Assembly: GCF_026151205.1 (NCBI RefSeq)
Contig: NC_087079.1
Span: 17,044,945-17,108,944, forward strand
DNA from: Bolinopsis microptera
Lineage: Eukaryota > Ctenophora > Tentaculata > Lobata > Bolinopsidae
Reading direction: 5' to 3'
DNA: 64,000 nt
Below the pieces are notes generated by a model. The model did no database searches, was not told the DNA's origin, and was given only the letters and a program-made list of their open reading frames with translations. Shown here one piece after another: positions 1-64,000 of the stretch. Made by a program: the position numbers and the translations under genes. The stretch's first letter is position 1. Every line of letters starts with the position of its first letter.

Positions 1-300
1 GAAGAGGAGGACTGAGGAGGATGGCTGAGGAGGTTGACTGAGGAGGAGGACTGACAGCGACCAAAAAGCGACCTAGAAGCGACCAAAAAGCGACTAGAAG
101 CGACCAAAAAGCGACGAGAAGCGACCCAAAAGCGACCAAAAGCGACCAGAAGCGACCAAAAAGCGACCAAAAAAGCGACCAAAAAAGCGACCAGAAGCGA
201 CCAAAAAGCGGCCTCAACGTGAAAAAAGTGACCAAAAGTCGACGTTGTTAAAAAAAAGTGACCCAAAAGGGCCACTTTTCTGCCAGAAGTGTCATCAAAA
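1..300. repeat. Low-complexity simple repeat (GAGGA, then AAGCGACCA)
   Basis: The first 60 bases are GAGGA/CTGAGGA-rich. From about 55 to 230 the text is an imperfect short repeat based on AAGCGACCA with variable A-runs. It degrades to AAAAGTGAC and finally to a short inverted stretch around GTGACGGTCAC. No coding frame is convincing and the repeat continues off the left edge. Confidence 0.8.
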
Positions 301-472
301 GTGACGGTCACTTTTACACAAGAAGGGGGGCCCACTTACCGCAATTTCTTACTTACCCAACAATTTCAATTGATCTTTGTCAAATTCTGACATCATCAAC
401 ACGAATATTATAAAAACAATAAGAGTATGTAAAACATTGCGGTCGGTTCCCTCTAAATTACTATATTTCCAG

Positions 473-935
473 GACCGACCGGGAAAAGGGACGTGTTACG
501 GGTTGGGCACAATCTGGGGGGCAGAAAGGAGCTGATGTCTTTCACCAGCTTGTTGAAATCATCGGCTCCGAAGGGCAAGGAAAAGGCAAAGCCGAAGATG
601 GGATCGTTGCAGGGGGCCTCGCCACTCACAGCCCCACAAACTACATCGGCATCCTTTTCTCCACCTGGCCGATCAGCCTCACTTCCTCGCTCTCCAGCCG
701 CTATCCATGGTCAAGAGAGGAGCAAGAGAGGTTTGGGGACCCCAACTAAGAACTATCCTGTACCAAAGTATAGGAACCCCCTTCAGTTGTTCAGGTCCCC
801 AAAGAAGGTAGAGCCCTCTCCTAACAAAAACTCAAGTCTGGACACACCAGCATTCCGACTTGATGACGAGATTGACATGACAGTCAAGATCGTCAACAAG
901 AACATGAAGAAACCAGGTTTCACCCCGTTCTGATG
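473..935 (+). CDS. Probable 3'-terminal exon of an unrecognised gene
   Basis: A good acceptor (ATATTTCCAG) ends at 472. From there a frame runs open to the TGA at 933-935, about 153 codons. There is no ATG at the 5' end, so it reads as a last exon whose upstream exons lie outside the window. The product is basic and Ser/Pro/Lys-rich: it opens with RVGHNLGGRKELMSFTSLLK, continues with a low-complexity Pro/Ser region holding short SP and TP motifs, and ends in NKNMKKPGFTPF. This composition suggests a disordered, possibly nuclear tail. I do not recognise the family. The nearest AATAAA is at about 1336, far downstream, so the real polyadenylation site is uncertain. Confidence 0.45.
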
Positions 936-3240
936 AAGATGATATGTGATATTAGACACTGATCATGTACACATATTTTAACATTTTTACTGCTTACCGA
1001 CTGCTTTTCTTGCTTACTGTATGAAAAATAGATTTTAAAATCATTATTTGGGAAAATGGTTTTCGTCATCTGAACTCGAGATCTTTCCTTCACGAGCCCG
1101 ATAATAAGCTGAGAACTAGTGGCGAGAGAGACTGGTGCCACTCGATAAGCCGGTATAATAGCATCTATGACATTCAAGTACATTTTAAAGCAATTTGCCC
1201 TTGAGTATGATAATTATAACCAGTTTAATCTTGTTCAGCGTACTCGAAAACATAGGGTTACAAGGTTTTCGCTTCGATTTTCATCCATAAAAAGTCCTTA
1301 TATTTTCGATTCTCTGCCGGCCAGCTGTGTTTAATAATAAATTAGATGTCCCTTACACGCACCTAGCGTACACACCTTACACAACTTACATAGCACCCTA
1401 TTGGCTCTGTACAGTCACGTGTGCAGTGACGTGGGCTAATCAGACAGACGCACTCTAAACGTGATCTCTCCTGCGATAACCAAAACAAATCTCCTTCATA
1501 ACGTCCATTGGACGCGCACAGTCACGTGCGGGCAGTCACGTGCAGCGTGACTGCCAATCAGATTTTGTTCTATTTTGAGCTGTGCTCGTATTATGATCTA
1601 TTTTAATCTGTTCTCGGGTCCTTATTTTACTTCCTACTTGTGTGGCCAATTTTTGTGATTTCTTTAGGTTTTTCAGATTCGAAGTTAGTTGGAATGTTAT
1701 CTTTAACTGCATTTTCAACCACCCCTCTGATACAATACAAGGTGTAAGGACCTCAAGGTGTAAGGACCTCAAGGTGTAAGGACCTCAAGTTCCTGCCTAA
1801 TAACATTCCGTAGTGTTTTTGTTTCTTCGTTATCAGGGTTTGAGGTCTGAGTCCTGTTGCTTTTGATGTAAGGTGATATGAAACAATTTTGACAACGTCA
1901 GTTAGACAGACGGTCGCCTTCTTCTTGTGTCAGACCTGTCAGTCCAACACAGCAATAATGCCAGTACATATCACAGGATGCACAAGCTAATGAAAACTCC
2001 TCTTCAATATACCTTCTGCATTCATTCATAACTACGATTTTCTTCATCTTCAGTTACATCCTTTTCTTCTGTAGCACCAGTTTTCTCTGGACTTTTCTTG
2101 ACATTTCGTGTTCGTTTCGTCTCTCCTCGTGTCATACCTCAAATTATTTTTTATATAGTAGTGTTGAAAGTATAAATATCACAAGACATGTGAGAATGTA
2201 CTTAATACAACTTTAACTTGGAGATTGGGTATTATATAGAATTATACTTATAGCCCGAGAATGATTGTATGTTGTATGTTAACGGGTGATACTGGTGGAT
2301 TTTACTAATTCGCTCGCCCAAAAATTATCAATTGACTTAGGTTTTGCAGCCGAACAAAAACGATTTAACATAAACCCTAATCTCAAACCTATCCATAACT
2401 CTAATATAACCACAACCCTATTGTACAGTTGTACGGTAGGATCCGACATAAACTATTGTCCGAATAACCTATTTTCTGAGTCGGACAGATGTCGCCCAAT
2501 CGTTCGATCATGATCATTTTACTTTTTTGAACAGTTGTTATTATATTGGCATTCCGTTGAGGTTAACTCATTTTGACCAACTATATTCCACTTTAAATTG
2601 TAACAACAAACAATACAAAGTAACTTTACCTTTCAGGTGACGATGTATAGTACAATGATTTCGCTCCCTTGTAGTGCGAATAATTGCGATTATGGATTAT
2701 GATAATCGCACTAACCAGTAAAACCAGTAAAACTAGTCCGTTTGAAAATGGGCACCGAAAATGGGTAACGTACGTCGTACTTCACCATGATTTTGTAGTT
2801 TGTACTGAACCATCTTTACTTCATCCTTTCCGTTCACATCTGTATTGCAAATTAAAATCGAGTTTACTGAAATATAATTTCAAAACTTATATAGTATAAT
2901 ATCGCACTTTACGATCAAGAAACCTTACCTTATAATTATATGTTTCAAACAAGCACTGTAAAGACTACACGACATCTGAACAACAAATAAACCAAGGAAT
3001 GAACATGATAATATGCAGCCCAGTTATCCGGTTTGGAGATTGTGCCAGCTGAGTAAGGTTTGCCGTGCCACCTTGTTCGATTGTAGATAACATTAATATT
3101 TTCCGGTTTAGTGCAAGATCGCGGTTAAAGTATTTACTCCAACTCCAGAAAGTCTCCATCTTCTAATTTTGTGTATTTAGACAAGGCACTGTAGCACATT
3201 AATCAGTAAAAGTGTTATTCCTGACATTCACTCCGCCAAT
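936..3240. other. Intergenic; short minisatellite and partial dispersed element
   Basis: No gene seen. Around 1738-1790 a 16-bp unit (AAGGTGTAAGGACCTC) is present three times. Two GTCACGTGC motifs lie at 1520-1545. From about 2293 to 2450 there is a partial, opposite-orientation copy of the element at 41122-41530, sharing GCTCGCCCAAAAATT and a run of degenerate telomere-like ACCCTAA units. No TATA box is obvious immediately upstream of the gene at 3241. Confidence 0.6.
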
Positions 3241-5031
3241 ATGTTGCCCCTCTTAGTTGTGCTGATTTTAGTAGCGTCCGTCCAGTCCGATGATGCTGAA
3301 GGAGGGTATAATGCCTTGCAGTTTGGAACTAGCACTAATGATTATGTGTCGTTTAGTTTTGATATGTCCCCTTTCCGAGAGTCCCTTTCAATCTGCACAT
3401 GGATAAAGCATATGCACACCTCCCCCAGCAGACCTACATTGTTTAACTACCATTCAAGCTCTGATAGCTGGGAGATCATTATGACGTCTAATGGGCTTTA
3501 CACGTGTGTAGTATCAGATATATATAATAGTCTGAGTGGCTCAACACGTCGTAAGTTTACCAAGCCCACAGGTAAGTGGTTCAGTATCTGCCTGACATGG
3601 TCTCTGTCGTCAAGGACAAGTAAGGTGTATTTTGATGGTGAACTCCTGGGAACACACCAGACAGCAGCAGGGAGGTCACTTGTCATGGGCGGACAGTTGT
3701 GGTTTGGAAGTTACCAAGGCAGTTCTAGTTATGTGTTTGGGGGTCAGTTGTTTCAATTCAACATGTTTGCTGATGTCCTGAGTGCTGCTGACATAAAGAA
3801 GATAGCGTATGGTGGATTGTGTTTCGACTTGGATGAGCTATCTGAGACGAGAGTGTTACGTTGGGAGGATATTGTGAAGAAATCGAGGAGCGGGTCGGTG
3901 ACGGATATTGACACAGGTTGTGAACAGGTTGTGAAGAATACTCGTGAGTCCCAAGCAAGTCTGAATGAAACAGAGCTAGAGGTAGAGCTTAAGAGTGTGA
4001 AGAAGGAACTTGAAAGTCTTACTGGAGAGTTTGAAAGTCTGACTGGACAGTTGAATAGGACCGAGGACAAACTTGAGACTGAAACTAGTCGTTTTAATGC
4101 GTCACAAGCCGAACTAGCCACCATCAGAAGTCAACTGGGAGCTGAAACTGGTCGTTTTAATGCGTCACAAGCCGACCTAGCCACCATCAGAAGTCGTTTT
4201 AATGCGTCACAAGCCGAACTAGCCACCATCAGAAGTCAACTTGGAGCAGAAACTACAGAGCATAACCGGACACTGGAGGAGTTGGAAACCTGCGCTGCTA
4301 ACATGACAAAGATAAAGTCCCTGCTGGAAGGAGCTAGAAAGTACGAAGATATCACCCGTTGGGACGTGTTATTTACCGCTCCATACCACAATGTGGTGTT
4401 CTCTGATGATCTGTATGAGCAGCTCACTACAAGCTGGGGCTTGCTACGTCAGTACTTATTTATATTTATTTCCATGTTAATTAGTTTAATTAATTAATTA
4501 TTTAATTTATTAGTTAATTAATTAGTTAATTGATTAGTTAATCGGTTATAAAGAAGTGTTTATGTTATTGACGAATTACACTCGTAAGTGGTATGCATAT
4601 TTACAGAGAATGGCACTTGAAAATGAAATCGGTATCTTCTCCTACTCCTAATTAACTGATTAAAACATTCAGGTAAATTTGTTGGCACGAACATCACAGA
4701 CGGGATCATCAGTCATTTTAGGCACTATCACGACGAAAATGAATGCGAGGTTTACAAACTTTCCTCCAAGATGCTGAGTGAGTAACCGATATCCATTTAA
4801 TCCGATTGCCATCTACTGAGTATAATACCCACCGAATAGATAATTTGCTGATGCAACAGTAAACTTCACCTACATATAATAATAATTTTGTTCAACTCGA
4901 ATGGTTGAATGAATCTAAACATGAAGTTATTTTCAGAACAGTTCGTTGGGGTAGAATTGACAGACGACATGATAGATCATTTCCGAATTAGCCACGAAGA
5001 ATCACCCTGTGAAAACAACACAGAGAGTTAA
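3241..5031 (+). CDS. Secreted pentraxin-domain / coiled-coil glycoprotein, three exons
   Basis: Exons 3241-4447, 4673-4777 and 4937-5031 join through GT-AG introns, both phase 1, to 468 codons plus TAA. Residues 1-16 form a signal peptide (MLPLLVVLILVASVQS). About 20-220 is a pentraxin-like jelly-roll: C52 (SICTW) and C117 (FSICLTWS) fit the usual disulphide pair and the HxCxSTWxS signature, with Ser in place of the His. About 240-380 is a coiled coil with a repeated RFNASQAELATIRSQL unit and many N-glycosylation sequons (NRT, NAS, NMT). A conserved WDVLFTAPY block follows. Exons 2 and 3 each encode an F-V-G...H-F module and look like an exon duplication. Secretion and oligomerisation are inferred; pentraxins generally bind surface ligands. 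Minus-strand relatives lie at 52.9-63.9 kb. Confidence 0.85.
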
Positions 5032-6860
5032 CAATAACATACTCAAAACTGATACTGGAATGTTGACCAAAGGCTGATCATATTATGTAGACCTCTATTT
5101 TATGGACTTCCTTTTACACCTTGCATGATTTTAGAGGCCTGATTTGACGGATGTTACTCGTCTAAATTTCTTCGAAGTAGCGCGCGCCGCTTTCTTCTCG
5201 AAATGTCGATGGCAAGTGCTACGAAGTAGCGCGCGCCGGGCCAGACCATTAACAATGGTCAAAGGCCTAATGAATAAATGTTTCTTGTTTAAGATTTGAA
5301 ATTTGAAAGGACCAGACCACGTTTTAGCTTAGTTCAGATCACTGCTCAGTTACTTTTTTATTTAATTTCAATGTTCCACTTCTTTCCATGCCTTAGTTCA
5401 GATTATTAAAGCCTGAATAGGTTGTGTCGTGACCTCTACCTATGTTTTTGCATATTTTAAGCAGTATTCCTCGAATATTTTTGAACAAGTACAAGATGTT
5501 TGTTCAATATCATTTTCATGGGGTTAATTACTTCAAGTCAGTTATGAATTATGATAGATTAACTTAAATGTGATTATAACTATACAGTATTATACACAGT
5601 ATTATCAAAGTTTCCTGGTAAAAAGCTCTATTTTATTTCGAGTAAAAATATTTTGTTTTATAATTTAGCATAAAAAGATAAAAATTAGTAAATCCGATTT
5701 CGATTTATTCATCCTCTTCACAAGTGGAATTGATTATTTATTATAATTGACGCAGGTAAGATCACTAAAAGTATAACTTTTCAGGTGCTCACTCGTTTCT
5801 AATATCGGAGATCACATGACCTGTAACTGATAACTCCCTCCTCTGCCACTTAGCGGTGTGACCATAGTGACGTCACTGACAGATACTCACTTCGGAGTTC
5901 GGTATGTTCAGAATTTAAACTCGCATAATTTTATTAGATCTTAAGTTTTTGATTTCACTCTCATGCAGCTTTATTAAACATTTGTATTGTTTTCCCATAA
6001 TACTCATAATTGGTGAGAAACGTGATTCTGCATAATAATTAGTCCCCATGGATACTTCTTCTCATATCTAATTTTAATTTCCAGATTAAACTTTGTTGGG
6101 CTGATGCACTTTGACGATTGATCAATGTTACTATAATTTTACATTCCTCAACAAATAATTGAAAGGTGCACTTGTTATGACGTTACTTTAATGATAATTT
6201 TGTATTTTATGCTTACAGATAATTTAATTCAGGGTAGAGAATTGACGTTAGTTGCAGCAAGACAGAATTCAATCCCCACCAACAAAGCTGCAAGCCCTTG
6301 CTTCACTTACCTAGCTTGCTAGTCTATTGCTTGCTTCTCTCACTGTTCGGAAAGCTTAAAAGGAGCGTCGCACACAGGGATTGGCGTGCCAGGTAATTAC
6401 TTCACAAAAATTCCACCTACCAAATGAAAATCGATTTGACGTTCGTTATCTCCCGTTATTTTTTTTTATTAAATACTTTTCAAATTTTACAGAGTACAGC
6501 AATAGATGAATATAAAATAGAATCGTTCAAAATATCGCCCCAATCTGTAAAATATGATGGGCACCCAAACACGGTAAACACATAGTGGACTATGTCCGCA
6601 GTAACTTGGATCGACCCATTACATCGAATTAATCTAAATCCAAAAATTTATGAAAAACTATTTAATAACAAACAAATCCATGGTGAATAACTGTGGATAT
6701 AAAGTCAAAATTGGTATTTCAATACGTCAAATTCCAGATACATTAGATACAGGTCTGATATGGTCATTAATGTGTGAGAATGTGTGCGGGTGAAGTGTGA
6801 TATGATGTTGAAAGTATAGGAAGGTAGATAAAAAATTAATAAAACAAAAATAATAATAAT
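5032..6860. other. Intergenic; contains a dispersed CpG-rich repeat (5140-5250)
   Basis: No gene seen. Positions 5140-5250 carry two copies of CGAAGTAGCGCGCGCCG flanking a short spacer. The same sequence occurs in reverse complement at 41860-41990, so this is a dispersed element. The only AATAAA near the end of the secreted-protein gene (5273-5278) lies at this element's edge. The rest is AT-rich, with no frames of note. Confidence 0.6.
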
Positions 6861-6881
6861 ATGGGGAGCAAAGAGACTAGA

Positions 6882-9740
6882 CTAGACAGTTGTTTCACTA
6901 TCCAATAAACATTTCCATAGATGTTTAGTGACATCGACTCCAAGATCTTTTTCTAACTCTACATACACAAGAGGAGAGCCATCAAGATTATATGCGAATG
7001 GAGGAGATAAAGATGGTTTTCCTGAAACAATAAGCACTTTACATTTTGCTGGATGAAATCGCATTTTGTTTCTAAGTGCCCAGTCAGAGAGATAGTCTAT
7101 ATCCATTTGTAAATTAGTATTATCAGAGGATGAATGTATTTTACGCCAGATTTTTGTATCATCGGCATACAAAACAATATCAGTATTATCCGAAAGGCCA
7201 AGAGGAATATCATTGATAAACAATACAAAAAGTAAGGGACCAAGGATAGAGCCCTGGGGGACACCAGAATTAACTGAGAGGGTAGATGACATCTCATTAC
7301 CAATAACCACTCTTTGGTAACGGCCTTGAAGGTAATTGGTAAGAAATTTGAGAAGTGTACCATCAATGTTATATAAGGTCTTTAGCTTATGTAGAAGGAT
7401 ATCATGATTTACAGAATCAAATGCCTTAGCAAAATCAAAATACACAATATGATTGATAATGTTTTCGTTAAGAGACAATGCCAGGCTATCACAAAAGTCA
7501 ACCATATTGGTTGTGCATGACTTGTGCTCTAGAAAACCATGCTGCCTGGGATCAAGAAGGGTACTTGTCAAAGAAAGCAGTTTACGTTTAACAATGCGCT
7601 CAAAAACTTTCATGACTAAACAAGTAAGGGATATTGGTCTATAGTTTTCAACCTCACTTTTCTTACCTTTCTTAAATATTGGGACAACATTTGCAAGTTT
7701 CCATTCTTGTGGAATGTAGCCGCTGTTGTAGGATCCACGAAAAATGCATGTTAGAGGATAAGCTAAACCTACGGAACAATTTTTTAGAATTTTACCGTGT
7801 ATGCCATCTGGTCCCTGGGCTTTATTTGAATTAATATTTGAAAGAAGCTTACGAACATCCCGATGATCGAAGTCAATATCAAAATCAACATCATTGACAT
7901 AGGAGATGTCAGTGTCATAAAGTGAAGGATCCGAAAACTGGTAATAAAAGAAAGAATTGAAAAGTTCAGCTTGATCTTTGGGTTTGAACCGAAGCTGTCC
8001 AGAATAACTAACACAATTAGGAATACGGCAGGAGTTAGATTTATACTTAACATGTGACCAAAACTTCTTAGTTATAAGCGCTGGATCATCACTATTGAAA
8101 AGATTATCTCTTATTTTGGCTGATGAGAGCCTCTTAAAATCTTTACGGCTAGTAACAAACTTTAACTCATCAGAAATAGAACCAAAAATTTTAAATTTAG
8201 CTCTGAGTCTATCTTTTTTACGGCATGAAGAAAAAAGTTCACTATCGAACCACGGGGGTTGGAACTCTGATTTAATAGTTACTTTAGGAATATGTATATC
8301 AACTAAATTCATAATGCAGTCTTTAACTAACTTCCAAGACGAATCAGGATCTAGGCATTCTAGGACTTGCCAATTAATCGAGCATAATTCACGATTAATC
8401 ATGTCCCAGTTTGCTTTCTTAAAATTATAGATTTTACGTTTAGGAGTTTTCTAACGGGAAAAGGAGCTTTTAATTGAAAAAGTGACAGGAAAATGATCAG
8501 ATTTGCACACGGAATGAGGATCACAGACATTCAAGTTATCGATTGTGTTATCATAATTACTGAGAAGAATGTCTAATGTATTACCACTTTTATGGGTGGG
8601 TGATGTGATCAACTGGGAGAGAGAAAGATCACTGAAAGAATCTATGAAGGATTGCTCAATAGGTACGGTACTGGATGAAGATAGCCAGTCTGTATGGGGG
8701 AGATTAAAATCACCAATAACATAGATTTTAGGGGGATTCTTTTTGGAAACTAGCTTGCGAATAAAGCTAACTATGACATCATGATTAGGTAACCCAATAG
8801 TTCCTACTCTATAACAAGTACAGATTACAATACTCTCTTTGTTAGGAAAAGCAATTTTAACGGCAAGCATTTCTGCACCTAGGCTAACTGGTAGTCGGGT
8901 TGTAGTGGCATCGAGATCAGACCGAACAGCCAAAAGAACACCACCTCCATTTTCCCTAAACTTTTTAGGGTTATTAGGATCTTGAGGATGAGTCTTTCTC
9001 GTGCGGTCATTGCGGAAGATTTCATATTGAGAAGAAGGAAAGATTTCGTTGCTAGAAATAGACTTTTTGAGCCAAGTCTCATTTAGGGCAATTATGTCAG
9101 GCTGCTCTATGTTAGCAAAGGATTGAAGTTCGGAAATCTTATTACCATCAAGAAGGGGATGGGAGGAGCTTAGGTTACTGAAAGGAATAAGACCTTGTAC
9201 ATTTTGGTAGAGTACAGATAGGGAGTTGGGACCTGGATTAAGCATAGAAGGATTAACAAGAGTTATCAAAAGAAAGTTGAGAGAGAAAACCCAAAGAATG
9301 AATAAAGAGACTAGACGCCTGAGGCGGCTGGAATACTTGACTCTATTCATCTTACCAGGGAGAAGAACATTTCTTATAAACCATGAGGAGATAATTACAA
9401 AGAAAAGTTTGATGTGGGAGCAAGCAAGAAATGGTATAAGATAACGTGGGCTGTCAAGGAGTAGAGAGGAATGAATATTAGAATCTAGGGGGAGTACGGT
9501 GTTCATGGACCTAGTCGTGGAGAGAAGAATTGGGAGAAAGTAAGTCATGATGAGAGAATAGAAGAGAAACATATGATTATGACAATTGTAGTTGATGTGT
9601 GGGGTGTATGGAGAATTAAATGTGTAAATTTTGTTAGGTATAAACGTGTTGATATGTATATGTGAATTTCTTGACTGTGTATGAGGCCTTTTGCATGCAA
9701 AAAGACCTATTCTAAGTCTAAACGATTCATTGTCTAACAT
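6882..9740 (-). mobile_element. CR1-like LINE, ORF2: AP endonuclease plus reverse transcriptase (one in-frame stop, 3' truncated)
   Basis: Read from 9740 downwards. The N-terminus has several hydrophobic segments and an NPGP tetrapeptide (9228-9239), then an APE-type endonuclease (LYQNVQGL, LNETW, GDFNLPHTDW, SDHFPV). The next frame section carries reverse transcriptase (NYRPISLTC, YFDFAKAFDSVNH, SGVPQGSILGPLL, LYADDTK). The two sections are in the same frame, separated by a single TAG at 8451-8453. The reading ends soon after the YADD region, within KDLGVDV, so the usual C-terminal part of roughly 200 residues is missing, presumably deleted. ATT/TTTTATT-rich sequence at about 6820-6865 may be the 3' tail. 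Esterase ORF1 upstream supports CR1 or a close relative. The copy is probably inactive. Confidence 0.85.
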
Positions 9741-9882
9741 ATGGGAAAATGGTCAGTGACCGAATGTACCTGAAATAGGAGGCATAAAATTTAGAAAAAG
9801 ATTAAATCAGAGATTTGTTTGAGTTTTAATTTTAGGCGCAACGTCTTAATCAAAATATTAAATGAAAGAAAAGATCAAAGAT

Positions 9883-10694
9883 TTAAATTCCCAGAAGATT
9901 ATTAACAACCCTGTCAAAACTGTGTTGGTTTACAACAAACTTAAGCCAAGTGGACAGTAAACCTACTCCTCTCATGTTGAGATGAAGCCAATCATGGTAT
10001 AGAAGTTCATTACATGATCTAAAGTCTCGAGTTAAAAAGTCTGAGAAACAGTCTAAGAACACGCAATTATTATTTAGGCATAAGTCTTTAAGTAGATTAT
10101 TAAAATCTAGAACATTCTTTGCTATGTAGGAATATAAACACTTAATAGGAAGACAACATTGGATAATTATAATTGCAGCGGGAAATAACTGCTTAGTGGT
10201 GTCAATTAAGTCATTAAGATACTTCCTAAGGAACTGAACCCCATACTTAGAATGTTTTATGTCATTTGTACCAACACTCAATATAATTTTTTCAATATCG
10301 TCAGCTTCTGCAGCTGCATGAGTTTTATGAAAATGCTGAATGTTTTCAGTGATGTCTCTAATTTTTGCACCACTTTGGAACACATTGATTACTTTCCTTC
10401 CCGGAATCCCAACTTATTTGTCCGTACGAATTTTGTCATTGACGTACCAAACAGGACAGTGGTTTTCCTGCTCTTCGGTTTTCTTGGAGCATTTCGGTAG
10501 TAAAGGGTTGGTGTTGAGGTGGTGGTGGGCGGCATAGGAATAATTGTAGGGAGGACAATCTGCTCCCTGACTACATTTGTATCTGTCTTCGGTATCTGGC
10601 AGCGAAAAGATAAGCTATACCGAGTCTCCTTAGCTGATCTCTCTGCACGAACCTTGTGAAGACAATAATGAACGGGGAAATTATATTTTGCCAC
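9883..10694 (-). mobile_element. CR1-like LINE, ORF1: SGNH/GDSL esterase-type protein (frameshifted)
   Basis: Two abutting minus-strand frames (10389-10694 and 9883-10383) form one ORF1. The first gives a basic N-terminus, a Pro/Thr linker and the start of the hydrolase fold (TTVLFGTSMTKFV). The second continues FQSGAKIRD, LSVGTNDIKH (block III-like GTND), and ends with HDWLHLNMRGVGLL, which resembles the Asp-x-x-His block of SGNH esterases. One single-base frameshift near 10384-10390 separates them. Esterase-type ORF1 proteins are known from CR1-clade LINEs; here they sit directly 5' of ORF2. Confidence 0.75.
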
Positions 10695-10966
10695 GTGGCT
10701 TTCGACATCAGATTATGAAATTTAAAATGAAATTAGGTAGCAGAGGTGCCACTTTGTCGATTATTAAAACTAGGTTAAAACTGGTTATGAAATCTAAAAC
10801 TGTGCCACGTTGATTACGGTCATACAGATAAGATTATCTGATTGGTCTTTAAATTCACCTAATTTGTGACCTAGAAGAATTTAACATCACGTCACAGTGT
10901 TATTAGAGCTTTAGAGTATATAAGTATAACAAGGTCGTGGTGGCAGAGCATGTTGGAGTGGAACTA

Positions 10967-11100
10967 AGTTGCTCTAATCAGGGCCCTCTGTAGCTAAGCT
11001 GCTCTAACAGAGCCCTCTGTAGCTAAGCTGCTCTAACCAGAGCCCTCTGTAGCTAAGCTGCTCTAACCAGAGCCCTCTGTAGCTAAGTTGCTCAAACTAG
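10967..11100. repeat. 30-bp minisatellite, about four copies
   Basis: The unit reads CTAAGCTGCTCTAACCAGAG followed by CCCTCTGTAG and is repeated about four times with few changes. The core GCTCTAACCAGAGCCCT recurs singly near 40960 and 41697, so it is part of a dispersed family. Confidence 0.8.
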
Positions 11101-12720
11101 AGTCGTGTTCCATATCTCACATCCATAGGTCAGAATGGTAAGAACAGCTGCGATGTAGACTCACACTTTGTTGTCAAAGCTACAGCTTATGTTCTTATTC
11201 TTCCAAATGTCATTGAGTTGGTTACAAGCTCCGGTTGCCTTGCCAGTCGTGATACTTATTCCTTTATCAATCTTGCCATCCGATGTAATTTTAAAACTTT
11301 TTATGACAATATGTCAATCTGTGTCGAATTTGTGCACACCAAGTTTCAAGTTTATATCACTACAAGTCCCTATTATATTACCAACTTGTTTTCTCACAAA
11401 TTGCTGTTCTGTTATGGTGATACTTCAGGAACTTAAGCTTGCTAATTAATCTTGCTGTAATTAAGGGAGGTGTCTCGTGAAACTTTTGTTCAAAATCGAC
11501 TTTTTAGATGTTCCTGATAGAGAAAAGTTATTTCCATCAGTTGCTTTTGGCTCTATCAAAAAATATTGTTCACAGCCAAAGTTATAAACGCTGGTCAAAG
11601 GTCAGCGCTAATATAAATGATAAAGTAATTGTATTGCGCGAGCGATTTTCTATCGGCATCGCACGTAGTAAAAATGGAGTTTATCTCGCGAAGTGAAAAT
11701 CGAGTCTAAAAACCCTTTTCCTCCAACAGTTTTTGATTGATCACCCTGAAATTTCAGAATATGTTCTAGTGATAATTTAAAAGAGAAATTGTTCAAACAA
11801 AATTTTGAGATAGGCCTTAAAAAGGTTTTTATAAGAATTTGTTGGAGGACTTCGCCGCTTCGACGCGCCGCGCGAACTAGCATTCTTGCTTCGCATCGTC
11901 GTCGATCGTTGCTCTGCTTCGCAAAGCAACCAGCAACGATCTCGACGGATTGACATCGTCAATCAAAAGAATTTGAAAATCTTGGACCTCGGCCATAAAT
12001 AATGTCGATAGCAGTCTACAATACGTAATTTTTGAGAAGAGTTGTTTTTTAACAGGCACTTCATTATAGTCATAATTATCAATTCGATCATATTTCCGAC
12101 AAAATTTAGTTACAAATAACCATGAATTTTGATAATGTCAAAATTTATAGAAGAGGAAAAAAGACACAGTTTATGCGGTACACCCTGTATTAGTATATAG
12201 TAAAATTGTAAACTGACAAAAGCTTGATCCAGGATCCTCATTAGTTATTAATGTTATATTAGTAAGGATCTTTAAAAGTTTAAAATATTTTCTTCAGGTG
12301 CAGGGGTCCTTTCCTTAGCTTGCTAGCTTAACAGCTTTATTTTCCGACAGGTGGCTCATTTGTGGACAGCAAGGGGTGGGAAAATAGTCGTTCTAAATAG
12401 AAGTACTCCTTCGGATGCGAGAAAGGATGTTGTGCAAGTCAATGCAACGGTAAGTAAAAGGATTACCGCGATAATATTTGCAACACACGAAACAAGGCCG
12501 GTGCTAAACGAAATTATGTATTCGCCCAATGCAAAATAAATTGGTTATATAAGTTATAAACGTAGATACATTTTATAAATAAATTTTACTTAATTCACAC
12601 AACCCTTAATTCGAATTTTCAGTCGTCAACAAACTTATCGACGGGTGTACGGACGGGTGTACAGACCATGTTACTAACAACTTAATGATGGTGCCGGTGG
12701 TACTGCAAGACAGATACCGC
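11101..12720. other. Intergenic dispersed-repeat cluster
   Basis: No gene supported. Two blocks recur elsewhere. Positions 11540-11740 (ATTGTATTGCGCGAGCGATTTT and flanks) match 36600-36780 in direct orientation. Positions 11838-11970 (TTGGAGGACTTCGCCGCTTC onward) match 41540-41610, where an internal hairpin-containing part is missing. Short frames here overlap these repeats and are not convincing. Confidence 0.6.
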
Positions 12721-12945
12721 CTGCAGGGGTCCGGACTCTAGGGCGTAAGACTCTAGGGCGTAAGACTCTAGGGTCTTAGGGTTAGGGTTAGGGTTAGGGT
12801 TAGGGTTTGGGTTTGGGTTAGGGTTAGGGTTAGGGTTAGGATAAGGGTTAGGGTTAGGGTTAGGGTGATGGTTAGGGATAGGGCGCCGCCCTAAAGTCTC
12901 ACGCCCTAGAGTCTTACGCCCTAGAGTCCCGGACCCCGCCTGCAG
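12721..12945. repeat. Foldback element with interstitial (TTAGGG)n in the loop
   Basis: Arms of about 50 bp built from GCGTAAGACTCTAGG units (12721-12775 and 12889-12945) are inverted relative to each other and bounded by CCTGCAG. Between them lie roughly 15 tandem TTAGGG or near-TTAGGG hexamers (12776-12880). The minus-strand frame with an Asn-Pro repeat here is only the translation of this array. Confidence 0.85.
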
Positions 12946-13169
12946 TACAGTCTCGGATTGAAGAGTACACTGGAACGCGCCAGCTTGATACAATTGGTGT
13001 AAGGTTCATAATGATTAATAAAAATAATTATCTTTTCGAGTGGATGGATTGGTCTCAACTCGAAATCAAACAGGACATTAGTACGGCTTCTATAGTCTAT
13101 ACTCCTAATCTTACTTTAGTTGGTTTAACTTGTAGTTTTTCTTTCTTTCCCGCTGTTTTCTTATCTGCC

Positions 13170-13270
13170 CTAACTTACTTAGTACAATTACTTAGTACAA
13201 TTACTTAGTACAATTACGTAGTACAATTACTTAGTACAATTACTTAGTACAATTACTTAGTACAATTACT
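13170..13270. repeat. 13-bp minisatellite (TTAGTACAATTAC)
   Basis: Seven near-perfect copies of TTAGTACAATTAC, one with a C-to-G-type change. No frame or promoter element is associated with it. Confidence 0.85.
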
Positions 13271-13367
13271 GCTCTGACTGTGGGAACTATTGATTCTTGA
13301 CAATTACTGCTCTGGCGAATGTAAAAACTTTTAGTGACCCTTGGCCTCATTACTTTGATGAAGCTCA

Positions 13368-13920
13368 TTGAAGAGCATTTCTTACATTGGGCCTAAGTTA
13401 TATAACAAAACAGTCAACATTATTAACAAGGACATAAAATACGTCACCACTTGCCTACAAGACAAATTCCTAAATTCATTTAAGTCTACAGTCAGCAAGC
13501 ATGTGCTTACTGCACAAGCACTTAACCCGGATGACAAGGACTGGAACAACTCAAATTTCGTACTTTAAATAATTTGGTACAACATACGTTGATCATAATA
13601 ACGAGCAACAAAACTTTAACCTCATAACAAAATATGACTATCTTCGAGCATTTTTTACAATGCTATCGATACCGCGCAATTTCACTGTCATTTACAACTT
13701 TTAAAAGATAAAAATATCACCGCGCATTCTTCAGACCCTGTGTCGCTGTTCTAAATTTATGTCAAGAGATAAGAGTTATTTGAATTGCTTAATAGTACTA
13801 TTTAAATTTGCTAATAGCATAATCATATTTAATACATTATTAATATTTTATACATTGTGTGCATATATTTATATTTGATTGTAATTAAAGATTTTAAGGC
13901 GTTAGTGCCGAGTAATGCCT
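13368..13920 (+). mobile_element. Probable LINE 3' remnant
   Basis: A 66-residue frame reads SISYIGPKLYNK...FLNSFKSTVSKHVL. It resembles the extreme C-terminus of LINE reverse transcriptases (whole-protein 'GPKLWN' block, then a K-rich end). An AT-rich tail follows, with a GGCGTTAGTGCCGAGTAATGCC hairpin-like stretch near 13898. It is too short to place in a clade. Confidence 0.4.
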
Positions 13921-14099
13921 TCGGGTAGTGCTCCTCAATCAATCATGTTCCAATCTTTATTCTATCAGTTCTAATTCTTGCCACTAATACTAAGAGCTCC
14001 ACTCTCCAGCGATGGAATAAGGCCCGGCTTGATAAGAGCTGATAATGTACTGTGAATTAACTGCTTTTCCGTTTGTTACTTTTGGATTTCAGTTGTTCA

Positions 14100-15350
14100 T
14101 TTGGGAGTAAGGGTCGTTGACATATAACGTAATCAGATGAGGGGAGGGGGGTTTCCGAATGATTACGCTAGTGTAATATTGACACAATAGCTATGTGTAA
14201 AACTGATTAGGGGGGGGGGGGGTAAAAATGTTCCAAAAAATGATTACGTAATATGTGATTACGTAATATAAAGATCAGGTTATTGTTTTATTGTAAAAGT
14301 TCTAATTTAGTTATAGTATGTTTTTTCAAAAATTTTAGAAAAACGTTGAGTTTCATTCTAAACGATCTTTTATTGTTGTATAAACTCAAAAATATGTGGT
14401 TTTCTAACAGTCGGTCTTCAACCTGATATTTTTGAACAGATTTAGATTCACAGTTCACAATTTCTTTTGACACTCTTACAATTTTTGTTTCCAGACCGTC
14501 TATGGTCTAGTCGACGAGTCCAACTCAGCGCGCGTCTTGGTAGGTTATAGTTATACAATATACACCTAAAATTACAAACTGTATGACTATGATGCATAAT
14601 AAGACAATCTTTAAGTTTAATTTTAATGAAAGAAAAATATCACATATTCAATATTACATCTATATCCAATAATTTACAAAGTACACTTTAAAATTTTGTT
14701 GATATATTGACAAATCTATTAACAATTAATCTAGTTAATCTGCAGTAGTATAATAGTTAGTAATAGTTAATCTATAGTGCACACTGAAGTTAGATTTTGT
14801 AATGACCGGTAGGGCGGTAGCAGGTAGGACAACTTTAAATTAATATTATGCGTATTTAAAAATTACCGTTTTCAAGTTTCAACTGAATATTCTTGAACAC
14901 AGTTAGTCGAAGTGATACCGTCATGATAAAATTTACTTATCACATCAGAATGGCAAGCACAGAAGAAAACATAAATTGCGCCTCCTAAATGAAAAACTCA
15001 TGATGAAATAATATACAAGCTTGAAGCTACACAATGTCTTTTAAAACAATAAATTTACACCTAGAATTGACAGTCATTTTGACCCCTTCAAACAACAGCA
15101 CTTGCTGATTTAGTCTTTTTGACTTTGATTGAGGCTCTGAAGTTTTTGTAAGATCTTGATAGAGGTGGAAGTGGGGGGAGAGAGTTTGATTTGTTGCTAA
15201 GAAACGGTCGAGGACGCACAAATTTTACCGGCGTCTCCCTGTGAGAGAAAAAAGTTAAGGCGAGTATTTGACCAGGATCTTGGAAGCAATCAACAAACAT
15301 CATAACATGACACTTTGACCATCCTAATTGTCGTTTTTTTTTACGCGAGA
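14100..15350. other. Intergenic; G-run and dispersed repeat
   Basis: No gene seen. Positions 14150-14280 hold poly(G) runs between repeated GATTACGTAAT motifs. Positions 14493-14555 (CGACGAGTCCAACT, GCGCGCGTCTTGGTAGGTT) recur almost unchanged at 42308-42352, so both are copies of a dispersed element. Confidence 0.5.
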
Positions 15351-15359
15351 TTTGAAGTA

Positions 15360-16395
15360 GTTCAAAGCACTATACATGCTATAGTGCTATACCATGCTGA
15401 TAAGCCTATACATGCTATAGTGCTATAAATGCAATAGTGCTATTCAGCTATACATTCTAAGTGCTATCATGCTATAGTGCTATACATGCTAAAGCACTAT
15501 ACATGCTATAGTGCTATAAGCATGCTATAGACCCTATCAGGCTATAGTGCTATATTATGCATAGTGCTATACATGCTATAGCCCTATAATGCTAAAAGTG
15601 CAGATACATGCGATACCCTATACATGCTAAGTGACTATACAGTATACACTGATACATGCCTATAGTGCTAAAAATGCTATCGTGCTATACATGCATCATG
15701 CTATACATGCATCGTGCTATACATGCTATAGTTCTATACAATATTCATGCAATAGTGCTCTACAAGCTAAACATACTATACCATGATATACTGCTATAAC
15801 ATGCTATAGACGACAAGCTAAAGTCTCAAATAACGAGTAGTTCGCTGTTTATTAGTCTCATGATTGTAAATATACTGAATAGTCTGGAAATTATTCCGGT
15901 TGGAAGAGACAAGGCCAAGTGAAACAAGGAAGTTAGGAGAAAGGCACATTTCGTCCCGGCGTCACGCCATCTTCAGGCTTTAAAATTGTTATATATGAAA
16001 GTATATAATGAATGCTTCTATACTAGTTTAAAATGCCAAATTGAAATTACATCACACTGAAATACCGGTACAAAACCTTACTGTAACCTGTAATTTCAGT
16101 GTTGTGTAAATTTCAATTTAGCATTTTAAACTGAGAATAGGACGCATATCATTTATAAACTAACATTATATAACAATTTTATAGCCTGAAGAATGGCGTT
16201 GACGCCGAAAATTTTGCCCTACACCCTAACTTCCCTTTGTATCAACTAGTCCTTTGTCTCTTCCAACCGGATAATATCCAGATATCAGTACACATTAGTC
16301 AAATACATGTTATAGTGCTATACATAGAGCTATACATGCTATACTGTTATAACATGCAATAGTACTATCGTGCATACATGCTATAGTGCTACTCA
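15360..16395. repeat. ACATGCTATAGTGCTAT minisatellite, split by a foldback element
   Basis: An imperfect 15-17 bp unit based on ACATGCTATAGTGCT runs from about 15360 to 15830 and resumes at 16305-16395. Between the halves sits the MITE-like element at 15884-16281, which evidently inserted into the array. Confidence 0.8.
15884..16281. mobile_element. MITE-like foldback element (about 398 bp)
   Basis: Both ends read CTGGAwATTATyCCGGTTGG inwards, continuing as GAAGAGACAAGG. Arms of about 180 bp are imperfectly complementary, with paired blocks AAGGAAGTTAGG, GGCGTCACGCCATCTTCAGG and TTCTATACTAGTTTAAAATG. There is no coding capacity. Half-copies sit at about 54841-55030 and 59540-59720 inside the tandem segment. 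Confidence 0.75.
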
Positions 16396-16899
16396 TAATA
16401 TTTGTTTATTAAGTTGTGAGGTAGTTGATTTTTCTATTTGTTATTCCATTTCTTGTGGCTCCTAATGGGTTGAAAAATTACGACAACGGTTTTCAATAAT
16501 ATTATGTACATTAATACGTACGTTTAATCGAAATTCAAATGTGATTTTCAAACTTCAATTATAATTTTATGTATCCTTTTGTTCTTTTAAAAACACGTTT
16601 GTCATTCGAATAAGTAAAATCTTAATTGGGACTATCAGTCACATTTTTGCCGATCATAGTTTAGGCATAACGGAGCCTACATAGCCTTTCTGTCGATATG
16701 ATAATACATTAAATCAAATAATATATATAACAGATTTTATGAACTAAATATTAGTTATTGCTTAGTTTTTGGAATTTTGAAAATATTAAAGCGATAAAAA
16801 ATAATTAATAAAGGAAATTTTATCATATCCGTAAAATTCATTTTATTTTCCCGATCCATGACTGAGAAGTGCTGAAGGCACTACATATTCAAGTACAAG

Positions 16900-17192
16900 G
16901 TTAGCGAACGAGGTTTTTTTTTTGGTATCTGTAGCTTGCGACCGTACGGTTGCCCTTCCGCCCCCAGTATCGCCCCCACGTTTCTGGGCCTGCGCAAAGG
17001 TTATTTTGCGCGATAAATCTGAATTAAACAATTGTTGGCGCGCGGTGCGTGAACTGTTTTCCAAGTAAATTGTTATTTCACCATGTAACGCATCCCGCAA
17101 GGGACGTAACTGATAGCATAATAATTATTATGTTGAGTTAGTATTACAATTTTTGCCCGAGATCCGTTATCTGGTTTCCTATCTGTTAGTCA
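16900..17192 (+). promoter_or_regulatory. CpG/GC-richer block before AMT exon 1: candidate promoter / 5'UTR
   Basis: Against AT-rich surroundings, 16930-17100 is enriched in CG dinucleotides (GCGACCGTACGG, GGCGCGCGGTGCG, TTGCGCGAT). It ends within 100 bp of the proposed AMT start codon at 17193. No TATA box is seen. An 85-residue minus-strand frame covers the same block but has no recognisable domain. Assignment as a promoter is inference from composition and position. Confidence 0.35.
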
Positions 17193-17275
17193 ATGTTTGG
17201 GTTACTGAGGCCGAAAATTCTCTGAGAAGCAGTCGACATATTCTCCTGAGAAGAAACTTTTCATCCATCGAAGAG
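17193..17275 (+). CDS. AMT: AMT exon 1: mitochondrial targeting peptide (one base short)
   Basis: ATG at 17193 opens [10 protein letters not shown] and then meets TGA. One missing base, in a CTC-TGAG that recurs 30 bp later as CTCCTGAG, would put the rest in frame: [16 protein letters not shown], then the strong donor GAG|GTAAGT (17276). The sequence is Arg-rich, lacks acidic residues until the end, and has RRNFSS, a typical matrix-protease site. The phase-0 donor fits the phase-0 start of exon 2. Assignment to AMT rests on position, phase and targeting character, not on conserved residues. Confidence 0.6.
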
Positions 17276-20200
17276 GTAAGTTCAGTGGTCAACATTATAT
17301 TGGAAGTGGGTGGGGGGTATCGCAACAATAAACTATGCCAATTTTAATCAATTAAACTGAATTAAAAGTTGATGCAGAACTATATTGAATCAAATCAGAT
17401 AATTAAACCTAAAACATCATAACACGTATTATCGTAAACCATTTCTTTCTTACAAAAATTGATAAATTAAAACATGAAATGGAAATAATGTGCTAGTATA
17501 GCCGCCCATATGGTTAGCAACTGACACAATCGTCAGTACTAACCCTGACAGGATGCGGATTCTAAAGGGTGATGTGAAAAAATATCCAGCAACAAACACC
17601 TCTAAATCATCTCAAAACAAATCTATTCAGAAAAAATTAAAACTTTGAATTATATCAATATAGTAATCAAGGATAATGATAATTACCACACACGATTAAC
17701 AATCAACCACCAGAAAAGCACTACAAAAGAATCCCATATCGGATCATGGTAAGGTTTATTGAGATATTACACACTTGCACTAATAAATAAAGATCGATTA
17801 TAAGCTAAGGTACAAATACCTAGCAAAATGTTGACTAATTATCAAATTATGCTCCCATCACTTCATATTATAACATAAAAAACCGGTTTTATTTTTTTTA
17901 GCGACATGAAGCTTATAATAAATTATGCGTTACTTTGTTTGTTTGTTTTATAGAACCCGTCCCCAAACTCGAAGTTTCGACACATTGGGCATTACAACCC
18001 TTCATTCAATTTCCGAAATACTTGGGATTACGTGTGACAAAATTGTCATTGCCCCCAAAGTTGTTAGAGGTGTAGTTTCACTCTTCTAATAGTCGAACCC
18101 TGCGTATATAGAAAGTGAAATTGATTTTATAGTTTATTCTTCGAGCAATAAGTCTAGCTGATCCTGTAAACAATGCTGTTTGGGGGGCTGTATCAATATG
18201 TTACTACATACTAGAGGACTCAAGCTTTTTCGAACTACTTCTTAAAAATCGATAGGGGAACAGATTTCAAATGGTTATTGGACATCTTGGCATTTCACGT
18301 AAATGTTAATCTTTTTAAACATTATATCAATTTTTTTTCATTCTGAGATATGCATTTTTATAAGAACATGACCGTCCCAGTGCAAGTTTGCTGCCAAAAA
18401 GATGTCCCCGATGCTGTACAATCAATATCCGACCATCATTTCAAAAACACCTATACCTGGTGTATTATTGGGTCGTCTTAACTTTATAAGAGACAGTTCT
18501 GGCCACAGTAAAGTTTTTGTTTTCATTAGGGACATTTCCATGAACAAGCGGGAATTTTCTTGGAAAAAAGTAGAAACCTGGAGAAGATACCCTAGTGATC
18601 ATAAGAAATTATCATGTATAAACAGTATTCTCAGAGAACATTAAATAGGGGCCCTAACATCACTAAGGTAGTCATCACTAATCCACGATTCCAGGGGATT
18701 ACGGAGTTGATGAATCCGAAGAACAACACTGGAACATGGGAACAAAAAGTGGAATTTATGTTCGCCCTAATAAGCCATGAATGGTGCCCACAATAATTGT
18801 AACTGATAGATAACCAATCTAGGTATATGGGGCAAAAACATCGCAATCGCACAAAAATGACCCCGTTTTCATGGAATGAACGGAAAATGAACGCAAATTA
18901 ATATTTGGTTCAAAATTGGTCGGAAAAGAAGTTAATATTTGGTTCCTTGGACCAATCAACCAAGTTTGGGAATAATGGCCTGTCTAGAACCGGTGTAAGG
19001 GGTGGTCCAATTTTTTTCTCAAAAATCTCCTGAGTCATCTAGATTTTTGGGAAACCAATTAACCATTCTGAGCAACTTTTAGGAGATTGGTTTTATTTTC
19101 GTTCAATTATCCGTTCCTTCCATGAACCCGTCAAACGTGCTGTGGTAATTTTAAGCGACTTCCTGATGGCTCATTAAGGCCTACTTATAACTAAATCCAT
19201 CATAGGAAAACCGAATTGAGGCTTCCCAGCACTCAAATAATTAATACAGCCAAACTTCGATGTGCCCATGGTCAAAAATATGGATTCATCTACAGCATCT
19301 ACCGGGATTACTGGTTTTTTTTGAAACTTTGTCGGGTATTGCACTATTTTTCCCACGCTACGCGCGCGTTTTTAGTGTCCCACGCGCGCAGCAAAACAGG
19401 TCGTGACATGCTAGCAGTGGGTCCTTCCTACGGACTATAAAAATAGTCTCGTCATATGGAAAAAGAAAAAGTCTCGCTTTTATTGAGACAACAAACAAAT
19501 TCAACACAACCCAGCCGGGGCTTGAATTATTCTCTTTTCGTGCCCTCCATAAGAGTTCAAAACGGTAATAAACATAACAAATCCACACAGCGACTTCACG
19601 GAGCATTAAAGATTGTTTCAGCTGACGAAGACATCCTGATGAATTCCACCAGAAAAAGGTGGAAAATGGTGGACTTTGCTTGATGGGCACTTCCGGTTTC
19701 CACCCGGACTTATCTCAATGTGAGTCAACATCTCCATACAAGACGGAATTTAATCTATTTTCTTAAATTTAATCTGTGTCAGTGTCTTTCAATACGCAGA
19801 AAAATTTTAATAGAATTACGTCCGTTTTCTCGACATTCCGCTTTCATGCTCTGATCAGTACAACTTTAAAACAAAATATTTTTTGTCAAAATCTTTAATT
19901 TAACACTTTATTTTTAAGTTATATTAAAAAGATAAATTCAAATCTTATGATATTGGTTATTAATCTTAACAGCTACTAATTGTAAGATTAATATTTTACA
20001 TTTGTATTCCTTGTATTCCCCTGTATTCCATGAATTCCTTTATTCATGATATGTGGAACGCTTGAGATAAAGTTCATTGTTACAGAATATTAACTAGACT
20101 TTTATCTGTGTAGGATATTGAAAGCAAAAAATACCTATACTCATGTCTTCTACACGCATAGTACAATATTCAAAGCTAAAATGTGACATTTTCAATGAAA

Positions 20201-23200
20201 CGTAATGCTTTTTGAATCTGCTGCGGGCAAATGACGTACGCATGGGCCAAATTTCTTATTCATTCAAGAATCCAGGCTTAAGAAGATCACAACGGATATA
20301 AAATTAAATAACACTTTGGTAAAATGGAAAACCGCACATAATGTATAAATATAATGAGTATGAAATATTTGCCGAATTTAAACGGTATTATACTATTTAC
20401 TAATTCATCAAACCAGTAAACCTTACAGCCACAAGTATAATTACCAGCACATGCCATAAAGGGCTAAGAGTTTTTTGGTAGTTTTTGAGATAAACGTAAA
20501 AAAACTACCCATTCTCATTTTTTTTTGGTCAACGTTAGCTTACCTATCGGGGGGGCCGGGCGGGGGGTAGTGGGGGGGGGGGAGATGGTTTCTATGAAGC
20601 GGTGGGGTAGGTGGCCAAGTTACGTAGACAAATCAGTCTATTGGAAATAAGTTGGGTCCCAGGTAACCTGCCCCTAATCAACCCTGCTTTTAAAAAGGGA
20701 GTGAAGACCAAAAATAGTGTAATAACTTGTTTTGGGCAAGTTAGCTAGCCATTCTTGACCTGCATATCTTAGTGGAAGTCCGAGATCCATGTTATATAGC
20801 CCTTTTATTGCATATTTTTAGAAACTGGGTCAATGCTTAAATGGCCTCCAAATCAGCATGAAAAAAAAAAAAATTAGGCCAAGAAATAGGAGTTTTAGAG
20901 CCCAAAAACGCGAATTAAATAGGTACTAATTATCTATAGTCTCTTGAGTCTTGACACCATTTTAGGGGTTATAACCCGGTTCCTTCAAGTTATGTATAAT
21001 GTACGAGAAACCCGCCGGGCCGCCCAACGTGCAAATTAGGTAAAAAGCAAAAGGTGCATAAGTAACCATGGTAAACGAGGTTGTTACACAGCGCACGTGC
21101 ACTGCAAGATTGTTAGAACGGCATTTTTTATCGGTTTTGCTGATTAAATACGTCGTTTACTGTTATCAGAGTGCGAGCAATATTTATAATCAGGTTAATA
21201 GCTGTATCTATTGGGTTCTGGTCAATGGATATTTTTTTAAGCCGTTAAAACTTGCTATCAAAGATGACTATTAGCTCCTACCTGTGACCACGGGTGTTTC
21301 TATTACAATTTAAACAAACGATCCGTTTTCATGATAATATGAGACAACAATACCAATACCGAATACCAACAATACAATATTGTTTTCTACATATTATCAT
21401 GTAACCCCCGATCTTGCAAGATCAGTGCTGGTGGGCGACCTTAAACACTAACTTCTACTTTGAAGAATATGGACTCTAAGCACTGAACCTTGATGAAATC
21501 CCCTCCATCCCAACCAAAAACTAAGCGGCCATCGGGAAGTTAAGCAAGGATCAAGTACTTAACCCCAGGGTACCCTATAGTCAGCTTAACCTGCGACTAA
21601 CGCCGGCGAAAGGTAATACACTGGGAGACATCTTTGGGAATTTACCTCTTTCAACTACAATAGGTGCCAGCGTATTTGACTATATGGCATAGTCACGCCT
21701 GAATTGAGATAGAATCAGTGCTGTCAGTCAAGGGGGGGGGGGGGGGCCATTCCAAGTGCAGAATTTAAAAAAATTTTCTCTGACCACAAGCCGTGCCACG
21801 AAAACTTGTATCGGCGAGGAAACTTGTTTAACGTTTCTGGATGTGGGGCCTGATAGTAAACCATCCAACGGTGCAAAGACACTAAAACAGCTACGAGATG
21901 AAAGGGCCAAGATGCCCGGGCCCGTGAAGCCAGGGGGGGGGCCGGGGCAGGGGGGGGGGGGGGGGGGGGCGGGCAGGGGCAGGGTGGGGGGCGGGGCAGG
22001 GCAAGGGGGGGGGCTGGGGCTGGGCTGTGGGCTTTAACATTTTTTTGCTCTCATCTGTAAGTTTAAACTTATCCAAGGGTACAAATAGGCGTCCAACGTC
22101 AACAAAACTTTATAGTAATGCTCTTTATATTTGAACAAAAAAATTTACACATTTTCTTTAAATCCAGTCTATTTTGGGCTCTACCTGAAAACACCTTAAA
22201 ATCTATCTCTCTACTAGACTTTCAATCTGTAAAATTTTGCTTCTTACTCTGTTTATGATTTTAATTCGAAAAATAGTCGAAAATATCATGACACGCACTT
22301 GTTGTTAACCTCATATCTCAGCTTAGGAGCAAAATATCAAAAATCGCCTCATATTTCTGTTGGACAAGACCTTGACAAACACTTTTGCTAAGTTACAAGG
22401 TGTAAACTGTAAAAGAAGAATGATTTCTGCCAAAACCTTATTTAAAGTAGAATTACAGGTAAACCTCAAAATTTTACGTGTAATATTTACAGATGGGAAA
22501 CTTTTTTTCGTTGAGGACAAAACCATTTGAAAATTTAGATCGAGCTCTACAACATAACTCAAAATCTCAAAAATGACCTCGACCCCCTGTGGCCTTAACC
22601 CTTAAGGCTTAAGGTGTCGTCACATAATCACCCAATCAATTTTGTTAACGAGATACACAAAACGCTTGTTAACTTTGTCATTTCATATCCGTTTTGCCTC
22701 ATTTTTTCAGATCAGGAGCAAGAGGATAAAGAATTGGATGTCACAGTACTACCTGCAACTGAATGATTCTAAAACACAACTCATAGTCTTTGGACCTAGT
22801 AAAGTGCTCAGTGAGATAGAACTTCATGGCGTTGATATAGCTCCTAACACTTTGGTAATGTTTGTGTGTACTGTTAAGAACCTTGGATTAGTAATGGACA
22901 ATCAGCTGGTATTTGATAAACAGATCGTAAATCTCAAGAAGAAATGTTTTCATACGTTATGTAATATCAGAAAAATCAGATTTCTACTGAGTCCCAAACA
23001 GATTAAGATCATCGTTAACAGTCTAGTAGTGTCATGTCTAGATTACTGTAACGGTCTGTACTTTGGTATTGGCGAGAAGCTGCTGCATCAGCTCCAGTTA
23101 CTTCAGAATGCTGCTGCAAAAGCTGTCACTGGTAAATATAAACATGACCATCTTGATGATGACCTGATAAAGCTTCACTGGTTAGATGTAAAAAAAAGGA

Positions 23201-26200
23201 TTGTCTTCAAAATCTTATTACTATCTCACAAGTCACTGTTAGGATTGGCACCAATTTATCTGCAGGACATGTTCAAGTATGCTCATCATGGTCACTCATT
23301 GAAGCTTATTGGTCCTTCTTGTAATTCAAAGTTTGGTGAGCGTAGCTTCTCTGTAGTGGCTCCAAAGATCTACAATCGTCTGCCTGTTACCATCACCTCT
23401 GCTCAATCTTTGGAATTTTTTAAAGCTTTTCTAAAAACTTACCTTTTCAAAATGTCTCCAGATGAACTTGAACAACTTTATCGATAACTATTGTGGTCAT
23501 ATTTGGAATTCGATGTTTGCATAATATATTTAAGTACCATTTTCGGGCTTTAGTATTGACGATATATTTCAAGTATATGTTATTTTTTAGCTCAGTATTC
23601 ATGATATTTTCTGGGATGACTAGTTCAAACACTGCTGAGTATAACTATAAGATTTATCTTAAAAGCGGTGTTATTAAATTTCAATTTATTATTATTATTA
23701 ATTTATTATCTACAGACATTTCAGAAAATTGGGTGTCTAGCATGTTCGGAAAGAACATAATAGGTAATTTAATAATATATGGGCGTGGTTTAAAATATTC
23801 GAATTATGGCGACGGAATCCTCGAATTAGTAATTACAGCATACCATCCGCAAATTTACAGGTCCCAAATATGAAACTAGGGGTTGATATAATGCTTAACA
23901 AGTTAAAACAAATTGTTTATGTCGTGCATCCTGGGTTTGGACAGGATAAAATACTTCCATCGCGTTACATTACATAATTCTCGATAAATGTAATAGATTT
24001 GTAGTGTTGTAATTAATTTAAAACGTTACTTTTGGCCCACACTGTACTCTCTCTCAGGGTGTTAGCATATTCACACTGTACATCTCTCTCAGGGTGTTAG
24101 CATATTCACACTGTACATCTCTCTCAGGGTGTTAGCATATTCGATGTCAGCCACATGCTACAGCTTCACATCCACGGAAAAGATAGGATAAAGTTTATTG
24201 AATCCATTCTTGGTAAATAACATGTTTTCTCTGATTTGTAGCTAGCCGGCTATTATATCGTTTGTAGCTAGCCGGCTATTATATGGTTTGTAGCTAGCCG
24301 GCTATTATATGGTTTGTAGCTAGCCGGCTATTATATCGTTTGTAGCTAGCCGGCTATTATATCGTTTGTAGCTAGCCGGCTATTATATCGTTTGTAGCTA
24401 GCCGGCTATTATATCGTTTGTAGCTAGCCGGCTATTATATCGTTTGTAGCTAGCCGGCTATTATATCGTTTGTAGCTAGCCGGCTATTATATCGTTTGTA
24501 GCTAGCCGGCTATTATATCGTTTGTAGCTAGCCGGCTATTATATCGTTTGTAGCTAGCCGGCTATTATATCGTTTGTAGCTAGCCGGCTATTATATCGTT
24601 TGTAGCTAGCCGGCTATTATATCGTTTGTAGCTAGCCGGCTATTATATCGTTTGTAGCTAGCCGGCTATTATTATATGATTTGTGCAAAGATTTGGGAAT
24701 TTTTAATAATGACAGTAACTCCCCACATTTAGAATTGTATTTCAGTGGCTGATGTGGAGTCACTGGCATTAGACACCGGCACACTCTCTCTGATGACTAA
24801 CTATTGTATTTCAGTGGCTGATGTGGAGTCACTGGCATTAGATACCGGCACACTCTCTCTGATGACTAACAATTGTATTTCAGTGGCTGATGTGGAGTCA
24901 CTGGCATTAGATACCGGCACACTCTCTCTGATGACTAACAATTGTATTTCAGTGGCTGATGTGGAGTCACTGGCATTAGACACCGGCACACTCTCTCTGA
25001 TGACTAACTATTGTATTTCAGTGGCTGATGTGGAGTCACTGGCATTAGATACCGGCACACTCTCTCTGATGACTAACAATTGTATTTCAGTGGCTGATGT
25101 GGAGTCACTGGCATTAGACACCGGCACACTCTCTCTGATGACTAACTATTGTATTTCAGTGGCTGATGTGGAGTCACTGGCATTAGATACCGGCACACTC
25201 TCTCTGATGACTAACTATTGTATTTCAGTGGCTGATGTGGAGTCACTGGCATTAGATACCGGCACACTCTCTCTGATGACTAACAATTGTATTTCAGTGG
25301 CTGATGTGGAGTCACTGGCATTAGACACCGGCACACTCTCTCTGATGACTAACTATTGTATTTCAGTGGCTGATGTGGAGTCACTGGCATTAGATACCGG
25401 CACACTCTCTCTGATGACTAACAATTGTATTTCAGTGGCTGATGTGGAGTCACTGGCATTAGACACCGGCACACTCTCTCTGATGACTAACTATTGTATT
25501 TCAGTGGCTGATGTGGAGTCACTGGCATTAGATACCGGCACACTCTCTCTGATGACTAACTATTGTATTTCAGTGGCTGATGTGGAGTCACTGGCATTAG
25601 ATACCGGCACACTCTCTCTGATGACTAACAATTGTATTTCAGTGGCTGATGTGGAGTCACTGGCATTAGACACCGGCACACTCTCTCTGATGACTAACTA
25701 TTGTATTTCAGTGGCTGATGTGGAGTCACTGGCATTAGATACCGGCACACTCTCTCTGATGACTAACAATTGTATTTCAGTGGCTGATGTGGAGTCACTG
25801 GCATTAGATACCGGCACACTCTCTCTGATGACTAACAATTGTATTTCAGTGGCTGATGTGGAGTCACTGGCATTAGATACCGGCACACTCTCTCTGATGA
25901 CTAACAATTGTATTTCAGTGGCTGATGTGGAGTCACTGGCATTAGATACCGGCACACTCTCTCTGATGACTAACAATTGTATTTCAGTGGCTGATGTGGA
26001 GTCACTGGCATTAGATACCGGCACACTCTCTCTGATGACTAACGAGGAAGGTGGTATTATTGACGACTGTATTGTTCACAAATCTTCTGCTGGTTTTCTT
26101 AACCTAGTCTGTAATGCTGGCTGCGCTGAGAAAGACTTCGCTCATATCAGTGTAAGTAATTAAGTATAGATAAAATAGCTGAATGTATTTTTCACCAAAA

Positions 26201-29200
26201 CCCAAAATTGGGGGGGGGGGGGGGGGTGGGGCAACCATATTAAAGTATATTAAAGTATATCCCCGGGTCAAAATCGGAAAAAACCTACATTTTAATGTAC
26301 TTTAATATACCTACAATTAGTAGTTTTATATTCTTCGTTCAGATTTACAAGATAAGCCAGTTGTTACTCCCCTGAACTCATACATGAATTTACATCCAGT
26401 TTGGACAAAAATGGCCGTGTTATGAGCCAAAAACTATATGCCTATATTTGGAAACACAAACAAAATGTGATAGCTGTTGGCCCCTTAAATGAGTAAATTT
26501 CAATATTTTTTATGAGACTTTAACTTTAGGTCATAGACTAGAATACCGACAGCATGACCATGTCACAACTTAACCATGTCACAACTTAACCATGTCACAA
26601 CTTAACCATGTCACAACTTAACCATGTCTTAACCATGTCACAACTTAACCATGTCATAACTTAACCATGTCACAACTTAACCATGTCACAACTTAACCAT
26701 GTCACAACTTAACCATGTCACAACTTAACCATGTCACAACTTAACCATGTCACAACTTAACCATGTCATAACCATGTCATAACTTAACCATGTCACAACT
26801 TAACCATGTCATAACTTAACCATGTCACAACTTAACCATGTCACAACTTAACCATGTCATAACTTAACCATGTCACAACTTAACCATGTCACAACTTAAC
26901 CATGTCATAACTTAACCATGTCACAACTTAACCATGTCACAACTTAACCATGTCACAACTTAACCATGTCACAACTTAACCATGTCACAACTTAACCATG
27001 TCACAACTTAACCATGTCATAACCATGTCACAACTTAACCATGTCACAACTTAACCATGTCACAACTTAACCATGTCACAACTTAACCATGTCACAACTT
27101 AACCATGTCACAACTTAACCATGTCACAACTTAACCATGTCACAACTTAACCATGTCATAACCATGTCATAACTTAACCATGTCACAACTTAACCATGTC
27201 ACAACTTAACCATGTCACAACTTAACCATGTCACAACTTAACCATGTCACAACTTAACCATGTCACAACTTAACCATGTCACAACTTAACCATGTCACAA
27301 CTTAACCATGTCACAACTTAACCATGTCACAACTTAACCATGTCACAACCTAACCATGTCATAACTTAACCATGTCATAACTTAACCATGTCATAACCAT
27401 GTCATAACATGGTCATGTTAGAAAAGCTTTGTGTCTCTCTGCTTTCTCTTTTCCCACTGGGAAGCCAACAAATTATATATTTTTCGAGAAATTGTTTTTT
27501 GCGTACCTACTTTTGAAAGGTAATGTTGTTCAGGAGCGAAGAGAAGCAGCGGTCAGGTCGGGGCTGGATATCACAGTGGAGGTGAAACCACAGCATAGCC
27601 TCATTGCAGTACAGGGTGAGGCTATACAATTAAATTAGTTATTCCATGCATTCTGTTGAACTATTTGGAAATGTTCATTTGAAGTTGAGGTTATGGGTAT
27701 TTAACACAAATGAAATAATAGCTTTTTTGGCATTAGTGGCAAAATTTAACCTAGCATGTTCAAAAGTTCTGAACATTAGCCACGTGACCCATACTTACAT
27801 ATGTGCAGTACTGCCCAGGAGGAAAATGTATTGTTGTTAGGCACTATACCCGCACTATAATCGATAATGTTAACTATAAATGCGCCCGTTTTCTCGATTC
27901 AACTATTATACATTTTTATTCTTTAGTCATTGCTTATACTATTTGGTATTACTGATTAGTTGTGGAAAATTCATAATTTTATAAAGTTTTTTCATTAAGT
28001 TGTAAAATTATACTGCAAGTGCAGCGGGAGTGCAGCCTTATTTGAAGATTTCGCGGCAAAAGAAATGTTTCACTTTTCAGCTGTGCTAATACCACGTTAA
28101 TTATTCAGCGTTAATAGTACTAACTTTGGATTCGTATTACGTATATTGCTATACTGGGTCAACGAACGGGTGGGGGGGGGGGGGGGGGATCAGGTACTAA
28201 GTTCTGTACGTGACGTCGACTATAAAGTGTAATTTTGGAATTTTGTCAAAAGACCCACCCACCTCTTTCGCGGTACTAACTGTTTTTTCGGATAATAATT
28301 AAGACACCCACCCATTTTTCCGGCTTTTGTGGTACAACCTGTTGAGAAATCACGGTACTAACTGTTTCTTGGTATATAAAATATAATACCCGCCCATAAA
28401 TTGCTTTAAACAGGTCATTAAACAATAAACATTGGGAAATGGGCAAATTGTATCCACTATTTAGTAGGGGTTTTGTTTTCAATGTAGTCGAATTAGATAA
28501 AAAGTTACAAAAACCCAAAAAATCCATTCCCAAAATTAAAGTTAAAAAGGTAAAATGGGGTTTTTTTGGGGTTGGACACCCCCTTTGGAAGTTGGAACCA
28601 CGTACTAGAACTGTTTTTCTGGGAAATGTCCCATTTACTAACTGTGTTTTTGAAGAAAATATGACCCCCCCCCCCCCCCCCAACGTCACGTACGGTACTA
28701 AGTGTATGACCCCCCTCCCGCAACGAATAGTTCGACTGCCCTTGCAGCATCGCCGCTGGTTTATTCATACTTCAGCAACGAATTTTCATTAGGGCAGCTG
28801 TAATTTCTAACAAATGGGTTATCTGGAAACGGTTTAAGAAATGCTGATAGCTTTGCTTTGAACAGCTGTGTGTTTTCAATGAGGTAAAGATCTGATGGAA
28901 TGGTGTTCCATAAACGTGGCCCCATTACTGCAAATGAACCATCATACAATGACTGTTGACGTTGAGTACTGCTCTTGTTAAGACTTGGAATGGTGGCCTT
29001 GATTCCGTGTCTTGATTGAGTATAAAAATGAATCCTCAGGTCATTTGGGCAGCGTTGGTGCAAGATTTTCCCCATGTGGATGATAACATGACTTTCCACT
29101 GGGGTGGTCTATAAACCACGACGTAACACGTTTTGATGGTCTATAAACCACGACGTAACACGTTTTGATGTCAAAACGACAGAAAATTCACATTACCCCT

Positions 29201-32200
29201 GCACATTTCTTACAGCTATACCAGAAATGATTGACGATAGGGACCCAAAGAGATTTTTACAGCATGTAATTGTAATTAATCGAAACTTATTAAAATTCGT
29301 AACCTGTGAATGAATGGTGACACTTACAGTAATGTTTCGAACTAAAAATAAACCTGCTGAACGACTTTCAATGAGCCTTAATGCCTGAAAAAACAGTAAA
29401 GGGGGTATAATAGTATGGGAGGTATAAGGGCAACGGTCATGCTTGGCAGCACTGTGATTACGGATCGGGAAATTGAGCGGCCATCCACAAAAGACTAAAA
29501 GAAAAGCGACCGCATTTCTGTTTGAGATTTGAATAACATTACTGTAACTGTCACCAATGCAACACTGTAACACTGTTGACTGCACACTGTAACACTTCAC
29601 TCTACAGGTCTATATATACGCTGCACATCTGTTGAAATGTTCAAATGTTGCTAACATTTGATTGTCAGGGTGCCCTAATTCTAAACATTGCTCATATATT
29701 CTCTTGAAGGTGTGACGGAATAAACCATGATTCTGACGATATATCAAAGTGGGTATCTAATATGCCCTTATATTAGAATGGTACTCTATTAACAGTTTTT
29801 AACTGATTTAAATGTCATGCACATCAGATTGAAGCGTCTTTAAATTGTTTACTATTTATATTATATTGCTATGTAAATTTGATTCTAATTCTAATTCTCT
29901 ATCAAAAACGTTTAGTGGTCTATATTGCGAAGGAGCAGACTTTTGTCATCAACGTAGCGCCGTCGGGCCACCTCATTTATCCAAACCCGATTACTTATTC
30001 CCTACGATCTTTTTGCCCTCAGCAAGAGTAAGGAAAAAAAGTGGCCAAACGGGTCTTATATCTTATCACCTGATTAAGATATCGATGACGATATGTGACA
30101 AAGTTTGCCTAGAGGACGAGACGATTATCGTAGCCAACAAGAGTTTATATAATCTCTTAGTTTGACAAAATTAACTACACCGTACCTTTCAACAGGGGTA
30201 CTAATATTTACCTCAACTCCAAATGAACATGTCCATTTAGATTGTCCAGTCAGTTTGTAATCTGTCAACTGAGGGCCCCCCCCCCCCCAACTGAATTCTA
30301 ATGAAGAATCATACAGGACCGAAGGTGGCGTCATTTTTACAACAAGGAATAAAAGAAGATTTGTCTGAGCTGTATTTTAACCATACAGCGTTAGTTGACG
30401 TGTGGGGAATACCTTGCCGGGTTACCCGGTGCGGGTATACCGGCGAGGACGGCGTAGAGGTAAGTAAGTGTAGTAGTGCTGCTGTTTCGTGATTGTGAGA
30501 AACAAAGTGTAGCAGCTACACTGTAGCTACACTGTAGCTACACTGTTATAGCTAGGCCATGACGCTAAGTAACCTTGTCTCTCACCTTCTTTTCCAGATC
30601 TCAGTGCCAGATGACGCTGCAGTGGAGTTGGTGGAGAGACTAACCTTCATTCTTTCCCAGATCTCAGTGCCAGATGACGCTGCAGTGGAGTTGGTGGAGA
30701 GACTAACCTTCATTCTTTTCCAGATATCAGTGCCAGATGACGCTGCAGTGGAGTTGGTGGAGAGACTAACCTTCATTCTTTTCCAGATATCAGTGCCAGA
30801 TGACGCTGCAGTGGAGTTGGTGGAGAGACTAACCTTCATTCTTTTCCAGATATCAGTGCCAGATGACGCTGCAGTGGAGTTGGTGGAGAGACTAACCTTC
30901 ATTCTTTTCCAGATATCAGTGCCAGATGACGCTGCAGTGGAGTTGGTGGAGAGACTAACCTTCATTCTTTTCCAGATATCAGTGCCAGATGACGCTGCAG
31001 TGGAGTTGGTGGAGAGACTAACCTTCATTCTTTCCCAGATCTCAGTGCCAGATGACGCTGCAGTGGAGTTGGTGGAGAGACTAACCTTCATTCTTTTGCA
31101 GATCTCAGTGCCAGATGACGCTGCAGTGGAGTTGGTTGAGAGACTGATGAGTGTAAGTGACGAGGTGAAACTAGCTGGTCTTGGTGCTAGAGACAGCTTG
31201 AGACTGGAGGCAGGTCTCTGTCTTTATGGTAACGATATTAATGAGACCACTACACCTGTGGAGGGAGCTCTCATGTGGACGATCAGTGAGTAAATTTTAC
31301 TGGCAATGGCGGGCTGAGTGCTGACCATATTAAAGTATATTAAAGTATATTCCCGCCCTCAAATCGGGAAAAAACCTACATTTTAATATACTTTGATATA
31401 CCCAAAATTATTCGAGCTGTATTCTTCGTTTAGATTTGCAAGATAAGCCTGTTTTTGGAGTAGTACATGAATTTACATCCAGTTTGGTCAAAAAGTGGCT
31501 GATTTATGAGCTTAAAACCATATGCCCATATTTGGGCATACACACCAAATTTGAAAGCTTTTGCCCAAAAATCGATCAAATTTCAATATTTTTGAATGAG
31601 ACTAACTTTATGTGAAAGATATCTATATACCTTCGTCCTTCAATCATCATGAACAAAATTGCACATATCTCGGTTTGGGATATTAGCCTAAATTACTTCA
31701 TTAAAATTAAAATAAATCCATCAGTTTTCAATATTTTTGCATGAAATTTTCGGAATCGATTAAGAATTGCATTTCAAGCTTATTGTGGGCATCGATTTTT
31801 ATTTAGGCCTCCAAAAAGATACGGATATAGGTATCTTAAATTATATTAAAGTATATTCATTAGCAGGCTCTTTTTGCTACAGCAGGCCCGCACAGCCCGC
31901 TAGTAAAAGGGCCCGGAATTTTTCAGCCCGCTGATGATACAGCCCGCGAGCGAATGACATGTTTCAGCCCGCTGGGCTATATGAATAATATAGCCCGCGA
32001 GGACGAGACACAAAACGTAAACAATCTGGTAACGTGAACAATGCTATAGCTAAGTGCAGTATCTTACCCCTGTTCGGGTGTGTCCGAATTTTCAAAACCA
32101 CATTTAAGTACTTAAGTAGCCATCCAATCGAATAAGTTTTAAAGCAGTAGGAGAATATGCGAGTTGTGTCTCGGCTCTCATGAGCTGCTCTGGGAATCGC

Positions 32201-35200
32201 CTTCTCGTTCAAAATACAAGGATCTAAACTTACAGAGTAATTAGTGTCAATAATAATAATAATAATTCTATACAGTTACATAGTTGAAACAATTATGGCC
32301 CCTTATTGTGGGCAGAGTATGTGTCTTTGTTGAAGTGTCCTGGTATAATCTTATCTGAGTGACTGCATTAAAATAATTTAAGGAGAGTTCTCTTAAAACT
32401 TTAAAACAATTAGTGTCAAAGAGTTGAAATAAATGGGACTTTTTCGTTAATTCTGCCAAAATATTCAGAAACCCCACCCCCCCCCCCCCCCCCCCCCCCT
32501 CCTGTCCGGATTTGTCCGAAATTCCAAAACCATAGATTGCTTTTTTGACATGCCTTATTGGATAAAGATGTAAGATTTCCTACCACAGGTAAAAGACGCC
32601 GAGCGGCAAGGGACTTCCCTGGTGCTGAAAAGATCATGGGACAGTTCATTGCGAAGCCTAAAACGGGAAAAAGAAGAGTAGGTCTGGTGGTAGAAAGAGC
32701 ACCTGCTCGGCCCGGCTATCCTGTTCTCAACTTGGAGGGAGAGACTATCGGTTTGTCTAATGATTAGAAATTCATGATCGATTACACTAGACCGCCAAGA
32801 ATCAAAATTTAGAATAATACATAAAGCAACATATATTTGCTAACCGGTGCGGTGCAATTCTTGTTGGGCTGAAAGGTACGTTAAAGGAACCTTTTGGCGA
32901 CATTCTCAAATTAGACAATAGCATGTTTGACGAGCCTTGCAGCAAAAGATACGAAATTTCATGACCTATGTTCAAGTTTGTAAAATATCCGAATCTGAAC
33001 TGGTTTTTAACAAAATCTTAACCGATTAGCAAAAAAAATTGTGGAAAATATAGTGGACAGTTCCTTCATACAAATTATTATAGACATTTAAAACTGTTTC
33101 AATGTATCGTGATCACCCTGTAATAGGCGGGAATATACTTTTGCATTTCAACTGCGATTGCAAAGTCCCGGCCGTAGGCACGGGTTACACTAGTCTTAAT
33201 ATAAAGATATATAAATGTATTTATAATAAACGCCATGGTAGATAAGTCTTGAGGACTGACTCGTATGAAGAACAAAATTTTATTTTATGTATATACTAGA
33301 AAACCCGTGGTCACAGGGAGGAAGCTAATAGTATTTTTTGTTAGTAAGTTTAGATCGCGTCAAAAAATATCCTACACAACCGAAGATACAGCCGATTAAA
33401 ATGTTGCTCGCACTAAACACAACGTAATATCAACAAAACCGATAAAAATGCCGTTTTAACAATCTTTGCACGTGCACGTGCGTCTAACAATCCTCGTTAC
33501 CATGGTAACTACGCAACTTCCTATTTCTCGTCTGATTTTCACGTGGGCGGTCGTACAAACATTGTACAAAGATTGTACAAAGGGAATTCTCTGAATTATA
33601 AGTAAGATATATTTTTTTTGGTTTTTTTTGGTTTTTAAATTTTAAAATTGTATATATATATTTGACCAAAACCCATAATTATGGGTAGAGTGGAGCGCTG
33701 TCAGTGTCTCTCTTTCCCAAACAAAAGGCAATGATATCAATTTGAATGACCGTTATCAAATACAAAATGAAACCGAGAATGAAATCGGACGCTCGTTTTC
33801 CCACTCATTCATGGCTTACGAATTGTAATAAGTTTCGATTTATAACATGTAATCTATTTCAATTGTAAATGAATGGGGAAAACGAGCGTCCGATTTCATT
33901 CTCGGTTTCATTTTGTATTTGATAACGGTCATTCAAATTGATATCATTGCCTTTTGTTTGGGAAAGAGAGACACTGACAGCGCTCCACTCTACCCATAAT
34001 TATGGGTTTTGGTCAAATATCATCTCTTTTTGATTATAAATATAATGTAAGGGTACTTTACAAAGCCGAAATGTAAACTCATAACTTCATTAATATTATT
34101 AAAGAGGTGATTTCAACGATTTCGGAATTTAACCTTTGAAAACATTTCCTTGTGTTTAGGTAGGCATATCTGTTGATAACTGACTGAATATGACACTTTT
34201 TACTCAATCAAGTCGGTATTAAATTCATATATATAATGCCATTTAAATGTCGTGGGAAAGAATTTATTCGAAATAAGAAATGAGAAAAATTCTCACCTTT
34301 CGCACGTGCAAACTTTGAGCGAACGTTGCGTGCGCATCCAATATCAAATCACCGTAAAATTTTATTATCTTCGTATTTTATATCTAGTTTAATAAGTGTG
34401 GAAAGTTTCAGAATATTTCAGGAAGAACTCTCATCACAACGGGACTCCAAAGCTGATAAAAATCGTGAAAATACCAATTTTCAGTGATTTTAGCAATTTT
34501 CTATCATTTTGGGCGTGTCCTCACGTGTGCAACTTTTTTATTTTCAACTTTAAAACTAGCCTATGACACAATTTAGACCATTAGAAAGCAAAATTGAGCT
34601 TCACAACTCAAGGGATGGCTCAACACCAGAGAATACTAGAACGTAAAATTAGCGTTTTTATAAAATTATTCTTTAAAAAAGCATAAACTTCAATAGCGAA
34701 TATCTTTATGAAGGAGCAAGCTAGAAAAACTTTCCGGTAGATTTTCAGAATGCTTAAACAATTATCTAACTTCAATAGGTCCTCAAATTTTGAATAAAAT
34801 TACTCCTTATTGGCGTAAAATCGATTTTAAAAGTGATTACTTTGTCAAAAATAAAGTTTTTTAAATGGTTAACTTGATGACGTCATCAAGTGGTGATGAT
34901 GATGTTAAATTACTTTTTAATGTAATGTAAACTAAATTCTAAACAATTATCTTCAAGACCTGTGGTCCGAGATGGCTGTATCTTTAAAGCTTCTGAATCT
35001 ACGGACACCTAAATATAGCCTATAATTGACTGGCAAAGCGTCTATCCCTGAATATATATATGTATGTATCCCGACAATCTGTCGTAAAACAGGGGTTCTA
35101 GAAAACTCATTTCCCGATGCTCCTGAAACTTGAAACTTTTTTTGCAGTCGATTTGGTCAACGTCTAGACGCCTTGCAAAGTTTCAGATCTTTAACTCAAT

Positions 35201-38200
35201 TTTAACGTGGTTTTTAAGGCACCTGAATATGGCGATTTCGGGTTTTTTACCGAATTTCGTATAACAGTGCTGGCGCGTATTTTATGCAAATTTCTTAAAA
35301 ATCTCCACATAACTATTTCTTATTTCTGTCATCTTTGACATCAAATTAGAATGTTTTGAACTAAAAATAAATCTGCAAAACGACTTCCGATGAGTCTTAA
35401 TGCCTGAAAAACTCCTGCCGGAGGCGGCGGCCTTTGGCCGCCGCCTCCGGCCGGAGTGCACGCTTCGCGTGCACGAAGGAGGCTTCCAACGTGTACCAAA
35501 GGGGGTGTAATAGTAAAGGAGTTATAATAGTAAAGGGGGTATAATAGTAAAGGGGGTACATAGTATACCCCCAATAAAGACAACGCTCGTGCTTGCCAGC
35601 ACTGTGATGTATTTTTCCCTACTCTTGCCGATGGCAAAAAGATCGTAGGGAATAAGTAATCGGGTTTGGATATATGAGGTGGCCCGACGGTCCTACGGTG
35701 ACGACAAAAGTCTGCTCCTTCGCAATATAGACCACTCCCCTATAATTACGTGTATAACTATAAAAGAAGTCTATTTTACGCGCGCGACGCCAGTTATGTG
35801 TTAATTAATTACAGGCATAGCAACCAGTTTTTGGTGCTTGACGACTGTTACATAGGTTTCCATCGGGTTACAATTTATTCTAATTCATCAATATAGCATA
35901 TTAGTCATCTGAGCGAATCAATCATCAATATAAGTGTTATTTTGGTGACACAAGCTTAATAAATTACCGAGTGATAAAATTCAGCAAGTCAAAACAAATT
36001 AAATTATGATATCAGCTGATAAACTCGTGGCTGATTATTTAACAGTCGATCGACACTGAATGGTCGAATAAGCATGAAAATTTATTAGTTTATGTTAGAT
36101 ACAAATAATAACTAAGAAGTAAGATGAGACAGAATATTTTATTACAGTCAATAAAGTTGGCATACGATGCAATAATATGACGTGACATGATACGCATCGT
36201 TAACATGAAACAAAACCGCGCAAAATATAAAATGATCTACAACCAAACCAGGCCACATACAGATGCGCGCGACACCTCAGATGCGCGCAGAATTTTTCAA
36301 GTTCTGCACGCCTAATATAATATACACGATTATCACGTGCGCCAAACACCACTCTGGGATACAATAAAGTAGAACAATTACATGCAGTAGGGAAATTTGA
36401 TCGTGCGTGGTGTTACCCGTACCGCGGCGAAATTCTTGTTTTTTCCTTGTTTTTTTAAATTAAAAAAAAAAAAACATATGTTATTATTATTATAATATAT
36501 TTTTTCATGGAAGATAAGTGTTCTAACAGTTAACCCCCTTCACGAGAGTCTTTAAGGGGGCCGGGGGGGGGCGTCTTCATCGAAATTGATTTTATAGTTG
36601 TTTCTGGTAGAGGGGAGTGATATTTTATAGTTGTTTTTGGTCCCATGGAAAAAATATTGTTCCTAGCCGAAATTATCGCCGGTTAAAGGTCAGCGATTAT
36701 GAGTAATTGTATTGCGCGAGCGATTTTCAATCACGCGTCTTGAAAATCGAGTCTAAAAATCTACCTTCTCCTACATTATTGAAAGTGGTCACGTGACTAT
36801 AACCTTATACAGGTCACGTGACTGTAACCTTATACAGGTCACGTGACTGTAACCTTATACAGGTCACGTGACTGTAACCTTATACAGGTCACGTGACTGT
36901 AACCTTATACAGGTCACGTGACTATAACCTTATACAGGTCACGTGACTGTAACCTTATACAGGTCACGTGACTGTAACCTTATACAGGTCACGTGACTGT
37001 AACCTTATACAGGTCACGTGACTGTAACCTTATACAGGTCACGTGACTGTAACCTTATACAGGTCACGTGACTGTAACCTTATACAGGTCACGTGACTGT
37101 AACCTTATACAGGTGAAGTGACTGTAACCTTATACAGGTCACGTGACTGTAACCTTATACAGGTCACGTGACTGTAACTTTATACAGGTCACGTGACTGT
37201 AACCTTATACAGGTCACGTGACTGTAACCTTATACAGGTCACGTGACTGTAACATTATACAGGTCACGTGACTGTAACCTTATACAGGTCACGTGACTAT
37301 AACCTTATACAGGTCACGTGACTATAACCTTATACAGGTCACGTGACTGTAACCTTATACAGGTCACGTGACTGTAACCTTATACAGGTCACGTGACTGT
37401 AACCTTATACAGGTCACGTGACTGTAACCTTATACAGGTCACGTGACTGTAACCTTATACAGGTCACGTGACTGTAACCTTATACAGATGAAGTGACTGT
37501 AACCTTATACAGGTCACGTGACTGTAACCTTATACAGATGAAGTGACTGTAACCTTATACAGGTCACGTGACTGTAACCTTATACAGGTCACGTGACTGT
37601 AACCTTATACAGGTCACGTGACTGTAACCTTATACAGGTCACGTGACTGTAACCTTATACAGGTCACGTGACTGTAACCTTATACAGGTCACGTGACTGT
37701 AACCTTATACAGGTCACGTGACTGTAACCTTATACAGGTCACGTGACTGTAACCTTATACAGGTCACGTGACTGTAACCTTATACAGGTCACGTGACTGT
37801 AACTTTATACAGGTCACGTGACTGTAACCTTATACAGGTCACGTGACTGTAACCTTATACAGGTCACGTGACTGTAACCTTATACAGGTCACGTGACTGT
37901 AACCTTATACAGGTCACGTGACTGTAACCTTATACAGGTCACGTGACTGTAACCTTATACAGGTCACGTGACTGTAACCTTATACAGGTCACGTGACTGT
38001 AACCTTATACAGGTCACGTGACTGTAACCTTATACAGGTCACGTGACTGTAACCTTATACAGGTCACGTGACTGTAACCTTATACAGGTCACGTGACTGT
38101 AACCTTATACAGGTCACGTGACTGTAACCTTATACAGGTCACGTGACTGTAACCTTATACAGGTCACGTGACTGTAACCTTATACAGGTCACGTGACTGT

Positions 38201-38969
38201 AACCTTATACAGGTCACGTGACTGTAACCTTATACAGGTCACGTGACTGTAACTTTATACAGGTCACGTGACTGTAACCTTATACAGGTCACGTGACTGT
38301 AACCTTATACAGGTCACGTGACTGTAACCTTATACAGGTCACGTGACTGTAACCTTATACAGGTCACGTGACTGTAACCTTATACAGGTCACGTGACTGT
38401 AACCTTATACAGGTCACGTGACTGTAACCTTATACAGGTCACGTGACTGTAACCTTATACAGGTGAAGTGACTGTAACCTTATACAGGTCACGTGACTGT
38501 AACCTTATACAGGTCACGTGACTGTAACCTTATACAGGTCACGTGACTGTAACCTTATACAGGTCACGTGACTGTAACCTTATACAGGTCACGTGACTGT
38601 AACCTTATACAGGTCACGTGACTGTAACCTTATACAGGTCACGAGACTGTAACCTTATACAGGTCACGTGACTGTAACCTTATACAGGTCACGTGACTGT
38701 AACCTTATACAGGTCACGTGACTGTAACCTTATACAGGTCACGTGACTGTAACCTTATACAGGTCACGTGACTGTAACCTTATACAGGTGAAGTGACGAG
38801 TGGATCCCCCTCGCCGTGTAGTGGACTGAACATCGCAATGGCTTACGTGGACAGCAAGTACATAAAGAACGGCACCCCCTTACTTGTTCAAGTTAGGAAG
38901 AGGGTGTTTCCCGCCACTAAAGTAACCATGCCCTTCGTACCTACTCAATACTACAATCCGCCTAAATGA
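17193..38969 (+). CDS. AMT: Aminomethyltransferase, mitochondrial (glycine cleavage system T protein), nine exons
   Basis: The T protein takes the aminomethyl group from lipoylated H protein and, with tetrahydrofolate, releases ammonia and makes 5,10-methylene-THF in the mitochondrial matrix. Exons: 17193-17275, 19622-about 19746, 24128-24212, 25988-26151, 27534-27615, 30317-30459, 31102-31285, 32589-32750, 38788-38969. Exons 3-9 join in frame (1002 nt, 333 residues plus TGA). With exons 1-2 the protein is near 404 residues, as usual for AMT. Diagnostic blocks: [78 protein letters not shown]. Exons 1 and 2 carry indels. Four exons have tandem arrays over their acceptors. AATAAA lies at 39014-39019. 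Confidence 0.9.
17276..19621. other. AMT intron 1: no gene seen, dispersed repeat before exon 2
   Basis: AT-rich intron. Short frames at 18402-18800 have no recognisable domain. Positions 19340-19600 look like a dispersed element: CpG-rich ACGCGCGCGTTTT, then sequence whose minus strand reads [17 protein letters not shown]. It ends close to the exon 2 acceptor. Confidence 0.5.
19622..19746 (+). CDS. AMT: AMT exon 2: N-terminal FAGW region, with several indels
   Basis: Acceptor GATTGTTTCAG is followed by LTKTS. After that, AMT motifs appear in shifting frames: EFHQKK, KGGK, KMVDFA, then WALPV and finally SHLHTRR/QHLHTRR. In intact AMT these form one continuous block (LYDFH...GGKMV.FAGW.LPVQY...SHLHTR). 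The shifts fall mostly in homopolymers (A-runs, CCC), and one codon reads TGA where Gly is expected. No GT follows HTRR directly, so the donor is unclear. Either consensus errors or a damaged allele would explain this. Confidence 0.65.
19747..22640. other. AMT intron 2, first part: repeats and G-rich tract
   Basis: 21068-21300 is a dispersed element whose reverse complement is at 33290-33520. 21890-22035 is a strongly G-rich tract with many runs of three or more G, capable of quadruplex formation; the Gly-rich frame over it is low-complexity. Poly(G) also occurs at 20552-20582 and 21731-21746. No further AMT exon is needed here by phase. Confidence 0.55.
22642..23487 (+). mobile_element. L2-like LINE fragment: C-terminal part of ORF2
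   Basis: A 281-codon frame matches the end of LINE reverse transcriptases: [91 protein letters not shown]. The fingers, the YADD palm motif and the endonuclease are absent, so it is 5'-truncated, as usual for LINE copies. It sits in sense orientation in AMT intron 2. The undamaged frame suggests a fairly recent insertion. Confidence 0.88.
23488..24022. other. AMT intron 2, end: LINE 3'UTR and AT-rich DNA
   Basis: Follows the LINE fragment; AT-rich, including a TTATTATTATT stretch at 23685-23700 that could be its tail. No gene. Confidence 0.4.
24023..24142 (+). repeat. 35-bp x3 tandem repeat spanning the AMT exon 3 acceptor
   Basis: Three copies of a 35-bp unit place acceptors (TCTCTCTCAG) at 24057, 24092 and 24127. 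Each unit contains the first 15 nt of exon 3 (GGTGTTAGCATATTC) plus about 20 nt of intron end. Because 35 is not a multiple of three, only the last acceptor keeps the frame into FDVSHM. Confidence 0.9.
24128..24212 (+). CDS. AMT: AMT exon 3
   Basis: Encodes [12 protein letters not shown]...KFIESIL. FDVSHM is the conserved substrate-pocket segment of the T protein family. It starts in phase 0, ends in phase 1 at CTTG|GTAAAT, and joins exon 4 as ...[18 protein letters not shown]. Confidence 0.9.
24238..24679. repeat. 26-bp minisatellite, 17 copies, in AMT intron 3
   Basis: The unit GTAGCTAGCCGGCTATTATA plus TCGTTT contains the palindromes GCTAGC and AGCCGGCT. Copies differ only by a C/G at one site and a slightly divergent last unit. 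The array begins 25 nt after the exon 3 donor, so it fills most of this short intron. Confidence 0.95.
24733..26040 (+). repeat. 69-bp x19 tandem repeat spanning the AMT exon 4 acceptor
   Basis: Exactly 18 periods of 69 bp separate the first possible exon start (24746) from the last (25988). Each unit has 56 nt of exon ([19 protein letters not shown]) and 13 nt of intron end (AATTGTATTTCAG). All 19 copies are in one open frame with no stop and no internal GT donor, so each adds a usable acceptor and 23 residues if read through. The exon-end/intron joint makes CTAAC, a branch-point consensus. Two variable sites define three unit types in an ordered pattern. Confidence 0.97.
25988..26151 (+). 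CDS. AMT: AMT exon 4
   Basis: From the last acceptor of the 69-bp array the exon encodes [20 protein letters not shown], then [25 protein letters not shown] and FAHIS, matching the T protein substrate-binding region. Donor AGT|GTAAGT. Using the first acceptor instead would insert 414 residues in frame. Confidence 0.93.
26203..26550. repeat. Poly(G) run and dispersed intronic element (copy A)
   Basis: A G-run at 26203-26228 precedes ATATTAAAGTATATTAAAGT and about 300 bp of similar sequence, also found at 31325-31650 after exon 7. Shared blocks include CAAAATCGG, TACATGAATTTACATCCAGT and CCATATTTGG variants. Both copies lie 50-90 bp downstream of an AMT donor. Confidence 0.75.
26557..27417. 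repeat. 16-bp minisatellite, about 55 copies, in AMT intron 4
   Basis: The unit is CTTAACCATGTCACAA, with CATAA variants and a few 10-bp short units. Each full copy contains CTTAAC, which fits the animal branch-point consensus YTNAY. The array ends 116 bp before the exon 5 acceptor and does not cover it. Confidence 0.95.
27534..27615 (+). CDS. AMT: AMT exon 5
   Basis: Acceptor TGTTGTTCAG; encodes [17 protein letters not shown] and then [10 protein letters not shown]. Donor CAGG|GTGAGG, phase 1. The spacing from KD-FAHIS to LIAVQGP equals that of other AMT proteins, so no exon is missing here. Confidence 0.9.
27616..28760. other. AMT intron 5, first part: G/C runs, no gene
   Basis: AT-rich intron sequence with poly(G) at 28170-28187 and poly(C) at 28664-28681. 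GGTACTAA and GACCCACCC motifs recur on both sides, suggesting a degenerate dispersed element. Frames here are translations of these tracts. Confidence 0.5.
28761..29099 (-). mobile_element. LINE reverse transcriptase C-terminal fragment
   Basis: Minus-strand frame with [29 protein letters not shown] and [11 protein letters not shown], the characteristic end of LINE ORF2 proteins. It is only about 110 residues and lies antisense in AMT intron 5. A short tandem duplication (GGTCTATAAACCACGACGTA) follows at 29106-29170. Confidence 0.75.
29190..30315. other. AMT intron 5, second part: dispersed repeats
   Basis: Positions 29340-29460 match 35355-35610 (TAATGCCTGAAAAA..AAAGGGGGTATAATAGTA). Positions 29740-29905 match the 3' end of the LINE at 48590-48835, including TTGATTCTAATTCTAATTCT. 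Positions 29919-30040 match 35610-35740 in reverse complement. A C-run (about 30277-30288) stands 28 bp before the exon 6 acceptor. No gene other than AMT is seen. Confidence 0.65.
30317..30459 (+). CDS. AMT: AMT exon 6
   Basis: Acceptor ATCATACAG. Completes the Gly codon of AVQGP and encodes [20 protein letters not shown], then [20 protein letters not shown] and DGVE. The [11 protein letters not shown] motif is the T protein folate-region signature. Donor GAG|GTAAGT, phase 0. Confidence 0.93.
30578..31123 (+). repeat. 63-bp x9 tandem repeat spanning the AMT exon 7 acceptor
   Basis: Possible exon starts run from 30598 to 31102, exactly eight periods of 63 bp. A unit is 43 nt of exon ([14 protein letters not shown]) plus TAACCTTCATTCTTTTCCAG, so the joint GAC|TAAC again makes CTAAC 18 nt before AG. 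All copies are in frame without stops, adding 21 residues each if retained. Units differ mainly by ATCTCA versus ATATCA and TTTCC/TTCCC/TTTGC in the pyrimidine tract. Confidence 0.97.
31102..31285 (+). CDS. AMT: AMT exon 7
   Basis: From the last acceptor (TTCTTTTGCAG) it encodes [20 protein letters not shown], then [20 protein letters not shown] and [19 protein letters not shown]. The [18 protein letters not shown] stretch is near-invariant in AMT. Donor ATCA|GTGAGT, phase 1. Confidence 0.95.
31325..32480. other. AMT intron 7: dispersed element (copy B), repeats
   Basis: 31325-31860 is the longer copy of the ATATTAAAGTATATTAAAGT element seen at 26234. 31868-31990 repeats CAGCCCGC motifs. An (AAT)n stretch lies near 32255. 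A C-run of more than 20 bases (32477-32500) is about 90 bp upstream of exon 8. No gene other than AMT. Confidence 0.6.
32589..32750 (+). CDS. AMT: AMT exon 8
   Basis: Acceptor CCTACCACAG. Encodes [40 protein letters not shown] and LNLEGETI, matching the C-terminal barrel of AMT. Ends phase 1 before GTTTGT, a weaker donor than in the other exons. Confidence 0.93.
33659..34020. mobile_element. MITE-like foldback element with identical 145-bp arms
   Basis: The arm at 33659-33802 (starting ATTTGACCAAAACCCATAAT) is repeated as its reverse complement at 33876-34020 with no mismatch that I can find over about 144 bp. The spacer is about 73 bp. Both ends are flanked by TA-rich DNA, compatible with TA target sites as in Tc1/mariner-derived MITEs. 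No coding capacity. Confidence 0.9.
35418..35474. repeat. Two perfect GC-rich hairpins
   Basis: CCGGAGGCGGCGGCC-TTT-GGCCGCCGCCTCCGG has a 15-bp stem and 3-nt loop (35418-35450). GTGCACGC-TTC-GCGTGCAC has an 8-bp stem (35456-35474). They interrupt a dispersed repeat that is uninterrupted at 29390-29400. Confidence 0.9.
36788..38787 (+). repeat. 25-bp x80 minisatellite ending exactly at the AMT exon 9 acceptor
   Basis: The 2000 bp are exactly 80 units of GTCACGTGACTGTAACCTTA plus TACAG. Every unit ends in TTATACAG, identical to the authentic acceptor at 38787. The exon begins GTGAAGTGAC, and four internal units (near 37113, 37488, 37538, 38463) carry GTGAAGTGAC or ATGAAGTGAC in place of GTCACGTGAC, so the unit derives from the splice junction. 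Upstream acceptors would shift frame or meet TGA, so only the last one gives AMT. GTCACGTGAC is a perfect 10-bp palindrome. Confidence 0.97.
38788..38969 (+). CDS. AMT: AMT exon 9 (C-terminus)
   Basis: Encodes [20 protein letters not shown], then [20 protein letters not shown] and [16 protein letters not shown], ending in TGA at 38967-38969. The VTSG..SP and MPFVPT.YY motifs are standard for the AMT end. AATAAA at 39014-39019 is a suitable polyadenylation signal. Confidence 0.95.
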
Positions 38970-40882
38970 CGTGTTTTACAGTAAACTAATTGGATATTAG
39001 CCTTCTTGCAATTAATAAAGTTGTATTTAGGGTATTTGTTTTACATAAATTTTGAAGCATTTGGATTATTTCGTTACATTAGATTTTGCGTAACTTTAGT
39101 GAGATTAACTCTATGAGAGACTCTCCAAATTTATCTCATTCATATTCCAGAGTTATGAGACTCATTCTTCTTTCATTGCCCTTTTGAAAGCCTAACCATT
39201 CTTGTCAATATTTGTGTTATTCCACGCTAACTACTCAATGATGAGTTTCGATGTCAGGTTATTCCGTTGCAGCGTAGCCAACTTACTGCAACAGTTGGAA
39301 ATTAAAGATATCGTTTGAATGATAAATTTCAAGTTGAAATTGAGATATTATATACTCGTGGTGTTGATACTTAACTCATAAGTTGTTTCTTGTTTATGCA
39401 CTCATAATTAATACCATCAGAACTATTTTCGAATTTTAAAATGATTCTAAGGTTTTTTTACACATTTTTAAGATTACAGATGTTTCAGTTTACTATAAGT
39501 ATACCACAATATTTTTGTCGTGTCTAGCTTTTTGTTAGGAAGTCAGCAAAATTGTTGTTCATTCTATGTGAAATAGGTAAATGATAGCAATGCCAATAAC
39601 AGCAACAAGAGACTTAGATATTGAAATACCTAGTGGTCATATAACGGCAAGACTGAAATTTCAAATTGCATCAATAGAATAAATCAACATAATACATTAT
39701 TGGTTGCAAGCTCTGATCATTTCATGATATCATGCTTAATAATAATATCCGCGAAACCACAATTAATTCCCATCAAATTAAGCAGGGCCGTAATTTGTAA
39801 TTCCGAAGCGAGGCTGGCTCCGGTTTGCCCCAGCGGGGTCTTGGGCGGAGTCCCGGTTACTGGGCGGCGCTCTGCCAGTCATTCTATGTAATAAGCGCCA
39901 TGAGTTGGTAAAGAATTTTTTGTCTCTGATTTTGATAAATTTGATACCAAAAGTTGCCTCTAACTGTGAATAATGAAAATTCACCGTGTAGCAAGATAAC
40001 AGATAACAAGATAACAGATAACGTCGAGCTGTATAGTATGTGGGCCTCCTGTACGTGTATTGCAAGAATGTACAAAGGTCGAAAAATGGGTAATTTATTG
40101 CTTAAAATGCCTATAACTCCTAAAATATTGAATATTTTGAAATAATTCTTACAGGATCGTAATAAGCTTAGTCAGATGCAACTTCTGGTACCAAAGTTAT
40201 AGTATTTGAAGGACCAAATTTTTCAACATTTTTTCAAAACTTCATACAAGGTCCTTCCTTGTGTTCAGATTAACAATTTTTGAAAACAATTTTCCTTTAA
40301 ATCTTAAAATATAAGTACTAAAAGTTATAAATTGACATGTCAATTCATTGCAGCTCGGCGATGCACAGTAGCGCATCTCGCCGATCTAGCGAGTACAGTA
40401 GCCTCATTCAGCTTAAACGCATCGCGCTACAATTATATAAATAAAAGTTTCGTCTCGATTTAATTGACGATGTCAATTCATGGCAGCTCGGCGCGGCACA
40501 GTAGCGCATCTCGCCGATCTGTCGCTGTGAGAAGCCTTATTGAGTGCGCGGCGCGGCACAGTAACGCATCGCGCTACAAGTCTCGATGAGCTGATTACGA
40601 TGCCATAAATAATTATGTGATAACAACTAAATAGGTGAAAGTTATAGGCCAAAAACTAAAGTTTGCGCGAAAAAATCACGCGCGGCGAACAAGCGTCGTG
40701 TACAGTGTAGCATTTTTAGCGAAAATTGCTACACGGTGGATTTGTTTTATTAACATTTTTAGACAACTTTTGGTACCAAATTTATCGAAATCGGAGAAAA
40801 AAGTTCCGTGCTCACGCTCAGCACTTATTACACTGACTACTAAATCTAATCTCTATTCGGCTCGATGATTATGAATTCACAT
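38970..40882. other. Intergenic; 3'UTR of AMT then direct duplication
   Basis: The AMT 3'UTR ends soon after 39020. A sequence of about 110-130 bp is directly duplicated at 40332-40440 and 40466-40582, sharing TGTCAATTCAT, GCAGCTCGGCG and CACAGTAGCGCATCTCGCCG. Positions 39785-39885 form a short CpG-rich island without a frame. A small hairpin GTGTAGCA/TGCTACAC lies near 40705-40735. No gene seen. Confidence 0.55.
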
Positions 40883-41054
40883 AACCATGTGCTTTCGCGC
40901 CGCTGCGGTCGCGCTTGTTTCACAAGTGAGGCGGGCGCGCGATACTGCAAGCGCAAGGGTTGCTCTATCCAGAGCCCTTGCGCTTGCAGTAGCGCGCGCC
41001 CGCCTCACGACTTGTGAAACAAGCGCGCCCGAAGTGGCGCGAAAGCACATGGTT
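40883..41054. repeat. CpG-rich inverted repeat (about 75-bp arms)
   Basis: AACCATGTGCTTTCGCGCC at 40883 is complementary to GGCGCGAAAGCACATGGTT ending 41054. The arms continue inwards through CTTGTTTCACAAG, GCGGGCGCGCG and CTGCAAGCGCAAGGG, with few mismatches and a short loop near 40965. No coding frame. A third partial copy of the inner sequence follows at 41060-41083. Confidence 0.9.
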
Positions 41055-41121
41055 AGGTGAAGCGCAAGGGCTCTGGGTAGAGCAAGATTATGAACATAAA
41101 TATAATAGCCTAAGATCCCCA

Positions 41122-41530
41122 GGTAAAGTCTCGGTCACTGTCAGCGCTCCTACTAAATCGCTCGCCCAAATTTTAAGAAAATTCTTGTGAAAAGGCCGGC
41201 CCTTTGGGCATGAAAGTGATCTGGATCGGTCGCGGTGTATTTTGGACGCTGATTCCGAATCACCCCCATGACGTAGGGTTAAAATGCTTCCCTGGAGAGT
41301 TATGGGCAAAAAACCGTTTTGGTCACGTGACAGGCAAGTAAAATACGAATTCGATTGTTTAGGGCCCGGGTTAGGGTTAAGGTTGTGGTAAGGGTTATGG
41401 TTAGCTTCGGGGTTATGGTTAGGGTTGGGATTAGGGTTTATGTAAAACCGTTTTGTACGGCTGCAAAACCATAAAAACCAAAGTCACGAGAAATTTTTGG
41501 GCGAGCAAATTAGTAAAAGCCCACTGTCAG
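41122..41530. mobile_element. MITE-like element with degenerate telomere-like interior
   Basis: Imperfect terminal inverted repeats of about 50 bp (CTACTAAATCGCTCGCCCAA versus TTGGGCGAGCAAATTAGTAA in the opposite sense) enclose GGTTAGGGTTAAGG-type units at 41363-41440. A partial relative occurs at 2293-2450. Confidence 0.65.
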
Positions 41531-41539
41531 GGGTCGAGG

Positions 41540-43030
41540 TTGGAGGACTTCGCCGCTTCGACGCGCCGCGCAACGATCTCAATGGGTTGACACCGTCAAT
41601 CAAGGGTACGGTCGAGGAGGCGAAGCACCCGGAAAACTTTTCCATAGACCTTTTTTTCAAAAAATTAAGGATGGTTAGAAGGATGATGATTCATTTGCTC
41701 TAACCAGAGCCCTCTTGCTTGCAGTACGCGTATACACATGGCTATGTGAAATGATTCATCACTCTACACTCGACTGTAAAGTGATTTTACCTGGGACCCC
41801 AGATTATTATGTCCATAAACATAATAAAGATTCAGCGGAATGACAGGCTGAGCGTTGACCATTGTTAATGATTTGGCCCGGCGCGCGCTACTTCATACTT
41901 CGTAGCTCGTACCATCGGGCCATTTCGAGAAGAAAGCGGCGCGCGCTACTTCGAATAAATTTAGACGAGTAACATCCGTCAAGCTGAGCGTCGCCCAGTA
42001 AAATTGATTTAGCACGCTTGTGGTTAGAACTTAGAAGTGGTGGGAATTTAGGATTTGTGGAGTAGGTACTCCAGGTGCGAGAAATACAAGTTATAACTTC
42101 ATTCGTTCATTACTGTCACCAAAATGTAATTAGATCGAACGCAGAAATTAGATCGAACGCGTTCGATCTAAGAATTAGATCGAACACCGGCGCGGCTTTA
42201 AATGTATTTATAAATGGAAGACAGAGGGGCAAGAAAGAACTTTGTCAATATAGACAGTTTAGATTTGATTAATGGGTGATACTCGTAAAATATCTGTTCC
42301 ATATACAGGACCGTCGACGAGTCCAACTCGGCGCGCGTCCTGGTAGGTTGTAAACCTACAAAGATTTGAACTTGGAGCCGCAACGCCAAGGGTGATTTTC
42401 AAAATGATGAGTTTTTTTGAAGGGTTTATATATTTATTTTTATATAAAGGGTCATTGTGACATTATGTGTATACTGTTTGAAAAGTTTCTACTTCAATTA
42501 TTCCATTATTGTTACAGTATGCAAAACAATTTCGAAAACAGTTATCATTTGAACATTGAAATTACGAAACCAAAATTAATGGACCTAAAATTTGGATCTT
42601 TTATCAACGTGCAATTGCACAATGTCCATGATAAACATGTCTATGGTCGCAACCAAATCCAAGTTCAACATGAATTATAGGAAAGAAAATTTTTTTAAGG
42701 AAAGAAAAATTTTTATTTACCACAAAACAATCAATACATAATGTTATATTCATAAAAAATTCAAATTTCAATTTCAACCACATATACAGTACACCGCACA
42801 CACAGCCACAATTTTCAATTGTTCAGAAATTCGTAGGTCAGCTGTAGGCGCCGCGCACAAGATCTATTTAATTGTTATCTTACAATTACATGTCGCATTT
42901 CTTAATTACTAGAGCCAACATTTCAGAAGCAAAATAATTTACAAAATATTTCTGTCGTTCACGCAGTACAGGCCGTGAGCACTGCGATCTAATTAATATA
43001 ATAATGGAGAATAATTCTAATCAGCTACTT
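41540..43030. other. Intergenic dispersed-repeat cluster
   Basis: 41540-41610 matches 11838-11970. 41860-41990 is the reverse complement of 5140-5250. 42135-42190 contains ATTAGATCGAACG repeats including the palindrome TAGATCGAACGCGTTCGATC. 42308-42352 matches 14493-14555. No gene seen. Confidence 0.6.
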
Positions 43031-43105
43031 CCTAGACTAGGTGACACTAGGATTCGAACCCTGGACCTGCTGCACTAACCACCTGGCACCTAGCCTATTT
43101 CATCA
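43030..43105 (-). mobile_element. tRNA-derived SINE head (A and B boxes)
   Basis: On the minus strand, GGTTCGAATCC (43050-43060) is a perfect pol III B box. Upstream, TGGTTAGTGCAG (43070-43081) resembles an A box. They are spaced as in tRNA genes, but the acceptor stem does not pair, so this is a SINE head and not a tRNA gene. The body may extend to about 42990. Confidence 0.6.
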
Positions 43106-43119
43106 TTCATACTAAGGGA

Positions 43120-43695
43120 ATTTGTCACCGGTGGACGTTCATTCAGAGGACCATCCCGGGTATAAGTCACTTGTTTCAACCATTGGAGGATTGCATCAGA
43201 ACAGATTTTATTCCAGCAATCTTGGGTAAGAACGTATCAGACTTGGACCGCTCCATATTTGCATTGCCAGTCAGACATGGTGGCCTAGGTATCTCCAACC
43301 CAGTTGAAAACTGCAATAGAGAATTCACAGCCTCAGTCACCATCACAAAAGACCTCACAGACCTGATTATCAACCAGCAAAACACCCTTGAACATTACAA
43401 CATGTCAATTCAAAATGACACTATAAAAAGGCAATCAAGGAGAAACACTTATTTACGGTTAGTAAATCAATAGAGGACAGTGTAAGAGATCCCAACCTAA
43501 AGAGATCTCTCCAGTTCATCAAAGAGAAAGGTTCAGGATGTTGGCTTACTGCACTTCCATTGAAGAGATTTGGCTAGTCCCTGAACAAGATTGAGTTCCG
43601 TGATGCTCTGTACTTGCGTTATGGTTGGGAGATCCCTAACACCCCATTTCACTGTGCTTGTGGAGAGAGAAATAATGTGAATCACACACTTATAA
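43120..43695 (+). mobile_element. Older LINE, C-terminal part, 5' piece (interrupted)
   Basis: Frames carry WTFIQRTIPGISHLFQPLE, IFALPVRHGGLGISNP, then after stops GSGCWLTALPL, IEFRDALYLRYGW and CACGERNNVNHTL. This is the RT-distal region of a LINE type with a Cys/His cluster. It contains at least two stops/frameshifts, so it is old. The reading breaks off at 43695 and continues at 49755. Confidence 0.75.
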
Positions 43696-43699
43696 TGTA

Positions 43700-44040
43700 C
43701 GTCTTGATAATGAATATTTTTACCTTAGTTTTTCGCCCTCTTCTAACTATGTAAACACAGAGAAGCTTTTAGTCACTGTGCAGTTAAAGTATTTAATTCC
43801 TTGCCATACGACATAAGATCAGCTGAGTCAGTTACATCTTTCAAGACCAAACTTAAAACATACTTCTTTTCTCTAGCATTTGATTGATTTTGCATTTACA
43901 TAGGTAAAATGAACTTTTCATGTCTAATTTTCAATTAAACTAAGCTCAGTTAATGTAAGAGCCGCTTTAGAAAGCACTGGAGTTTATCTCCAGGATTAAA
44001 TTATATCGAGTTATATGATTTAGCTATAAGGCGGTTTATA
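43700..44040 (+). mobile_element. L2-like LINE 3' fragment
   Basis: Around 43757-43890 a frame reads EAFSHCAVKVFNSLPYDIRS, then FKTKLKTYFFSLAFD and stop. This is the end of a LINE ORF2 related in style to that at 22.6 kb. A short 3'UTR follows. It is nested within the interrupted older element. Confidence 0.65.
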
Positions 44041-44041
44041 A

Positions 44042-45421
44042 ATGTTGTATTTATTATTACCAACCCTTTGTAAAAAAGCTAGAGTAACTCCCATCCATAA
44101 GGCAGGAATGAAAGATGATCCTAATAATTACAGGCCAATATCCATCCTTCCACTTATAGGAAAACTTATAGAATACTTTGTCGGCAAGCAACTCACTGAT
44201 TACATGGAAGAGAACAAACTTTTCATCCGGCATCAATATGGCTTTCGGAAAAATCACTCCACAACTTATTTGATGTACGATCTGATGGACTAAATATATA
44301 ATATGAGTAAATCTAAGTCTTATAAACCAGGAATCATCTTTCTTGATCTTAAGAAGGCCTTTGACACAGTGAATCATGAAATATTGCTTCAAAAATTGGC
44401 ATATTATGGAATTGGTGGCATTGCTTTAACCTGGTTTAAGAACTTCTTATCTTGTAGATATCAATGCACAAGGATCAATGGCAAAATAAGCTCATTTTTA
44501 GAAGTTCTGAGTGGTGTACCACAAGGAAGCATCATTGGGCCTATATTATTTAGTATCTTCATAAATGACATCATTTATGCCTGTAACCTATCTAAGCCCT
44601 TTCTATTTGCAGATGATGGTGCACTATTCTTTGATCAAACCTGCAGAAGCACATTTATAAACATGAAAATAGAACTTATGACAATCTTTAAATGGCTCAG
44701 TGTTAATAAATTATCACTCAATGAAAAGAAGACTGAATTCCTATTGTTTGATTCTGTTGATCAACATGATGAATTAACCATTGAATGTAATGAGGTAACT
44801 TTCACAATCAAGGAGTGCAAAGAGACAAAATATCTTGGCCTCATTCTAGATAGTAAATTAAACTTCAAAAGCCATGTAGATTATATTATTAGGAAGGTCA
44901 TGAAGAGAATTGGTGCCATGTATAGAAGCAAAGCACTGCTACCCATTAAATATAGGAAAATGTTTGCCAATGCACTCATGTTGCCACAATTCGATTATTT
45001 AGACACGCTCTATTGTAGAGCTGGCAAGACAAAACTTGCTGAACTTGACACTCTGTACAAAAAGGTAGCCAAAATAGCTCTCAACGTTCCACAAACAGAG
45101 AGCAGCCTTAATGTTTATAGAGACATGAAATGGTTACCACTCCATCTTAGACGACAACTCCATCTGTCAAATTATATGTTTAGAATCATCCATGACAATT
45201 GTCCTACAAACTTTATGAACAAATTTAGTTACATATCAGGAGGTAGTAGGAGCGGCGAAAGCTGCAACCTATATGTTAATAGATCAACATCACATAAAAA
45301 CTTTCAATACTTGGGGGCAAAATGTTGGAATAATGTTCCAACAGATCTACGAAATCTGCCCGATGTTAAAAGCTTAAGTGATTCGTATAAGAAACAGCTA
45401 CTCTACCTCAATAAACGATAA
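44042..45421 (+). mobile_element. LINE A: reverse transcriptase part, one in-frame stop
   Basis: Starts inside the RT domain: ARVTPIHKAG, NNYRPISILPLIGK, QYGFRKNHSTT. A TAA at 44291-44293 interrupts the same frame, then IIFLDLKKAFDTVNHEILL, GVPQGSIIGPILFS, LFADDGALFF, and a full C-terminus to KKQLLYLNKR. The endonuclease is absent. It is clearly a sister of LINE B, which begins immediately at its end in the same orientation. Confidence 0.9.
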
Positions 45422-48380
45422 TCTCTCTCTTGGTCTATGTAATATACAGGGTGGCCTGACTAATCTGGCAAAAACTCTTGAACTACAGGAGCTAATATTT
45501 CGCGAAAAGCTTGACATAATTGGAATTAATGAGACAAACCTTAAATCTGATATAGACACTAGTACACTTAACTTCCCCTTAAACTTTGATTTTATAAGGT
45601 GTGATAGACCTAACGATAGAGGAAGAGGAGGGTGTGGTATATTGATCAACCAAAATGTAAACCACAAATTACTCAATTTAGATATAACTTACTCTGATAT
45701 TTCTAAAATCGAAGCTATATGGATACAACTCAAGGATGCCAATCTTTACATTTGCTGCTTCTACAGATCACAAAACTTTTGTCACCTAGATACTTTCCTT
45801 GATTATATGACTGAATGTATGATGAAACTTCAAGGTAAGAAAGTAATATGGATTGGCGATGTTAATGTTAACCAAAACTCTTTATCTGATCTAGATTATA
45901 AAAAGTTAGATATAACAATGAAGCTCTTTGGAATGATACAGACTGTTACAGGAATTACTAGAGTTGCAAACTTAGATGGTAGGATAACGCAGAGCACAAT
46001 AGATGTTGTCATGACTAACTGTTACTCTAATTTCATAGAGTGTAAAGTACTTGATGATAGAATAGGAGATCACCAAGCTCTCAAATGTGTTCTCGACTTT
46101 AAAGTAAGTAAAGCTAGTAAATTCCAGAAGGTTCTTATCAGAGACCACTCCTTAAACAATCTGAAAGCCTTAAGCTATTTTCTGGGATCCTGCAGCAACT
46201 ACAGTAATATTCTAAGCTGTACTAATGTAGACCATGCCCTAGATGGACTTAATCATCACATCCAGGAATCGTATGATAATTACTGTCCACCTAAACAGAT
46301 AAAATGTAATAGTAACTTTCTCTGTAATCCCTCTAAAGAACTGTTGGCAGAAATACGGAAGAAGAAGATGCTTTTCAGAAAGTATAAAAAGTGTTTAGGA
46401 CAATTAAACAAATTCAAGTGTAATTGTATTAATGGAATATGTAAATGCAGAAAAAGTGAACTACATAAGAAATGCTCTACTTCGTGGGATAACTATCGTC
46501 CCCAAAGAAACTATGTGACAAAATTATCCAAAGAAAACAGACGTACAAATATTGTTCAGGACCTTACTGTGAAAAGTGCAAAAAACGATTTAAAAGGCAT
46601 TTGGAAAACTATCAAACATGCTTCAAACTTATCTGGAAAAATAAGTAGCTCTTCCCCAAGCAACTTAAATGTTAACGGAGTTAACCTGCATTTTGCCACA
46701 GTTGGTACAATAATACAAGAATCGATTAAGGAAAAGGATTCAGACGACTTCCTAGAATATATGCCGCCTCCAACAGAGTGTAAACTCTCTGTATTCGAAG
46801 AGGTGACTGTTGAACAAGTAAAAGAATATATACTCAGTATACCATCAGATAAATCGATTAACGATATCATGCCCATTAAAATATATAAGTATATTATTCC
46901 CCAAATCATCGATCCAGTAGCTCATATTATAAACCTTAGTATGAAAAGTGGAACAATGCCGTTGGCATGTAAAATTGCATCAGTCACTCCAATTCTTAAA
47001 ACTGGTGACCCTAATGATCCAAATAACTACCGGCCAATATCCATACTCCCCCTACTTGGAAAATGCATAGAATATTTTGTTAACCAACAGCTTACAGAGT
47101 ATGTTGAAACAAATAAACTGCTTACCAACCATCAGTATGGTTTTAGAAAAGATCATTCCACCACTTTTCTAATGCTTAATCTATTTGATAAAATATTTAC
47201 GTCTAAGGAATCACAGAAGAAACCTGCAATTGTATTCTTAGATATCAAAAAGGCCTTTGACACAGTAAGCCATAATATTTTATTAAAAAAACTTAAGTAT
47301 TATGGAGTTGATGGCTTTGTCATAAAGTGGTTCAAAAGCTACCTGGGGGACAGAAAGCAACACACCAAAATACGTGGTAATGTAAGCACATCACTCCCTG
47401 TTAAAACAGGTGTGCCACAGGGTAGCATATTAGGACCAATTCTATTTAGTTTATTCATAAATGATCTCAGTAGAAATTGCACACAATCTACTGCTTACTT
47501 ATTTGCAGATGACAGTGCACTATATTTTGATAACATTTCCCGAGGCATATATGAGAATGTAATTAAGGATATGAAAATTGTGTATGAATGGCTTAGAATC
47601 AACAAGCTGAGACTAAATGCTGCAAAATCTTCATTCATTGTATTTGATAGATCACCTAATCTGGACACGTTGTCAATCCCTCTGGATTTGGAAAAAGAAT
47701 GCCTATTTATAGAAGAAACTAAATCTCAAAAATATTTAGGTCTCATGATAGACAATTTATTGAACTTTCATGACCATATTGATTATGTGAAATCAAAAAT
47801 TGCTAAAAGAATAGGGGCATTATACAGGTCAAAAAATCTTCTTCCGCTGAAATATAGAAAAATGTTTGTAAATGCTCTTATGCTCCCCCAATTTGACTAC
47901 CTGGATATAATATGGTGCAGGGCTGCCAAAACCAAACTTAATTCTCTTGATATATTATACAAGAAAGTAGCAAAAATTGCTCTGGATGTTCATTGGCAGG
48001 AACCATCAGTAAATGTATATCGAAATATGAAGTGGTTACCCTTACACTTAAGAAGACAACTCCATCTGTCAACGTATATGTATAAAATTCTTAATGAGGC
48101 TGCACCATCATCATTCACAGATAAATTTTCTTATGTATCCGGAGGATCACGTGATGCTGAGAGGTGCAACCTTTATATTCACAAATCCAGAACACACAAA
48201 ACCTTTACATATTTAGGTGCAAAATGTTGGAATACAATTCCAGAGAACATAAGGACTATAGAATGTAGTGTAAAATTCTCACAATGTATGAAATCTAAAT
48301 TTATGTCAGATGTAATTCAAGGAGTCTCATCCTATGAAATAAACAATAGTTTCGACTATTTCTACACTCTAGCTATGTGA
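45378..48380 (+). mobile_element. LINE B: endonuclease + reverse transcriptase, 1000-codon uninterrupted frame
   Basis: APE endonuclease motifs: LCNIQGGL (about residue 20), GINETNL, GDVNVNQ (about 160), GDHQALKC. A Cys-rich KCNCINGICKCRK segment lies near 350. RT motifs: NNYRPISILPLLGK, FLDIKKAFDTVSH, GVPQGSILGPILFS, LFADDSALYF (about 708). A thumb and C-terminal region reaches YFYTLAM. All catalytic motifs are present without stops. The frame opens with GTG and has no ATG before about residue 150, so the true 5' end is missing or fused to LINE A. The 3'UTR reaches about 48835. Confidence 0.92.
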
Positions 48381-49755
48381 CAACTGAAACAAATTTTATG
48401 GGGCTGGAGTTTTTGTCGGGTGGAAAGGCCCCCTGCGTTATATATGACCTAGGTATTTCCAGAAGTATAGAACTTTAAACATCTCCTTTATTCGTTCCCA
48501 TTTTTTATCATTGCCAATCTATTATTGTTCTATACTTCTCTGTATATAACTGTAAATAACATTACTAACGTAATCCCAAAGTGGGCATCTATGTAATCTT
48601 AATTGTTACCTTCGTGCCCACAGTTCACTGTTAAATCATATCTTATTTTATCACTCATTATTTTATTACTCATTATGTTTACATACTATATCCTTATGTC
48701 CCTAGAAGGGTGTTCTGCTAACAGTTTTCGACTGACTTGAATGTCCTGCACAGCAGATTGAAGCTTCTTAAATTATTTTTATTCTTATTGTATTGCTGTG
48801 TAAATTTGATTCTAATTCTAATTCTAATCTATAACAACAGACCCTAATTACACCGTCGACAATTCATATGACAAATTTTACACTGCAATCATAGTCGACG
48901 ATAACTAAGTATTCCCTTTTTGACCACCTTACCATTCTGATTGATTTTGCACATGACTGACATGTTTTAACTGGAGAAGGGATTCGCACAGTGGTAGTTT
49001 TATAAACCACTTTTAATTTATTGACCTATTATACCTAGTGGTAGTTTTATAGACCACATTTAATTTATTACCTTATCATACTTAGTATTTATTTTTGGTG
49101 ACTGTATCACCCAGTTTTAACATTTGATAATTGTACAGTTTATTGACGACACATTGACTGAATGTTATTTTGTATTCTAATTTATATTCTAGATATTTTA
49201 TTTATTTTTCAACAGACGACAACTTCCTGTTTTTTCTTCTATATTAGTTACTCATATCTCTTGTACAGACTGTTTTACAAGGACATTGACAGATGATACT
49301 CACATTAGGCATTCATTATTGCATCTAAATTATTTCACTTGCATTAGGTTTAGAAATTTATTATCTGGTTAACAGATTTCAAATGTTTAATCAATTTGTA
49401 GTATGACAGTAAGGTATATAAGAAGTTATTTAATTTTGCTTGGGCTATTATATTGACTATTGAGGTTTAATGATGATATGGAATTTGAATTCTATATAAA
49501 TTTACACTATGTGGTTGGGGCATTTTGCATCTAGTAAATATGGTTACTACTCCTATATATCATATTATTTGATTGGTATTCGATTTCTGATTATTTCTTA
49601 GGAATATGATTATTATATCTCAATTTGGCTTTAGGTAGGGTGCCCCGCTAAAAGAACTGGATTCTTCCAGGAAGCATCCCGTGCACAGACCTTGGTCTAC
49701 ATATAAATTAAATTATTAACCATTCATTCTGTATGTGCACGAAAAAATTTATTTC
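48381..49755 (+). other. LINE B 3'UTR and further non-coding insertion
   Basis: 48381-48835 is the LINE B 3'UTR ending in repeated TTCTAA (GATTCTAATTCTAATTCTAA). 48836-49755 has no frame. GTGGTAGTTTTATAAACCAC is repeated near 48990 and 49040, and the stretch ends in ATTATTATTATAT, which could be another LINE tail, directly before the older element resumes. Confidence 0.55.
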
Positions 49756-50308
49756 AAAGATTATTATTATATGCAAGAAAGGTGGCTATGTTTCTATGAG
49801 ACACAACAACATCCGCGATCTAAATGCAGAGCTGCAGCGTGAAGTATGCAGAGATGTAGTGACTGAGCCAGCATTGATACCCCTTGATAATGAAGAAATT
49901 GTTGGTACCAATGCTGATAGAGCTGCACCTGATGTATCCTCACAAGGTCTCTGGAGCACATTTGAACGAACATTCTTTGATGTCTGTGTTACCCACCCCA
50001 ACTCACCCACATATGACAAAAAAGATATGGAACAGATCTATAAAGCTCATGAAATGAGGAAAATGAAAAAGTACAACAACAGAATCATCCAGGTGGAAAA
50101 AGGCACCTTTACCCCACTTATATACTCAACAAATGGCGGATGGGGTCCACAAGCCACAAGATACCACAAGAGACTCGCTGAAAAACTATCCCAGAAGAGA
50201 GGAGAAGACTATGCGGCTATTCAGTGTTACATGCGCACCAGGATTAGATTCTCAATCCTCAGGAGCACCCTGATAGCGGTCAGGGGTGAGAGAGGGAGAC
50301 GGCAATAG
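49755..50308 (+). mobile_element. Older LINE, C-terminal part, 3' piece: probable restriction-like endonuclease domain
   Basis: Continues the protein broken at 43695: CKKGGYVSMRHNNIRDLN, EVCRDVVTEPALIPL, APDVSSQGLW, TFFDVCVTHPN, HEMRKMKKYNNRIIQVEKGT, FTPLIYSTNGGWGP, ending at TAG 50306-50308. The order PDV ... FFDV ... HExxKxxxY resembles the PD-(D/E)xK core of restriction-like LINE endonucleases; this assignment is inference. This half has one clean frame. Confidence 0.7.
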
Positions 50309-50843
50309 TATACATTGCCAGTCAGTGTAACTTCGTTTAACTTGATACCTGCCACCATGGACTATGGATGTTTCTAGACACTATCCTTTTGATATTGAGA
50401 TATTGGTATCTCAGATCACGTGTACATCGTTCCTTTTTTATGACACAGAAATTTATTGACACTCACAGCTATAATTTTAATCATTGAATCAGTATTTTTA
50501 TCTGTGCTCTGCGTAATGCATCACATGAATCAGTTTTTAATCTATTAACTTATTACACATTTGTGCTCTGCTTTAGCATCACTTGACTATTTAAAAAAAT
50601 TGTTTGTTCAGGCCATGACCTTATAGTCAGCCAATTGGCCATAGCTGAAATTGAATGTAATTTATTCATTTACTATCATTCATACTCATTGAAAGTAGGT
50701 TTGGTGTGGCCAGTTAGGTTGCCATCTCTGTAATTGTAACCTGAGACTACTGTAATTGTAACCTGGGACTACTGCTCCTATTCACTAACCCCCAAACTAG
50801 TGAACACTCATTTTAATATCGCTTTGGAGTTTGGACATAGCTA
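50309..50843. other. Non-coding, likely 3'UTR of the older LINE
   Basis: AT-rich, with short repeated phrases (TGTGCTCTGC; GTAATTGTAACCTG twice at 50730-50770). No frame or RNA gene seen. Confidence 0.4.
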
Positions 50844-51935
50844 TTGTATGGAAAATCTGGAAAGTCTGGCTTGAGAGAGAAGAAAATGTTTTATTATGTA
50901 TCTGGACATTTTCTGAGACATGTGATATGTGATTTTCAATTCAATTTTTCATCTATTAGAAACTTCCATCTGTTAGTGTTATACGTTGAATGGTTACATC
51001 AGATATTAACTATAGTCCTGGTACATTGCATTTCTAAAGCAAATCGTATGATCTGCTGGATTGTAAGAAACTTAGTTATTAGAGAAAAGGTTGTAATGAT
51101 AGCTATTTATAAAGCTTTGATAAGACCTCATCTTGAGTATTGTGTCCAATTGTGGAATCCAGTTGCGGCTCATGGAAGTTGGGGGACTGTTTTGGAGCTG
51201 GAGAGCGTCCAGAGGCGGTTTACCCGTCTGATTGATGAGGTGGGTACTCTTCCATACAGCTGCAGACTGGATATCCTCAATTTGACAACGCTGGCAGAGC
51301 GGCGAATACGTGGGGACCTTATCGAAGCTTTTAAAGTAACTAGTGGTTTGACTGAATATGGATCGGGTTTGTTCAGAATGAGCAGATCTGGTCTTAATTT
51401 AGTTTCAACCAATAGGTGTAATAAGAGTGTAACTAAAGTTAAGAATCTCCAGTCTTCTTTTCTTCCGGAGCGAGTCATTCCTTACTGGAACAAACTCCCT
51501 TCAGATGTCAAGAACTGCTCGACAGTTTTAAGCTTTAAAGTTAGATTGGAAGGATTTAAGAAAGAAATGATTTCTAAAAACAGTGTAAATGATTTTTATT
51601 TTTGGAATGTTTCGAATGAAGTTTTAGGGAAAATTGAAGGACCCAGTTATTTAAGCAATAAGGAGACACATAATGAATATCTTTGGTTTCATCCTTTTGT
51701 GGCAAAGAAGCGTTTTATAAATCTTTATTCCACTGGGAAGTATTAATGAATTATTTATAGATAATGTATTAGATTTTATTAATTAATAAAATTGAATTTG
51801 ATAAACTATTAATGTTGATGGAAAAATATATTTATTTAAATTATTTTTTTATTTAGTGCAATGATATTTTGTAGACACTTGTGATGATGTTATGTCATAA
51901 TCTTTACTTACTTACTTACTTACTTACTTCACTCT
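50844..51935 (+). mobile_element. LINE C: CR1-type ORF2 C-terminal fragment with (CTTA)n tail
   Basis: From about 51030 the frame reads ALIRPHLEYCVQLWNP, LESVQRRFTRLI, LTTLAERRIRGDLIEAFKV and FLPERVIPYWNKLPSDV, the classic end of CR1/jockey-group RT proteins. The tail is (CTTA)n at 51903-51927. The left breakpoint of the downstream tandem duplication falls inside this LINE, at about 51152. Confidence 0.88.
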
Positions 51936-51939
51936 TTAG

Positions 51940-52440
51940 TCATAAGTTTGATCTTCTCCCACTGTCTTTCTGCTGCAGACGTTGTTTGTTTCTTCTAGAC
52001 TGCCCCTCTGGGTGACGGGTGTCCCATTGAGCTTGAGGATCCTCTCGAGTATCCTCCTGAGTATCCTCCTGAGTATCCTCCTGAGTATCCTCCTGACTTC
52101 TTCTTCTCACATTCATGAGTACCTCGGCCCAGCTTACCACATGCCTTGCTCTTACGCTTAAAACATTGAGTGGCAATGTGACCTTGCCTGTCACATATAT
52201 ATAGCATCTTCTTGTGCTTCTTTGCCTGTTCTCTGTTCTGTAATACACCTCCTCAGTTTCATCCCATTCTCTTTCCTCTGTCCAGTTCAACTCATACTGA
52301 TCTGACAGGTAATGCTTAATGAAGTCCAATTCTCCTTTCAAGGCATCTAACTCTCCGGTGTAGTCTGTTGGACGTGGGTCTCTGATTCTCTTCAGAGTCT
52401 GCTGCGAAGACGAAACCGACGTCTTTAAAAAAAATCTCAC
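51940..52440 (-). mobile_element. Gag-like zinc-knuckle fragment of an LTR-type retroelement (frameshifted)
   Basis: Two overlapping minus-strand frames. The longer has an acidic helical stretch (TEEREWDETEEVYYRT). The second has CDRQGHIATQC, the last three ligands of a CX2CX4HX4C knuckle; the first Cys lies in the other frame. The switch occurs at a TATATATA tract, so a 2-bp slippage separates the halves. Downstream a 15-bp unit repeats as QEDT or SGGY. No protease, RT or LTR is seen. Confidence 0.5.
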
Positions 52441-52884
52441 ACTTATTTTACTTCAGAGTATTCCAACAGCCACATTATTACACAAGTGTAACCAGCCAAT
52501 TACAGGAGGCCGAAGGATTCATTTGGCCAGTGACGGTTAAGGTAGTGTGTACCACTAGTGTGTAAAACCCGAATATTTTGGTGGTTTTTAGAAAGACTTT
52601 CGGTCCGAGTCATTCTCGATACGTACCTCCCATATCAAGAGCTCTCGATTCCGAGCTCGTGTTGCAAAGGGTTTACGTCATATTATGTCAGTCAGTTTAA
52701 TACAGTCACATAGAATAATAATTGTTGATAGTTAATAGTTAACAGTGGATTACTGTATATTAGTAATGTTAATATTACAGCTAAATGTTGATTAACAGAT
52801 GATTACAGTCGATTACAGGGCCCAATGACAAAGGTTACAGTGTACATGCCACTTAAAATTAAAACTTCAATAGTAGATAACAGT
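52441..52884. other. Non-coding part of tandem copy 1
   Basis: No gene. 52680-52870 matches the same section of copies 2 and 3 (AGTTAATAGTTAACAG, ACAGATGATTACAG motifs). Confidence 0.5.
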
Positions 52885-54600
52885 AGTTGTTGATCAGGTC
52901 CTCCTCGCAATTTGCCGTGGTTCCTCTTTTCCTCGTGGTGTTGGTTTGAAATGCTTCACCTAGTCCCACTGTAACGTTTCCCCAATGAAATCCTCTGAAA
53001 TGTTATAAGTTTGTCAGGTCAACAGTGGTATTGAGCTTTATCTTGGTCACGTTGTTAAATTACTGGATTAATATGTAACAATTTATGCATTATTACAAAC
53101 AATTATACATTTTCCTTGGATAATTTAAAAAACAGTAAGAAAGATTTACCCATCATAAACAGGTTGGTCAGTTGATTGTAGAGCTGCCGTGTAGAGAGCT
53201 TTTTAAGGTATGGGGGGCGTGAACAGAACGTCCATTCTACTAACAGGTTCCGACTTCTAGCCTACTACAAAAAAGTGTCATTAAGAGTTTCAGTCACTTC
53301 CGTAGTTTTCTGTTCGGTTCTGTTAAGCTGGTTTCTTTTTCATGGAAACACTTCTTTGAATTCCCTATTACTCTGCTTTGGTCCCCATTCAGTTCTGATA
53401 AAGGGTTCGTTAAGAGTTTCATGTCACCTTCTGTAGTTTCCCGTTCGGTTCTGTTAAGCTTGGTTTTCTTTTTCCTGGAGACAAATCTTTGATTTCCCTA
53501 CACTCTGCTTTGGTCCCATTTAGTTCTGTGTTAGTTCCTGTTAGTTCGGGATTGAGTGTCGTTAGAGTTGTAGTCCTTTCCTGTTAGTTTCCGATTAGGA
53601 GTTTGTTTTAGAGTTTCAGTTACTTTCTGTAGGTTTTCTGTTCGGGTTCTGTTAGTTGGTTTTCTTTTCCTGGTGCACAATCATTGATTCCCTACACTCT
53701 GCCTTGGTCCCATTCAGTTCTGTTAGAGTGTCGTTTAGAGTTTCAGTTACTTTCTGTAGTTTCTGTTCGGTTCTATTAAGCTTGGTTTCTTTTTTCTGGA
53801 GCACAATCTTTGATTCCCTACACTCTGCCTTGGTCCCATTCAGTTCTGTTAGAGTGTCGTTTAGTGGTTTCAGTTCACTTCCTGTAGTTTATGTTCGGTT
53901 TCTATTAAGCTTGGTTTCTTTTTCCTGGAAGCACAATCTTGGATTCCCTACACTCTGCTTTGGTCCCATTCAGTTGTGTTAGAGTGTCGTTAAGAGTTTC
54001 AGTCACTTCCTGTAGGTTTCCGTATAGGTTCTATTTTGCTTGGTTTCTTTTTCCTGGAGCACTATCTTTGTTCCCTACACTCTGTTTTGGTTCCCCATTT
54101 AGTTCTGTGTTTCAGTCTGTTAGTTCGGGTAGAGTGTACGTTAAGAGTTGTAGTCCTCCTGTAGTTCGATAGGTGTTTCGTTTAGAGTTTCAGCACTTCC
54201 TGTTGTTTCCGTTCGGTTCTATTAAGCTTGTTCATTTTTCTTGGAGCACAATATTTGTTTCCCCTACACTCTGCTTTTGGTGCCATTCAGTTCTGTTAAA
54301 AGTGTCGTTTAGTGTTTCAGTCACTTGCTGTTAGTTTCCGTTCGGTTCTATTATGCTTGGTTTTTTTTCCTGGGCACATTCTTTGATTTCTACACTCTGC
54401 CTTGGTCACATTCAGTTTCTTTAGAGTGTCGTTTAGAGTTTCTAGTCACTTCCTGTAGTTTCAGTACGGTTTCTTAAGCTTGGTTTCTTTTTCCTGAGCA
54501 CAATCTTTGATTTCCCTACACTCTGCCTAGGTCCCATATGGCCAGTATCGGAGATAGCCCGATCCGGTCCGCGGGACCACGTTCCGCGGTCACATGTATC
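52885..54600 (-). pseudogene. Coiled-coil secreted-protein paralogue, tandem copy 1 (two exons, frames broken)
   Basis: Read from right to left. An exon (about 54600-53150) holds some ten tandem 126-bp units, each a 42-residue repeat: TLNDTLTELNGTKAECRESK followed by IVLQEKETKLNRTERKLQEV. Heptad-like spacing and NDT/NGT/NRT sequons indicate a glycosylated coiled coil. It ends in a block RRDVLFTPPYLNKLF and QLTNL, like WDVLFTAPY...QLTTSW of the 3.2 kb gene. A donor at 53149-53148 and an acceptor TTTCAG at 52997-52995 define a 155-bp phase-1 intron. The last exon (52994 to about 52885) reads EDFIG and VKHF, like FVG...HF. Many single-base indels break the frame. No pentraxin exon was found in the segment. 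Confidence 0.7.
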
Positions 54601-55783
54601 TAAAAGTTCATATTACTTATTAATAACAGTATCCCTGAATCAAGCAAACAGGTGAATAGTTGATTGGTTACACAGATCATATGAATAGTATGTTTGGTAT
54701 CCTTGGTTGCAATTAGTTTACGACTAGCATAAGTTAATATTGTAGCGTAGTAAATTACTGGATTCAAACTATTGATTAAGATTCAAATTGTGGTACTTCG
54801 GTTATAATTAGTTACGTATAATATTATTTACTGATATTTGGATATTATTCAGGTTGGAAGAGACCAAGGACAAGTGAAACAAGGAAGTTAGGAGTAAAGG
54901 GCAAATTTTTCTGGCGTCAAAGCTTCTTCAGGCTAAAAATTAGTTTATAAATTTGTTAGGTTTATAATAAATGCTTCTATACTAGTTAAAATGCTAAATT
55001 AAAATTACCACCACATGGACAAAAAATTTATTTTGGCTAAAGGTAATACATCAAATGGTTATTGTACATTACATTGAAAATAGTGAGTTTACACACGTTT
55101 TTACACTCTGTCCAAGTACATAATTTCTACTGAACAGCAGGTTCGTGTGCTATTTGTTAAATTTGTCTTTGATATGTTGTATAAGAAATCCCTTTAGCTT
55201 CTTCGCACTTTATTTGTTATTGTTACTGGTTTTAAATAATTTAATGATAGTAAGCTTCTGTCACTCTTTACGTTTAATGGTGCTATTTTAAGTAATTTCT
55301 AAAATATCGATATTGGGAAATATCTGGTTCTATGTTATCGTGAAACTATGAATAATGAGCAGCCACTCGCCCCATTATCAGGACTAGGATTAAAGGACTG
55401 TTGACTGCTCTTCGATGCTCTGATAATTCTATAGTGTGCTTGTTCTACTCGTTTCCACTATATTTAATCTTGATTAATTACACGTAACTTTGTATATGAC
55501 ACATTTTGGTTTGCAGTCGTGATTTGATGTTGATGACGTGGACATATGTTACAGTTTGGTATGGTGCAGTGTGGTTTGTCGTGTGGGTCGTGATGAAACA
55601 TAGATCTTTGAGAAGTTTCTTACCTGGTTGTGAATATGAATTTGTTGCCAATAATGGAGTAGAATTGTTTGAAAAAACGTTTGTATGTACTATCACACAA
55701 TTACGTTCATACACATGTTCATATAATAAAAATCACGATACCTATTTTATACCTAACTTTACCCACCTCCTTATTGTGGAATC
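54601..55783. other. Non-coding end of tandem copy 1, with half foldback element
   Basis: 54841-55030 is the left half of the 15.9 kb foldback element (GGTTGGAAGAGAC, AAGGAAGTTAGGAG, TTCTATACTAGTT). 55380-55780 is AT-rich, conserved in copy 2, without a recognisable product. Confidence 0.55.
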
Positions 55784-56578
55784 CAGATGGGTCATGGAGG
55801 GTTGGGGACTGTTTTGGAGTTGGAGAGCGTCCAGAGGCGGTTTACCCGTCTTATTGATGAGGTGGGTACTCTTCATACAGCTTGCAGTACTGGAATATCC
55901 TCAATCTGACAACGCTGGCAGAGCGGCGAATACATGGGTACTTATTGAGCTTTAAAGGTAACTAGGTGCGTTTGACTGGAATATGGATCGGGTTTGTTCA
56001 GATGAGCAGATTACTGGAGTCTTAATCTTGTTTCAACCAATAGGTATTAATAAGAGTGTAACTAAAAGTTAAGAAATCTCCGCAGTCTTCTTTTCTTCCG
56101 GAGCGAGTTCATTCCTTACTGGAACAAACTCCCTTCAGTGTCAAGAACTTGCTCGAACTGTTTTATGCTTTAAAGTTAGATTGGAAGGATTTAAGGAAAG
56201 AAATGTTTTCTAAAAACAGTGGAATTGTTTTTTATTTTGGAATTGTTTCGAATGAAGTTTTAGGTGAAAATTGAAAGGTCCCCAGTTATTTAGGCAATAT
56301 GGAGACAAATAATAGAATATCTTTGTTTCATCTTTTGTGGCAATGAAGCGTTTTCATAATCTTTATTACATCTGGGAAGTATTAATGAATTATATTATTT
56401 TATTGATAATGTATTATGATTTTTCTTTAATTATAAAATTTTAATTTGATAAATTATTAATGTATTGATGGAAAAATTTATTTATTTAAATTATTTTTTT
56501 AATTAGTGCAAATGATATTTTCGTAGACACTTGTGTTTGATGTTATGTCATTATCTTTACTTACTTACTTACTTCTAC
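55784..56578 (+). mobile_element. LINE C end, tandem copy 2 (many indels)
   Basis: Aligns to 51152-51935, including GGAGAGCGTCCAGAGGCGGT, CTTCCGGAGCGAG and the CTTA tail, but has numerous one-base insertions and deletions that destroy the frame that is open in copy 1. Confidence 0.8.
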
Positions 56579-57540
56579 TATGATAGTTAGGTAAGTAATG
56601 AATTCCTAATAGCATTATATTTACCTAATAAAATGCATAGCGTCAGGTGTAGCGATATGGTGTATTTTAGGAAGGAGACATTTTCTTTACGTACATCTTT
56701 ACACTTCCTAACATACCATGTAGACAGGATCATTGATACTCAGTAGGTAATATCCACTAGGACGTACAAGCCCGGTTAGATGTAAGTGTGACCTAGTAAA
56801 AAGCGATAGAAATCATCAAAAAGCATCCAGTATGTACTCTTCTTCGCATTTTTTCTTCTATTGTGTTGGTTGTTTTGATTTAATACACGTTATTTTTGGA
56901 CTTATTTCAGAGGTTTGTTTGCTTAAAAGTATGAAGGGACCTGCTACTGATTTTTTTTATAAGGTATTATAATTATATTGATGAGGCACCGAAATATTGT
57001 TCCTAAAGTCGTTTCTTTCCAGTTACTTAGTAATTATTTGGACGGGTCGCTAACTTACTAGATCAAAAGAGCGGTTCAGTTTGGTTTATCTGGTACAATT
57101 GTTGTGTACCGCTTCAGTTCGCTCTAATGTTAATGTTGGTAGGGTTTATGACCTCTTAAAGTCATTAAAAGAACCAGCTGAACAGGATGATTAGTTGGAG
57201 TTTTTATAATAAGTGTTGATTTCGCTCAAATGTTAATGTTAACAGTTGGAACACAGCTTTAAAAATCAAAGATTTTAGTATTTATATGTAAATCGTAATT
57301 ATCATTAATAAATGGTCTTACGGTAATATTAAAGTCAGTTAAGTTTAATACAGGCACATGAAGAAATATTAGTTGATAGTTTAATAGTTAACAGCTGATT
57401 AACAGTTTTATTAGTAATGTTATATTACAGCCTAAATGTTGATTACAGAATTGATTACCAGACGATTACAGGGGCCCATATGACAAAGGGTTTACAGTGT
57501 ACCATGCACTATTTAATACTCAATAGTAGATACAGTAGTT
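56579..57540. other. Non-coding part of tandem copy 2
   Basis: No gene. 56600-57310 is shared with copy 3 at 61290-62000 but not copy 1 (ATATCCACTAGGACGTACAA, GATGAGGCACCGAAA). Confidence 0.5.
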
Positions 57541-57544
57541 GTTG

Positions 57545-59285
57545 TTTGTCCTCCTCGCAATTTTCGTGGTCCTCTTGTTCCTCGTTGTGTTGTTGAAATG
57601 CTTCAACAGCCACTGTAACGTTCACCCAATGAAATCCTCTGAAATGTTAATAAGTTTGTCAGGTTCAACAGTTGGTATGAGCTTTATCTGGTCACACGTT
57701 GTTAATAATGAATAATATGAAACTATTATGCAATCTATACCAAAACAAATTATACCATTTCCTGGAAAATGTTAAAAAAGTAGGAAAGTTTTACCCATAT
57801 TAAACCAGTTGGTCAGTTGATGGTAGAGCTGCCGTTATGTTAAAGAGCTTATTCCAGGGTAAGGGGGAAAGTGAACCAGGAAATATCGTTACACATCTAC
57901 TTAACAGTTTCAGACTTCTAGCCTCCTCAAAAAGGTGTCATAAGAGTTTCTGTAACTTCTGTGTTTCTCGTGACGGTTCTTGTTTAAGCTTGGTTTCTTT
58001 TTCCTGGAACACAATCTTTGTTCCCTATATCTGCTTTTGGTCCCATTCAGTTCTTGTTAAAGAAGTGTCGTTATGAGTTTCTGTTCACTTCCTGTTAGTT
58101 TCCGTTCGGTTCTATTAAGCTTGGTTTCTTTTTCCTGGAGCACAAATCTTTGATTCCTACACTCTGCTTTGGTCCATTTAGTTCCTGTGTTAGATTACTG
58201 TTAGTTAGGATAGTGTGTCGTTTAAGAGTTGTCAGTCCTTTCCTGTAGTTTCCGATCTAGAGTTTTCGTTTGAGTTTCAGTTACTTTCTGTTAGTTTCTG
58301 TTCGGATTCTTGTTAGCTTGGTTTCTTTTTCCTGGAGCTCAATTCCTTGATTCCCTACACTATGCCTTGGTCCCATTCAGTTCAGTTAGAGTGTCGGTTA
58401 GAGTTTCTGTTTAACTTTCTGTAGTTTCTGTGCGGTTCTATTAAGCTTGGTTTCTTTTTTCTGGAAACAATATTTGTTTCCCTACACTCTGCTTCTTGGG
58501 TCCATTCAGTTCTGTTAGAGGGTCGTTTAGAGTTTCAGAGTCACTTCCTTGTAGTTTCTGTTCGGTTCTATTAAGCTTGGTTTTCTTTTTCCTGGTGCAC
58601 CCTTCTTTGATTCCCTACACTCTTGCTTCTGTCCCATTCAGGTTTGTTAGAGTGTTCGTTAAGAGTCTGTACTTCCTGTAGTTTCGTTTCGGTTCTATTA
58701 AGCTTGGTTTCTTTTTCCTGGAAGCTCAATCTATGATTCACTACACTCTAGTTTGGTCACATTTAGTTCTGTGTTAGTTTCCTTGTTCGTTAGGTATAGT
58801 GTGACGTGTTAAGAGTTGTAGTCCTTTCATGTTTAGTTCGATAGAGTTTCGTTTAGTGTTTCAGTCACTTTCCTGTAGTTTCGTTTCGGTTTTATTAAGC
58901 TTGGTTCATTTTTCTTGGAGCACTTTCTTTTGATTCCTTACACTCTTGCTTTTTTTTCCCATTCTGTTCTGTTTTTAAAGTGTTGCGTTTAGAGTTTCAG
59001 GTCACTTCCTGTAGTTTTCCGTCGGTTCTATTAAGCTTGGTTTCTTATTCCTGGAGCACTATCTTTTGATTTCCTACACTCGCCTTGGTCCCATTCAGTT
59101 CTGTTAGGTGTCGTTTAGAGTTTCCAAGTCACTTCCTGTAGTTTACCGTTCGGTCGATTAAGCTTGGTTTCTTTTTTCCTGGAGCACAATCTTTGTTTCC
59201 TACACTCTGCTTGGTCCATTGGCAGTTATCGAGATAGCCGATCACGGTCGCGGACACGGTCCGGGACCACTGTCTACCAGGGATC
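57545..59285 (-). pseudogene. Coiled-coil secreted-protein paralogue, tandem copy 2 (frames broken)
   Basis: Same two-exon layout as copy 1: array exon about 59285-57795 with about ten 126-bp units, donor at 57794-57793, last exon from about 57640 to 57545 (TTTCAG acceptor, then GATTTCATTGGG and CATTTCAACA). Single-base indels occur in nearly every unit, so no frame is longer than about 80 codons although the repeat consensus is fully coding. Confidence 0.65.
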
Positions 59286-60468
59286 ATATTCTGTATAATA
59301 ATAGTATCCCTGAATCAGCTAAAGTGAATAGTTTGATTGGTTACCTAGTTATATGAATTAGTTGTTTTGGTATTTGGATGCAATTAGTTTTCGTCTAGGC
59401 TTTAATTTATTGTAGCCGTAGTAATTTACTCCCCCCAAACCCCCTCCCCGGAATCAAACTATTGATTACGATTCAAATTGTGGTCTACTCGGATATAATT
59501 AGTTTCGTAATATTTGATTTAACTGTTATTCTGGGATCATTCATCCGGTTGGAAGAGACAAGGGACAAGTGAAACAAGCGAAGTTAGGTGTAAGGCAAAA
59601 TTTTCGGCGTCAACGCCATCTTCGGGCAAAATTTGTTATAATTTGTTTTAGGGGTATATAATAATTTGCTTCTATACTAGTTTAAATGGCTAAATTTAAA
59701 AATTACACACACTGAATACAGGTTACATCAAAATGGTATTGTACATTACATTGTAAAATAGTGAATTTGGTTCAACGTTTTTACACTCAGTCCAAGTCTT
59801 AATATTAAGAAAACCAGCAGGTTCGTGTGCTATTTGTTTAAATTGGTATTTGAATTTGTTGTAAAGAAATCCTTTAAGCTTTCTAGCTCTCTTCTTTGTA
59901 TTGTTACTAGGTTAATAATATTTATGTAGGTATCTTCTGTCCTTTACGTTTAATGGTGCTATATACAGTTAATTTCTAAAATACTTCGTAGAAATATCTG
60001 GTTCTATGTTATCGTGGAACTCTGAATAATGAGCAGCCAACGGGATTATTTCAGGGGGGGGTGGGGGGGGAATAGGTTAAAGGCTGTATTGACTGCTCTT
60101 CCGTGCTTGAAAAGTCTATGTGTTGCTGGTTTCTTTCCTTGTTTTTCACCTATTTATAGCTCTTGACATAATTTCACGTACTTTGTATTATGACACATTT
60201 TGGTTTGCGTCGTGTTTTGTTTTTGTGATGAGTGGCACATATGATACAGTTTGGTATGGTGCAGTGTGGTTTGTCGTGTGGTCGTGATGGGAACATATGA
60301 TCTCTGTGGAGTTTCTTACCTGGTCTGAATATGAATTGTTGAATTAATGGAGTGAATTGTTGAAAACGTTTTGTATGTACTATCACACAATTACGTTTCA
60401 TACACATTTCAATTTAAAACTAATAAACTCTCGCATACCCTATTTTATACTAACATCTTACACCACCT
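59286..60468. other. Non-coding end of tandem copy 2, with half foldback element
   Basis: Counterpart of 54601-55783. 59540-59720 is the half foldback element. Poly(C) near 59430 and poly(G) at 60054-60070 are absent from copy 1. Confidence 0.5.
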
Positions 60469-61275
60469 ATTGTGGAATCCAGTTGCGGCTCATGGAAGTT
60501 GGGGGGACTGTTTTGGAGCTGGAGATGCGGTCAGAGGCGGTTTACCCGTCTTATTGATGAAGGTGGGTCTTCTTCTTACAGCTGCAGATGGATATCCTCA
60601 ATTTGACAACGCTGGCTGAGCGGCGAATACATGGGGAACCTTATTGAAGCTTTTAAAAGATAACTAGTGGTGTTGACCTGAATTTGGATCGGGTTTGGTT
60701 TCAGAATGAGCAGATCTGGTCTTAATATAGTTTTCATCATTTAGGTGTAATAAGAGTCGTAAAACTTAATGTTAAGATATCTCCAGGTCTTCTTTTCTTC
60801 CGGAGCGAGGTCATTCTTTCTGGGGAACAAACTCCCTTCAGATTGTACAAGAAATGCTCGACAGTTTTAAGCTTTAAAGTTAGATTGGAAGGTTTTAAGA
60901 AGAAATGATTTCTAAAAACGTTGTAAATGATTTTTATTTTGGAAATGTTTCGAATGAAAGTTTTAGGGAATAATTGAAAGGTCCCAGTTATTAAGCAATA
61001 AGGAGACAACATAATTGAATATCTTTGGTTTCATCCTTTTGTGGCAAAGAAGCGTTTCATAAATCTTTATTCCCACTGGGAAGTTATTAATGAATTAATT
61101 ATGTATAGATAATTGTATTGATTTTATTAACTTAATAAATTTTTTTTCGATAAATTATTAATGTTGATGGAAAAAATATATTTATTTAAATTATTTTTTT
61201 ATTTAGTGCAATGATATTTTGTAGACCAATTGTGTTGATGTTATCGTCATAATCTTTACTTACTTACTTACTTAC
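60469..61275 (+). mobile_element. LINE C end, tandem copy 3 (many indels)
   Basis: Aligns to 51152-51935 and ends in CTTACTTACTTACTTAC at about 61257. The frame is broken by indels as in copy 2. Confidence 0.8.
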
Positions 61276-62232
61276 CTACTAATGTTAGTAGGTATAGTAT
61301 ATGATCCTCATTGAATTATATTTACCTATATATAATGCTTAGCGTAGGTGTAGCGATTGGTGATATTTTTAGAAGGAAGACATTTTACTCTACGTACATC
61401 TTTTACACCTCCTTAACCTTACCATTGTTGAAAGTATATTGATACTCAGTAGGTAATATCCACTAGGACGTACAAGCGGTTGATGTAAGATGACTAGTAA
61501 AAAGCGATTAGAAATCATCATAAAGCATCCATTATGTTCTCTTTCGCATTATTTCTCCATATTGTCGTTGGTTGTTGATTAACACGTTAATTTTGGACTT
61601 TATTCCAGCGGTTTTTTAGCTAAAAAAAGTATGGAAGGACACTGCTAATGATATTTTTTTTTTTCAGGTTTTATAATATATTTGATGAGGCACCGAAAAT
61701 ATTGATCCTAAAGTCGTCCTTTTTCCAGTTATTAGTAAACTTATTAGGACGGGTCGCTAACTTCAAGATCATAAGAGCAGTCAGTTGTTTATTATGCTAC
61801 AATTGTTGTCGTACCGCATTCAGTTTTCGCTTCTAAAGTAATGTTGGTAGGGTTCTATGACCTCATAAAGTTCATAAGAAAAGCTGACAGATGATTAGTT
61901 GGAGTTTTTTTATTAAAGTGTCTGATTTCGTCAAATGTTAATGTTAACAGTTGAACACAGCTTTTAAATCAAGATTTAGTATTATATGTAATTCGTAATT
62001 ATCATAATAAATGTTTAAGTCATATGTAAGTCAGTACAGTTTTAATACTTCACATAGAATATTATTAGTTGTAGTTAATAGTTAACTGCTGATAAAAGTA
62101 TACTAGTAATGTTAATATTACAGCTAAATGTTGATTACAGATGATTTAAGACGATTACAGGCCAATGACAAAGGTTACTGTGTTACCATGCACTTAATTA
62201 AAACTTCAATAGTACATAACAAGTTGTTGTTC
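61276..62232. other. Non-coding part of tandem copy 3
   Basis: No gene. Corresponds to 56579-57540 with scattered indels. Confidence 0.5.
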
Positions 62233-63935
62233 AGTCCTCCTCGCAATTTTCGTGGTCCTCTTGTTCCTCGTGGTGTTTGTTTGATGCTTCACCAGTCCCA
62301 CCTGTATCGTTTTACCCCAATGAATTCTCTGAAATGTTATAAGTTTGTCAGGTCAACAGTGGTATGAGCTTTATCTGGTTCACGTTGTAAATAATGATAA
62401 TATGAAACAATTATGCAATTTATACAAAACAATTATATTTCCTGGGAAATTTAAAAAAGTAGAAAGATTTACCTCATAACCCAGTTGGTTCAGTTGATTG
62501 TAGAGCGTGCCGTTTGTAAAGAGCTTATTCAGGTAAGGGGGAGTGAACAGAACGTCCCTTCTACTTTCAGTTTCCAGACTTCTAGCCTCATCCTAAAAAA
62601 AGTGTCATTAAGAGTTTCAGTCACTTCTGTAGTTTCTGTTCGGTTCTGTTAAGCTTGGTTTCTTTTTTCTGAACACAATCTTTGATTTCCTATACTCTGC
62701 TTTGGTCCAATTCAGTTCTCGTTAAAGTGTCGTTAAGAGTTTCAGTCACTTACTGTAGAATTTTCCGTTCGGTTCTATTAAGCTTGGTTTCTTTTTTCCT
62801 GGAGCACAATCTTTGATTCCCTACACTCTGCTTTGGTCCCAATTTAGTTCTGTGTTAGTTCCGTTTGTTCGGATAGAGTGTCGTTAAAGTTGTAGTCCTT
62901 TCCTGTAGTTCCGATAGAGTTTCGTTTAGAGTTTCAGTAATTTAGTAGTTTCGGTTCGGTTTTCTGTTAAGCTTGGTTTCTTTTTCCTGGAGCACAATCC
63001 TTGATTCCCTACACTCTGCCTGGTCCCATTCCAGTTCTGTTAGTGTGTCGTTTTGAGTTTCAGTTACTTTTGTTATTTCTGTTTCGGTTCTATTAAGCTT
63101 GGTTTCTGTTTTTCTGGAGAACAATCTTTGATTCCCTACACTCTGCCTTGGTCCAATCAGTTCTGTTAGTAGAGTGTTCGTTTAGAGTTTCAGTCACTTC
63201 TGTAGTTTTCTGTTCGGTTTCTATTAAAGCTTGGTATCCTTTTTCCTGGAGCACATTCTTTGTTCCCTACACTTGCTTTGGTCCCTTCGTTCTGTTTAGG
63301 AGTGTCGTTAAGAGTTTCAGTCACTTCCTGTGTTTCCGAGTCGGTTTTCCATTTAGATTGGTTGTCTTTTTTCCTGGATGCTCATCTGTGAATTCCCTAC
63401 ACTCTGGTTTTGGTCCCATATAGTTCTGTGTTAGTTCCTGTTAGTTTCGGATTAGAGTGTCGTTAAGAGTTGTAGTCCTTTCCTGTAGTTCCGTTAGAGT
63501 TTCGTTTAGAGTAGTCACTTCCTGTAGTTTCCGTTCGGTTCTATTAAGCTTGGTTCATTTTTTCTTGGCAGCACTATCTTTTGATTCCCCTACACTCTGC
63601 TTTTGTCCCATTCAGTTCTGTTAAAGTGTCGTTTAGAGTTTCAGTCACTTCTGTAGTTTCCGTTCGGTTCATATTAAGCTTGGTTTCTTTTTCTGGAGCA
63701 CAATTCTTTTGATTTCCTACACTATGCCTTGTCCCATTCAGTTTGTTAGAGTGTCGTTTAGTGTTTCAGGTCACTTCCTGTAGTTTCCGTTCGGTTCTAT
63801 TAAGCTGGTTTCTTTTTCCTGGGAGCCAATCTTTGTTTCCATTACACTCTGCATTCGGTCCCGATTGGCAGTATCGAGATAGGCACGATCACGGTCCGCG
63901 GCCACGGGTCCGCGGCCTGTTACAGATCTATTACT
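62233..63935 (-). pseudogene. Coiled-coil secreted-protein paralogue, tandem copy 3 (frames broken)
   Basis: Array exon from about 63935 to 62473, donor at 62472-62471, last exon about 62330-62233. The N-terminal edge reads DRDRAYLDTAN and leads into the 42-residue repeat. A CTGTAACAG acceptor candidate lies near 63925. The end block reads LETESRRDVLFTPPYLNKLF. The last exon gives VKH..., then HHEEQEDHENCEED and stop, the clearest copy of the C-terminal His/Glu-rich tail. Indels are frequent. Confidence 0.65.
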
Positions 63936-64000
63936 GTATAATATCAGTATCCCCTGAATCAAGCACACAGGGTGAATAGGTTGATTGGTTACCAGATCTA

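Follow-up and report, generated by a model that had tools for sequence, protein, structure and literature searches.

Tandem repeats whose units extend across intron-exon boundaries have been described in amphioxus as mirages, found in several genes, at 5' as well as 3' boundaries (PMC3087553; PMC3902484). Their units range from 10 to 160 bp and carry AG or GT signals, unit number varies between haplotypes, and the genes concerned include Adh3, the globin genes BflGb6 and BflGb9, TnC, and PGBD5 (PMC3087553; PMC3902484). RT-PCR results suggested that mirages apparently leave splicing undisturbed (PMC3087553), and the boundary-spanning minisatellites of amphioxus have been put forward as a way in which new introns may arise. 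Mirages have so far been reported from cephalochordates. A literature search that included ctenophore tandem repeats, with most subscription papers outside its reach, found no report of mirages in ctenophores; in Hormiphora, 13% of the genome consists of tandem repeats.

The arrays found at four splice acceptors of a glycine-cleavage aminomethyltransferase (AMT) gene of the ctenophore Bolinopsis microptera are of this known kind, now in a distant phylum and with larger arrays. A glutamate-receptor sequence of this genome has ML032222a, a receptor of the ctenophore Mnemiopsis, as its closest relative of solved structure; a search of the assembly for COX1 gave no match. A first-pass annotation of the locus had assigned them to no described class, a view that the amphioxus mirages overturn. 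Boundary-spanning units, occurrence in several genes and at both boundary types, and differences in unit number are shared with amphioxus. The AMT arrays differ in reaching up to 80 units and four acceptors per gene, in being known here from DNA alone, and in their host, which lies outside the present taxonomic scope of mirages (not a mechanistic criterion). Intronic minisatellites or VNTRs are comparable in that they occur in the same genome, with similar unit lengths and instability, and 26-bp and 16-bp arrays of this type are present in AMT itself; unlike these, the acceptor arrays take in exon sequence and the splice site. In the Rogers model of intron gain by AG/GT tandem duplication, with cases in Drosophila (PMC2891723), the duplication likewise carries splice signals; AMT differs in that no new intron is seen, its frame fitting the last acceptor without an extra exon.

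AMT gene model and acceptor arrays

Exons 3 to 9 of the T-protein (AMT) gene are readable in the window (the whole 64,000-nt stretch of DNA that was analyzed), giving a 333-aa open frame with canonical AG/GT borders and junctions in phase when exons are modeled from the last acceptor of each array. Over the full length of a 172-aa part, this protein aligns to human AMT (1wsr; E = 3.9e-53). The exons and arrays are as follows.

24038-24142, + strand: 35-bp array of 3.0 copies across the exon 3 acceptor, the last AG lying before 24128 (TRF)
24128-24212, + strand: AMT exon 3, from the last acceptor (exon modeling; human AMT alignment)
24235-24672, + strand: 26-bp minisatellite of 16.8 copies within intron 3, away from the junctions (TRF)
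24733-26043, + strand: 69-bp array of 19.0 copies across the exon 4 acceptor, each unit comprising 13 nt of intron and 56 nt of exon (TRF)
25988-26151, + strand: AMT exon 4, from the last acceptor (exon modeling)
26557-27397, + strand: 16-bp minisatellite of 54 copies within intron 4 (TRF)
27534-27615, + strand: AMT exon 5, array-free (exon modeling; junction-duplication detector)
30317-30459, + strand: AMT exon 6, array-free (exon modeling; junction-duplication detector)
30587-31145, + strand: 63-bp array of 8.9 copies across the exon 7 acceptor (TRF)
31102-31285, + strand: AMT exon 7, from the last acceptor (exon modeling)
32589-32750, + strand: AMT exon 8, array-free (exon modeling; junction-duplication detector)
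36787-38797, + strand: 25-bp array of 80.4 copies across the exon 9 acceptor (TRF)
38788-38968, + strand: AMT exon 9, including the stop codon (exon modeling)

Exon 1 was not found, and exon 2 is unreadable in the window, falling in a noisy tract (16.3 to 22.0 kb). Relative to a second AMT copy, positions 16296 to 21988 contain errors of the raw-read type, with 1-bp indels about as numerous as substitutions and transitions making up only approximately 16% of the substitutions; the adjoining sequence from 22230 to 24072 is clean. A stop in window exon 2 suggested a pseudogene, but it was read as sequence noise because the tract is rich in 1-bp indels and poor in transitions and exon 2 of the second copy is readable. 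With window exons 3 to 9 also intact, the pseudogene interpretation was rejected. Elsewhere in the window, several blocks of a satellite with units of 124 to 136 bp between 53281 and 63852 have 77 to 89% unit identity and many indels, and are possibly unpolished too. Positions 12734 to 12928 hold 18 copies of TTAGGG between two 15-bp repeats, the units of which are near inverted complements (GACTCTAGGGCGTAA and CGCCCTAGAGTCTCA), forming an interstitial telomere-like palindrome.

TRF and the exon models agree with the first-pass annotation on the four affected acceptors and on their arrays (35 bp by 3, 69 bp by 19, 63 bp by 9, and 25 bp by 80), and in each array the unit straddles the AG junction as claimed. 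Approximately 14, 56, 44, and 10 nt of exon are included per unit at exons 3, 4, 7, and 9, respectively, together with 13 to 21 nt of intron end and the AG. All four arrays have 98% matches and 0 to 1% indels. Branch-point-like motifs are present in the units of exons 4, 7, and 9 (ACTAAC, ACTAAC, and CTGTAAC, respectively), with the (A)CTAAC of the exon 7 array arising at the boundary between units, and each of these units could constitute a complete acceptor.

A junction was scored as duplicated when an 18-mer across it, extending 4 nt or more to either side, recurred 10 to 105 nt away with no more than two mismatches. This detector recovered all AMT arrays and gave 0/708 false positives on local shuffles. 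In the window AMT gene it flagged exactly the four acceptors listed above, at which the intron-exon boundary is contained in the repeat unit, and none of the donors or remaining acceptors. The exon 4 and exon 9 units, the two that were searched for, occur in the genome only at the two AMT copies; a dispersed satellite was therefore rejected as their source, and the arrays were made locally. Separate origins of the four arrays are supported by their unrelated units and by this confinement of the searched units to AMT.

A second AMT copy and instability of the arrays

The second AMT copy lies in inverted orientation approximately 145 kb away, at C8:17.204-17.236 Mb (17204001-17236000), and differs from the first by approximately 0.5 to 1% substitutions in clean tracts and flanks. 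The two may be paralogues or unmerged alleles; bearing on the latter, the assembly (264.65 Mb) is larger than the published k-mer estimate of genome size (254 Mb). Near-identical neighboring kinesin pairs resembling the AMT pair were also seen, one inverted (C11:11303567, - strand, and C11:11341653, + strand) and one direct (C13:4982550 and C13:5070304), which are either true duplications or unmerged haplotypes.

Unit numbers differ between the window and the second copy at every acceptor array: 3 and 1 at exon 3, 19 and 2 at exon 4, 9 and 3 at exon 7 (8.9 and 2.9), and 80 and 28 at exon 9 (80.4 and 28.4). In the second copy the boundary lies within a repeat unit at three acceptors. Arrays containing no splice site differ as well, with 17 and 30 units for the 26-bp minisatellite (16.8 and 29.8) and 54 and 64 for the 16-bp minisatellite. 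The second copy also has a 49-bp array of 39 units that stops approximately 9 nt short of the exon 2 acceptor, which it does not include; approximately one unit of this array is present in the window. At exon 4, the two units of the second copy match in type the first two units of the window, whose array combines both types with a recombinant type in a mosaic. The array therefore already had two or more units before the AMT copies split, and expansion or contraction occurred later.

Inflation of copy numbers by long-read assembly errors could be considered, as unpolished stretches with raw-read-type errors do exist in the window (16.3 to 22.0 kb). The arrays, however, lie in clean sequence with near-identical units, and the second copy has arrays too, with other unit numbers and unit variants, making an assembly artifact very improbable. 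Because the second copy carries arrays with other copy numbers, the AMT arrays are real, and their instability shows within about 1% divergence, whether the copies are alleles or paralogues.

Acceptor choice and reading frame

Conceptual use of the first acceptor of each array causes a frameshift at exon 3, with a stop after 25 aa, and at exon 9, with a stop after 19 aa; at exons 4 and 7 the frame is kept, and 414 and 168 aa, respectively, are added. The exon 4 array falls in a 476-aa open frame. An intact AMT protein frame is obtained only with the last acceptors, which, on the evidence of the reading frame, are probably the ones used.

The first-pass annotation had offered selection for redundant acceptors as a possible cause. 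The benefit would be robust splicing or protein variants from the in-frame 69- and 63-bp units. These two units are indeed multiples of 3 with no in-frame stop. The 35- and 25-bp units, however, shift the frame and lead to early stops, so that at exons 3 and 9 the earlier acceptors do not preserve the frame. Two multiples of 3 among four units is about the chance expectation, and in-frame units were accordingly rejected as a mark of selection. Nor is any unit number conserved, as even near-identical copies range from 3 and 1 to 19 and 2. Such selection is considered highly unlikely.

Duplications at acceptors, at donors, and within introns

The annotation had asked whether arrays are more frequent at acceptors than elsewhere, and this was checked on a sample of the genome. 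Pfam profiles picked out the exons of genes for TCP1, myosin, kinesin, and aldehyde dehydrogenase, and those of other genes with a GCV_T domain; consecutive exons were then paired by the best in-frame donor-acceptor combination, giving 118 introns, 116 of them outside AMT. Among these 116, junction duplications were found at 1 acceptor and 5 donors. With unpaired exon ends added, the counts were 4/171 acceptors and 5/159 donors (Fisher P = 0.74), in a small sample of conserved gene families, limited to units of up to 105 bp and comprising nine non-AMT events, two of which are doubtful. The doubtful events are a myosin acceptor (C3:9157378) and an aldehyde dehydrogenase donor on C5 (splice score, -1.6); without both, the counts become 3/170 and 4/158. 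Within introns of the non-AMT sample, 94/1,576 positions were duplicated (approximately 6%, positions within one intron not being independent), and the rate at any single distance from the junction was 5 to 9/116. No tandem duplication was detected at any of 1,593 exon-interior positions of this sample.

Three clean acceptor arrays were identified, all in kinesin genes.

C2:6087295, - strand: kinesin acceptor array, 49-bp unit
C12:14430588, - strand: kinesin acceptor array, 26-bp unit, at least four copies
C13:6736836: kinesin acceptor array, unit of approximately 22 bp

Four clean donor arrays, with units of 32, 38, 53, and 53 bp, were likewise found in kinesin genes, and the C12 gene has one acceptor array and one donor array. 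Arrays thus affect genes unrelated to AMT and both 5' and 3' boundaries. At the sampled junctions, boundary arrays are recurrent in the genome, with no enrichment at acceptors and a frequency not above the intron background. The proposal of a recurrent process acting on acceptors therefore holds in part: the separate origins within AMT and the same event at the three kinesin acceptors uphold recurrence, and specificity for acceptors finds no support in the counts.

As a separate observation, a 30-bp array of 61 copies (C13:6710848-6712675) takes up the greater part of a chaperonin-gene intron and ends near the acceptor, ahead of the TCP1 exon at 6712683. Its units contain ACTAAC, so that a branch-point-like motif is repeated approximately 60 times.

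Origin of the arrays

The arrays are best explained, with a probability of about 0.8, as boundary-spanning minisatellites (mirages) derived from a minisatellite background that runs through introns, extends past boundaries of either type, and is eliminated from exons. Tandem duplications of 20 to 70 bp would arise throughout introns in this ctenophore, the genome of which is rich in minisatellites, and would then grow or shrink, the observed instability being attributable to slippage or unequal exchange. Exonic duplications would be removed by selection, in line with their absence from the sample. Duplications straddling a boundary would be tolerated in part, since the intact exon still adjoins a full splice site and the extra copies turn into intron. 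The boundary rate of 2 to 3%, against approximately 6% in introns, suggests that many, although not all, boundary duplications are removed. Acceptors and donors would be hit about equally, as in the sample, with AMT as an extreme gene that underwent four events, all at acceptors.

A recurrent process specific to splice acceptors, such as slippage at the branch point and pyrimidine tract or replication errors linked to R-loops, and strongest in AMT, would account for the presence of arrays at 4/8 AMT acceptors and no donors, for the branch-point-like motif and AG in the units of exons 4, 7, and 9, and for the clean acceptor arrays in genes besides AMT, of which there are at least three. It is nevertheless improbable, given that sampled donors are affected about as often as acceptors and the intron interior more than either, that AMT also has arrays containing no splice site, and that the branch-point region falls in any acceptor-ending array by position alone.

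The concentration of arrays in AMT was assessed by the probability of at least 4/8 acceptors being affected in a gene, which is 1.9e-5 at the sampled acceptor rate and 3.6e-5 at the pooled junction rate. Under an assumed 15,000 to 20,000 genes, the expected number of such genes is a fraction of one. AMT, with arrays at half of its eight acceptors and at no donor, is thus an outlier, roughly the most extreme case expected from a reading of the whole genome. A locus-specific cause or excess at AMT is possible, and gene-to-gene heterogeneity remains compatible with the data because the sample is small. A reading in which AMT and similar genes are subject to locus- or acceptor-specific instability, duplications of branch point, tract, and AG being made or kept preferentially at acceptors to give concatenated self-contained acceptors that may be alternatively spliced, is unlikely, if marginally less so than the acceptor-specific process.

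Implications

By analogy with intron gain by tandem duplication, arrays of the AMT type are possible precursors for which such gain would be the next step. Gene predictors may make false exons from such arrays, as exemplified by the long open frame at exon 4. If the sampled rate holds genome-wide, the genome would offer many natural test cases for the choice of the spliceosome among identical acceptors or donors. In a ctenophore, mirages occur at approximately 2 to 3% of sampled junctions, reach 80 units, and differ greatly between near-identical gene copies, which suggests that minisatellite-rich genomes generally produce them.
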